From: Onthophagus taurus
Lineage: Eukaryota > Arthropoda > Insecta > Coleoptera > Scarabaeidae
Direction: 5' to 3'
NCBI RefSeq assembly: GCF_036711975.1
Contig: NC_091968.1
Coordinates: 6,200,001-6,264,000, forward strand
Length of the DNA stretch: 64,000 nt
Program-made: the position numbers and the translations under genes
Shown: positions 1 through 64,000 of the stretch, piece by piece
How positions within the stretch are numbered: the stretch's first letter is position 1
Layout: the number at the start of each line of letters is the position of its first letter
The notes under the pieces: generated by a model
Told to the model about the DNA's origin: nothing
Database searches by the model: none
What the model saw: only the letters and a program-made list of their open reading frames with translations

Positions 1-2371
1 TGTATTTTACCGGATATATCGTTAATTTACGAGAATCGTGCAAAATTTAATTTTTTGCCATTTTAACTGCATTGTTGAAACATTATTACGAACAATTTTT
101 TTAATAAGAGGTGTTTTAACTTTTCCAGACACTAAGTATGAACATTACATTCACTGAAATCACTATTATTATTTTTAAATAAAACAAACAATAACATTCT
201 TGGAAAAAGTTTTTAAGAACTCGCGCGTTTACCTGCTAGATTTTTTTTGAAAAGAAATTCTAAATGTTAAAAAACAATTACTTTTTGGGAAAATATGTTT
301 TTTAATAACTCCACTTCTTTATGTATTAAAACCTTGTTTTGCTAAACAGTCTTTTTTTGAATATTTTTGAACTGAATTCAAATTTATTATCTCAAAAATG
401 GATAGAGATTTTCAAGAACGGTTTTGATCACAAAAAGTACGTACTTCCTTCTATAAAACATCAATGTGTCATTCATGTATCTTAAGAATACGATTTTTCA
501 CGATTTTTTTTTAACGCAGAAATAAATTGTTTAAAAGTTCAAAATTCTGAATGAGTTTAAAAATTATTATCTCAAAAACTAATTGATATTTTCAAATACG
601 GTTTAATTCACGATGAAGTACACACTTTCTTTTATAAATCACTAAAAATATATTATGTTATCTTAAGAGTTAAATTTTTTATCATTTTTTAAAAGTTCAT
701 AAAGTTAAAAATTTGAATTCGGTTTAAAATTATTATCTCAAAAATGGATACAGATTTTCAAAAATGGTTTTGTTCATGATAAAGTACGTGCTTTTTTCTA
801 TAAAACATCAATGTGTCATCCATGTATCTTAAGAATTCGATTTTTCGTGATTTTTTAAAAAAATGCTGAAATAAATTGTTTAGAAATTCAATATTCTGGA
901 TGAATTTAAAAATTATTATCTCAATAACTAATTGACATTTTCAAATAGACTTTAGTTCGTGAACACGTGCACACTTTCTTGTACAGGTGTCCCGCAACAA
1001 TTGTACAATACTTCACCAGCGTATTCTCTGATCAAAAATTGACAAAAAAAGCCTAATAAACATTTGCCCGAAAATAGTCCATTGTTGAGATATTCAAAGT
1101 TTTAGTTACATAAATTGACCTATTGTTAACATCATTAATTCTAATTTTTTTATAATAATTAACCCCTTCATGTGGAATTAGAAGAAGCAGTTTTAAGAAG
1201 CAGTGATGAAAATGCCTCAACCAGCATTAGAAAGATTTCTGTACAAGAAAATAATCGTTCGCTGCATGGGAGCAGTTGCTTTATCCGTATCACTACAACA
1301 CTTTTCAAGCTTTAACATAAAATTATAGCGAAAAACAATAGATTTTTTGACTAAACGTCGACTTTTCCATAAACATTGTGTTTACGGATGAAGCAACTTT
1401 TACTCAAAACGGAACTTTTAACATCCATAATTCGCACATTTTGAGTGATGACAATCCCCATGCAATACTAGAAACGCATCATCAGTGGCGATTCAGTGTT
1501 AAAGTATGGACCACAGTTATAAGTGACCAGTTATTAGCTCCATTTGAAAATGAACTTACTGAGGCATTTGATGACCTTTATGCGTGATGGAGCACCAGCA
1601 CATTATGCACGTGCTACTCGAGCATACTTAGATGACAGATTTGATAATAATTGGATTGGCCATGGTCCTGTTACGTGGCCACCTAGTTTACCATTTTTAA
1701 ATTCGTTAAAAATATATTATGTTATCTTAAGAGTTTAATTTTGTATCATTTTTTAAAAGTTAAATTTTTTCAAAAAGTTAAAAATTTGAGTTCGGTTTAG
1801 AATTATTATCTCAAAAATGGAGAGCGATTTTCAAGTGCGGTTTTATTCATAGAAAAGTATGTACTTTCCTCTATAACTCACGAACGTTTCATCCACATAT
1901 CTTAAGAGTTCGATTTTAGGCGATTTTTTAAAAGTGATGGAAAAAAATGTTACGATATTCAAAACTGGGAATTCGGGTTGAATTCAAAAATTATTATCTC
2001 AAAAATGGATAGAGATTTTCAAGAACGGTTTTGTTCACGATAAAGTACGTACTTTCTTCTATAAAACATCAATGTGTCATCCATGTATCTTAAGAATTCG
2101 ATTTTTCGCGATTGTTTTTTAAAACGCTGAAATAAATTGTTTAAAAATTCAAAATTTTGGATGAGTTTAAAAATTATCTCAAAAACTAATTGATGTTTTC
2201 AAATACGGTTTAGTTCATAAAGAAGTACACACTTTCCTCTATAAATCACTAAAAATATATCATGATATCTTAAGAGTTAAATTTTTTATGATTTTTAAAA
2301 GTTCATAAAGTTAAAAATTTGGGTTTCAATTCACGATTCTTATAAATTAACGATATCTTTGGTAAAATACG
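1..2371. repeat. Tandem array of about 350 bp bounded by inverted repeats
   Basis: A dimeric repeat recurs with diagnostic words such as CTCAAAAATGGATAGAGATT (near 391, 740, 1812 and 1998), alternating with a related half-unit that has CTCAAAAACTAATTGAT. The full period is about 350 bp and the half-units about 175 bp. The first 40 bases of the window and 2332-2371 are inverted copies of each other; both contain ATATCGTTAATTTA and end in GAATCGTG. The array therefore looks like the core of a roughly 2.4-kb foldback-type element whose left end lies at or just before the window edge. A transposase remnant (984-1705) interrupts it. There is no credible coding sequence apart from that remnant. The region lies downstream of the last visible LTN1 exon, so it is probably LTN1 intron. 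Confidence 0.7.
984..1705 (+). pseudogene. Tc1/mariner-like DDE transposase remnant
   Basis: Broken reading frames give FTDEATFTQNGTFNIHNSH near 1379-1440 and then, in another frame, DGAPAHYARATRAYLDDRF, WIGHGPVTWPP and LPFLNS near 1570-1705. These match the FTDE, QDGAPPH and WPPRSPDL blocks of DDE transposases common in insect genomes. The N-terminal helix-turn-helix is hardly visible and the C-terminus is cut off where satellite sequence resumes at about 1706. A mariner-like end word, CAGGTGTCCCGCAAC, opens the copy near 984. At least one frameshift separates the blocks, so no working protein can be made. Confidence 0.65.
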
Positions 2372-2722
2372 TTCGACCATGGTGTCTAATACTTCGATAT
2401 TTAGAGAATTAAATGTTCTACAGGATAGAATAGCAAACTTTTTTGTACATATATAGTTCTTTTGTGTTACGGTGACGGTACACTAGTTTTGCGATTAAGT
2501 GAAAAAAGGGAAAAATGCCAAAATATTGAATTTGTTGAGTTGCGTTAGGCTCAAATATACTGAACATGAACCGTTATTATGTTTCTTAATTTAAGATTTT
2601 CCACATTTTTGGGGATATCTCGAAAACTGGACGTGATGGAGAAAAACTTTACTTTTTTACGTTATAATATCGCAGCCTTCAAGGAAAAAATTGATTAAAA
2701 TTTGATAAAAATAAAAACTTAC

Positions 2723-5700
2723 TTCATGGCACTTAACAAAATATGCACAATCTCTTGAGTTTTATGCAAAATATTCTTAAATTTCTCAAGAATTAATCCT
2801 TTCTCATTCGGAGTGTTCGAATTTAAAGTTTGCGAATCCATTTCGATAAAACCCGGCTTTAAAACTTTCAACATTTCATAACCCCACATTTGTAAAATAC
2901 TCGATTGATTCACCAATAACGCGCAACATTGCTTCGTTAATTTCGTCCAATAATTATCATCCTTCTTGAAAATATACTCATGGTTTACATATTTAATCAC
3001 GCTCCCGATGTGTTGAAGAAACGGTAAAAGTGTCGTCTTAACTTGAACATCTTTCAAAACTTGTTCAGTGAGATAAAGCCAAATCTCCATAAAACTATTA
3101 TGAACGTCTTCGGCAAAAACATCTTGAAATTCCTTAACTCGTTTTGAATTTGGATCTAATTGTTTTAAATAACGTTCTATCCGGGCGAATAAATTATACA
3201 CGGACGCAATAAAAGATTGAATCTTAAATTGGAATTAATAGATTTATTTTTTTGTTTTTAGATTTATTTTAATAATTACTTACCTGGATATTTTTATAGA
3301 CAACTTTGATATCGGAAATTTTTAAAGCCCATGATGTTAATGATATTATAATGAAATCCCAATGTTGGTCGTTTAAGTTGTCAATATCGAAATTGTCTAA
3401 GATTTCTATGCAAAAACGCAAGATTTCGGTTGATTTCTCTGTATCACTCCATATGGCAAAGTTTCTAAAAATAAATTATTATATTGTGAACCCACATTTA
3501 TACCAAGGTTGGGCATAATGCACTAAAAAATAAATGCAATAAGCGTTTCACTACCATTACTTCTTCAATGGTAGTTAAAACACGAATTTCATTATCACTG
3601 AATATTTGGTGATTGTGAAAACCTTTAGTGATAATTAACATTTTTCATTAACATAACACTGCTTCTTGAAGAATAAAAATAAGACTATACATATAAGCTT
3701 AAGCAGTATAAGGAAATGTATTAATAAGTCGTAGAAAAGTCGTTCAAAAAAGAAGTCGTGATTAATTTCGCTACATTGACTTAATGACATCGTGTAATTA
3801 CACCGCCTATACACCACAGTTGAACTACTTGCAGTAAAACTGTACTGCAAGTAAAGTATTCAGTACTTTTCTACTTTAAGTAGTTTACTGCCAGTACTTT
3901 CAAATTGTAGGTACTTAATACTTGTACTTTCAGTATTTACCTTAAAAAGTACTGAACACTTGTTACTTGATTGACATAAGAAGTAATTGAAGAACTATTT
4001 GTTTACTCCAAGTAGTTTATCTACTTCCAGTACTTTCAATAGTAAGCAAAACATCAATTTTTTTAAGTTTTCTTCAAAATCCTAGATAATCTTAGGAATT
4101 CTATGAAATCTTCTGAAAATACTAAGAAATGCCTACATATATCTTTGGGAATAACTAAAAATCGTGCACATTTGTAATAACCTCTAGATATCCTTCCATT
4201 TTTTCTAAAAAATTAATCTTAAAGCTTGGATATACTAAAAAACCTAAGATATTTGTAAAAATCGATGGAAATCTTTGAAAATGTGTCTAAATTCCTCACA
4301 ATTTTTAGGAATATCTAGCTGTATATACAAATTTTTGGAAAGCGTTTCAAAATCCCTAGATGTGTTTGGAAATTCTTATAAAATCTTCTAAAAACTTGAA
4401 TTTCTGTAGAAATCTCTGCTAAATCCTAGATAACCTTAGGTATTCTGAGAAATTTTTATGGTATACTTGAAAGTTCGTTGAATTCTTTTGAAAATTTCCT
4501 AGAAATACTGAGAAATGCCTTCATAAGTGTCTGGGAGGAATTAAAAATCCTCGGCATTAATAACAATCCCTGGATATCCTTGGAAATCCTTTTAATTTTT
4601 CTAAAAATCAATCAAAAACCTTGGATACAATCAAAAATCTTTAGATATCCATAAAAATCAATGGATATCTTTGAAAATGTGTCTAAATTCCTCAAAATTT
4701 TTAGAAATACCTAGTTGTATATACAAATATTTGGAAACCGTTTCAAAATCCCTAGATATGTTTGAAAATTCCTATAAAATCTTCTAAAAACTTGAAATTC
4801 TGTAGAAATCTCTGCAAAATCCTAGATAATCTTAGTTATTCTGAGAATTTTTTATGGTATACTTGAAAGTTCATTGAAATCTTTTGGAAATTTCTTATAA
4901 ATACTTAGAAATGCCTACATAAGTGTCTGGGAAGAATTAAAAATCCTCGGCATTTCTAACAATTCCTGGATATAGTTGGAAATCCTTCCAATTTTTCTAA
5001 AAATCAATCAAAAACCTTGGATACACACAAAAATTCTAAGATATCCGTAAAAGTCGATGGATAGCTTTGAAAATGTGTCTAAATTCCTTAAAATTTTTAG
5101 AAATACCCAGTTGACAATAAAAATTATTGGAAATCGTTTCAAATTCCCTAGATATGTTTAGAAATTCCTATAAAATCTTCTAAAAACTTGAAATTCTGTA
5201 GAAATCTCTGCAAAATCCTAGATAACCTTAGGTATTCTGAGAAATTTTTATGGTATACTTGAAAGTTCGTTGAAATCTTTTGGAAATTTCCTAGAAATAC
5301 TGAGAAATGCCTACATAAGTGTCTGGGAAGAATTAAAAATCCTCGGCATTCCTAACAATCCCTGGATATCCTTGGAAATCTTTCTAATTTTTCTAAAAAT
5401 CAATCAGAAACCTTGGATACACTCAAAAATCCTAAGATATCTGTAAATATCGATGGATAGCTTTGAAAATGTGTGTAAATTCCTTGAAATTTTTAGAAAT
5501 ACCCAGTTGACAATAAAAATTATTGGAAATCGTTTCAAATTCCCTAGATATGTTTAGAAATTCCTATAAAATCTTCTAAAAACTTGAAATTCTGTAGAAA
5601 TCTCTGCTAAATCCTAGATAACCTTAGGTATTCTGAGAAATTTTTATGGTACACTTGGAAGTTCGTTGAAATCTTTTGGAAATTTCCTAGAAATACTGAG

Positions 5701-8700
5701 AAATGCCTACATCAGTGTCTGGGAAGAATTAAAAATCCTCGGCATTCCTAACAATCACTGGATATCCTTGGAAATCTTTCTAATTTTTCTAAAAATCAAT
5801 CAGAAACTTGGATACACTCAAAAATCCTAAGATATCTGTAAATATCGATGGATAGCTTTGACAATGTGTCTAAATTCCTTAAAATTTTTAGAAATATCTA
5901 GCTGTATATACAAATTTTTGGAAAGCGTTTCAAAATCCCTAGATGTGTTTGGAAATTCTTATAAAATCTTCTAAAAACGTGAAATTCTGTAGAAATCTCT
6001 GCAAAATCGTAGATAACGTTAGGTATTCTGAGAAAATTTTATGGTACACTTGAAAGTTCGTTGAAATCTTTTGGAAATTTCCTAGAAATACTAAGAAATG
6101 CCTACATAAGTGTCTGGCAAGAATTAAAAATCCTCGATATTCCTAACAATCCCTGGATATCCTTGTAAATCCTTCCAATTTTTCTAAACATCAATCAAAA
6201 ACCTTGGATGCAATCAAAAATCTTTAATTTTTTTTTATATCCATAAAAATCAATGGATATCTTTGAAAATGTGTCTAAATTCCTTAAAATTTTTAGAAAT
6301 ACTTAGTTGTATATACAAATTCTTGGAAATCGTTTCAAAATCCCTAGATGTGTTTGGAAATTCCTATAAAATCTTCTAAAAACTTGAAATTCTGTAGAAA
6401 TGTCTACAAAATCCTACATAACCTTAGGTATTCTGAGAAATTTTTATGGTATACTTGAAAGTTCGTTGAAATCTTTTGGAAATTTCCTAGAAATACTAAG
6501 AAATGCCTACATAAGTGTGGCAAGAATTAAAAATCCTCGGCATTCCTAACAATCCATGGATATCCTTGGAAATCCTTCCAATTTTTCTAAAAATCAATCA
6601 AAAACCTTGGATACACTCAAAAATCCTAAGATATCCGTAACAATCGATGGATAGCTTTGAAAATGTGTCTAAATTCCTTAAAACTTTTAAAAATACCCAG
6701 TTGATTATGAAAATTATTGGAAATCGTTTCAAAATCCCTAGATATGTTTGGAAATGCCTATAAAATCTTCTAAAAACTTGAAATTCTGTAGAAATCTCTG
6801 CAAAATCCTAGATAACCTTAGGTATTCAGAGAAGTTTTTATGGTATACTTGAAAGTTCGTTGAAATTTTTGGAAATTTCCTAGAAATACTAAGAAATGCT
6901 TACATAAGTGTCTGGGAAGAATTGAAAATCCTCGGCATTCCTAACAATAACTGGATATCCTTGGAAATAGCTTTGAAAATATGTTTAAATTCCTCAAAAT
7001 TTTTAGAAATACTTAGTTGTATATAAAAATTTTTGGAAATCGTTTCAAAATCCCTATATGTGTTTGGAAATGCCTATAAAATCTTCTAAAAACTTTAAAT
7101 TCTGTAGAAATCTCTGTAAAATCTTAGATAATCTTAGGTATTCTGAGAAATTTTTATGGTGTACTTGAAAGTTCGTTGAAATCTTTGGGAAATTTCCTAG
7201 AAATACTAAGAAATGCCTACATAAGTATCTGGGAAGAATTAAAAATCCTCGCCATTCCTAACAATCCCTGGATATCCTCGGAAATCCTTCTAATTTTTCT
7301 AAAAATCATTTAAAAACCTTGAATACATTCAAAAATCCTAAGAAATTCGTAAAAATCTATGGATATTCCTTGAAACCTCTAAAAATACTATAATAATATT
7401 TGAAAATTTTAGAAAATTGCTACAAAATCCTAGGATGTATTTGGAAATGTTCATAAAACCTTTTAGAAAACCTGAATATCTATAGAAATCTCTGGAAACT
7501 CGTTGAATTCCTCAAAAATCCTGAGAAATTCGGATGGTATCTTTGAAAATCTTATGGGAATACTTGGAAATGCTTACATGAATCTTTGAGAATCGTTAAA
7601 ATCCTAGGTATGGATATCTTGTTTTCTTGGATATTCTTGGAAATTGGTACAATTTCTGTAAATATCCTTTAAAAGCTTTCGATTCACTCAGAAATAACAG
7701 GAGATATTTGAACATTTTAGGAAATTGTTGCAAAATCTCTAGATATATTTGGAAAATGTTGCAAAATCTTATAAAAATCGAAATATGTGTAGATATTTCT
7801 GGAAAATGATAAGTTTAAATAAATAACACTTTTCTACCGCGTGTGATTACTCAGTACAGGAGAATTATTTAAATATACAATATACAGTATGTCCGTAAAG
7901 TAACGAATATAGGCGATAAAATCATTATAAACGATTTATGGAAACATCCCTGAAACGGGTCTAAAGATTCAAATTTTTTGCAATAAAATTGTTTGGTGTA
8001 GCTTTTAAATTTCTTCCGCCATTTTTAAGCGAGTTATGACGACATTGGTATTTTTTTCAAACGGGAATCTGCCATTTTTATTACGGAATATGAAAGCAGA
8101 TTTTTTCTGAATCTAGTACAGTCAATATTAATATTGCTTACATAAGAAAATTTTCGAGAAAAATTACTTAAAGTTTAACTACTTCAGATTTGTTGACATG
8201 ATGAAAATACCAGTAGCCATGAGTAACTATGACCAAACTATTTTACCATCTCGACGTATCCATATTCCAGGAAACACATTATCTAGATGTCGCCAATTAT
8301 ATCGGATATCTATGAAACTAAAAAACTTTTACTACAATTTTTTTCATCTATTAGTCATTATTAGGTTGAGAATTATAAATTCAAATGTCATGTTTCACTA
8401 AAAGTTTTGTGATAGTGGATTTTTTTTCACTATGACTAAATTTTCAGTGACAATGAATTTTGCATTTTAACTATTACTATATGAACAGTGGTAGTGCAAA
8501 AATGCCCAAACCTGATTTATACTCATTTATACAATCCATAAAATTCTTCCCCAACGCTTTTTTTATAATCTTCAATTTTCAAAAATAACTCATCAACTTT
8601 CTCCATATTTTCCCCTTTCGAAAAGTTCCTAAAAGCTACAATTTCTTCTATTAAAGGCACTTTGGTTTTTAAACGATTATTCGATGGGATATCCCCGATT

Positions 8701-11700
8701 ATATTTTTCCAAGAAATATTATACAATTTACTTCGATCGTTATACCATTTATAAAAACCTAATTTCGATTGGTTTTTAAATAAAACGTTATAATCATAAA
8801 TCGTTTTTTCCCATAACCAACATTGCTCGATTTTCATCAATAAATATTCGTTAATATCATCAAGTTTTTTTATGATACTTTCAAGATATACAAAACAAGT
8901 TATTGAAACATCTTGTAATTGGTCATAAATATCCGTGCATTTATAATTGTCTAAAATTGTTGCGATAAGGGTGTAATCATATAAAAGGTGGCATAAAATA
9001 TCGAAATCATCCGTTGTTTGTTCGATTACTAAAGTTGGATCAATATCATCATCAATTTCTTCTTCGTAATCTTCCTTTTCTTTTTCTAATTCATTAATAT
9101 TAACTTCATTAGTTACCTCATCTGGTTCGAAAATTAAATTAAACCTAGCAAGACAGGTAGAATAAATTTTTAATTTTAAAAGTAAATATTCAGAAAACAT
9201 TAATAAATTCTCCAAATTAATTTGGTCTGAGGAAACGTTAAGTTTTTCATTTGGTGATGATAATTTCCCATTAATATATTCACCAACAGTTCCCATTTCA
9301 ACAATTTTTTTCCTCCAATCGTTTATAAATTCTTTATCAAACAACAACTCGGCGGTATAAATTTGTTCATCAGACGTTTTAACACTTTTAATTAACCCCA
9401 TAATTAAATTATAAACCGATTCGATATCCAACCTTTTATTAGAACCGAATAATTTCGTTTCAATTATTTTTGAGAAGTCCAAAATAATTTCTTTTACCTC
9501 ATCAATCGAAACGACGCCGCATAAAATCTCGATTGAATCGTAAACGGAAGTTTGCAATTCCCAAATTGTATCTTTTGTTATTGTATCTTTTTCGTACTTG
9601 GCGTTACAAAGTAATTTAAAGATTTCTTTTAATAAATCACTTCCGTATTTTAATTTATTATTCTCTGTATATAAAATCGAACAAAGATAAGCGGTGAAAC
9701 TGCCGGTGTTATCTAAAGAGTGCATATGTTCTAATGGGGATTTTAAGCATTTTGTGAGAATTTCGATGATTTTTTGAACGGTGGAGTTACTAACGAATAA
9801 TTCGCCTTGTTCTCCTTCAGTAAAAGCCATTTTTAACAAATTACTCGCATCATTTTCGCTTTCTGAATTAACAATATCTTGGGCTAATTTCACTAAGTAC
9901 TCATCAACTTTCGGATTACTCAACCATTCGTGAATAACATCGTCTTGATTATAAGGATGAGATAAAGCACTTTGTAAGCACCAACCGAAACGATCCATTG
10001 GTAACTAAAACAAATTTAATTAATAATTAATTTAATTAAAATAAAATAAAACATACAGTTTCGAAAGATTCCAATATCTTTAATTTATCTTTATTTTCGC
10101 AATATTTTAATAAAATAAAAACCAATCCAACCACAGATTCGGTACAAATATACCCGGAATTTAACCATTTCGATAATAAATTATCGTATAAATCTACTAG
10201 AGCACCATCTTTATTGATTACTTCGTTTAATTTAAAGAAAAAGTTTTTATTTTCAAATTCGGTAATAACACTGTATAAATGCTCGACTAATTCTTTAGAA
10301 AGCCTCTCATTTATAACGTTAACGTACAACTCGCAAAGTTTAAAAACCAAGCCGTTTAACGCATCTAAATAAGTTTCATCACATTTTTCTTTTGATTTAA
10401 TGGTACTTTGTTCCGTAGTGATTAAATTTTCTGTAAATTGCACTTTCATTTGCTTTTTTGGTTTCGAAATGTGTTTCAAGGACATTAAAAATTCAATTTG
10501 TTTCAGTGCCAATTCGGATAAAGCGTTTTTTTCGCGACTTTGCTCCTCGTTCATTAATAACCCTTCGAATAACGATTGAACGTTACTCCAAAAATAATCT
10601 AAATATTTTCCGTAATTAGAAAAATCGGTTTCGTTTCGATTTCTATGCCAATATTGGACTAAATTTGAAATTTGATTAAATAATGATTTATAAACGGATT
10701 GATTTTCCATTAAACCCCATTCAATCATTGGAAGTAATTCGGTTTTAATTAATTTTTCACATAAATACATGTTGGATTGATTTTTCATTATTAAATATTG
10801 TAAACATTCCATGTACGTTGTACAAATTGCTGTGGATTCTGATCTGATTGAAATCGTGGTTTTTAATTTTAATCCTGTTTGGAGGTTATCAAAATATTTG
10901 AAATAAAATGTTTCCGCATCTATCGTCGGTGGTAAATTTGATAATAAAGGTAATAAATTTGGGAATATCATCGTAGCATTTCCTCGTCCTGCTTCACGAA
11001 GTAATTTATATAGTTTTGGAAGAACTAATTTTTCTATGCTGACGTATGTCCACCAATTCTATAACAAAATTATTCAATTTCATTAAAAATCTATTATATT
11101 TGTTAGCTCTAATTTTAGTTGTTATTAGGAGGAAGGGAAAGGAGGAGTTCAGTAACGATATAGTATAGATGGCAGAATGAAGGAGTCACTTTATGAATTT
11201 GTTGGGAAGGGTAGATGATAGGCAGGCAGTCACGGAGGAGGAGACAACTGAGGAAGATTTGACAACATTTTTGAGGGGGTTGAGGAGGAGAAAGGCACCG
11301 GGGGAGGTACAGAACGAGGTATGGTTGGCGGCGACAGGAAAGGTGAGAGGGAAGCTGTTAGAGACGTTGAACAATGTGTAGAGGGCGGAAGAGTTTCCAA
11401 ACGGTTGAAGGATGGGTATAATATGTTCAGTAGACAAAAAGGGAAGTAAGAGAGCAGTGAAGGGGAATCAGCCTACTCAACTCCTCATACCACATTTATG
11501 CGAAGATACTGCTGGGAAGATTGGAGGAAGAGATTGAGATAGAGGAGATGTTGCTGGATGGATAGGCAGGTTTTAGGAAAGGTAGAGGGGCGATCGATAA
11601 CGTTTTTTGTATGCCCTATTCATAGACTTGAAGACGGCATTCAAAAGGTGGATATGGAGAAGTTGTGGGAGGAGATGGACAGGAGGAGTTTGAAGGAGAT

Positions 11701-14700
11701 ATACAGAGAAACGACAGCTAGAGTTAGAGTAGGAAAAGCGATGAGCGAAGCGTTTTGGACAGGGAGGAGTCTGAGACTGGGATGTCTACTGAGCCCCAGC
11801 CTTTTTTCCCTGTATACGGCAGATTTGGAAGCTAGGCTGGAGAAGGGACAAATAGAAGTGGTGATGGAAGGAAGAAAGATTAACGTGCTAGCATACGCAG
11901 ATGCCATGGTGGTTGTGGCGAAGAATGCGACGGAAATGAGAGGGATGGTGAGAGACTTGGAGAGCTACACTGTTGGAAATAATTCATGAGCACACCCTGT
12001 ATAATCTGAACGCGTGAAGATAAATCCATAATATTTGCGGAGCATAAAGGTTTACTGTAGACGAGTTTATTTAGCGAGTTTCAAGTTTTTCTGTCTCGGC
12101 ATTGTTGACTGAGCCGCCCTTCCAAGTGGAACATTCTGTCGCTATAGAGACCGAAGTGGCAGAGTTGCGCCGCTCTCCATACCAAATTTCATTGCGCTAG
12201 ACACACGCGTTTAGATTATACATTGTAAATTATTTCCAACGGCGAAGAAGTTGGAGGTGAAAAAGAGGGAAGAATGGAGATGGAGATTGAGGAGGTGAGA
12301 GAATTAACTTATCTGGGGTACTGGTACAGGGGCGATAGCAAGGACGCGGCGCATGTGAGGGAGATGGCTAAAAGGGCAAATAAGGTGATGGGATGACAGA
12401 GTGTTTGGAAGGGACATCAGAAAGAGAAAGATCATGTTTGATGGGTTGGTGAGGAATGCAATGATGTACGGGACGAAAGTTTGGGGATGGAAGAGGCAGG
12501 ATATTCTGGAGGACGTACAGAATCGGTACTGGAGGTGAGTTCTGGGTCTGGAGAGATAGACACCGGGGTATATTGTGAGGAAGGAAGTGAAAGTGGATGA
12601 AATGAGGGTGGAGGCGGGCAGAAGAGCAATTAAATATGAAAAAATAATAGATAAAAGACCATACTGCGGAATCTTGGGGGAGCGTTGGAAGGAAGTTAGG
12701 AATTGGAAGATTAGATATGGTAATGGAGAGAGGAAGGAATATTATAAAAGGTCAGGTTATTCGGAGGCAGAGATAAACAACAGAAGAAGGGAAGGGGTGT
12801 TGATGTGGGGGAAGATAAGTGACAGAGATAGGAACGTCCATAGGCAGGAGAGAAGGACGCAGATAAGAGAGGAAAGATATGGAGACATAATGACGGAAGG
12901 ACTTTCAAAATACTTGGTGAAGGACGGGAGTGAGGAAGGGAAGGGGTTGGTAGCCAGATTTCGGTGTGGTAATAAGGAGAGAGCGAACAGGTATTTGGCG
13001 GATGATGTGGGGAGGTAGTGTCGGTTGTGCGAAAAGGTTTGGTAGACGATGGAACATATGTTGAGGGTTCAAATTAAATTTTTTAATTGATTTTTATTTA
13101 ATATAGTAGACGCCACGAGAGCTGGCAGTAAATCATCATTTTCCGCTCTTACAAATGGCATACGTAGTTCACAAACCGCTAGAGAGTAATGTGTGTTAGA
13201 AAGAGATAGCATTAGTTTAATATGTCTGCTGTACAATTCAAATAGCCACGTCGAAAAAGTACGTCTGTTCTTCTAAGGGATGTAACTCTATAATTATAAC
13301 CTCAAATCGAAACGGCTTGTGAGCGTTGTCATGAATCTGTCAGTGTTTTCACAAGCCGAAAATGTTTTCTTTGAAAGGAAAATCATTAAATAATATCTTT
13401 GACAATGTTTGACATATAACCTCCATTACTAACATAACCTACATTTAAATGTATGTGGTGAAATAATCTAAGTCGTACGTCCATATCTTGATTCATACCA
13501 TTTTTAAGCGATCTGTCACTGCCAGCTCTCGTGGTTTCTACTATATACAATATTTAATCTCAATATTTAATATAGTGAAATACACATTTAGTATTTCAAC
13601 TGATTCTATTCAAATTTGAGAAACGGAGGTTTTTTGGCATAAGAAAGACACGAGACCATTATGGAGTCCGTTTTACTATAGCCGGTAGAGGGTGCTCTCT
13701 AACGTATTCTTTCCGGATTAAAATAATAATAACTTTTCTGACAGTATACTTTTTGGCTTTTTGAATAAAAATTCTTATTCCCTGTCCTTTTTTAAGCAGA
13801 AAGGTTACCTACTCTTATCAAAATGCGCTAGAGTCGATCGTTTTCAAGAATATCCGGTTTTTATTATTCCATATAGACCATTTTTTTAAGAGTATAATTA
13901 AAGATAGTTAAAACAATGTATGTCATGGAGACAAAGTAGATAACATTAGTTAACTAACTAATGTTTTAGTTCATTATATCACGTGTCAAATAATAATCTA
14001 AATAATAAAAGAAAAAAATAGAGAAAGTAATGGTATTTAAAAACGGCCTGATGTCATTACAAGCATTCCTAATCCTATTAATAAGTTCGTTCCATTGAAT
14101 TAAAACCTGCAGATGGTGGTGCTCATGCGACTGGTCCGCCACGACCAATCCATTTTAAAGGAAAGGTTGTCTAGCCAATTTCTTACCATCCTACTATGAT
14201 GAGGTGGACAACCATCAAGTTGACACCAGGCGTTTCTTCTTAAAGCTAAATCAATGTCATCCCACATATTGGCATGTTCAGCTACCAAAAATTACAAGAA
14301 AGCCGCAGCGGTTAGTTGTGGTGGCAAAAAGTATAGGGCGAAAAGATGATTATTATAAACAGCTACCCAGACGTTGACACCAAATTTATGTTGGAAGTTT
14401 CGTCGCCGAATTGCGTAGGGATACCAAAACATGTAAATTGTGAAAGTTTACAATGCAAAGTCTTGTGAAACACGATTCATCGTTCCACATTACATTTAAA
14501 AAATCTCAATTGTTGGCTGATGCTTTAGCGAATCCACCGACAAAACGTTACAATCCTTGCAAGGGTTGTAAATGATAAGCATGTCTATGATCATGTTTTA
14601 AAAGGCGATAAAGACGCGCCGTAGATATTCGTAAGGCATTCGAAACTCTTCTAACACTCGTAGACCCAGAGACGCCACCTCTGGAGAGACGCCCTCGAAC

Positions 14701-17700
14701 TCACGCAAAATTCTTCTTCTAAAGCCTCTTTGCACTCTAACATTGTCATTATTACGATCTACCTATCATTATTTAGCCCTTGTTCAACTATTTGTCTATG
14801 CACTTTCACAAACACAGAAGGATGCGGATGTCTTCTATTTGGATATCTTCTCCTATACTCTAGGACTACTTCTGCTGAATTTCCATATACACCCCATAAA
14901 ACCCATTACCCATAAACAAAATGAATTTATAAAGTTTTTATACAGCAAACAAAAAATTAAAAAATGAAAAAAAAACAGTTTAACACGATTAGGAAAAAGA
15001 GTAATGAATTTAGCACGTTAATAAACAAGAAAATTGAATTTAACACGTTAAAGAATAAGAAAAATTAATTTAACACTGATCAACAACTACTGGTGATTTG
15101 ACACTTGATACAATAAACTAAAACATTAGTTACCTATTTTGTTTCAATGGCAAACATTATTATAAATGTCTTTCACAATCCTCTAAAAAAAATGGTCTAT
15201 ATCGAATAATAAAAAGCAGATTATCTTGAAAACGATCAACTTTAGCGCATTTTGATAAGAGCACCGTTTTTGCTTAAAAAAGTACCGAGAATGAGAATTT
15301 TTATTTAAAAAGCCAAAAAGTATACTGTCAGAAAAGTTATTGTTATTTTAATCCGTAAAGAATACGTTACAGAGCGCCCTCTACCGGCTATAATAAAACG
15401 GAATCCATAATCGTCTTTCTCATGCCAAAAAACCTCCGTATACCGAATTTGAATAAAATTTTAATTGAATTAATATTTGGATACTTTGTCGTTCGCTTAA
15501 TTGCGCCATATTTCTTTAAACTGTCAATTTTTTGACATTTTAAGCTGTCAACAGCGTTATTTCGGCGTCTACTTTGATTGTAATTTGCTGATTTAATATT
15601 TTTAGAGAACGAATTTTTTTCTCGATTTTTTTCTTATGTTCATCGCGTAGAGGGATTTATCCTCTATCAAAATATGCAAAAAAACATATGCATCCCATTT
15701 AAAATATAAACAAGTAAATATCGCCAAAAAATGTGCCACAATTAATAAAGATTTTTTTATTTGGAACATTTTTCTTTAAAACCACAAATGGCGAAGTTAT
15801 TGTCTATATTACAGACATTTGACACACCCTGTATACAGGATGGTTCAGGTTTTAATCGGGAAACTTTACTAGGATGTAGTACTTGCCTATACATTAGTTT
15901 TTTATACAGGGTGCGGGAAAACTTCCTCCCTAATTTGAAGGTTAAATAAAAAACAAATGGTATGAATTAACGAAACTGTATTAACATGAATGGAATTTGC
16001 AGAATGGGAAGTTACGTTATTATGTTTTACAAGTTCCTTTTTTCCGCTCAAGTCATTTTCTTCGTTATCAATGCATTGTCGAATCCGAGTTTAGAAGTTC
16101 GCCATTATGCTAAACAACATTTCTTGAGGAATACGAGCAATCTTTTCTTGACTCACTTGTCCTAGGAGTGGCAGAGTCTAGGGCCGACGTTTGTAAACTA
16201 CAGCCTTAAGAAACCCCCGTAGAAAAAAATCACTGGGAGTAAGGTCTGGGATTGTGCTGGCCAGTGGATGTCTCCGCGCAAAGACATCAAGCGTTCTAGG
16301 AACACCTGCCTCAGTTCTTGAAGAGATCTCCTGCTTGTGTGAGCAGTGACCTCGTTCTGCTGAAACCACACATCCTGTTGAATCTGTAGCGCATTGAGTC
16401 GTGGTGCCATAAAAGTTTGAAGCATTTGAATGTATCGATCCGAGTTAACGGACTGTTACTCACAAAACACTTGAGCGATATACTGTTCAAAAAAAGAAAC
16501 TTGTAAAACATAATAACTTAACTTCCCCATTCTTCCTCATTCTGTAGATTCCATTCATGTTAATACAGTTTCGTTAATTTTTACCATCTGTTTTTTATTC
16601 AACCTTCAAATTAGGGAGGGAGTTTTACCGCACCCTGTATAAACATACGGTCGTAACTCTTTTGTTTTCGAGCTATGAGCTGTCAAAGTTGAGCCAAAAA
16701 CTTACATTTTATCTTTTATTTCGGGTATAAGTAAACCGTAGAACTTGAAATTTTGTATGTATGTATGTATGTATGTAACTTCCCTAGCGCCCTCTAAGGG
16801 GATGAAATTTAAAATATGCTACATTGTACTGTAAAGCGATGCTATTATTGAAAAAGTTTTTTTCTTTATAGCTGGCTATGGAAGTTGTGCACTTACTAGG
16901 ATCTAGTTCTAACTAAATAACAACAATTAATTGTGATTTTCATAAGAAAAACCGTAAATAAGATGAATCTCTGTCTCAACAAATTATGTTGTTTTAAACA
17001 ATATTAAAAAATTGATACTCTTTCTTGATAAGTCAAAAATTATTGATAATCAACAACAATTATGAGGATTCTGCGTAAATGAAACTTACATGTTTTCAGA
17101 GCCAACTTTTAGAATAATCTTAGCTAAACATGAGCTAACTAGACACTAAACAATGAGCTTTACAACCCATATTTTTTTATGCTAATATTCCATAGTGTTA
17201 AAAAGTTCTTATAAAAAAAATCAAGGGGGTGGTGAATTTCATCACCCCCTTGATTTTTCACCCCCTTTTCACCCCCTTCGGCGCTAGGGAAGTGTAAGCT
17301 ATGCTTGAAAATAAGGTCTTAACCAGTAGTAAATACGTACAAAGTTTCAAATTCTACGGTTTACTTACAGCCAAAATACAAAAGAAAACGTAAATTTTTG
17401 GCTCAACTTTGACAGCTCATAGATCGAAAACAAAAGACTTGTGATCCCATGTTTATACAAAAAACTTGTGTTATTTTGGCAAGTACTACATCTTATGGTT
17501 AGTAAAATTTTCCAATTAAAAACTGAACCAGCCTGTATACAGGTGTCCGGAAATGACGTGTACAACAGAAGACCACAAGTACCTTAACCAAAAATATGAT
17601 GATTTAACTCATCCATATACAAAATTGCTTAGTTTAGCCGCTAGAGGGCTTTAAAAATAATATTTATTTTTAAATTTTTTTAAATAAGTAATTGGATTTT

Positions 17701-19298
17701 ATTCATTTTTTGGTCATGCGTTTCTATCAGTAGACTATACAGCTATTTGTGGAATAAACACTAATTTTGAAAATTATAGGGTGTTTAAAAACTTTGTCAC
17801 AATAAATTATTATGAAGCCATATTTTTTTAACCCCCTGTATAAACACTACCATTATTTTTTTTCTGAATAGTTTAATTTCAGTTAAATGAACAGTTTTAG
17901 CCACAAAAAAATATTTTCTAAATCCCCACAAGCGCGAATCAGTGATGTAAGGTGTAGTAATAGCACTAATAACGTTTTTTTAATAGTTGGCTAGGTATGA
18001 TCAATTTTAAAAACAAAAACAGCTTATGTCACTTAAACTTGTCAGCAGTATTCATATTTTTCGTTTTATTTTTGATTCATAATGAATTTTTAAAGCCCTT
18101 TAATGGCTATACTAAGCAATTTTGCATATAGATTAGTTAAATCTTCATATTTTTACACGTCATTTTTGGACACCTGTATATTAGCTCTAGTTTTAGTTGT
18201 TATTAGTTATTAAACCCAAATGTTTTTAGTTCTTTTCCCATATTTATAATTATTACCTCAACTGTTGTTATAACAAGTAAAGTAGCCTCCCAAACTGCAA
18301 ATAAAACGGTAGGTTCACTCTCATCTAAATTCTGAAACACAGAATTAACAACTTCCTTTGAATTGTTGATTATAAACTCAGGAACTTTTTGGCAAAGCGA
18401 TTTTAAAACATTATACCAAGCACTTCTAATCGGTACGGCTTCATTCTTACAAAACTTCCAAAAAATTTGATTTGAGGTAATCATTAAATTTTTTTCTTTA
18501 GCTTTCTCTATTTGTTCTTTATCCAATTTATCCAAATACAAAGCGTAACCCATCAAACTTGAAATAACCACCCGTTCGTATTTAGCATCAGCATCTTCTT
18601 TTAAAACATTTGTTACATTTAAACTTTTTGATGTATGCACCATTAAGTTTTCGTAAATATAAGTCAATATTTCTTCTTGGCAGAACACGATGGCTTCTTG
18701 TGCTTTATTCTTAGGGAAAGCATCTTCGATTGATTTTATAGCCGCTGAAGCAGCTGGAGCGTAAGTATCGTATTGGGATGTAAACCATGGCCCGATTAAT
18801 TGCTTCAAATGTGGCGCAAGATTTCTTTTAACTTTCAAAACAACTTGATAATGTGCAATTTGGGTAGCTTCACGAACTTTATGTTCCGTATCTGTAGCCA
18901 ATACACAATAAATCCTCGTCCAAAACACTAACACAGCTTTTACAGCTTCTTGTTCAGAAGACGTTACTAATTCTGTAAATTCCTGAAGCGCCTTTAACTT
19001 TGTCGTTGAATCTTTCTTACTCATTTTCTTCAAAACAAGTTGAAAAGATGAATCGATATTCACATTTATTTCTTCCATACCAGAACCGTAAGAGGGAAAA
19101 ACGTATGGGGTTTCTTTAATAGTCGAGAAACCTGTGAATTGGGGTATTGTACTACCAAGTAGTTCAGCGCTGCGACCCGAGCTCGATGGCTAGAGGTTAG
19201 AAATGTTTTTGTAACAAATTACAACACTAATCGACTAAAATTAGACTTACTCGTGCGTTGTTTTTAGTTCTCTGCGCCTGTTTGTGTTTGCCACCCAT
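2723..19298 (-). CDS. LTN1: Listerin E3 ubiquitin ligase, N-terminal and middle part (6 exons, 3' partial)
   Basis: Listerin is the RING E3 ligase of the ribosome-associated quality control complex; it binds the 60S subunit and ubiquitinates stalled nascent chains in the cytosol. Exons on the minus strand: 19298-19251, 19189-18257, 11058-10057, 10004-8533, 3464-3284 and 3222-2723. All have GT-AG borders and compatible phases and give about 1378 residues. The start MGGKHKQAQRTKNNAR resembles the family N-terminus (MGGKNKQRTKG in vertebrates), followed by SSSGRSAELL, KKDSTTKLKALQEF, KVREATQ and LREAGRGNATMIFPNLLPLL, all typical of listerin HEAT repeats. The last exon ends in phase 2 at a GTAAGT donor, so roughly 400 residues with the RWD and RING parts lie left of the window. 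Two introns (3465-8532 and 11059-18256) are swollen by transposons; the other three are 52-61 bp. The identification is firm. The exon ends are my splice-site reading, without cDNA. Confidence 0.93.
4080..7800. repeat. About 395-bp tandem satellite array, about 9 units
   Basis: The marker CTGTAGAAATCTCTGC and close variants recur at about 4405, 4799, 5195, 5591, 5985, 6381, 6786 and 7104, a spacing of about 395 bp, with one shorter unit near 6970. Other unit landmarks are AAATGCCTACATAAGTGTCT, AATCCTCGGCATTCCTAAC and TTTGAAAATGTGTCTAAATT. Units are very similar from about 4400 to 7250 and degrade toward both ends. Within a unit, shorter degenerate words (GGAAATCCTNNNA-like) repeat, suggesting the unit grew from a roughly 20-bp ancestor. 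Wholly inside the hAT-like element at 3504-8514. No coding capacity. Confidence 0.85.
7860..8510. other. Non-coding right portion of the hAT-like element
   Basis: Between the end of the 395-bp array and the right terminal repeat there is AT-rich unique-looking sequence. One stretch at about 7885-8100 (starting CAGTATGTCCGTAAAGTAACG) looks like an independent dispersed repeat, judged only by its style. No reading frame with recognisable protein similarity. Confidence 0.4.
11129..13060 (+). pseudogene. Non-LTR retrotransposon (LINE) reverse transcriptase remnant
   Basis: This purine-rich, GC-richer segment differs sharply in base use from its surroundings. It translates in shifting frames to LINE polymerase pieces: RRKAPGEVQNEVW (the KAPG block) near 11285, a degraded palm region 11558-11970 with SLFSLYTADLEARL and AYADAMVVVAKNA (the YADD box reads YADA), then YLGYWYRGDSKDAAHVREMA near 12310 and the C-terminal thumb and tail 12380-13020 with YSEAEINNRRREGVLMWGK. 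Many stops and frameshifts make it non-functional. A 269-bp inverted-repeat element is inserted at 11972-12240. It lies antisense to LTN1 in a large intron. A left 26-bp flank (11103-11128) is repeated at 18181-18206. Confidence 0.75.
11972..12240. mobile_element. 269-bp MITE inserted in the LINE
   Basis: The two ends are inverted copies: GTTGGAAATAATT at the left, AATTATTTCCAAC at the right, with similarity continuing inward (TGTATAATCTGAACGCGTG against TGTATAATCTAAACGCGTG) for about 45 bp. The LINE reading frame stops at the left end (LESYT) and resumes after the right end (KKLEV). No protein coding. I could not resolve the target duplication. Confidence 0.75.
13102..13545. mobile_element. 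444-bp MITE with terminal inverted repeats
   Basis: The left end TATAGTAGACGCCACGAGAG, continuing to GCTGGCAGT, is matched in inverse orientation at the right end (ACTGCCAGCTCTCGTGGTTT followed by CTACTATA), about 28 bp with two or three mismatches. The interior is non-coding. It sits between the LINE remnant and the next DNA element, in the large LTN1 intron. Confidence 0.75.
13623..15439 (-). mobile_element. Tc1/mariner-like DNA transposon with about 260-bp inverted repeats, decayed transposase
   Basis: 13623-13895 and 15187-15439 are long inverted copies; landmarks in both arms are ACGGAGGTTTTTTGGCAT, TATAGCCGGTAGAGGG, TTTTCTGACAGTATACTTTT and a run complementary to ATGGTCTATA. Between them the minus strand carries transposase debris: FEGVSPEVASLGLRVLEEF and YLRRVFIAF near 14720-14600, VMWNDES near 14500, and a DDE-region piece CQLDGCPPHHSRMVRNWLD at 14240-14160. 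Stops interrupt the frame throughout. Related by style to the remnant at 984-1705. Nested in the LTN1 intron. Confidence 0.7.
15836..17535. mobile_element. Long-inverted-repeat element split by a mariner copy
   Basis: The left arm (15836-15906, continued after the mariner insertion at 16640-16800) and the right arm (17280-17535) are inverted copies over about 230 bp. Shared words include CAGGATGGTTCAG against CAGGCTGGTTCAG, GAGCTGTCAAAGTTGAGCC, GTAAACCGTAGAA and TTCCCTAGCGCC. TA dinucleotides flank both ends, as expected of Tc1/mariner-type insertion. A (TATG)n microsatellite lies at 16755-16777 and a palindromic GGGGGTGATGAAATTCACC-like hairpin near 17224-17262. No coding sequence of its own. 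Confidence 0.7.
15907..16637 (-). mobile_element. Mariner-like element, copy 1 (defective)
   Basis: The inverted ends CAGGGTGCGGGAAAACTTCC and its right counterpart (read inward CAGGGTGCGGTAAAACTCCC) extend about 90 bp and are flanked by TA. The minus strand encodes fragments of a transposase C-terminal half: TSRRSLQELRQVFLERLMSL and then DIHWPAQSQTLLPVIFF, broken by stops and frameshifts. The catalytic QQNGATAHTS block reads QQNEVTAHTS. It is the closest relative, in this window, of copy 2 (44710-45554) and has inserted into the left arm of the element at 15836-17535. Confidence 0.8.
17540..18176. mobile_element. 637-bp MITE with about 110-bp inverted repeats
   Basis: The left end CAGGTGTCCGGAAATGACGT and the right end read inward CAGGTGTCCAAAAATGACGT continue as inverted copies (ATGAAGATTTAACTAATC, AAAATTGCTTAGT, AGGGCTTTAAAAAT) for about 110 bp. 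Flanking dinucleotides are TA on both sides. The interior is AT-rich and non-coding. It abuts the neighbouring element at 17535 with only a few bases between, and ends just before the 26-bp direct repeat at 18181. Confidence 0.8.
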
Positions 19299-19852
19299 TT
19301 CTATTCCGTTACGAACCGAATAATCAAGAAAATCTGTTATATGTTTAGGAATGTCAAATTTTGAGAAATTCCTTTTAGGTTATGTAATGTGGCGTCATCT
19401 TACGATGACATTTTTAATTTATTATTTTTGAATTCCATACATTCCAATCAAATTCATTTATGTTTTATTATAATTTAATTATAAAATGTATAAATAAGTA
19501 GTTATTTAATTATATCGAATAAATTTTTACATTAATATTTCAAAAATTAAATATTTTTAAAATAAATTTTTTATTTGGTAATCTTGATATTTTATATCTG
19601 ACTCATATATTTATTTTATTATTTTGTTTCAGATTAAAAATCATCATTAAAAATGGTAAGTTTATTTAATTTTTTTTAATAAATATAACATTAACAGCGC
19701 CATTTTATATTGACATAACGGTATTATCACGTACTAAACTAAAATACAAACAAACGTCAAAATGAAACGTCAAATTTAACCAAACATAACCTAAAAAATG
19801 TCCACGATTTACGTCAATTTTGCTGATTTGTGATGTAATTAACGAATTAACG
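19299..19852. promoter_or_regulatory. Divergent intergenic region between LTN1 and ELMOD2
   Basis: About 550 bp separate the start codons of LTN1 (minus) and ELMOD2 (plus), so both 5' untranslated regions and promoters must lie here unless distant 5' exons exist. I see no clear TATA box. A small exon-like segment (19633-19655), with TTTCAG before it and ATG followed by GTAAGT after it, sits in the middle. The role of the whole region is inferred from gene arrangement only. Confidence 0.5.
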
Positions 19853-20791
19853 ATGATGTACGCGATATGGTTATATCTGACGTTATTTTTTCGGCCGATA
19901 ATCAAATGGTTTCTACGGAAAACCACCGGTTTATGTGAGCTTCAACGTATTTGTTATGGTGAAGTATCCGGGGCTCCGAGAATAAAAGGAATCGAAAGAT
20001 CCTTAGAATTGTCGAGAAGTCCCCTTATTAAACAATTAATAAATCACTTGAACGATATAAGTGAAAATAAACGTTTAACGGGTGCTAATGAGCGCGAAAT
20101 TTTAAACGGTGCGGTGAATACGGTGATTTTGGTGAAAAAGATTAATCCTCGGATACATTTTCAATTTGTTAGTTCGTTCAGTAAATGTGTTGAGCAAATT
20201 TGGGGTTATAGGCAGTTATTAGCTATTGTGGAAGAACAAAGAACAACGGCTTATGATTCTGATAATAATGATCATGAAGAAAAATTGTTTTTGTTATGGG
20301 AGAAATTGATGCCGTATGTAAAACTTGATGGAAGAGTTACTAAACAATGGCAAGATATTGGATTTCAAGGGGATGATCCAAAGACGGATTTTCGTGGGAT
20401 GGGAATTTTAGGTTTAGATAATTTATTGTTTTTTGCAACTGAATATAATGGACCGGCATTACATGTTTTGTCCCATGCAAATCATCCAAAACATGGATAT
20501 TGTTTTGCTATTGTTGGTATTAATTTAACGTATATGGCATGGAAATTATTAAAAAGTGGGGATGCTAAAACTTACTTTTATAATGTTTCTAAAACGTTAC
20601 CTACAATTAGATTATTTCATCAGTTTTATAGTTATTTATTTTACGAGTTTGACCGTTATTGGATTGAATGTAAACCGAAAAATATGATGGAGTTTTCTAG
20701 TATTAGTGAAAAATTTGAGAATAATATTAAAGAGAGCCTATCTGATAATAGCTCTGTTTTTCGAATAAATATATCGGTCGATACTGTGTGA
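19853..20791 (+). CDS. ELMOD2: ELMO domain-containing protein 2
   Basis: ELMOD proteins are GTPase-activating proteins for ARL2 and ARF-family GTPases, linked to mitochondria, lipid droplets and the ER. One open frame of 312 residues starting MMYAIWLYLTLFFRPIIKWF; the alternative, the second ATG, is one codon later. An N-terminal hydrophobic stretch is followed by LRKTTGLCELQRICYG, close to the vertebrate KWLLRQMTGKCELQRI. The ELMO domain includes HEEKLFLLWEKLMP, WQDIGFQGDDPKTDFRGMG, NHPKHGYCFAIVGINLTYMA and LFHQFYSYLFYEFDRYW. DFRGMGILGLDNL is the family signature that contains the Arg needed for GAP activity. It is intronless here and length matches the family (about 290-310). A polyadenylation signal AATAAA lies at 21089-21094. 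ELMOD2 fits better than ELMOD1 or 3 by eye, but paralogue choice is less certain than the family. Confidence 0.93.
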   Translation: MMYAIWLYLTLFFRPIIKWFLRKTTGLCELQRICYGEVSGAPRIKGIERSLELSRSPLIKQLINHLNDISENKRLTGANEREILNGAVNTVILVKKINPRIHFQFVSSFSKCVEQIWGYRQLLAIVEEQRTTAYDSDNNDHEEKLFLLWEKLMPYVKLDGRVTKQWQDIGFQGDDPKTDFRGMGILGLDNLLFFATEYNGPALHVLSHANHPKHGYCFAIVGINLTYMAWKLLKSGDAKTYFYNVSKTLPTIRLFHQFYSYLFYEFDRYWIECKPKNMMEFSSISEKFENNIKESLSDNSSVFRINISVDTV

Positions 20792-21255
20792 TATATCATC
20801 TTTTTTTCTTCATTTTTTTTAATAGCTTAATTTTTAATTCGATTAGGTAGAACATATTTTTATATAAATTAATTTATTAATGTAGATTTTTTTGTTTATA
20901 GTGTAATTTACAATTATGGTTTTAAATTTCCGCTTTTTTATGTCTTATTCTTGCCATACTTAGACATTCAAGATTGATTATTATATGATAATAATTATAT
21001 GATTATGTGACTAGTAAATGTGACTATAATTACGAATTTAATTCATTCCGTGAAAATACAAGTGCACTTTGATAGTGATTGTAAATTAAATAAAGAATTA
21101 AAGCACTTTTATATCCTTTTTTTTAATCCTACTGTTTATTAAGGTTTAAGTGGAAAACTTATACAGGTTCATCCACGACGACCGTCCATTAGAACTTTAC
21201 AGGGTTCTGGCTAAAACAAGAATTTGAAAATTCAGTTGTAAGTATTATTAATTGC

Positions 21256-22144
21256 GTTCTCTTCGACTAAAATATTTTCAGATTTCTAGCACTTCCAATT
21301 ATACCGGAAGTCGCCACCTACTTTATTTTTTTAAATGGAACACCCTATATATTTTTACATATTTGGATTTGATTGTTTTCAAGGTTTATGAATAACTTTA
21401 CTTTTTGCAATTTGATTCGGTCATTCTCGAGTTATTCGAATTTTTCTAGAAAAATCTGCTCCAGCCTTTGATTATATATAATATGGATTGAGCCAACGAG
21501 AGAGATAGCTTGCGCAAGGTGATCGAACCGAGATAGACATAGAAGCGTACTGCCATATAATGGGTGTACTGATAGAAGTGAGATAGATATAGAAGCGTAC
21601 TGACATATAATATATCTATCTTTGTTACACTTTCACATTATCGCTTTCCATCTGCGTCTATTCACCTTGAGCAACATTTTTGTTAGTATATATATTCAGT
21701 TAGCTCAATCCATATTATATATAATCAAAGGCTCCAGCAGATTTGTTAAAAAAAGTCAGAGAACACTCGATTTTTAGGATATCCAATTTAGAATTCAGAA
21801 CATGCGTAAGCAACATGATGAAGTATGTTTTGGTACCAAGCATGGCTGTCTAGAACGTTTGGTCACTTTACTACGGTACGTTAACTTTTCGAAATTTGGA
21901 AGTACCATAACTTCATTTTTTTAAATGGCACCCCCCATATTTTATTACTTAGTCGTCTTCGGTGTCTCATTTTACATCTTTTATATCCTATATGTCAACG
22001 GTGGGCAAATGCGGCTCTTTGAAAGATTATTTGTGGCTCTATAATTTTTTTTTGCCTTGTTCCATTTAAAAAAATAAAGCAGGTGGCGACTTCCGGTATA
22101 ACCGGAAGTGCTAGAAATCTGAAAATATTTTAGTAGAAGAGAAC
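21256..22144. mobile_element. Foldback element with 85-bp arms, containing a MITE
   Basis: 21256-21340 and 22059-22144 are inverted copies: GTTCTCTTCGACTAAAATAT and GATTTCTAGCACTTCC, then TACCGGAAGTCGCCACC and ATTTAAATGGAAC-type sequence. Inside, 21464-21497 and 21699-21732 are a second pair of 34-bp inverted repeats (GCCTTTGATTATATATAATA at the outer ends), so a roughly 270-bp MITE is nested within. The spacer of the inner element has a tandem doublet (GAGATAGACATAGAAGCGTA and a near copy). No coding. The right end abuts the satellite array starting at 22145. Confidence 0.7.
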
Positions 22145-24867
22145 TTAAATTTTAGAAATTAGGTTCAAAAGAAAAAGGTTTCAGCTTTAATTTGATATCA
22201 GAATCGTTTTATATCTTCCATAAATAACATCTCCAGTTTTATTTCAAATTTATATTGACATTTAGAGATTAGGTTCAAAAACCTAACTTTATCTAACAAA
22301 TTTTATAATGTAATGTAACATGTTTCATACACCATCTTAAACAGGAATGTTTTAGGTTTAATTTGATACGAAAATCGTTTCATAATTTTCATAAATAACT
22401 GCCAGGATTTTTTAAAGTTGAGTTGACATTTTGAAATTAAGTTGAAAACATAGGTAACTAAAACATCACTCTATCTAAAAAATTTGTAAATCTAACATAA
22501 AATGTTTAATACGTCATCTTAAAGAGGAATGTTTCAGCTTTAATTTGATACCAAAATCGTTTTATAACTTCCATAAATTACACCTCCAGCTTTATTTCAA
22601 ATTTCAATTGACGTTTAGAGATTAGGTTCAAAAACCTAACTTTATCTAAAAAATTTTATAATGTGATGTAACATGTTTCATACACCATCTTAAATAGGAA
22701 TGTTTTAGCTTTAATTTGATACCAAAATCGTTTCATAATTTTCATAAATAACTCTTCCAGGATTTCTTAAAGTTGAGTTGACATTTTGAGATTAAGTTGA
22801 AAACATAGGTAACAAAAACATCACTTTATCTAAATTTTTTTTAATCTAACATAAAATGTTTAATACGTCATCTTAAAGAGGAATGTTTAAACTTTAATTT
22901 TATACTAAAATCGTTTTATAACTTCCATAAATAACACCTCCAGTTTTATTTCAAATTTCAATTGACATTTAGAGATTAGGTTCAAAAACCTAACTTTATC
23001 TAAACATTTTTATAATGTAATGTAACATGTTTCATCGTGTTTCATACACCATCTTAAACAGGAATGTTTTAGCTTTAATTTGAAACCAAAATCGTTTCAT
23101 AATTTTCATAAATAACTCTTCCAGGATTTTTTAAAGTTGAGTTGACATTGTGAGATTAAGTTGAAAACATAGGTAACAAAAACATCACTTTATCTAACAT
23201 TTTTTTAAATCTAACATAAAATGTTTAATACATCATCTTAAAGAGGAATGTTTCAGCTTTAATTTTATACCAAAATCATTTTATAATTTCCACAAATTAC
23301 ACCTCCAGTTTTATTTCAAATTTCAATTGACATTTCGAGATTAGGTTCAAAAACCTAACTTTGTCTAACAAATTTTATAATGTATTGTAACATGTTTCAT
23401 ACACAATCTTAAACAGGAATGTTTTAGCTTTAATTTGGTACCAAAATCGTTTCATAATTTTCATAAATAACTCGTCCAGAATTTTTTTAATTTGAGGTGA
23501 CATTTTGAGATTAAGTTGAAAAGATAGGTAACTAAAACGTCACTTTATCTACATTTTTTTAAAATCTAACATAAAATGTTTAATACATCATCATAAAGAG
23601 GAATATTTCAGCTTTAATTTGATACCAAAATCGTTTTATAACTTCCATAAATTACACCTCCAGCTTTATTTTCAATTTATATTGACGTTTAGAGATTAGG
23701 TTGAAAAACCTAACTTTATCTAAAAATGTTTATAATGTAATGTAACATGTATCATACACCATCTTAAACAGGAATGTTTTAGCTTTAATTTGATACCAAA
23801 ATCGTTTCATAATTTTCATAAATAACTCTTCCAGGATTTTTTAAAATTGAGTTGACATTTTGAGATTAAGTTGAAAACATAGGTAACTAAAACATCACTT
23901 TATCTAAAAAATGTTTAAATCTAACATGCAATGTTTAATACATCATCTTAAAGAGGAATGTTTCAGCTTTAATTTGATACAAAAATTGTTTTATATCTTC
24001 CATAAATAACACCTCCAGTTTTATTTCAAATTTCAATTGACATTTAGAGATTAGGATCAAAAAGCTAACTTTATCCAAAAAATTTTATAATGTAATGTAA
24101 CATGTTTCATAGACCATCTTAAACAGGAATGTTTTAGCTTTCGTTTGGTACCAAAATCGTTTCATAATTTTCATAAATAACTCTCCCAGGATTTTTTAAA
24201 ATTGAGTTGACATTTTGAGATTAAGTTGAAAACATAGGTAACTAAAACATAGCTATATCGAACATTTTTTTAAATCTAACGAAATGTTTAATACATCATT
24301 TTAAAGAGGAATATTTCAGCTTTAGTTTTATACTAAAATCGTTTTATAACTTCCATAAATAACACCTCCAGTTTTATTTCAAATTTCAATTGACATTTAG
24401 AGATTAGGTTCAAAAACCTAACTTTATCTAAAAAATGTTATAATGTACTGTAACATGTTTCATAGACCATCTTAAACAGGAATGTTTTAGCTTTAGTTTG
24501 GTACCAAAATCGTTTCATAATTTTCATAAATAATTCTCCCAGGATTTTTTAAAATTGAATTGACATTTTGAGATTAAGTTGAAAACATAGGTAACTAAAA
24601 CATCGCTTTATCGAACATTTTTTTAAAACTAACATATAATGTTTAATACATCGTCTTAAAGAGGAATGTTTCAGCTTTAATTTGATACCAAAATCGTTTC
24701 ATAACTTCCATAAATTACACCTCCAGCTTTATTTCAACTTTCAATTAACATTTAGAGATTAGGTTCAAAAAGCTAACATTATCTAAGAAATTTTATAATG
24801 CAATGTAACATGTTTCATACATCATCTTAAACAGGAATGTTTTAGCTTTAATTTGATTAATTATAAC
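22145..24867. repeat. About 355-bp dimeric satellite array, 7-8 units
   Basis: Two related half-units of about 177 bp alternate. One has TGTTTCAGCTTTAATTTGAT and ATAACTTCCATAAATAACAC; the other has TGTTTTAGCTTTAATTTGAT and ATAATTTTCATAAATAACTC. The first type recurs at about 22159, 22527, 22881, 23247, 23603, 23958, 24310 and 24662, a period of about 355 bp. AGATTAGGTTCAAAAACCTAAC forms a small palindrome in each dimer (shown here only in part: TTAGGTTCAAAAACCTAA). The array is broken at 24868 by unrelated sequence and a last scrap resumes at about 25376-25420. Non-coding. Confidence 0.85.
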
Positions 24868-25375
24868 TCCTCAGGTGTACAACTTAGTATAGAGGTAAGT
24901 TACGTTAAATCATCTTAATTTATTGTCCTCTACATGTCGCTGCTCTGTGTCGGTTCTTATGTGAATCACCCTGTATATTGTCAATATGGCCAATAAATAT
25001 TGACAAACTGTAATTGCTTCAGACTATTAATATTTATTGACAATCTACTTAGTTTTGCGTTGGCTGTCAAGGATGTCATGTCATGTATACATGTGTTAAT
25101 GAACCATCCTGGGAGTTAATAGCACTTTCGTCCATTAAAGTATATCTGTCTGAATGCATTATTATGCGATATAATCCGTAATATAATCCTACTAACGTAG
25201 GATTGTCAATATCTCCCTCAGACTGTCAATATATCAACAATTTTCGTTTTCGTCAAACCATCACATCAATATTTTTTATTGACAATATGTCAATATTTCT
25301 ACTCACACGTTCAATAATATTGTCAATACTCAGATATTGACAATATATTGATCGTGTGAGGGCCGCTTTAAACAT
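24868..25375. other. Insertion in the satellite array, rich in TATTGACA motifs
   Basis: About 500 bp of unrelated sequence interrupts the 355-bp array. TATTGACA or its complement TGTCAATA occurs about nine times between 24980 and 25345, in both orientations, often as the palindrome-like ATTGACAATAT. I did not find clear terminal inverted repeats or a target duplication. No coding sequence. Confidence 0.5.
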
Positions 25376-25628
25376 CACTTTATCAAATATTTTTTTAAAT
25401 CTCACTTTGATTCAATATAAACATATATTTCGGTTTAAAATGTTAAATCGTTGGTAGATACGACCAGCTACAGAAATTTTTTTTATTAAAAATCTGTTTC
25501 TAGATAATAATAGATTTAAATTGTGTTAATATCTATGATTCATAATGTTATTATAAAACTCTTATGAAAATGAAGAAAAAAATGTTGAAAATATCAGTTC
25601 TTCTTGACGAGTAGCTTCCCCTATTTAG

Positions 25629-25636
25629 AATAAATA
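25629..25636 (+). promoter_or_regulatory. TATA-like element of the U6 gene
   Basis: AATAAATA lies 24-31 bases upstream of the U6 start, where RNA polymerase III snRNA promoters carry a TATA box. The stretch around 25595-25616 is at the expected place for a proximal sequence element, but I cannot verify its sequence against a species-specific consensus. Confidence 0.5.
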
Positions 25637-25659
25637 TGGTTTTGGGGGAGAGGGTATTT

Positions 25660-25676
25660 GTACTCGCTTCGGCGGT

Positions 25677-25716
<40 letters not shown>

Positions 25717-25766
25717 GGCCCCTGCGCAAGGATGACACGCAAAATCGTGAAGCGTTCCACATTTTT
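25660..25766 (+). ncRNA. U6: U6 spliceosomal snRNA
   Basis: U6 snRNA forms the catalytic core of the spliceosome with U2. The body is essentially canonical: CATATACTAAAATTGGAACG, ATACAGAGAAGATTAGC (the ACAGAGA box that pairs with 5' splice sites), TGGCCCCTGCGCAAGGATGA (with the AGC triad just before) and CACGCAAAATCGTGAAGCGT (the internal stem-loop region), ending in a T run that serves as the polymerase III terminator. The length of about 107 nt is normal. The 5' stem is GUACUCGC-UUCG-GCGGUAC instead of the Drosophila-type GUUCUUGC...GCAGAAC; the changes are paired, so the hairpin is kept. This and the intact TATA position suggest a functional gene rather than a pseudogene. Confidence 0.93.
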
Positions 25767-25769
25767 TGC

Positions 25770-26294
25770 AAAATATTTTTTTGTATTAAAATGCTTACAA
25801 CTATTACAATAATTAAAAACGAAAACAAGCTTAAACCTGATCATCGCTCCCAAAATAGAACCGTTTTTGTGCTTTGTTCTACTTCCCACTTCTTTTTGAT
25901 TCTATACTATAAATGTCAAAAAAATTGACATTGAAGTAACAACATAACCTTTAATTAATATTTCAAATAACTTATTAACATTTAGAATTATAAGAATTTT
26001 ATAAAAATTTATGAAATAATTAAATAAATTTTAAGAATAAATCAAAAAAACTGATAACTTTAACTACATAAGAAAAGAATAATAAGACCTTGACATACAT
26101 TAAATTTTACAAAGTCATTGAATAAAGAAAACCACCCATTTAAACAGTGTGTAAGAGAAAGATACAAAACATGACTTTTCTATGATACGAAATCTATTAG
26201 TAGTACATTACCGGCATCCAACCGGTATTTGACAACTTGTGATGTGGATTTACGATTTATAACCTCATTACGGTTCTTCTTTTCACAATTTACA
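25770..26294. other. Intergenic, 5' region of the thioredoxin-like gene
   Basis: AT-rich sequence between U6 and the start codon at 26295. I see no repeat boundaries or reading frames of note. The promoter and 5' untranslated region of the plus-strand gene should lie toward the right end. Confidence 0.4.
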
Positions 26295-29200
26295 ATGATA
26301 CGATCAATTTTCTATAGTTTTTTTATTTTAACGTTAATTACAAGCATTCGGGCAAGTTTAGAAATAGTGAGTGATGATGAATTATTAAATTTAATAAGAA
26401 CAGAAAAAAATGTAGTGGTATTATTCTGTAAGTATAATATTTAGTTTTAACAACTGTTTAAAGTAGTGATTTATCTTTTATTAACAGCTAAAAGGGATTG
26501 TGAACGTTGTGAAAACTTTGAAACAGAATTATCGAATTTAAGAGAAGATTTAGTGGATACTTTAGGTGCTTGGGTTGTTAAAACGACAAATAGTCACATG
26601 ACTAGGTTGTATACTCCTACAAGAGAACCAGCAATCGTTTTCTTTAGGCATGGTGTACCTTTGTTATATGATGGACCTCTCAATGATGAGGCTATCTTAC
26701 AAAACTTTAATGATAACAAAGATCCCATTGTTAAAGAATTAACTGATGATACTTTTGAACATTTAACACAAGTTGCAACTGGTGCAACAACTGGAGATTG
26801 GTTTATTATGTTGTAAGAATCATTTTATATATCACAAAAAAAAAGTTTTAATTCAAAAATCATCATGTTGCTTAAAAATCCACAATTTTTTTTTAATCAA
26901 CATTAAATCACTTTATTTTTGGTTAAAACGCATATTTTTGAGTGAAATACAGTTGTTCCTTAGGTTTTTGACACACAACAACTAAAATGTCATTGTTTAC
27001 CATCTATAAACTAAAGATAACTTAAAATCTTTAACTTATTGGTTCTTGAAGGCTAGATACTGTTGGCAAAAGACTAATTATTGCTCTCAGAAGATTAAAT
27101 ACAGCTAGTAAAATACTAAAAACTGCTTGGAAAGAGGAAGTACTATTTCAAAAAGTTACCTACTGCTTCTAAAATGCTAAATACTGCAGAAAAAGACCAC
27201 AACTTACTTGGAAAAGACTAGATACTGTTTTCAAAACAATACCTATTGCTTCCAAAACGCTAAACACTGCTGTTAAAGATTTTGACCTACTTGGATAGGC
27301 GGAATACTGCTTCCAAGACTATTTATTGCTTTCAAAGACTTTAATAATTGTTTGGAAAAGAGATATGCTTTCCAAAAAGCTACCTAATGCTGCCAGAATG
27401 CTAAATACTACTGGAAGAGACTAATAACTACTTGGAAAGAAGAGATATGCTTTCCAAAAAAAATATCTACTGCTCCCAAAATGCTAGATACTGGTGGAAA
27501 AGATTACAATCTGCTTAGAGAAGACTAGATAGTGCTAACAAACAATTACAAACTGATTGGAAAGATGAGATACTGCTCATAAGACTACTAACTGTTTTCA
27601 AAGCGCTATATACTATTACAAAAGATTACGACCTGCTTGGAGAAGACTAAATACTGCTGGGAGAAACTATTGTCTGCTTGGAAAGACAAGATTTGTTTCC
27701 AAAAGATTATTAACTACTTTTAGAATGCTAAATATTGTTGGAAAGACTACTAATTGCTTGGATAAAGCTAGATATTGTTGACAAAGAGTATTTAATGCTT
27801 TCAGAAGATTATGTACTGCTGCCAAAACACTACTAAGTGCTTGGAGATTAGAATACTACTGGTTGAAGACCATTTACTGAAACTATTCTTCTGTTGACTG
27901 ATATCTTTCTGTGTCCCTTCCATTACAGATTTAAAAATTGCTGCTACAACACTTGATTCTTTGTCACCCAGATTCGACATATCATTTTAGAGAGGGGTAG
28001 GGCCTAAATAGGGCCGTTAAGTATTTTTTTTATTGGCTTATTTGAAAGTTTTTTGAAATTGATTGACCCAATATTTTTTAATTTTTTATTCTGAGGCTTA
28101 GTTTCTCAAAAAAAAAATAATAATAAAGTTTGAAAATACAGGGCGCAATCAATAAAATTCCTGGAGAGAGACAATACTACGAATCTTATGCGCTAGAAGA
28201 AAACATAGAACGTCTGTGATTTCTCTCTTCTTACTTAAAACGTCATCTGGAGCCGGGGGTGGGGAATTTTAAACTTTTACATTAATTATTGCAAAAATTA
28301 AACAAATTTTGAACGTGAAAACTTTACTAATCGATTTTTTGAAAGACGGTGTTTCTAATCGATTGACTTTAATGGCCTTATTACTATTTCAAAAAGTTAG
28401 CTACTGCTTCTAAAATGCTAAATACTGCTGATAAAGACCACAACTTGCTTAGAAAAGACTAGATACTGTTTTCAAAATAATACCTATTGGTTAAAGGTTC
28501 TGACCTACTTGGACAGGCGGAATACTGCTTCCAAGACTACTTATTGCTTTCGAAGACTTTAATAATTGTTTTGAAAAGAGATATGCTCTCCAAAAAACTA
28601 CCTACTGCTGCCAGAATGCTAAATACTACTGGAAATGACTAATAACTACTTGGAAAGAAGGGATATGCTCTCCAAAAAAGGTACCTGCTGCATCCAAAAT
28701 GCTAGATACTGGTGGAAAAGATTACAATCTGCTTGGAAAAGACTATATACTGCTAACAAACAACTACAAACTGATCAGAAAGACGAGATACTGCTTCCAT
28801 AAGACTACTTATTGCTTTCAGAACGCTATATACTACTAAAAAAGATTACGATCTGCTTGGAGAAGACTAAATACTGCTGGGAGAAACTATTATCTGCTTG
28901 AAAAGACGAGATACTCTTTCCAAAAGACTATTAACTACTTTCAGAATGCTAAATATTGTTGGAAAGACTACTAATTGCTTGGAGGAAGCGAGATATTGTT
29001 GGCAAAGACTATATAATGCTTTCAGAAGATTATATACTGCTGCCAAAACACTACTAAGTGCTTGGAGATTACAATACTACAGGCTGAAGACTATTTACTG
29101 AAACTATTCTTCTGTTGAGTGATATCTTTCTGTGTCTCTTCCATTATAAATTTAAAAATTGCTTGTATAACACTCGATTATTTGTCACCCAGATGCGACA

Positions 29201-32200
29201 TATCTTTTTAGAGGGAGGTGGGGCCTCCCTCTTTAAACGTTACATTCGGATCCACCTAATTTACTGATTTATTTCAGAATTTTCTGTAGAAATTCCATTT
29301 TGAGTTACTCATAAGACATTTTGGAAAACAATGCGATCACTTGGTGTTATAGAGTCTCCAACAGATCAACCCACTCTTGATGCTGCTGCTCTAGCGGAGT
29401 ATTTTGCGAATCCTCCTGTGGAGGTTGGTAACATAACTAGGCAGAATACTATTAATGAAATCCTTGCATTTACCAACGTGCTTTCCTTTTCATTCAGCTT
29501 GGTTACAGATGTTGAGATCCGGGATGCTTAAACTTACTCCAAGTCCACTAGTGTTGGTGGCGATGGTATTGGACTCAGATTCCCCTTACCCATTCTAGAT
29601 ATAGTTATTACACCCCTAACACATATTTTCAACTGTTCTTTTGAACGGTGTATTTTTCCGTCTATCTGGCGAATAGCCCATGTTATTCCTATCCCAAAAA
29701 TTAAATCTCCGCCCCATGTTGGTGACTTTCGGCTCATTTCTATTCTATCTACGTTGTCAAAAGCTATTGAACGTTTAGCTTATTTACAGATTCAGAAATA
29801 TCTTGAGTTTAATCTGATTAACAAGTTCCAGTATGTTTTTCGTGAAGGGCATGGTACTACTACAGCACTGATTAAGATCACCGATGATATTAGATCTAGT
29901 TGTGATAAGCGTTGTGTTACCTTGCTAGTGTTACTTGATTTTAGTAAGACCTTTGATTCTATGGACCATGCCCTCTTGTTAACTAGGCTCTCTGCTATTG
30001 GTTTTACCTCTTCTTGTGTATCTTGATTCCAGTCCTACCTTTCCTATCGGTCTTTACGTGTCTGCGTGGAATCTGTACTCTCTTCTGCAGTTGATATGAA
30101 ATGTGGAGTTCCCCAGGGCAGTGTGCTGGGTCCTCTGCTCTTCTCAGTTTTCATAAATAGTAATAGTGATGGTATCTCGTGTAATCATCAACTTTATATT
30201 TCGTCAACTGTTCGATCTCTCTAGCGTACTTGACTGGTCTAGACGTCATGAACTTAATCTGAATCCAGGTAAAACGGAAACCATTGCATTTGGCACTCCC
30301 CCCTTGCTGGCACAATTTAATTCCTTAATCAGCCTTCAACTGAGGCTTGACGACACCTTTATTTCGTTTCCTAATACGGTTAAAAATCTTGGTGTGGCAA
30401 TGGATCCGGCGATGTCTTGACGGCCACAAGTTCAGGGAATCGGTAGGAGGGTTTACTTCTGTTTCCATACTTTGAAAAAACTTTGCTGCTACCTTCCTCC
30501 TGTTGTACGTCGTAATCTTTGCTATTCCCTCATTTTCCCACACATTGATTATGCCGATGCTGCGTATCCCAATCTGTCCGCAGCTCTTCGGCGTAAATTG
30601 GAAAGACTTTAGAACAATTATATTACTCCATATCGTAACAACCTGTAGATAATGACTTGCCAGAGTCGTAGATCATTTCCTTTGCTTACTATGTTATACA
30701 AAATTTTCCATACCCGCACTCTTGCTTATTTGTCTGATGCCTTTCACTTTTTAGCATCACATGACTTGCCCACTCGATCAATGTCGGACTCTACACTTAT
30801 GTTTCCAGTCCATAGTATTGAAATCTACCTACAGATCTTTTACAGTGCAGTCGATTGCGTTATGGAACGATTTACTTGCCGTTATTCGCAATGCAGCTAG
30901 TATAATAAGTTTTAAAAATGCCTTGAAGCGCCATCTGCTATCTCTTCAACTATCTTTTTCTTGACCTATACGTGTTTGTTTTCTTCTCTAGTCTGCCTTT
31001 CATCTATTTTTTGCTGCACTTTTTTGTGTCTATTTCCTTCCTTGTAGTAACTGACTGTCGATCCGTTACATAATTCAAATATGCTCATTCGCTCAGTTTT
31101 ATTAGCACATCATTTAGTATTACTTTTTCGGTAGCCAAAATTATTTATTTAAAATTACATATACACTGTTACCAGTTGGGTCTCTTGGAAGATATCGCTT
31201 ATTGCGATAAATTGATCTGTTTGTCTGTCTTGATGTCTATAGTTGTTATGAATGTATATATTTATGTAAATATTTGTTTTTGACGCAATTAACATTATTA
31301 TTATGATGTTACTTAACATTTAAACCAGTGCGAAATTCTCAAATGTCGGGTTGGGCATCAAGCAGAGGGTGGGTTGTACATTCCGAGTTGGGTTAAACCC
31401 GATACTTTCTAGTTCTAGGTCTAGTGTTAGTTCTAGTTTTACACTAGCACTAGAATTAACATTAGACCTAAAACCAGAAACATTCAGGTTTAGCCATGTG
31501 TCTCTTTAGACGGCTAAACCTGAATATTTTAGTTCTAGTGACAGTGGTAGATAGCGGTAGTTAGCATAAGATATCACTATGTTGCATATTTTGATTGCAC
31601 TAAAACTAGAACTAGAAAGTATCGGGTTTAGCTGTCTTGACAGACGTGCTACTAAATGCGAATGTTTCTTTCTTCTGTTTCTTCTATCTATTGATACACT
31701 CTACCTAATAACAGATAGTCAGTTTCATCCGAAAATATACGTTGTAATCTCACCTAGTTTAGTGACAATGACTTTACTTTTAAGTTAATCAGATTGATTT
31801 TGTGCGTGACTATAAAATAAACAATTTGTAGGTTAAGTCAGATGTTCCCAATCTTTTTTATACTGCGACTATCTTTACAGGTTGTATTTTTTTGCGACGC
31901 CCTTCTAAAAGAAGATATTTGTTTGTAGCTCTAGCAGACATTAAGATTACTTTATTTATTATTTGTATTTAATTGAAGAAAACTCCAAAGATTCTATTTT
32001 AATTTTTTTTTTAGTTTATTTATTAGAAAATATAACAGTCAACGCGAAGGATGAGCTTGCTTTTCTGAACATAACTTCTCAAATCGAGGTTGAAGTTTTG
32101 AAATCGCTACTCCCTTCTTTTTCTGAATTGATTTGTGATCTGCATTTTCATGTATTACTGCATAAAAGCCAGTTTCACACAAATACGACTTATTATTATT

Positions 32201-33758
32201 ATACGTTGCTCCACAATTGAAATATTTGTCTTTATAATTGTTTGTCTTTGTCTTATCGTAGTTTTAGGCTCGTGTCACAAGAAAGTGCAGATGAGAGTGG
32301 GGTCGATTGGAATGGATCTTTAATCCAGTCGTTTTGATCAAGATTCTCTGGAAAATATCTATTAAAATAGGTGCCTAATGTTGATAAAATTAATATCAAT
32401 TGCAAACTTGGTTTCAGATCTTAAACAGATTTTTCTTGCAGGAAGCCTTTTAAAACAGGAAACCAATCAGTATTTCCTTGTTCCTTCTTGTATTTTTCTA
32501 TTCCACAAATAGCAATTTGCTGCAATTTTATCAGCCAGTTGCAGTATATGCGTTTCGTTTTCCTGCAGCTAATTCAGGTGATATATTTTTTGCAGCCACA
32601 GCCTCTTTATGTATGATACAATGTGTACATTTTGAATTTGGAGCCTTGGTTTTAATGAGAGCTTGAAGTCCTCCATGTTGCGCTGATATCTTCATGTATG
32701 AATCTATAACTGTAAACAAATCACAAGCCTTCCCGGTTGTATTTTGTTGCAAAATAATTAATCCTCACATACAGTTGTTGGTTTTTTGCATTTGGCAATA
32801 CGATGAGCGACCTTGTAAGAGGTGAGCAGTTCTTTGCGAGGAATAGATGCTCTGGATAACAATTCTGTTTTATTTCTCCCAATTTTCTTTCAAAAAAAAT
32901 CGCGATTTTCCTTGTAAATTACTGTGAGATGTTTCTAAATGACGTTTTAATTTATTAGGAAGCATACTTTCAGCTGCTAGCACCTTGTGACAAACAACAC
33001 ATAGAGGTAGTTCAACTGGTACTGGAAGTAGTTCCATATTTTCTGTACTTTCTCGTTTTGCCACAGTTTTTTCACTACTCTCTCGTTTCATTTGTATTAA
33101 TTTGAAGTCGATTTTTAAGCCATATGATGATTCTTGAATTGTTCAAAAAAAAAAATAGTAATACTCAAGCAATTTATTTTAAATTTAGTTATTCCAACGA
33201 TTGTGTTGATTGTCAACGATTACAAGCGCGATTAGAAGCTGTTGGAGCTAAAGTAAAAAATCGTGCAAATATTGCTCGGATAAATCGATTAACAACAGGA
33301 GCATCAACAGCGAGAAGATTCGAAGTTTATAATGTTCCAGCTTTTATTTTGTAAATAATAATTAATTTTTATCGTGAATTAAATCTAAATTCCAATTTAT
33401 TCTTAGATTCAAACAAGGGAAAATGTATAGATATCACATTCAAGTGTACGATGTTGCGTCTTTCGTTTCATTCATTACTGAATGGTACAAAAATGTTACC
33501 CCGGAGAAAGTTCCTTTACCAAAAACTCCATTGTAAGTTAATTTTAACAAAATAATGTTTTTACTTTTTATTTTTAATTTTAGCGATGATTTAACATCAT
33601 TGATTGCGGTTTATATCAAGGAAAACAGTTGGTTAGTTTACGTTGGGATTGGAACGTTTTTAATGGGAGTTATTGTCGCTTTGTTCTCTAAAAAGGGACA
33701 AGAAACTCAACAACAAAAGAAGAGTAAAGAGAAACCAAAAGCAAAAAAGGATAAATAA
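26295..33758 (+). CDS. ER membrane protein with two thioredoxin-like domains (5 exons)
   Basis: Exons 26295-26427, 26488-26812, 33189-33350, 33407-33532 and 33584-33758 join in phase to 306 residues. A signal peptide (MIRSIFYSFFILTLITSIRA) leads into a thioredoxin-like domain (ELLNLIRTEKNVVVLFSKRD) with a CERC motif near residue 50. A second thioredoxin-like domain begins DWFIMFYSNDCVDCQRL with CVDC, and has a VYNVPAF turn with the cis-proline typical of the fold. Near the C-terminus a membrane segment (WLVYVGIGTFLMGVIVALF) precedes a lysine-rich tail ending KKDK, a KKXX ER-retrieval signal. The layout predicts a type I ER membrane protein related to the protein disulfide isomerase/TMX group, acting on disulfides in the lumen. 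I do not recognise a named orthologue. Polyadenylation signals AATAAA lie at 33813 and 33823. Intron 2 (6.4 kb) is full of repeats; the others are 51-60 bp. Confidence 0.85.
27030..29222. repeat. Degenerate 22-bp-style minisatellite in two copies of about 0.85-0.95 kb
   Basis: Short words of the form AATACTGCTTNNAAAGACTA repeat with about 20-23 bp spacing from about 27030 to 27890 and again from 28384 to about 29100. The two blocks are also homologous to each other end to end: 27141 onward matches 28384 onward (shared TTTCAAAAAGTTA, CTACTGCTTCTAAAATGCTA), and both finish with ATATCTTTCTGTGTC and TTTGTCACCCAGAT, at an offset of about 1.24 kb. The separating piece (27990-28383) is AT-rich and unique-looking. 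The same short motif recurs at 51540-52165. The frames seen here are by-products of the repeat. Confidence 0.65.
29270..31090 (+). pseudogene. LINE remnant, reverse transcriptase region
   Basis: Broken frames in order along the plus strand: a linker region (29331-29530), FRLISILSTLSKAIERL near 29729-29770, INKFQYVFREGHGTTTAL with LVLLDFSKTFDSMDHALL (29815-29980), CGVPQGSVLGPLLFSVFIN near 30103-30160, then LNLNPGKTETIAFG (30250-30295) and a C-terminal tail to about 30960. These are the fingers, palm and thumb blocks of a jockey/CR1-type polymerase. The YADD block falls in a frameshifted stretch (near 30170-30200) and is not recognisable. Several stops and frameshifts. It lies in the same orientation as the host gene, in intron 2 of the thioredoxin-like gene. 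30970-31090 looks like its 3' untranslated remainder. Confidence 0.75.
31395..31625. repeat. CTAGAACTAG-type palindromic repeat
   Basis: TCTAGTTCTAGGTCTAGTGT, then GTTCTAGTTTTACACTAG and the complementary arm CTAGAATTAACATTAGACCT, form interleaved palindromes made of 6-bp variants of CTAGTT/AACTAG. The flanking phrase GGTTTAGCC or GGTTTAGCTGT occurs on both sides. The same family appears near 39555 and at 44040-44240. Non-coding. Confidence 0.65.
31837..33110 (-). pseudogene. hAT transposase remnant with BED zinc finger
   Basis: On the minus strand, 33091-32870 encodes a BED-type finger region (LCVVCHKVLAAESMLPNKLK followed by RHLETSHSNLQGK), like the N-terminus of ZBED5/SCAND3-type hAT proteins. 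32752-32531 continues with GGLQALIKTKAPNSKCTHC and IIHKEAVAAKNISPEL, the block around the conserved TH(C/S)xxHREAL motif. The segments between are missing or shifted, and most of the C-terminal dimerisation part is lost. A hAT-like end (CAGATGTTCCCAATC) is at about 31837. It is in the large intron of the thioredoxin-like gene, just left of its third coding exon. Confidence 0.7.
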
Positions 33759-33828
33759 AGCTAGATTTGTTTTAAAGTGCTTATTAAGTACTAATCGAAG
33801 TAATGGTGTTTTAATAAAACTAAATAAA

Positions 33829-34099
33829 TATACATTCCTAGTGATAAAAAGGTTTAAATGAATAAACTATTAATTTCATTTTGTATCGAAATATATTACA
33901 TTTTTTAAATTTGTTTTTTTTTAATTCAAAGAGATTCAGTTGTAATCATCACTTGTGTGGAATGAGACAATACAGACCGAATTTTAAACTGTAAGAAACT
34001 GATATTTAACCTTCGGAGTCCATATATGGGGTCAATGACCCCATCGTTTTAAATTTAGCTATAAATTTTTGTTCCTTCCATGTATTCTTCCGTTACTAT
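33829..34099. other. Intergenic with a possible piggyBac-like end
   Basis: Past the polyadenylation signals of the thioredoxin-like gene the sequence is AT-rich. At 34006 TTAA is followed by CCTTCGGAGTCCATATATGG and GGTCAATGACCCC, in the style of piggyBac terminal repeats (TTAA target, GGTCA...TGACC palindrome). No matching second end was found, so this is a weak call. Confidence 0.3.
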
Positions 34100-34680
34100 A
34101 AGATGTATCATTGAACATTGGCTGGACACCTCAACAATGAATATATTGAGAATCAATGGATACAACATTGCATCATCCTTCTGTAGAGTATAAGCATGGC
34201 GGTGTCTTAATATTAATAAAAGATTCAATCCAGTCCACGCCAGTAAGGAAAAGGATATGGAAATTACAAGTATAACCCTGAAAAAATATAACATCATTGT
34301 TATTTGTCTATATCGATCACCGCTAGGTGACTTAAACATCTTCAAGGAAAAACTGAAATGGTACCTGGTATACATTGCAGAAACGTATCCTAACTATAGA
34401 GTGCTACTTTCCAGAGATTTTAACATAAATTTTATGCATAGCAACCAAGATTCCATGGCGGTTCGTAATATATTCAATATGTTTGGAATGGAAGGCATCT
34501 TTTCCAGTCCTTCCTAAAGTATCACCAGGATCCGCAAACTGCATAGATAATATATTTACAGATTTAATAAACATCAAGGGAAAAACTACAAAACCACATT
34601 TGTGATTATCTTGTCAAGATTGCTAAAGTAACAACAAAAATCACAAACATAACAAATATGAAAAAGAGCTAAATTTCTGG
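34100..34680 (+). pseudogene. LINE endonuclease fragment
   Basis: Plus-strand translation gives ILRINGYNIASSFCR, HGGVLILIK, then IIVICLYRSPLGDLNIF and YRVLLSRDFNINFMHS. These are the YRSPxGD and GDFNIDF blocks of apurinic-type endonucleases of jockey-like LINEs (here GDFN reads RDFN, losing a conserved Gly). The N-terminal third and all of the polymerase are missing from this strand. Directly to its right lies polymerase sequence on the opposite strand. Confidence 0.65.
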
Positions 34681-34689
34681 CTCAAGATA

Positions 34690-35689
34690 TGTCTATTACT
34701 ATATGAGATCTTGATAGCAGAATCTAATATGTCTTGAATCTCAGATCTGAATCGAAAATGATTCCAAGATTACGAGCTTCAGATGAAATACCAAGTTTAA
34801 CATTGTCAAGTCGCATATCTAAAGAATCCTTCACCACATCCGGACCAAAAACAACAACATACGACTTGGTAGAATTAATAGTAAGACAGTGCCTCTTAAC
34901 ATAACCAAGCAGTCTATCAAAGTCAGTTCTGCGTTCCGATCATTCTCCCTATCAAAGGTATAATAAACTTGCGTATCATCTGCATACTTATGACTTTTGC
35001 AAAATTTTAATTGATTAGTAAGATTAAATGTGTATATTAAATATAATATCGGACTCAGAATAAACCCCTGAAGTACACCGGATATCATAGGGATTGTCTT
35101 AGAACGCTTGCCGTGCACCTTTACAAACTGAGATCGATGGTCGAAACGGAGAGAACCCTACGTAATGCAATATTGAAATAAGAGTTAAGTGATGTAGAGT
35201 GTCAAATGCCTTTGAAAAATCAAGCAACAACACACCCGCTATCAATTCCTCTTAGCATATCATCCGTCACGCCAAGAAGAGCAGATGTAACAACTAAATC
35301 TTTTTCGAAAATCCAACTGCTTGTTAGATAGAATGGGAAATGAATCAACATGTTTCCAAATTCTGGCAGCAATAATTTTCTCAAAAACTTTTGAAAGCAC
35401 TGTCAGAATACTAACAGGTCTGAAATCGTTCAAATCCTTACAACTGCTCTTCTTAGGTACCGGAATAACCGAAGCTATCTTCCACAAATCAGGATATACA
35501 CCATGCTCTAGACAAAAATTGAAAATGTGATATAAGTAGGGAAGGATGGTAGGACAGCACATCAGCAATATTAGCCTACTTATATTATCACAACCAACAG
35601 CATTTGTTTTTATAGCGTTCAACGCGTTAAGTACCGCTACTTCTGAAGCCATACTGAACGAGAGTTCCTGGTCAATAATGGGTAAGCGA
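34690..35689 (-). pseudogene. LINE reverse transcriptase fragment
   Basis: Reading the minus strand from 35689: LPIIDQELSFSMASEVAVLN, AVGCDNISRLILLM, WKIASVIPVPKKSSCKDLND and FRPVSILTVLSKVFEKII, a gap in frame, LDFSKAFDTLHH near 35200, GVLQGFILSPILYLIYTFNL, HKYADDTQVYY (intact YADD at about 34985) and LGISSEARNLGIIFDSDL near 34770. This is the polymerase of a jockey-type LINE with several frameshifts. It is cut at its 5' side by the hAT copy beginning at 35690. Confidence 0.75.
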
Positions 35690-37610
35690 CAGGGTTCGAC
35701 TGATTTAAATCATGATTTTAATCAAATGATTTATTTATTTTAATCAATGATTTAAATTAAAAACAAAACTGAAAATTAAAGTGCACTTTACTACAAAATT
35801 AAAAAAACATTTAATACAAAAATTAAGATTCATTGTAATACTTATATAAGAAAACAAGTTTTCCTGCCTTTTCAACACCTAACTTGTTTCGTAAAGTAGA
35901 GTGAACAAGCCCAAATGTTGAAAATATTCTCTCAACAGAAGCAGATGAACAAACCGCACATAAAAATTGCTTTAATATTGGCAGTACCTTCTCTACTTCA
36001 GCAATGTGTGTTTGTGATACCCACCATTGTAAAGCACTTACATTACATAAGACTTCCTCCGAAAACATTACTGATGAAAATGGTTCCATTTTTGCTTCTA
36101 GTTTTATAATTAGCGGTAGTAAACCGGTATTAGCATACATTTGATTGATTGTATTTAAGGCCTCCTCTTTTTATACAGATGTTAACTTATACATAGTTTT
36201 AGTAATATCTAAAATATAGGCTATATAATAGTTAGACGTAAGTGCCTGCTTATACCGTTTATCAAAAACTTTCATTTGTACAGATGATAATTTTTCCTCG
36301 AGTAATGTTTTCAATTCTTCCCATACTTCCACTGCATTAGAGAGGAAAGCATTCTTTTTTTGTAATTTGTCAAGTGCTATAGTTATGGGTTTTAAGACAT
36401 TCAAATAATCTTCCGCTGAGCGTTTGAGACCAATGTTTGAAACTTTTTTGTATATTGTCGAATCTATTTCGTTTTTATTCTCATCACACACTTTTAATAG
36501 TTTATCCCATTGACTTACATATACTTCCAAACAATCTGCCATACTATTCCATCTCACATCACTTGGCAGCACTAATGCTTTTCCATCAAGCTCGTTAATT
36601 GATTATTTCTAAAATATTTTATAATTTGTGTAACGTGCTCTTTGATATTTGTTACTTCTAAATCTTTGCAAAGTAGGTTTAAAAGATGAGCTGAACACCC
36701 ATAAGATATCACTGAAATGCTGGGGTCCAATTTTTCTTGTAAGGTTTTTCGCATTAGTGCCATATTAGCAGCATTATCTGTTACAAATGATGTCACGTTA
36801 CAGTTATATTTTGATTTACATGAGGAAATTATATTGCAAGCAATTTCAGTTAAATAGTCACTTGTATGGGGATTTTCGGATGTATCTATAGTTTCATATA
36901 AAAAAGAGTGTCCAGTTTCAGTGGTTATACTAGCGCAAACTATAGGTTCATTTCGTACATTAGACCAACCATCAATAGATATGTTTACGCAACACCCAGT
37001 AAGACTTCCACGACATTTAGTTTTCTCTTCTTCGTAAATTTGTTCCAAAAGTGTTGTAGAAATTGTTTTTCCAGAAAGGGGATTATACCCGGGTCTTAAC
37101 AATTCAATTGCTTTTTTTACTTGTTGATTGTCCATACATGTAAAGCTGCTGTTTGTTGCAAATACAGCTTTTACAATTTGTTTATCTATTTCTTGTTTTT
37201 TATCAATATCCGTTCGAACAATAAAGCTTTCCAAATTTGTATTAGCATTCGTTTTCCGTTTTTTACCTACAACAGCCGAATCATCCTCAGCAAATAAAGT
37301 CAAAGATGTAGATGAGCAAGCGCTTGCAGGTCGTTTTTGAGAGGTGTTAATTGAAAACTGTTCTTTACTAGCAATGGTTGATTCTGATGAGTTTTCAATT
37401 CCTATAGAACAAGATTGAAATAATTGAAAATAGTACTATTTTATTCATTTACGTCGTTTTAAGTTGCAATAAATACTATTTACCTTCAACTAAATTACTT
37501 TTTATGTTACTTGGTCCAGGGTCTCCTCTATCAGAGATTTTGAGTTTGCACTTCTCATGGCGTTCTTTTATCCTTTGAACTAACGTCAGTAAAAGCACAA
37601 GTCACTTAGG
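35690..37610 (-). pseudogene. hAT transposase gene, nearly full length but broken
   Basis: The left end CAGGGTTCGACTGATTTAAA at 35690 looks like a hAT terminus; I could not find its partner on the right. The minus strand encodes, from the N-terminus, a BED-like piece (VQRIKERHEKCKLKISDRGD near 37600-37540), then 37303-36572 with CVNISIDGWSNVRNEPIV (catalytic Asp block), SFVTDNAANMALM and YGCSAHLLNLLCKDL, then after a frameshift DVRWNSMADCLEVYV (36570) down to about 36171. After a stop, 36140-35823 carries the dimerisation region with LCAVCSSASVERIFSTFGLV. Frameshift and stop between blocks make it inactive unless suppressed. Confidence 0.8.
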
Positions 37611-37619
37611 ATCTCCTGT

Positions 37620-38378
37620 GAGCAACGCCAAACTGTCTGAACGTATTCCAAACCTGTCGGGCATTATACTCTAGTGATAATTGGGATAGAAATGCCCTTT
37701 TTTCACGTTTAATTCAATTGGTTGTAAAGTTTCGCAATTGCTTTCCAATATTCAGTGCAAAGAGCAACGAGGAGGTGGCCAATGACAGGATGCTAAATAT
37801 ACATAAGTGCTGCAAATGCATTAGTATTGTACAACAGCACGAATTCATACGCAATAAAAGATAAAAAACATGGCAGACGACTTTTTATAAGAACCTGTAG
37901 CTTTCATTCTCCTTGAACAACACATGAAAAGAAGAAGTACAATACAAACATTACAGGAACCAGTGGAACACAGTTTGAAACGTTGTGGCATTGAAACATA
38001 ATAAAAATAGTAGTGCTACTGTTACTCCTAAGAAAAGGTTCCGTTGTTCATTTTGCCCCAGGACACAAGATAAAAAAAACTGCTGACAAACGATAAAAGT
38101 TTAGATAACTTTAGCAAACTTTAGCTTTATCACTATTCTTGAAAATATGAAAGTTGTTGACTTAAGATGTAAAGTTGGTTGCCTACACGTGATTTATTTA
38201 AGTTGAAGGGTAATAAGTCAATTTATTGATAAATTTCTCAATAATAGTTATCTGTACATCAAGGCCGCGAAATTATATCTAAAATTAAATCTGAACTGAA
38301 TCAATTTTATTAACCAAACTCATTCATTTAAGTATTTGTAGTTACAAATACGAGAAGTAGTGAAAAGTTGGTGAAAAC
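37620..38378. other. Intergenic region upstream of the thioesterase gene
   Basis: No convincing coding sequence or repeat boundary. The sequence is less AT-rich at 37690-38040 and may be the remaining right part of the hAT copy or old transposon debris. The promoter of the thioesterase gene should be in the right third. Confidence 0.35.
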
Positions 38379-38890
38379 ATGTTACGCAATCTTGTACAAA
38401 AACTACGGTTACAAGCAATTGCCACAGTTTTTAAATTAAGAAAAGGTTTCGATCCGTTTATTATCAATCAGGTTATTATAAATATTTATTTAAAATTTTA
38501 CTCAACCTTAAAAATAACGTTTTTTCTTATAATTAGCTAAAACTTATTTCGGCTGATAGCGGTCAATGTGCAGCTACATTCACGGTAAACGATGATAATT
38601 GCGACGAGTACGGCCATCTTTCGAGCGGATTTTCAACTACTTTGGTAGATACCATGACGAGCTTTGGATTATCTACGATTTTATACACAAAAAGTCACGT
38701 TTCGGTCCTTATTAATATGCATTATTATAAACCTGTAAAGTATGGAGAAAAAGTTATAATTAAAACTAGAGTTATTAAATTAGGAAAAAATTTAGCTTTT
38801 TTAGAAGCTGATTTAAGTGACTTAAAAAATAATGAAATTTTAGCTAAAGGTACTCATATTAAGTTTGTTATGGATAAAAGTATTTTTTAA
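38379..38890 (+). CDS. ACOT13: ACOT13/THEM2-like hotdog-fold acyl-CoA thioesterase (2 exons)
   Basis: This family hydrolyses long-chain acyl-CoA, mostly at mitochondria, as a homotetramer. Exons 38379-38471 and 38537-38890 (CAG|GTTATT donor, ATTAG acceptor, 65-bp intron) give 148 residues, the usual family length. The hotdog core reads KLISADSGQCAATFTV, YGHLSSGFSTTLVDTMTSFG, SVLINMHYYKPVKYGEKVII, VIKLGKNLAFLEADLSDLKN and ILAKGTHIKFV. The LVD acid thought to be catalytic in the human enzyme is kept, but the HGG turn common in the family is SSG, so activity or specificity may differ. A basic, amphipathic N-terminus (MLRNLVQKLRLQAIATVFKL) could target mitochondria. Polyadenylation signal AATAAA at 38929-38934. 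Confidence 0.85.
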
Positions 38891-38934
38891 TGTTATTCAT
38901 AACTCTTGGTATTTATTCTAAAGTACTTAATAAA

Positions 38935-39900
38935 GGATTTACAAATAATATAATATACAATTTTTTCTTTAATTCAATCTGTAGTAATTAAGGTTAAGTG
39001 TCACTTGTCACTTATGACAAGTTAAGTTTATTTAATGTTGTTTAACGTTGTTTACTCAACGGACCGAGTAAACATACTGTATAAGGTTATCCAACTTCCA
39101 ACTCCCTATAAACGCTGTTGTTATGAACGTATCCCCCGCAAAGGCCTTGCTGTCACGTCATTAGAAGAATTGACATTTCTATGTTTTTATTTCTACACAA
39201 AAATATCAAGATATTAAAAAAAATGCGAGATAATCGTAAGGAATTCGAATTGTTTTCAAATTAATAAAAATTAGGTTAGAATTGATAAAAAAATCGAAAA
39301 AAATTTTATTATTTTAAGGTTATCCAACTTGACTCGGTTACCATGGTGATTAAGATCCAAATATTGCAGTTGCTTGTCAAAATTGACGTTGAATTTTAGT
39401 TTTTTTAATGAAAAACACATAATCAATTGGATTTAAAGGTTGTATTTAATTCAAAATGGCAAATGGATGAAATTATAAGCAAGGTAAGTGGATTAAATCA
39501 AAAACAATATTTTTATATCAATTAAAATGTACAAGAATTTAGGGTTAAATAACAATTAAAACTAGACCTAGAAAGTTTTAGGTTTAGCCGGGCGTCTTAG
39601 AGGAATGTTTATAGATAATTTGTAGAGAATTAAATTCCCTTTCTGACAGGCTAAAAAAATATGGGGCCTTCCATTCAAAATTTTCGACTTTTTCGCCATT
39701 GAATATGGAGAAACAGTAATTCAATTTTTGGCCACCTGTATAAGATAATCCCATACAACAAATGACAATCTATTTGACAGCATCTGAAGAGTAATCCAAA
39801 ATAACTCGAAAACGATAAACGCTAGGTACCAATAACTTTTATCAAAGTCAACCTATTTTTCTACTTACAATTAAACGATGTAATAAAAACTATAGCATTC
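38935..39900. other. Intergenic, mixed repeats
   Basis: Contains a possible start exon (ATG at 39455 or 39442, donor GTAAGT at 39485) with no matching second exon, a short copy of the CTAGAACTAG family near 39555-39595 (ending GGTTTAGCCGGGCGTC), and a dispersed-repeat piece at about 39660-39790. No gene is supported. Confidence 0.35.
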
Positions 39901-41534
39901 CATTTAAAATAACGAAGTTATGGTCTACTGCCGGTAGACCGGAAGTGGTGGCCATCTTGAAAATATTTTAGATCGAAAGTTCCGAATGAACAACTGATGC
40001 TACCAAAATTTCAAACCGTACGAATAGTGGAATCTGAAAAAGTTCTAACGAACCAGTTACGTGACATCTGAAGTTAGCTATCATATAATAGACAAATGGA
40101 CAACTTCATGGTGTTCTTTCATGATGTATTCTTTATTAAAAACATTTAAAATGAGTTCAAACGTGATGCATTTATCTCGAGAAACAACAAAGTTGTAATA
40201 GAGAATATTAAAGTTGACAACATTGAAATTAACAACATAATTTTGAAATATTAATACCAACCTTGAGTTTTCACGACAATTACAAATATGTCAAAATTGA
40301 CTTTGACATTTCTAACCGGAAGTTGACGATAACTTCATTAATATTGAAGATACATATGTCGTGTTTGTACTTATTTTAAAGGATTTTTAATGAAGATTAC
40401 AAATATGTCAAAATTTAGGTTGACATTTTAAATCTGAAGTTAGTTATCATACAATAGACAAATGGACAACTTCATGGTGTTTTATCATGATGTATTCTTT
40501 ATTAAAAAATCCTTTAAAATGAGTTCAAAGATAATGTACTTATCTCAAAATCAAAAAAGTTTGAATAAAAAAACGTTAAACCCGAAGTTAGCAACAATGA
40601 AGATAGCAATTTAAAAATTAAATATTAATACCGACCTTAATTTTTAATTTTTTTTTATTGTATTTTTGTTTTTGTGATAAATTTTAAGACATTTTATAAA
40701 AATTAAGAATTTGTCAAAATGACATTGACATTTCAAACCGGAAGTTGCTTACATCTCGACTAATATTGGAATTAAACGTATCATGTTTGGCCTCATTTTA
40801 AAGGATTTTTCACGAAAATTACAAATATGTCAAAATTGATTTTGACATTACTAACCGGAAGTTGACGATAACTTCATTAATATTGAAGATAAATATGTCG
40901 TGTTTGTACTTATTTTAAAGGATTTTTAATGAAGATTACAAATATGGCAAAATTGAGGTTGACATTTTAAATCTGAAGTTAGTTATCATACAATAGACAA
41001 ATGGACAACTTCATGGTGTTTTATCATGATGTATTCTTTATTAAAAAATCCTTTAAAATGAGTTCAAAGATGATGTACTTATCTCAAAATCAAAAAACGT
41101 TTGAATAAAAAAACGTTAAACCCGAAGTCAGCAACAATGAAGATAGCAATTTAAAAATTAAATATTAATACCGACCTTAATTTTTATTTATTTTTTATTG
41201 TATTTTTGTTTTTGTGATAAATTTTAAAACATTTTATAAAAATTAAGAATTTGTCAAAATGACATTGACATTTCAAACCGGAAGTTGCTTACATCTCGAT
41301 TAATATTGGGATTAAGGCAGCTTACACACTACTGCAACGCAACTCACACGACCGACTCAACCAACTAGTTGCATCAGTCTTATCCATAAGGATTTCGTAG
41401 AAGCATTCACACTAGCGCAATCCGACTGATGCAACCATACGACTGGTTGTATGCGACTGGACATGTCGGTCGCACCGCGATCAGTTGCATTGGTTTTTGT
41501 ATGTATCGTCATTATTTTCTTTATTTTAAGCAAA

Positions 41535-43252
41535 ATGGATGTTGAAGCATTCAGCGTTAAATTAGTGCAAGAAATAGAGAAATATCCGGTATTGTACAAT
41601 TATAATCTTAGTGATTATAGCAAGAGAGATGTAGTTGATTTGGCGTGGGAGAATGTGGGGAAGAGAATGAATGACACAGGTAAGAAAGTGTTTTTTTATT
41701 TACTTTATTTATTTAAAAAAAAATTAGTACAACATGAGCTTATATGCAATTAGCTTACACTAGTAATTATGAATTTTCGCCATCTACATAATATTTCCAC
41801 TGCCATGGCAAAGGATTGATTTGAAAGATAATGTCTCAAATTTGATGGTGTTGGATTCCTTGCCTCGGGTACATTCTCATTACCAGCTTTATCCATATCT
41901 ATGTCATTGACAATGTTTAACTCCGGTTCTTCATTTTCTGATTCTCGAAATTCATATAGTACGCCTTCTTTTTTCCTAATAAAATTATGAAGTACACAAA
42001 CACTGCGTACTATATTGTTGATTTTATTTTTATCTGCACAAATTATTGGATTGGATAGAACACGAAATTTTTTGCACATCATTCCAAACGTGCACTCTAC
42101 AGTCTTCCTGGCCCTGCTGATCCGGTAGTTGTAAATACGTTTTTTATTGTCTAGAGTTCTTCTTGGGAAAGGTCGTATTAAACGAACTTGCAGTGGGAAA
42201 GCTTCATCACCAATAAAGTAGAATGGGAATTTAATTCCATTTATATCTTGTGGAAGTTGTCTGGAAGTGGGAAATTGCATATCACCCTGTTTTATCCATT
42301 GTCCCATTTTCAACATTTTAAAGATACCGCCGTCGCTATTTCTTCCAAGGCTCCTAAGCAATTTCCAACATTCCATAATTGATAAAATCGATCAGAAATA
42401 GCTAACCATTCATCCTCATTCGGTAGTTTCATATAAATTGGTTGGAGTACGTCCCAAATTGCCTTGGTAGTGGTTCCAATTATTTCACTGACTGTGCTGA
42501 CCCCTCTCATAAAATATAGTGATAAGTCTGAAAATGTACTGCCTGTTGCCAGATACCTAAAACAAAATATTATAATAATCAACCGATTGAAATTTATTAA
42601 AAACAGTAAATTTAAAATTTTTATTTTAAAATTAACATAATTTCTTTCCAGCTGCCAATTGTAAGGAGAAGTGGCGAAACATTCGAACTGTGTTTACAAG
42701 AAAATTGAAAATTCCGAAGAGTGGATCTGGGAGACAGAAAAAATACTATTTAATGGACTATTTGCACTTATTGGTGCCTTTCTTAGGAAATAAGAGTAGT
42801 GTTTCTGGAAATGTTCCATCCCCCCGGAAAGCCTATCAAGTACCGAACCAGAATATGAGTTGTCTGAACAACTTACCAATGAAGATGGCTCTTCAAATAA
42901 TCCTAGTGAACAAGGAGATCTAGAAGTTCCAGGAACATCTTTCAAAAGACCCAAGCAGCAAACGAACAGAGTTGATGATGCTTTTGTTAAATACCTGGAA
43001 GAGAAACGCAGGCAGCCCAAATAAGAGAATCCTCGAAGAATGTTTCTGCTGAGTTTGCTTCCTGACGTCCAAAAATTAAGCGAACAAAAAATGCGTCAAT
43101 TTCGAAGACAAGTTTTGGAAGTCTTGGACTCATTATTAGATGATACACCCACACCCACATCGTATGTCCAGCACAATGCTCCTCCTACCCCTTCTCAACC
43201 ATACGGTACTCATGTGTACACTTCTACTCCATCTGACCGAGGGGACACTTAG
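41535..43252 (+). pseudogene. Harbinger MADF-BESS DNA-binding protein, frameshifted
   Basis: Exon 1 (41535-41679) encodes the first half of a MADF domain: MDVEAFSVKLVQEIEKYPVL, DYSKRDVVDLAWENVGKRM. After an intron with GTAAGA and TTTCCAG borders, exon 2 starts at 42652 and completes it: CKEKWRNIRTVFTRKLK, GRQKKYYLMDYLHLLVPFL. A C-run near 42821 needs a frameshift to reach ESLSSTEPEYELSEQL and KRPKQQTNRVDDAFVKYLEE. A TAA near 43022 then interrupts the frame just before a BESS motif, MFLLSLLPDVQKLSEQKMRQ. MADF partners of Harbinger transposases bind the element ends and help nuclear entry of the transposase. The damage looks recent. Confidence 0.8.
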
Positions 43253-43636
43253 CAGACTATTATCAAAATTTAACTAATTTGTAAATTGTTTTGTATCAAA
43301 CATTGTAACATCTTCTAGATTTAAATGTGAAAAAAATATATTTTAATAAACTTACCTCTGCGTTATTAGAAGTTTTTCATCTGCAGTAATGCACCTCCTA
43401 AAACTGGTATCCCTTTTTTGTATGACAGGAGTAATTAGCTCAAGTAGTTCTAAGAAGGTTGTTGGACTCATCCTATACATAGATTTAAATTTAACCGGGT
43501 CATGGAGTTCACTTGTAGCTACAAACATTCTTCGTTCAAAATTTTCTGCAAAATACGGGTGCACCCAGAAACGTCTTTTCTTTCTCCTACGAAAATACCA
43601 AGAAATAATAACATCCTCATCTTCTGACGGCTCCAT
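41750..43636 (-). pseudogene. Harbinger (HARBI1-type) transposase with internal deletion
   Basis: Exon 1 (from ATG at 43636) has WVHPYFAENFERRMFVATSE and YRMSPTTFLELLELITPVIQ, ending ITQR at a GTAAGT donor (about 43356). Exon 2 starts near 42557 with YLATGSTFSDLSLYFMRGVS and TTKAIWDVLQPIY. After NVGNCLGAL the frame jumps, without the region holding the first catalytic Asp (family GAIDGKH block and what follows), straight to RNSDGGIFKML. The rest is intact: FYFIGDEAFPLQVRLIRPFP (second Asp), NYRISRARKTVECTFGMM (catalytic Glu) and CVLHNFIRKKEGV. About 70 residues are missing and the reading frame shifts at the join, so it cannot be active. Confidence 0.85.
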
Positions 43637-44039
43637 TTTGACTAGATTATAGTCGCATCGATTGTACAACAATGTGAAAACATCGATCTCTTGCAACTAG
43701 TTGGTTGAGTCGGTCGTGCGAGTTGCGTTGCAGTAGTGTGTAAGCTGCCTAAACGTATCATGTTTGGGCTCATTTTAAAGAATTTTTCACGATAATTACA
43801 AATATGTCAGAATTGATGTTGACATTTCAAACCGGAAGTTGACCATAACTTCACTAATATTGAAGATAAATACGTCGTGTTTGTACTCATTTTAAAGGAT
43901 TTTTAAAGAAGATTACAAATATGTCAAAATTGAGGTTGACATTTTAAATCTGAAGTTAGTTATCACATAATGGACAACTTCATGGTGTTCTTTCACGATG
44001 TATACTTTATTAAAAAAACCTTTAAAATTAGTCCAAATA

Positions 44040-44245
44040 TAGTATATTTTTATTGCACTAAAACTAGAACTAACACTAGACTTACAACTAGAAACATTCA
44101 AGAATTTTTCTAGTTCTAGGTCTAGTGTTAGTTCTAGTTTTAATTGTTACTAAGCGTTAAATTGTTGTCTATTTTTATTGAAATAGAACTAACATTAGAT
44201 CTAGAACTAGAATCATTCGGGTTTAGCCGCACGTGTCTAAAGAGT
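44040..44245. repeat. CTAGAACTAG-type palindromic repeat, second copy
   Basis: AAAACTAGAACTAACACTAG and its complement CTAGTGTTAGTTCTAGTTTT face each other around a short spacer, followed by a third arm (GAACTAACATTAGATCTAGA) and GGGTTTAGCCGCACGTGTC. Same family as 31395-31625 and about 39555. It begins where the 540-bp array stops. Confidence 0.65.
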
Positions 44246-44706
44246 ACTAAAATTTTACGTCATCAAGAGAAAACAAATCTCTATCAAATGAGCCTAACGA
44301 AAGGATACATTGCCATTTAAAAAACTTCAACTGAATAACACTTGATAACATAATAACACGTTGCTCATTTGTTTTCTGAAATAAAAACAATTGAATACTG
44401 TCTTATTATGGCAAACAAAATATTAAGCAACTTTTTGTATAAAATGTTTTTTTTTATAAAGTTGATACTTACCAAGATATATACTAGATTCCACATATAA
44501 TGGACACCTGTATATTATATTATACTTTTCCTCCAATACTCAACAGACCTTGAAGTTTATTAGCACCAAATTTGAAAAAATTATATCTCAAAAAATAATT
44601 GAGGTATCAAGTTGATTTAAAAACTCGTTATTTAGGATAATTTGAACATTTTTAACATTTCTACAAATAAATCAAAAACAATTTTTTTAAACTTATTATA
44701 TTTAAT
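44246..44706. other. Intergenic, AT-rich
   Basis: No coding sequence. The phrase GGACACCTGTATATTATATT near 44503 is a likely mariner-type end, but its partner is not seen. Confidence 0.3.
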
Positions 44707-44709
44707 ATA

Positions 44710-45554
44710 CAGGCTGCGGCAAAACTCCCTCCCTAATTTGAAAGTTGAATAAAAAACAGATGGTACAAATTAACGAAACTGTATTAACATGAATGGAATC
44801 TGCTTTTACAAGTTTCGTTTTTTGAACAGTATATCGCTCAAGTGTTTTCCTTCGTTATCAATGCATTGCCGAATGCGAGTTCGAAAGTTCGCCATTACTC
44901 TAATCAACATTTCTTGAGGAATACGAGCAATCTCTTCTTGAATCGTTTGTCGTAGGGCTGGCAGACTCCTCGGACGATGTTTGTAAACTTCAGCCTTAAG
45001 AAACCCGCACACAAAAAAATCATAGGGAGTTAGGTCTGGAGATCGTACTGGCCAGCGGATGTTTCCGCGCAAACACATCAAGCGTTCTGGGAACAGCTGC
45101 CTCAGTTCTTGAAGAGATCTCCTGCTTGTGTGAGTAGTGGCCCCGTTTTGCTGAAGCCACTCATTCTGTTGAATCTGTATCGCATTGAATCGTGGTGCCA
45201 TAGAAGTTTGAAGCATTTGATTGTATCCTTCTTCAAAAAAGTACGGGCCGATGATCGCGACACTGTTAATCACTCACCACACGGTAACACGTCTACTATG
45301 CAGAGGCTTTTCATGGATTTCCCGAGGATTTTGTGCACTCCAATAACGGTAACTTCCGAACTCGCATTCGGCAATGCATTGATAACGAAGGAAAACACTT
45401 GAGCAATATACTGTTCAAAGAAAGAAACTTGTAAAACATAATAGCGTAACTTCCCATTCTGTAGATTCGATTCGGGTTAATACAGTTTCGTTAATTTCTA
45501 CCATCTGTTTTTTATTGAACCTTCAAATTAGGTAGAGAGTTTTGCCGCATCCTG
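44710..45554 (-). mobile_element. Mariner-like element, copy 2
   Basis: 845 bp between TA dinucleotides with about 90-bp inverted ends (CAGGCTGCGGCAAAACTCCC at the left, CAGGATGCGGCAAAACTCTC read inward at the right). The minus strand holds a 155-residue open frame, 45273-44806, equal to the C-terminal part of a mariner-like transposase: WLQQNGATTHTSRRSLQELR, DIRWPVRSPDL-type block (here NIRWPVRSPDLTPYDFF), CGFLKAEVYKHRPRSLPAL, ending NEGKHLSDILFKKRNL. The N-terminal DNA-binding half is missing; instead 45274-45470 contains a jumbled repeat of the C-terminal coding region. It is a deletion derivative of the same family as 15907-16637. Confidence 0.82.
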
Positions 45555-45587
45555 TATTTAAATATTTATTTAATTATATTAAATATA

Positions 45588-45972
45588 TACAGGGTGTTTC
45601 ACTTAAAACTCCCAGGCCAAATATTTCTGGAATGGGTTAAATAAAACGTAAATGACTTCAGAAACTTTCCCTTCAACATAAAGTTTTTAATACAATTCTC
45701 GGATTTAATTCTTTACTTATTTTTTAAATAAAATTTAATAAAGCAATTTTAATCCGTTTTAAAAATTATTGTTAAAAGATAAGCGGAGACGTTTAAGCTA
45801 TAAAATTTTTTTTTAACATGTTATAATTAAAGCAGTATGCACCAGCTAAAAGTGTTGACAAAACTTTAAACAATAGTCCCTCAATTTCACAATGGAAAGT
45901 TCGAGACGGAAAAAGTGCCCATGAAATTCCTTTAAATCACATTCATTTGTGCGTTAAATTTATTATAACAAG
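45588..45972. other. 5' region of the transporter gene with a repeat end
   Basis: TATACAGGGTGTTTCACTTA at 45587 is a common insect transposon terminus; no partner end was found. The rest should contain the transporter promoter and leader up to the ATG at 45973. No TATA box is evident. Confidence 0.35.
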
Positions 45973-48900
45973 ATGAAACCTCCGAAAATGATGCGGAAAA
46001 ACGAAGAATTTAAGAGCAATACAAATCAAAATTCAAGTAAGTTTGATTTATTTATTTTAAATAATTTTAATTTTTTTTTAAGTTTTTGAGGCTGATTTTG
46101 AAACGGCGATTTCGGCAACTAAATTTGGGAAATTTAATCTTTTATTAATTTTAATTGCGGTTCCTTGTGGATGGGCTACAGTTTGCGATGCAACAACCAT
46201 GTCGTATATTTTACCATCAGTTTATTGCGATTTAGGTTTAAATTTGGAACAAAGAGGGATGTTGAATGCCATAACTTATTTTGGAATGATTTCGAGCGCT
46301 TTTCTTTGGGGATTTCTATCAGATACTTTAGGAAGAAAAAAACTTTTAATCATCGGATTCGCTTTGGATGCTTTCTTCATCATTGTAGCAGGACTTTCGC
46401 AAACTTACGAAATGATTTTAGCCGCTAAATACATGACGGGGTTCATGTAAGTTTATTTTTATAACTTGATTAAACTTAATTTATTCTTAATTTTAGAATT
46501 AACGGCCCCTTCGCTGCATTTACAACGGTTTTATCTGAATTTCACGCAAAACAATACCGAGCTAAAGTGATGTTAATCTTAGGAATAATTTACGCAGTAG
46601 GAAACTTAATTCTTCCGTTAATGGCTTGGCTAATTCTCCCAACAAATTGGAAAGTTATCATTGTTGAAAACAAATTCGAATTACGCCCGTGGAATTTTTT
46701 TATTATTTTATCATCGCTTCCAAGTATTTTAAGTTGCATTAGTCACCTTTTTATTCCGGAAAGTCCGAAATTTCTTATGACGACTGGAAGAAACGAAGAA
46801 GCCCTTCAAGTTTTACAAAAAGTTTACGCGCTAAATACAGGGAAATCCAAAAAATCGTACCCGGTAATTATTATTTTTTTTTCTATATATTAATAAGATA
46901 AATGTTGTCATATTTTTGGCTTCATCCTCTGAAGGCGACGCAAGACATCCTCGTTGTCGAGAAGCTAGAGGGTCTCGATGTTGGGATGATCGTGTATTCT
47001 CTTCTCATGTTTAGATGCAAATGATGCAATTTCTCATGACACCGATACAACTTTCAAGTCGCGATGGAGGTCGGTTCTTATATACCAGGGTGCATTCACT
47101 ATGCACCTTAGTACTTTGTTCTGGAATCTTTGAATCAGACTTGCATTTGTCTTGCAGGTACAACCCCACAGTTGAATTCCGTATGTTCATTTTGGTTTTA
47201 ATACTTGCTTGTATATTAGCAACTTGTTACTTAGTGATAGTGTTGATTTTCTGCCAATAAGCCAATATAAGTGTCTAAATTTGGTATCAAATTCCTCACT
47301 TTTTTTTTGCCGTGAGCTTTCCATTTGAGCTTGGCATCCAGCGTGATACCAAGATATTTTGCGCCAGGGTGCGGGAACCGGAGTGGCGCCCCCCCATCAA
47401 GCATTTTGGGCGGAATGCGGGGGGAAAATTAAAAATTCATTATAATTTAAAAAAATTAAAAAATGCATTTTAATTAAAAAAATATATATATTGTTCAAAC
47501 TCCGGGCAGGCCAGATATTTGAAAGTGTTTGGGAAAAATAAACTCCGGGCAAGCCAGATATTTATTATGGAACGGATTAACTCCGGGCAGGCCAGACGTT
47601 TAATCCAGGAAGGAAATGAGCATTACGAAGATATCAATAATACTGTTTATTAATTCAAAATTTGGGGTTTATATACAAATCTTAATGCTAACTTAACAAT
47701 TAATAAGCGATTAAAAAACTAATTAATTTAGGTCGCATAATTGCGCGCGGTGTGCGTTACGCAATTATGCGGTGCGAGCGATGCGTTTGGTCAGCGACGT
47801 TTGGTAATTTGTCTGCTGACCTTATTAAAGGAAGTAAAAAAAAAATTAAAAGAAAAATTGAATAAAATATTGTTTAATCGAGATTAAACATATATAATCA
47901 AAGAAATATAAATAAACTTAAAAAAGACTGGAATAATCATAACTTAAGGGAACAGTCGGGAATACTCTGGTCAGAAGGTTAATTTGCAAGAAAAAGTCTG
48001 AAATTGCAATAGTTATAAACTAGACTTCAGTAAAAAAGGAATTACATTGTTCAAAGTCCACATGAAGTCTGAAATTACTGTTCAGAGAAAATAAAAAATT
48101 GATTATAAACCAAACATGATTTTTCATGGCAATACTTATGTGTTCAATAAAAGAATGCAAAGAATATGAACAAGAAACCAATGGACTTGTCTTGTTATTG
48201 GTTATTACATAGGATAGGAAATCACCAATACGGAAACTTTGCCAATACAGCAGTGGCGTAACTAGAAAATATGGGCCCAGGCGCAAAATTTTGTAAATGG
48301 CCCCTGTCTTTATAGCAAAGGTAGTAATACTATGTATACATATTATGGTATACAGAAAAAAAAACACAAATTAAGTTGAAAATACTTATTTATTTTCAAA
48401 TTTACTAACAAAAAACCAAGAACTAAGAACTAAATTATTACAAAAGTTGTTTTCTTCTAGATTTCATCGCTGCAAATATACTTATTAAATTTTTTAAATC
48501 CATTTTCTTAGCCTCACTGCTTTCAATTGCTAATATAGAAAGATCATTCAGCCGCGATTGTCCCATACTATTTCTTCTATAGTCCTTTATTATTTTTAAC
48601 TTGCTAAATGATCTTTCTACAGAAGCAACTGTTACAGGGAGTGTGAAGAACAATATAAAAACAGAAAATACATCCGATATATCAGTTTCTAAGCAATTAT
48701 ATTTGGTCATTACTAAGTTAGCAAAATCTTTTACACTTTGCAATTCTTTTAACTTGTCTTTTAAAAGCGAATGAACATGAATAAAATGCAATGAAAATTG
48801 TTCACTTAAAAAAGTTGGATACTTCTTTTGTAATTTTTTACATTCTCTTAAAATATCTTTGTCTTTTAACTTTGATAATCTTTGTGGATCCAGAAATCTA

Positions 48901-51900
48901 AAATAATTTTTCCATGCTTTTAAATCTTTCATGTAGTTGATGTGAAATAGTATCTATGACAACATTAAATATTCCAACTCTAAACATATCTTCTCTTGAA
49001 GAAAACTGATAATTTTTCGCCAATTCATCAAAATGGTGTTTCACTTTAGGCTGTCGTTTCTTTTGAAACTCAAGGGGAACATTCCAAGTTCTTGCAATTT
49101 CTGCAGCCTCACCTTTTATTTCAGTAAATTTTGATCTACGTTCTGAAACTTTATTATAAGCTTGGTTCAAAACAGTTTTGGCTTCATCTAAATTTTTCTT
49201 TTGTAGAACTTTTCAAGCTAAATTAATATCTGCTAGAATTTTATGCAAAAAGACGCACATAAAAATAAACTCAAATTTTTCCATTCTATCTTTTATGTTT
49301 TGAGCTTCATCACGAATTTCTTTTTTCTCTGTCAACATCAAGTGTGTTAAAGATTTTATAATATCTAAATAACGTAGTTTCACAGCTAGTAGAGAAGTCA
49401 ATCTTCCAGACCATCGAGTAGGATTTAATTTTTTTAAAGTTACATTTGATTCGCCTGTGAACTTTGAAAGCAAATCCCATCTATTAATAGAATTTCCAAA
49501 AAATGAATATATTTCTTGGAGTGTAACGAAAAATGCGGACACATCTTTATTGACAAGATTTAAATTATGGCTTGCACAATGAACGTACTCTGCATTTTGT
49601 TGAATGTTCTTTATTTTTTGTTGCAGACCATTGTATATACCACTCATTACATTCGCTCCGTCGTATCCTTGACCAATACATTTTTCAATTGGTATCTTCA
49701 CTTCGTCTAATATAGATAGAATTTTATTTTTCATTCCCTCAGCAGTAAGATCTGTTTGATCAAAAAATCCTAAAAAAGTTTCTTTAATTTGAAACCCTTG
49801 AGATTCTAAGCGATCATTTCTTAGAATATGCACATGTCTAATCATTACACTTAATTGGTCCTTTTTCACTATATCTTGGGTAGTATCCAATAAAAGCGAA
49901 TAACATAAACTATTGTTAATTTCACTTATTAAATTTCCTCTAAGATTTTGCCCTGCACATTGATTTAGTTCGTTTTGAATTTTGGGACTTAAGTATCTAA
50001 CTGATCCATTTGGCATGTCAATTACTTGTTTTAAAATATTGTCATATTTAGCCAATAATTCAACTTCTGCTATAAAATTGCCGTTATAATCATCTCCGAT
50101 ATTTTCTGAATGGCCACGAAATCAAGTACGATTTCTTGCCAACTTTAAAGTAATATCAAACAAACGCTTTAGAACCTTTCTCCAAAAGATCTCATTTTGA
50201 CGAATCTTCTGAGCATTTGTCTATTGTCTTATTTTCTTGCCAAATTTTATGCACTGCCAACGCTTTGTAAGAGAATGAGTGTTCAACTTATTGGAAAAAC
50301 TTTGCCAATCACGCATACCAGTACACCATTGATTTTCTTGGCCAGAGAATAACCAACATGGTTTACAGTAAGCTGCATCAAGAATTTTCGAATAGTGTAA
50401 CCAAGATCGAGGAACTGGACCATATTTAGTAATGCATGTGAAAAATTTTGCAGAAAAGCAACGATTATTCTGCATCGGATCTCTGGGAAATGGTCCTTGT
50501 GGTTTGTTTATTGTATCGTCTAGACCCACTAAAAACCGTCTAAGTTTATCTGTTAAATTGATGGTATTTTCTACATAATAACCCAAATCCGGATCTCTAA
50601 ATTCTGAGTTTTCTTCGTCGTTGTTTTCCTCATTTTCATTTAGGAAGTGCAGCACTTGTGATTTTTGATGTTGTGTTGTATTTATTAAACCAGCAGTACT
50701 TGAACCAAAAGCACTTATTTCTACTTCTGGAGTGGAAAGATTTTCCTGTGTCTCCGATTCCACACTTTCTACTCTTTTCAATTTTTGGAGGAATGTATCT
50801 ATTTTTGGTAACTTTTTTCTTTTTTCATCCTTTCTCTTTTTGTCTTTCGCTTTTGTGCCCCACTGGCAACTTTTTTCTCCATTGTATTTTATGGACTAAA
50901 ACAAATACATACATTTTGTAATTTTGTAAGCACATATTTATGAACATATCCATATACAGTATTAACAGTATTATACAATTATACAATATTAAAGTAATGT
51001 GAATACAGGGCTATTTAAAAGTAGAGCACCAAACTTCAGCTACGTTTTGCTTTTATAAAACTTTCAGTTGTTACCTACAACACTGAAAATAAAACTTTAA
51101 AGTCGATTATCTCGAAAACAAAGACCGATCGGAAAAAATGGTTTCATTTCGACTTGAAATCAGAAGTTCTACACGGGCTTCCAGTTTGGTGCTTTAGTTT
51201 TGAATCACACTGTATATTGAATTCAAACTGTGTCAAACCTCTGTATATTGAAAAAAAAAAAGATTTTTACCCGTTCTTGGGAATTTTAAAAAGTTTTAAA
51301 CACAAAATTTTATTAATGTATACTTTTAACAACAGTTTTTGTACTTCTAATTAAAATCTTTAAATTTTTGCGTCCTTTTGCGACCCCGTAGTTACACCAC
51401 TGCAATACAGGATAAGCAGAAAAGCAAAGTGACAGCTGCAGAAATGAGGTACCGGGTGGTACAAGATCCGTATAGATAATAAGAGGGTCCCAAAAAGATG
51501 ATGATAGACACCCAGACAGAAATTGCTGTCAGTGTCAAGAACAAAACATACATAACGTTGGCAGAAGACTAGATAGTGCTCCTAAAAAACTAAATACTGC
51601 TTTCTGAAGACTAGATACTGCCGACAGGTCGAAATACAGCGTCTGGAACACTAAATACTGCTTTCTAAAGACTAAAATTGCTTTGTGGAGACTAAATATT
51701 GCTTTGTGAAGACTATATACTGCTGACAGGTCTAAGTACTGCAAAAGAAAGATAAGATATTGTTGGAGAAAACATACATAACGTTGGCAGAAGACTAGAT
51801 ACTGCTTCTAGAAGACTAAATACTGCTTTCTGAAGACTAGATACTGCCGACAGGTCGAAATACAGCGTCTGGAACACTAAATACTGCCTTCTAAAGACTA

Positions 51901-54900
51901 AAATTGCTTTGTGGAGACTAAATACTGCTTTCTGAAGACTATATACTGCTAACAGGTCTAAATATTGCAAAAGAAAGATAAAATATTTTGGAGAAAACAT
52001 ACATAACTTTGGCAGAAGACTAGATACTCCTTCTAGAACACTAAATACTGCTTTCTAAAGACTAAAATTGCTTTGTGGAGACTAAATACTGCTTTCTGAA
52101 GACTATATACTGCTGACAGGTATAAATACTGCAAAAGAAAGATAAGATAATGTTGGAGAAAACATTAAAAAGGCGCCGGCGCCCCCTTTTAGGCGACGCC
52201 CGAGTGCAGTGCACCCCTTACACCCCCCGGTAGCGCCGCCTCTGGGCGTAAGGGACTGCATCGCCATTTATGTTTACTGGGACATAGTTTACTTTCTTAT
52301 AAGTAAAGTTTATATATGTCGATTTATTTGTAGTTAGTTTTATTAGTCAATCGTTTGGTCCAGTTTTCTATTGAATTTAAGGCCAATTGTACCTTATTTG
52401 CTGCAACTATTTCATTTTCTGCAACAGCCAAGATCGCTGTGTTATCTGCGAATGTAGTTGTTAAAGTTTCTGGTACATGAGGAAGGTCGAATGTGTAGAG
52501 TAAGTGCAGTGTTGGGCCAAGCACACTTCTTTGAGGAACTCCACGTATTTCATGTAGTGGTGAATAAGCGTTTTCGTATTTTACTGTAAAATATCAAGCA
52601 GAAAGATACGATTTTAATAGTTGACTATACGTTGATGGTAGTATTTGGTCTAGTTTGTAATTTAAGCCATCTAACCAGACTTTGTCGAAAGCTTGTGCAA
52701 CATCCAGAAATACGGCGGAGCGGACTTTATTTTCTTCCATTGCTTTTTGATAGTATTCGTTATTCTATGCACTTGGTCTATTGTTGCATGTTTATTCCGA
52801 AACCCAAATTGATGTGTTGGTATTAGGTTTTCTTTTCTATGACAAATTTTAGTCTTGTTAATAGTTATTTAACCAACAAGTCTATTAATGAAGGCGATTA
52901 ATTATCGAGATATTTTAACGCGTGAGCGAGCGAAGCGAACGCGTTAATTATTGAGAATTATTAGTTCGGTCGGACTTTCTTAAAATCGTTTATTAATAGA
53001 AAATCGTTTATTAATAGGTGTCATTAATGAATGATTTTGTATACATTTATAAATCATATAAATACACGGTCGACGGAAATAGTAATTTTTCAAGCAATTT
53101 TGATAGTAATGGTAATAATCAGATTGGCCTATATCAGGGATGGCGAACCTTTACGTATCAACGTGCCATTTTTCTAAAGAAATGTTTAATGTGATCTGTT
53201 GTTGATCTGTTACATTTTCGGCCAGTTAAGATTCTTTCTTTTATTGTGTTTCTGGAGAGAGGAGTATCTTTGATGCGCTGAATTATCTTATCTTTATTAT
53301 CGAAATCATCAAAAAGAGAGGGCGCGCATGCTAACCAGACTCCCTTCAAAAACTCTTCCTCTTGAAAAGGTTTATTATACCGAGCAATGACATTTGTAGC
53401 CGTGTAACTTGCTGCGCTCGTATGACAATTTTTGCGAACCAAAACAAATGCTCCAGTGCAAAAGGTGTCAAGGTTGGAGCCACACCAAAGCTTACAGCCA
53501 CAAAAATCCTCGGTAGTTCGCTGGATGATTTTGTCCACAGTTGAAACATTTAGCCGGGATTTTTTTGGCTTTAGTGCATTCGCTGTTCCAGTGTTCACCA
53601 GCACATTTAACACATCTCGGATTTTTGTGGCAGTAAGCTTTGGTGTGGCTCCAACCTTGAAACATTTTGCACTGGAGCATTTGTTTTGGCTTTCTGTACT
53701 CTTCGATTTTGACACGCGTTCCTAATATGTTTGTTATTTCATGGAATCTTTTTGCATCCTCTCACGGTGCTTTATCATCTATATAATTTCAGTTATAAGA
53801 TGTCCACTAATTGATTGACATTTGGACATAGCCTACATAGGCCTTCCGGAAATAATGCATCCATCGCTGTTCTTTCTGTGTTAAGCCTATTTATTTACAG
53901 ATATATAGACATGAACGTGTAGGATATATATTTTATACACAGTACAGGATAGGATTTAAAATAAAAATATGTATAATAAAAATAAAAATCAAATATATTA
54001 TTGCATTTATGAATTGAAATTACAATTTTACTCTTCGAGCTTTGTGTTCAACAAATAAATCTATGGTCTTGTCATAATTTAACTTGTATGTCCCATCTAG
54101 TAGTGGAGCCAACAAAAAAGCAATATACTTTTTGAATCAGTCCAAATGGGTTAATAGCTTCCTGGCATGATGAGGTAGAACCTACAAGATTTAAGGAATG
54201 AGTCAAGCACGGTACGAACTCGGCCAGCTCATTCCTTTCTGCAATCCTGGCTTGTACTCCTTTATGGATGCCGGCCATGTTGGACCCATTATCATAAGAT
54301 TGGTCACGACATTGTCCAATATCTAAATCATCAACTGTAAATTTTTCTAAAATCTGTTGACTAATGTCCTCTCCTATCTTTCCAGCAATTTCTATGAAAT
54401 CAATGAAACTTTCTCTTATTTCACACACATCGCCAGTTCTTTTTACATATCGAATTACCTGGCTCATTTATTCTGTATGGGATACATCTGGAGTGCAGTC
54501 GAACATTATCGTGTAGTATTTGGCTTCTTTGATGTAATTTAAAATGCTATTTCTAACTGTTTTTGCCATTATGTTAATTATTTCATTGTGTATTGTCTTT
54601 GATAAATATGATACTTGTTCCTTTTTTAAGTGTTCTAATTGAAACTTAAGAATTGAATTATGTTTGGCGAGCAGGGAAATTAAGTTCAAGAAGTTACCTT
54701 GACTAGGCTGAGGACATTGTGTGGCAAAGAAAGGCAGTTTGTGGATAGATACAATACAGCATCCATAACAATAGGCAGGATCTCTCTCCATTTTTCTTTC
54801 TCGGAGTGAATTACTCTGTCATTGTCTTGATCAATACCCTGGCATAATTTCACTCTTTGGGCATTTGAGTTGTCTCGTGTTCGGTTAATCTCTCTGAAGC

Positions 54901-56584
54901 TTTTTTCCAATTAATAAACCTGTAGAACACGATGCAGATGGGGCGGTAGAAGACGGTTTCTGGTAAATCTTGCAGCACGCGCATTTTTTGTCTTAGAAAA
55001 TATAAGCCAAGGTCTTTTAACCCTTTCGCAATTAGCCAACGTCCTGTACCACATAGAACATACTTGTACTATTATTTATTCCGTGGTCAAAGTTAAGTAA
55101 ATGATGAGTTGTCTATTCGTCTGTGAAGTGTGAATTTGGCCGCCTTCTGAACTTGCCGCCCGGGGCATAGCCCCCGGCTTGCTCCCCTCCCCTAGATCCA
55201 GGGCTAGGTGCAAAATCCAAGATGTATAAAGAAAAAAAAAGGCTCTTTTGTTTTGTATTTTAACATTTGGGTTACTTTACAAATGTTATACTTGCACTCC
55301 AATAGATCATGTTTTATATCATTAACATCACAGCTTTTATGCATCTTTTTAACGACCACTTTCAGATTTCTGGTTTACTGATTTTTATAAGTTGACCAGG
55401 ACAAATTCTTTTCAGTAAGCATCTTTGATGCTTCTCTGTACTTATCTTCCGAATTAAGATTCAGTTTTACTGTGCCGTTATTTAGCGTATGTGTTAAAAA
55501 TCCTTTGTTTTGTTTTTTACGCCAGATGTGATATATTTATAAAGCGTAAAATAAAACTCTTGCACGATCGCAAAATACATCCGCTCTTTAACGATGCACA
55601 AATCGAACCGGAGTAATTAATTAATGCGAAAAATCATTTTAGATCCAATCCTTAATCGATGAAATCAAAGAAAGTAACACAAACACAGTTACAGCAAATA
55701 GATCGTCAGCGAAAGCTTTAAAAGAAGGATTTTTGCAAATGAAACCTCTGATTCAATCTCCACATTTAAAAAATTTAACCTTAACGTGTTTGATACAAAC
55801 AGGATTTTTAACGAGGTAAAATAATATTTTTAATTAATTAATTTTAATTAAAATTTTTGTAGTTTAAATACATTACGATTATGGTTACCTCAATTATACA
55901 CAACAATAAGCGATTATCAAACAGCTTATCCTGATGATAAAGATGCTAATTTATGTACAATGTTGGGATCGATTACTTCTAATGTTGATGTTAGTCAATC
56001 TGAATGTTTAGAGGTAAATATATCTTATTAAAAATTTAAATGATGATTTAATGTTATTTTTAGTTTGACTCCAGAGATTCCGTTTACTTCAACGTTGTAA
56101 TTATAAACATTGTTAATATGATATTTTATACTTTAGCAGGAATATTTATAAATAAATTAGGAAAGAAAACCATCCTCAGTAAATTAATTAAAAATATTAA
56201 AAAAATCATTAAAATTACTAATTTAGCTTTTCTTATCCAGTTTTCTTAGGCATTTTAGGAACAATAAGTGGGGTTTCAATTTATTTTGCACAAAGCGTTG
56301 CAACAACAACCACTTTGACATCGTTGAGTAACGCTTCTTTGGGCGTTTGTAGCAATATTTTAATAACAATTGTAATTGATTTATTTCCAACAACTTTAAG
56401 AACAATCGCTGTTTCAATGGTTATGATGGCTGGAAGATCTGGATCTATGGTTGGAAATATTACGTTTCCCATGTTGTTACAACTGGGATGTTGGGAACCG
56501 TTTTTTACAATCGGCGGTTTTGTGCTGGTTTCTACAATGATTACGTTTTTCTTACCAAAAACTGATATGAAATCACTCGAATAA
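45973..56584 (+). CDS. SV2/SLC22-like major facilitator transporter (7 exons)
   Basis: Exons 45973-46036, 46083-46446, 46497-46863, 55643-55815, 55863-56013, 56064-56178 and 56241-56584 join in phase to 525 residues. The product looks like a 12-helix transporter of the synaptic-vesicle-glycoprotein-2-like/organic ion group that is expanded in insects; its substrate cannot be read from sequence. Features: a short polar N-terminus, helix 1 FNLLLILIAVPCGWATVCDA, the family-A motif GFLSDTLGRKKLL after helix 2 (about residue 95), helix 5-6 with LSEFHAKQYRAKVMLILGII and then ELRPWNFFIILSSLPSILSC with FIPESPKFLMTTGR (typical PESPR-type block), a charged middle loop (SLIDEIKESNTNTVTANRSS), and C-terminal helices with DLFPTTLRTIAVSMVMMAGR. 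Polyadenylation signal at 56623. Intron 3 is 8.8 kb of nested transposons; the other introns are 46-62 bp. Exon 7 needs the acceptor at 56240, not the one at 56226. Confidence 0.88.
48251..51402 (-). mobile_element. hAT transposon (ZMYM1/DUF4371 type) with perfect 8-bp duplication
   Basis: Ends CAGTGGCGTAACTA (left) and CAGTGGTGTAACTA (right, read inward) are flanked by CAATACAG at 48243-48250 and 51403-51410. Length 3152 bp. The minus strand encodes, in order: a lysine-rich start, SEFRDPDLGYYVENTINLTD and a TTF-type finger region (CFSAKFFTCITKYGPVPRSW, DAAYCKPCWLF, 50781-50221); the DUF4371 part (SLLLDTTQDIVKKDQLSVMI, CIGQGYDGANVMSGIYNGLQ, VHCASHNLNL, 50055-49213); a middle part (49170-48898); and the dimerisation domain (LFFTLPVTVASVERSFSKLK, 48932-48438). 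Stops at about 50221, 50130 and 49214 and a frameshift near 48910 inactivate it. Frame and ends are otherwise complete, so it is a young dead copy. Confidence 0.9.
51540..52165. repeat. Minisatellite of about 22-bp words in a roughly 235-bp higher repeat
   Basis: Words such as CTAAATACTGCTTTCTGAAG and GACTATATACTGCTGACAGG recur every 20-23 bp. A larger unit starting GAGAAAACATACATAACGTTGGCAGAAG (first 20 bases shown: GAGAAAACATACATAACGTT) occurs near 51535 (partial), 51766 and 52001, spacing about 235 bp. Same motif family as 27030-29222. Frames seen on the minus strand are repeat by-products. Confidence 0.7.
52880..53130. other. Palindromic GC-rich spot in AT-rich intron
   Basis: TTAACGCGTGAGCGAGCGAA followed by GCGAACGCGTTAA forms a near-palindrome at about 52916-52950. 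A direct repeat AAAATCGTTTATTAATAG is present twice near 52984-53018. No coding sequence. Possibly the remains of a small element. Confidence 0.3.
53136..53760 (-). pseudogene. LINE gag zinc-knuckle fragment fused to hAT debris
   Basis: Minus-strand 53680-53492 encodes CCHC knuckles of a jockey-type first ORF: NPRCVKCAGEHWNSEC and AKCFNCGQNHPANYRGF. Downstream on the same strand, 53450-53158 reads instead as a hAT protein of the GTF2I-repeat/ZBED group: IARYNKPFQEEEFLKGVWLA, APSLFDDFDNKDKIIQRIKD and LSRNTIKERIL. The hAT end word CAGGGATGGCGAACC lies at 53136. Two copies of one gag segment (53446-53512 and 53620-53690) are inverted relative to each other. A patchwork in the transporter intron with no working gene. 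Confidence 0.6.
54070..54970 (-). pseudogene. hAT transposase remnant (DUF4371 type)
   Basis: Minus strand: EKSFREINRTRDNSNAQRVK (54910), KWREILPIVMDAVLYLSTN, AKHNSILKFQLEHLKKEQVS, ILNYIKEAKYYTIMFDCTPD (the catalytic-Asp block), a stop, then VIRYVKRTGDVCEIRESFID, DIGQCRDQSYDNGSNMAGIH and AEFVPCLTHSLNLVGST, ending TTRWDIQVKL. The C-terminal dimerisation region is absent. Different sequence from the hAT at 48251-51402 but same subgroup. At least two frameshifts. Confidence 0.75.
54975..55640. other. Intronic, no clear content
   Basis: A GC-rich patch (GCCGCCCGGGGCATAGCCCC at about 55151) may be a transposon end. The rest is AT-rich and runs to the splice acceptor of transporter exon 4 at 55642. 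Confidence 0.3.
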
Positions 56585-56639
56585 TATAAAATTATAATAT
56601 AATATTTTTTATTTTGTATGTTAATAAATATAAGTTTAT

Positions 56640-57780
56640 AAAAATTGTATTTGATTTATTTGTAGAAATGTTAAAAATATTCAAATTATTCTAAATAAAC
56701 GCATTTTTTAAATCAATTTGATATCTCATGTATTTTTTGAGATATAAATTTTTTAAATTCGGTATTAATAAATGTTTATAATGAAACAAAAAAAACGTTA
56801 TCCACAAGCAGTGCTGTTAAATACCCGGGTATTTATTTTCAAGGGAAAATTTCCTGGATGTATACCCAGGGGTAAAGACATACATCTTTAACAAATTGTA
56901 TCTCAGGATCCAATTGAGACATCGATATGAGATAAAAAACATTTTATAGCAAATTTAATTAGTATTTAATCCGGGAAAGGTGATTTTTTCAAATTTTGAG
57001 GTTATAATGATTTTAATTCAACCACAATCATGAATATTGTTTTGAATGACATCAAAATTTAACAAATAATAACTCAAAAACTAGTAGAGGTATTAATATG
57101 ATATAAGGAGCATTCGACAGCAAATTCTATTGGTATTTAGTGCTTATAAGGTCATATCTTCCAATATTCAAATGTTAGGCCAATGATTTTTTGATTTTAA
57201 CCTCACTCGTAGATGTAATATCCAAAGAGATCAAACTTTAATAAATTGTACCTCAGGAACTAATTGAGACATCGATATGAGATAAAAATAATTTAAATTG
57301 TTGACTTCAAGAATGCAGAATTAACTAGGTGTCTCAATTCATTACAAAATACATTTAATGCAACACTATCATTAGGAGGAATATAGATACAATAAATATG
57401 CAGTTTGCTATTACGCTTATCGCAATAGTGTTACACAAATGGCTTCATTGGTTAGAAACCAGTCTGACCTCTGAACACTGCGAAGACTCGCACTAACACC
57501 TATCAGCACACCACCCCCTGAAACACAACACCCGGAACCGCACCAACGATCTCTTCTGTAGATGTTGTAGGAAGTAGGAAGAACCTCATGTTTTCGGCAG
57601 GCGTAGCACGTCGACGCTGGTATTTAACCCATTCTTATAAATAGTAATCAACTTGATGCGAACGCCACGGACGTTTTGATAATATACTATATAATGATGA
57701 TGAGTATGTAGATACATCAACTCACACTTGACATAATCCAGTCAATAGAAAAGGCTGAAAACGAAATTCATTAATTTTCA
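56640..57780. other. Intergenic, old repeats
   Basis: Two related segments at about 56880-57000 and 57060-57300 share words (ATTGAGACATCGATATGAGA, TTGTACCTCAGG-type), suggesting a decayed tandem repeat. 56773-56807 is one member of a direct-repeat pair with 59631-59663. No coding sequence. Confidence 0.35.
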
Positions 57781-59275
57781 CATTTTCGTATTTTTCTCGA
57801 TATCTATGCATGTGAGAGCAAAAGTGGAAGAGAGCAATATTGTTAAGAATAAAGTTTGCTACAACTTTTATTCTAAAATTTTTTTTGTAACATGCTCCAA
57901 TTCCAGAGTGTTACCATTAAGTTGTGAAACAAAGAAATTCATCAAATTTTCAGGTTTTCGTATTTTTCTCGATATCTATGCATGTGAGAGCAAAAGTGCA
58001 AGAGAGCAATATTGTTAAGAATAAATTTTGCTACAATTTTTGTTCTAAAAGTTTTTTTATAACATGCTCCGATTATCGAATGTTACTATTATCTTGAAAA
58101 AGCAACAAATTTATAAAATTTTCATATTTATGTATTTTTCTCAATATTATCTAAGAGTAAAAGTGTAAGGGAGCAATATTGTTGGAAATAAAATGTACAA
58201 CAACTTTTGTTTGGTAAGTTTTTTTGTAACATGCTCTAATTCCAGAGTGTTACTATTAAGTTGTGAAACAAAGAAATTCATCAAATTTACAGGTTTTCGT
58301 ATTTTTCTCGATATCTATGCATGTGAGAGCAAAAGTGCAAGAGAGCAGTATTGTTAAGAATAAATTTTGCTACAATTTTTGTTCTAAAAGTTTTTTTATA
58401 ACATGCTCCGATTATTGAATGTTACCATTATCTTGAAAAAGCAACAAATTTATAACATTTTCATATTTATGTATTTTTCTCAATATTGACGCATCTAAGA
58501 GTAAAAGTGTAACGGAGCAATATTGTTGGAAATAAAATGTACAACAACTTTTGTTTGGAAAGTTTTTTTGTAACATGCTCTAATTCCAGAGTGTTACTAT
58601 TATGTTGTGAAACAAAGAAATTCATCAAATTTACAGGTTTTCGTATTTTTCTCGATATCTATGCATGTGAGAGCAAAAGTGCAAGAGAGCAGTATTGTTA
58701 AGAATAAATTTTGCTACAATTTTTGTTCTAAAAGTTTTTTTATAACATGCTCCGATTATTGAATGTTACCATTATCTTGAAAAAGCAAAAAATTTATAAA
58801 ATTTTCATATTTATGTTTTTCTTAATATTGACGCATCTAAGAGTAAAAGTGTAAGGGAGCAATATTGTTGGAAATAAAATGTGCTACAACTTTTGTTTGG
58901 AAAGTTTTTTTGTAACATGCTCCAATTCCAGAGTGTTACCATTAAGTTGTGAAACAAAGAAATTCATCAAATTTTCAGGTTTTTGTATTTTTTTCGATAT
59001 CTATGCATGTGAGAGCAAAAGTGCTAGAGAGCAATATTGTTAAGAATACATTTTGCTACAATTTTTGTTCTAAAAGTTTTTTATAACATGCTCCGATTAT
59101 CGAATGTTACCATTATTAAGTTGAAAAAGCAACAAATTTATAAAATTTTCATATTTATGTATTTTTCTCAATATTGACGCATCTAATCGTAAGAGTAAAA
59201 GTGTAAGAGAGCAATATTGTTGGAAATAAATTGTGCTACAATGTTTGTTTGGAAAGTTTTTTTGTAACATGCTCT
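57780..59275. repeat. About 343-bp dimeric satellite array, first block
   Basis: Half-units of about 170 bp alternate: one with CTCGATATCTATGCATGTGA, the other with CTCAATATTGACGCATCTAA. Both share AGCAATATTGTT, TTTTTTGTAACATGCTC and GTGTTACCATTA. First-type marks occur at about 57798, 57968, 58307, 58660 and 58993. The array ends where a LINE-like scrap starts at about 59276. The first dimer lacks a second-type unit, so two first-type units are adjacent (57798 and 57968). Confidence 0.85.
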
Positions 59276-59480
59276 CATTATCTGTATTCTTTCTAGTATC
59301 TTTCTTGCCATTGCAATGTCTTTCTAATTTCCCACAATTCAGCCTAGCCTCTTTTTTTCACCCTATTCCATCTCTTCCAGTACTTTCTGGAAGAGACTGG
59401 AAGACTTTTCTTATCATTCCAGTATCTCTCCATTTCGTATTACCAAAATCTTTCCTATTAAGATTTTATACAATTTGGAA
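59276..59480 (-). pseudogene. LINE-like 3' scrap (also at 61930-62115)
   Basis: CTGTATTCTTTCTAGTATCT and TTGCCATTGCAATG, with ATTCCATCTCTTCCAGTACT, are shared with 61936-62115. The minus-strand reading there is rich in Arg, Lys and Trp (WNDKKQKSTGRDG, RLEKHCNGKKDTRK), in the style of a LINE C-terminal tail, but no diagnostic motif remains. Both copies adjoin the 343-bp satellite. Confidence 0.4.
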
Positions 59481-59682
59481 TAATATTCCAAAGAAAATAC
59501 AAAAATTCCAAAGTGTTACTATTAATAGCTTGTAAAACAACGAAATTCATCAAATTTTGATTTTTGGATTAACTTTTCTATTATAATTCGAAAACGAAAA
59601 ATGATAAAACAAAATGATGTTGATAAAAATTGTTTATAATGAAACAAAAAAACGTTATCCATAACCGATTATAATCCAATTA

Positions 59683-60317
59683 GGGTCCGTTTACGTTGGA
59701 GCCAAAAAAAAACGTTGAAGCAAAAAGCGAAAAAAAAAAAAATTCTTGTCTATGATGCTGTTTATAGTAGACCGTTGATAATAGTGACGATCTCTGCTTT
59801 GTAGATGACGTTTCATCGTTGGAGAATTTTATCACCTTTATAAACACTTAAGGCAACACCCTGCAAAATTCATGGAATATACATCACACATCACTGTAGC
59901 CTTTCCACTTCTCCCTAATCTACTGAAACCTTATAAAAGACTATAAATTGATACAGATAGAGACTACTTTAATGCTAGATTATCAAGAACACGAAGAACT
60001 GCTGATTGTGCTTTTGAAATATTGTATACTAAGTGGAGACAAGTCACGTTCAAGAAACAAGCACAACCAAAGCAAAAAATATCACCTCAAGTAATACTGG
60101 AACACCAAAAGAATTTTCTGAAAATATTTAAAACGTATCTTTGTCGCAATCCAATTTAAATACTATTACTATTGGAGATATAGAATTATACATTTTTCTG
60201 TATAAATTTCCTATTATTGCTGACCATACCTGATAATAGCAAAGAACGTTGCAATTTCGTTGTTTTGCTAGTATTGTCGCTATTATCGTTTATCGCAGCT
60301 CCAACGTAAACGCACCC
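59683..60317 (+). mobile_element. Short PIF/Harbinger deletion derivative
   Basis: Inverted ends GGGTCCGTTTACGTTGGAGC and, read inward, GGGTGCGTTTACGTTGGAGC are flanked by TTA (59680-59682 and 60318-60320), fitting the TWA target of the superfamily. The plus strand at about 59915-60040 keeps a scrap of transposase C-terminus: LLKPYKRL and DYFNARLSRTRRTADCAFEI, matching the NYRLSRARRxxENAFGI block with the catalytic Glu. The element is 635 bp and cannot encode a protein. Sequence unrelated at its ends to the element at 41316-43749. Confidence 0.8.
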
Positions 60318-60436
60318 TTATGATTATTACCAACCTAGAGGCTTCAAAATCCCAAAAATTTCAAATGTATCTAACAAAATGTGTTTTACTAAAATAATTT
60401 ATTTACAAAATGTTGATTTTGGAATCATAATATCAT

Positions 60437-61000
60437 TTAAAAGTCGTGATCGCTAAAAGCTGCAAGATAACAAATCATCCCATTAAAAGGAATTGGTTGA
60501 TTTTTCATAAATTCAGCTGGAGGTGCTCTTGGATATGTTTTTGTTGGACCCGTAGGTTCTTTACTTGTCAAAGGAATCGTATCCAACCAAGACAAATCAG
60601 TTGATGTTAACACATCCTCATAAACATCCGTTGCCTAAATTAATAGTTTAAAATATTTATTCAAAAATATCAATTTTGTTACCAAAAGATCTCTAAGATC
60701 TCTCAAATCTCCTACTGGTGGGGCTGAAATAAAAGGCATCTGAAGCTGTTTACTTTGCAGCATTAACAGTAAAAACCACATGTATTCGTTTCTTCTTCGT
60801 AAATTTTCGACGGTTTCTTCGACTTCGTGTAATTTCGTTATCCATAATCTTAAAAGATCTCGTTCTAATTGAAGAAATTAATTTTATTTTGCGTTAATTA
60901 TTTTTGTTAATTTACCATTCGGTGGGACTAATAATATCAAAGCTCTCGCCAACATGCTGTTGTACATAAAATTTTCATTCAACGATTTATTCGGCTCCAT
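60437..61000 (-). CDS. Small protein with a DUF4485-like domain (3 exons)
   Basis: Exons 61000-60916, 60864-60683 and 60634-60437 (introns of 51 and 48 bp, GT-AG, in phase) give 154 residues: MEPNKSLNENFMYNSMLARA, LILLVPPNERDLLRLWITKL, HEVEETVENLRRRNEYMWFL, LLMLQSKQLQMPFISAPPVG, then a Pro-rich tail with KEPTGPTKTYPRAPPAEFMK. The pattern of leucines, the single central W in LLRLW and the RRNEYMWFLLLMLQ helix resemble DUF4485, a domain of unknown function found in several animal proteins. That assignment is from memory of the family pattern and is tentative. No signal peptide or membrane segment, so probably cytosolic. AATAAA on the minus strand at 60403-60398. The neighbouring gene on the right is divergent, start codons 219 bp apart. 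Confidence 0.7.
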
Positions 61001-61218
61001 TTTTTTAAAACATTGACATTTATTAAAAAAAAAATAAAATTGTCAAACTAAAAATTTTGAGAAATTAATTAAAAATTATTTAAAATCATTTCCTTGGTTA
61101 CAAAATCTAAAACATTTTTAATATTATGTATCAAACTCGTTTAAAGCAAGTTTTTTTGCTTTATTTTTATTCATTTTACTTCAGTCGTTGTAAACACTTC
61201 ATCTCATCCACTTTAAAT

Positions 61219-61845
61219 ATGTACTTTAATCTTTTATTACTCCTTTTCATCCCCTTAATTGATTCATTCGTTCATCACAAATCCGTAAGAAGAGATTTAG
61301 AGAAACACCACAAATTAAATAACAATTTTTTCACCCCAACAACTCATAAAATCCACGTTTTCACCGACCATATTTGTGCGGAAACAAACGCAATCTGCGT
61401 ACATCCGGTTCAATGTCCTGCTCATTTTCGCCTTGGAAATTTAAAAAAATGTACCTTAAAAGGTGGAACTCGTGGTTTGTGTTGTTCCAGCGGTCAAAAT
61501 CATACCGGTAAGTTTTCTTTTAATTAATTCAATGAAATAAAGAGGATTTATTTGATTGAATTTTTTAGTTCATTCAATTAAGAGAAATCGAGAGTCGTTC
61601 GTAAAGGTATCCAAAGAGATTTTTAAGGATATCCACAGATCGAGTCGATATGGAATGGAAAAATTGCGTGGTAAAAATGTTGAATTATTAAGCTTGAAGG
61701 AACCACCGAAAATAATGGAAGGAACTCCATCTTTCGGTCATTTTAGAAGTAAAAGGGTTTATGATAAAGATGATGTTTTGATGGTTATGGAAGTTGCTGA
61801 TAAAGCTATGGAAGTTGTTTTGGCCACAAAAGCTTTAAAAGAACG
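61219..61845 (+). CDS. Secreted cysteine-containing protein, 5' two exons (3' partial)
   Basis: Exons 61219-61507 and 61569-61845 (61-bp intron, GTAAGT and TTTTAG borders, in phase). MYFNLLLLLFIPLIDSFVHH is a signal peptide, followed by a basic stretch KSVRRDLEKHH. An upstream in-frame ATG at 61126 would add a second hydrophobic stretch and is less likely. A cysteine cluster HICAETNAICVHPVQCPAHF then KKCTLKGGTRGLCCSSGQ has a clip- or peroxidase-prodomain-like look (six Cys ending GLCC). The second exon is basic, then KDDVLMVMEVADKAMEVVLA, and ends at a donor in phase 2, so the gene goes on past the window. A chorion-peroxidase-like N-terminal region is one possibility, but no heme-peroxidase motif is in view and I do not assign it. 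The 343-bp array fills its next intron. Confidence 0.65.
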
Positions 61846-61929
61846 GTTAGTAATAATAAAAAAAATCAAATTAATTTAGAATATTTTATGGCGTGGTACA
61901 TGGTCATTCTTACTTTTCCAGTTTCTCTT

Positions 61930-62115
61930 ATTTTCAAGCTTTTCTGTATTCTTTCTAGTATCTTTCTTGCCATTGCAATGCTTTTCTAATCTCCCACATC
62001 TCAACCTAGTCTCTTTTTTCCATCTTATCCCTATTCCATCTCTTCCAGTACTTTTCTGCTTCTTATCATTCCAGTATCCCTCCATTTCGTATTACCCAAA
62101 TCTTTGCATTCATGA
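61930..62115 (-). pseudogene. LINE-like 3' scrap, second copy
   Basis: Homologous to 59276-59480 over about 180 bp (GTATTCTTTCTAGTATCTTT, CCATTGCAATG, TATTCCATCTCTTCCAGTAC). Lies in the intron of the secreted-protein gene, immediately before the second satellite block. Confidence 0.4.
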
Positions 62116-62149
62116 TCTGCTATTTTATACAATTTAATATGTTGATGAA

Positions 62150-64000
62150 AATGAAATGAAATGTGCTACAACTTTTGTTCTTAAAGTTTTTTTGTAACAT
62201 GCTCCAATTCTAGAGCGTTACTATTAACTTGTAAAACAACGAAATTCATCAAATTCTATGATATCTATGCATGTGAGAGCAAAAGTGCAAGAGAGCAATA
62301 TTGTTAAGAATAAATTTTGCTACAATTTTTGTTCTAAAAGTTTTTTTATAACATACTCCGATTATCGAATGTTACCATAACTTCAAAAAGCAACAAATTC
62401 ATAAAATTTTCATATTTATGTATTTTTCTCAATATTGACGCATCTAAGAGTAAAAGTATAAGAGAGCAATATTGTTGAAAATAATATGTGCTACAACTTT
62501 TGTTCTAAAAGTTTTTTTGTAATATACTCCTATTGCAGAGTGTTACCATTAACTTGTAACACAACGAAATCCATCAAATTTTCAGGTTTTCGTATTTTTC
62601 TCGATATCTATGCATGTGAGGGCAAATGTGCAAAAGAGCAATATTGTTAAGAATAAATTTTGCTACAATTTTTGTTCTAAAAGTTTTTTTATAACATGCT
62701 CCGATTATCGAATATTACCATAACTTCAAAAAGCAACAAATTCATAAAATTTTCATATTTATGTATTTTTCTCAATATTGACGCATCTAAGAGTAAAAGT
62801 ATAAGAGAGCAATATTGTTGAAAATAATATGTGCTACAACTTTTGTTCTAAAAGTTTTTTTGTAATATACTCCTATTGCAGAGTGTTACCATTAACTTGT
62901 AACACAACGAAATCCATCAAATTTTCAGGTTTTCGTATTTTTCTCGATATCTATGCATGTGAGGGCAAATGTGCAAAAGAGCAATATTGTTAAGAATAAA
63001 TTTTGCTACAATTTTTGTTCTAAAAGTTTTTTTATAACATGCTCCGATTATCGAATGTTACCATAACTTCAAAAAGCAACAAATTCATAAAATTTTCATA
63101 TTTATGTATTTTTCTCAATATTGACGCATCTAAGAGTAAAAGTATAAGAGAGCAATATTGTTGAAAATAATATGTGCTACAACTTTTGTTCTAAAAGTTT
63201 TTTTGTAATATACTCCTATTGCAGAGTGTTACCATTAACTTGTAACACAACGAAATCCATCAAATTTTCAGGTTTTCGTATTTTTCTCGATATCTATGCA
63301 TGTGAGAATAAAAGTACAAGAGAGCAATATTGTTAAGAATAAATTTTGCTACAATTTTTGTTCTAAAAGTTTTTTTATAACATGCTCCGATTATCGAATG
63401 TTACCATAACTTCAAAAAGCAACAAATTCATAAAATTTTCATATTTATGTATTTTTCTCAATATTGACGCATCTAAGAGTAAAAGTATAAGAGAGCAATA
63501 TTGTTGAAAATAATATGTGCTACAACTTTTGTTCTAAAAGTTTTTTTGTAATATACTCCTATTGCAGAGTGTTACCATTAACTTGTAACACAACGAAATC
63601 CATCAAATTTTCAGGTCTTCGTATTTTTCTCGATATCTATGCATGTGAGAGCAAAAGTACAAGAGAGCAATATTGTTAAGAATAAATTTTGCTACAATTT
63701 TTGTTCTAAAAGTTTTTTGATAACATGCTCCGATTATTGAATGTTATCATTATCTTGAAAAAGCAACAAATTGATAAAATTTTCATATTTATGTATTTTT
63801 CTCAGTATTGACGCATCTAACAGTAAAAGTGTAAGAGAGCAATATTGTTAGAAATAAAATGTGCTACAAGTTTTGTTCTAAAAGTTTTTTTGTAACATGC
63901 TCCAATTTCAATGTGTTAAGATTAAGTTGTATAACAGCGAAATTCATGAAATGTTCAGGTTTTCGCATTTTTCTCGATATCTATGCATATGAGAGCAAAA
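62150..64000. repeat. 343-bp dimeric satellite array, second block, very regular
   Basis: The word TCGATATCTATGCATGTGAG starts at 62601, 62944, 63287, 63630 and, in variant form, 63974: spacings of 343, 343, 343 and 344 bp. Between them the second half-unit (CTCAATATTGACGCATCTAA) recurs at the same spacing. Adjacent dimers from 62500 to 63600 are almost identical, much more than those at 57780-59275. The array runs off the right edge. Non-coding. Confidence 0.92.

Follow-up and report, generated by a model that had tools for sequence, protein, structure and literature searches.

Tandem repeats within non-autonomous DNA transposons are already published, and no first is claimed here. Such repeats have been described in MITEs of Xenopus and other organisms (PMC9659126, PMC12628747), and in Tribolium castaneum 29 of the 68 TCAST-like elements, both types taken together, are located in introns (PMC3411249). 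Members of the hAT superfamily are described in print as being 2.5 to 5 kb long, with terminal inverted repeats (TIRs) of 10 to 25 bp and target-site duplications of 8 bp (PMC3942097), while the target consensus of hobo and Ac has been given as nTnnnnAn (PMC8961557). Among the publications listed, which cover a part of the literature, none was noticed that describes a long central array in a hAT element. The element examined here lies in an intron of LTN1, within a window of 64 kb (the whole stretch of DNA that was analyzed). It agrees with the published description of hAT transposons, apart from an inverted region that is longer than 10 to 25 bp.

Insertion into a short intron of LTN1

Five exons on the minus strand, located at 19189-18257, 11058-10057, 8533-10004 (upstream of the element), 3284-3464 (downstream of the element), and 3222-2723, joined into a single stop-free spliced frame of 1362 amino acids. 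The best PDB match of this spliced fragment was listerin (residues 1-823; E value, 5.3e-107), a match shared by the exon upstream of the element, and the first open reading frame (ORF) matched the Pfam family Ltn1_1st (E value, 4.3e-15); a match to this family along the spliced frame had an E value of 2.4e-14. The frame continues downstream of the element, where the exons contain a second, colinear listerin stretch (residues 1147-1281), which is weak (i-Evalue, 1.9). Each taken alone, ORFs 8523-10004 and 2719-3234 matched nothing in Pfam or PDB. These features identify the gene as LTN1 (listerin), with the exons after the element assigned from the frame and the weak stretch. The gene model covers the part inside the window; the remaining gene extends past the window start.

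Four LTN1 introns are closed in the window and measure, in gene order, 7198, 52, 5068, and 61 bp. A reading of the letters alone, made before this analysis (the sequence-only reading), had mentioned other, short LTN1 introns of 52 to 61 bp; those of 52 and 61 bp were recovered, and the one of 7198 bp is absent from that reading. The 5068-bp intron (3465-8532, minus strand) holds the element. After removal of the element together with one copy of the duplication that flanks it, a 49-bp intron with GT and AG ends is left (GTATAAATGAGTATAAATGTGGGTTCACAATATAATAATTTATTTTTAG); this predicted empty-site intron starts GTATAAATGAGTATAAATGTGGG. On the donor side of the element 18 bp of intron are retained and on the acceptor side 39 bp, a duplication copy being included in each count. 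An element-free intron of about 49 bp and an insertion point 18 bp from the splice donor had both been proposed in the sequence-only reading, and both values were recovered. The duplication copy at 8522 was rejected as the normal donor, since a transcript spliced from there would contain an in-frame TGA stop (by eye).

The element spans 3504-8514 (5011 bp) and is bounded by two identical copies of the 8-bp target-site duplication ATTTATAC, at 3496-3503 and 8515-8522. The probability that one fixed pair of 8-mers agrees by chance is 4e-5. The outer ends of the element, CAAGGTTGGGCA and CAGGTTTGGGCA, match in inverted orientation at 10 of 12 positions. Gapped alignment of the outer 21 and 22 bases, which form the outer parts of the left (3504-3524, plus strand) and right (8493-8514, minus strand) TIRs, gave a score of 11 that was reached by none of 20,000 random window pairs (best random score, 9). 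Behind these outer ends is a 76-nt subterminal inverted repeat (3546-3621 on the plus strand and 8424-8499 on the minus strand) with 74% complementarity, a 50-bp part of which reaches 82% (E value, 3e-8). Extra bases were seen by eye between the outer and subterminal parts at the left end, and the inverted repeat is therefore not continuous. The perfect 8-bp duplications around a 5011-bp element and the matching inverted ends, both noted previously from the letters, were borne out by these measurements.

The window was also scanned for exact 8-bp duplications combined with ends that start with CA and match at 9 or more of 12 positions. Three pairs were obtained, whereas 60 random sequences that preserved the dinucleotide steps gave 0.5 pairs on average. 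The best-scoring pair, 48243-51410, contains ORFs of a hAT transposase (matching Pfam DUF4371 and Dimer_Tnp_hAT) and constitutes a positive control of the scan; the element in the LTN1 intron ranked second. Overall, an insertion of transposon type is supported as the explanation for the growth of this intron from 49 to 5068 bp, an increase of about a hundredfold.

Searches for the arms and array identified no further copy in the window at an E value of 1e-3. The outer 21 and 22 bases recur in the window only as one site with six mismatches (43109), and sites that differ from the outer 12 bases by two mismatches lie at 21996, 31485, 43759, 63956, and 60232, which could be due to chance. Collections of viral and prokaryotic contigs, where a null result says little, yielded no further copies of the element. 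Convincing ends were found for one of the seven window arrays tested, that at 4036-7850, which is the array inside the element; the other six had low-complexity end matches of 10/14, or none. The seven did not include the array at 62260-64000, which extends beyond the end of the window. A second candidate array-bearing element at 40628-41177, with apparent ends, a 10-bp duplication, and a 117-bp repeat, was rejected upon reading of the sequence, as it is a tandem duplication of ∼540 bp.

LTN1 intron 1 carries an insert as well. Two copies of a 26-bp sequence, which differ at one position, lie in this intron at 18206-18181 and 11128-11103, and the insert between the two copies contains a reverse transcriptase ORF (RVT_1) at 11543-11989. 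Intron 1 without the insert, with one 26-bp copy kept, would measure 120 bp. This near-exact duplication bounds the insert. Of the four introns that lie wholly within the window, two would thus have grown by insertion.

The tandem array and the time of its growth

The sequence-only reading had described the element as mostly a 395-bp tandem array. Array-like sequence does occupy 3711 of the 5011 bp (74%; 4096 to ∼7806), but the unit is of 396 bp rather than 395 bp. The array comprises ∼9.4 unit lengths, with degenerate outer units and an inner period of ∼10 bp (self-match of 0.48 at lag 10 versus a mean of 0.29) that was not seen in the element arms. The two arms (3504-4095 and 7807-8514) matched the array unit no better than shuffled controls did. 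The array is flanked by these non-repeated arms within defined ends, as is characteristic of a non-autonomous array-bearing element.

Pairwise identity among the seven core units ranged from 89 to 95% (mean, 92%). When each unit was compared with a leave-one-out consensus, with the edges trimmed, the core units showed 93.4 to 96.2% identity. Identity falls outward on both sides of the array. On the left it is 89.3% (4240-4379) and then 76.6% (4096-4240), while on the right it passes from 95.6% (7078-7260) to 81.9% (7261-7455), ∼71% (7456-7762), and 75.0% (7763-7806). Identical blocks, considered without a null model, measured up to 121 nt between neighboring units and up to 86 nt between units four apart. 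This is the picture expected if the middle of the array were kept uniform via unequal exchange or conversion.

We consider it likely that a non-autonomous transposon, itself probably of the hAT superfamily, inserted in a 49-bp LTN1 intron, its array being most likely a product of growth in the lineage of the element. A cut-and-paste element of this kind, with transposase supplied from elsewhere in the genome, would have entered the 8-mer ATTTATAC of the intron. The target lies between the donor and the 3′ portion of this intron, such that both splice signals would have survived and the element would have become part of an intron that is presumably spliced normally. The 396-bp array would most likely have been extended in the element lineage via unequal exchange or conversion, and its start probably predates the insertion in LTN1.

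The relative timing was assessed from the duplication. The core units differ by ∼8% on average, a level beside which a perfect duplication is unremarkable; at the core-unit divergence of 7 to 8%, the 8-bp duplication would stay perfect with a probability of >0.5. If the whole array postdated the insertion, the duplication copies would share the age of the outer units. At the divergence of those units (29 to 31%), the corresponding probability under neutrality is 0.05 to 0.07, and the first array duplications therefore probably predate the insertion. With 8 bp entering the calculation, this is a weak hint that the start of the array preceded the insertion; later growth could be of any date.

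The order of events could also have been the reverse: LTN1 would first have received a short transposon, with arms of ∼0.6 and ∼0.7 kb, in which the array later grew in place. The decay at the array edges would fit local growth of whatever date, and the identical blocks of up to 121 nt, some of them shared by units four apart, could indicate that exchange was late (again without a null model). We regard growth after insertion as possible but rather unlikely, given that outer units with ∼29% divergence lie beside a duplication that is still perfect, a combination with the low neutral probability calculated above.

Superfamily, source of the array, and pairing of the ends

Based on the duplication length and the end sequence, the element likely belongs to the hAT superfamily. 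The assignment is likely and not proved because no transposase was found in the element: the longest fully internal ORF in 3504-8514 encodes 89 amino acids and, when scanned, had no Pfam match, and tblastn searches of the element with six fragments of hAT transposases encoded in the window returned nothing convincing (best E value, 0.046 over 16 amino acids). The same holds for the label "hAT-like" of the sequence-only reading. We take the terminal sequence of the element to resemble hAT ends. The duplication ATTTATAC fits the nTnnnnAn consensus, which is weak support, as by base composition ∼1 in 8 8-mers would fit (our own arithmetic).

Duplications of 8 bp are also made by P, Sola1, Zisupton, and a Mutator-like group, and the element could conceivably be a TIR transposon from one of these groups or from Merlin, although this is unlikely in our view. 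The failure to find a transposase in the element and an inverted region that exceeds the usual hAT length would both suit another superfamily, against which its ends look like those of hAT elements. For Merlin, PMC8101967 gives 8- or 9-bp duplications, TIRs of 24 to 462 bp, and internal tandem repeats, all in keeping with such an origin; however, the ends are given there as GG, in contrast to CA in the LTN1-intron element.

In another conceivable scenario, a preexisting piece of genomic satellite was taken up by the element and brought into LTN1. Among mobile elements, Helitrons are described as capturing tandem repeats, and the same has been suggested for the Xenopus miDNA4 MITE (PMC12628747). 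A captured piece should, however, be equally good to its edges, whereas unit identity here falls outward on both sides; in addition, the array unit has no other copy in the window. Capture thus appears distinctly unlikely, and growth of the array inside the element fits better because of this outward drop. The sequence-only reading had interpreted the locus as satellite DNA moved as transposon cargo. That the array is satellite DNA of this genome, or that it travelled as cargo, is conjectural, and the same loss of identity speaks for growth inside the element rather than for a captured piece of satellite.

The two ends of the element are predicted to pair in the pre-mRNA with −76.9 kcal/mol. 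No value as low was obtained from 300 shuffles (mean, −30.5 kcal/mol; standard deviation, 6.8) or from 274 pairs of window segments 4.8 kb apart (mean, −29.3 kcal/mol). For comparison, end pairing was −47.4 kcal/mol for the control hAT element and −19.6 kcal/mol for the intron 1 insert. Cofolding of the two terminal 300-nt segments of the intron gave a gain of −32.3 kcal/mol over folding them separately, versus a mean of −11.5 and a lowest value of −24.4 kcal/mol in 60 shuffles. This cofold also engages the bases at the very ends of the intron, where the splice sites lie, and splicing could be hindered as a result. For large vertebrate introns, it has been suggested that repeats pair and thereby draw remote splice sites close to each other, and stems of this type are reported to be few in fly, bee, and mosquito and more numerous in beetle (PMC2773006). 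A scenario can be drawn in which an hAT lineage grows its own 396-bp arrays and seeds genes with them, its paired ends looping the array out so that an intron of ∼57 nt would be left for splicing; we consider this scenario speculative and very unlikely. Similar folding is to be expected of any transposon with inverted ends. In the element, the poly(A) signal AATAAA occurs once on the transcribed strand, where ∼9 occurrences are expected by base composition, and six times on the other strand. This scarcity is not independent evidence, because a single unit recurs throughout the array.

Already before the insertion, the target 8-mer existed in two copies: a third copy of ATTTATAC, at 8525-8532, lies 2 bp from the duplication and over the LTN1 splice donor (GTATAAAT, minus strand), and thus contains the true donor. 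Excision of hAT elements leaves two target copies with a 2-bp filler. It is highly improbable that an earlier hAT excision left the doublet ATTTATAC-TC-ATTTATAC (8515-8532) as its footprint and that the element represents a second visit, since, although the form of the doublet equals that product, 8-mer doublets with gaps of 0 to 4 bp occur at 20 window sites, this one included (counted outside six masked arrays of the window), 3 of the 20 fit nTnnnnAn, and the intron entered on the first visit would have measured 39 bp, which is very short.

Comparison with described elements

The locus provides one well-bounded case, at base resolution, in which transposon insertion, an internal array, and the growth of a short intron with its splice signals kept are combined in a housekeeping gene. 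If the empty 49-bp intron were found in relatives, and the same array in other copies, the array could be dated against the jump, and a route by which satellite-like repeats reach genes could be traced.

The LTN1-intron element is like the non-autonomous hAT elements and hAT MITEs (BuT2 derivatives and Mar) in its 8-bp duplication, CA ends, and non-coding sequence (PMC3942097); unlike them, it has a 3.7-kb array and an inverted region longer than 10 to 25 bp. With the Cg_HINE elements of the Pacific oyster it shares a central tandem array of satellite-like repeats between element-specific arms (PMC7492417). Those elements are Helentrons known from many copies, whereas the LTN1-intron element is presumably of the cut-and-paste type and known from one. 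The TCAST transposon-like elements of T. castaneum likewise place satellite-related sequence in TIR elements near genes or in introns (PMC3411249), but in these the satellite is part of the TIRs, the duplication is of 3 bp, and a long central array is absent from the elements as described there. The miDNA4 and Xstir MITEs of Xenopus and the Merlin families belong to superfamilies other than hAT (Tc1/mariner for miDNA4), and they resemble the LTN1-intron element in having an array that is able to lengthen inside a TIR element (PMC12628747, PMC8101967).

Other hAT sequences

The hAT element at 48243-51410, the positive control in our scan for exact 8-bp duplications, carries transposase ORFs on the minus strand with DUF4371 and Dimer_Tnp_hAT domains. 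It is flanked by an exact duplication, CAATACAG, and its terminal sequences are CAGTGGCGTAAC and CAGTGGTGTAAC. A second hAT transposase (DUF659, Dimer_Tnp_hAT) was found in fragments at 35823-37435, and a search around these pieces identified no ends that match each other and are flanked by an 8-bp duplication.

Tandem arrays and a TIR look-alike

A 355-bp tandem array was found together with a single hAT-like end, CAACGGTGGGCAAATGCGGCTC, at 21996-24857, the array starting 180 bp past this end; a search for the corresponding right end identified none that was convincing. Arrays with periods of 20 to 21 bp and 41 bp were present at 27401-29041 and 51543-52165, and their units are alike (CTAAATACTGCTT...); the two sites are separated by ∼23 kb. 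Two further arrays, at 57763-59279 and 62260-64000, share a related 172/344-bp unit, and the latter continues past the end of the window. The region at 40560-41240 was considered as a TIR element bounded by a 10-bp duplication and was rejected, being a ∼540-bp tandem duplication that mimics one; a 117-bp tandem repeat lies within it.

Other transposase and transposase-like ORFs and LTN1 intron 1

A DDE_Tnp_4 (Harbinger-like) transposase ORF was identified on the minus strand at 41750-42391. The ORF at 44806-45380, which had no Pfam match, resembles a mariner-type transposase as judged by eye, and within this region a 12-bp inverted repeat and AATGCATT occur at each end of 44860-45380. Intron 1 of the listerin gene LTN1 (7198 bp) contains an RT ORF on the plus strand (11543-11989). 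A 26-bp repeat (25/26 matching), its two copies at the outer limits of 11103-18206, lies close to both ends of this intron, which without the insert measures 120 bp.
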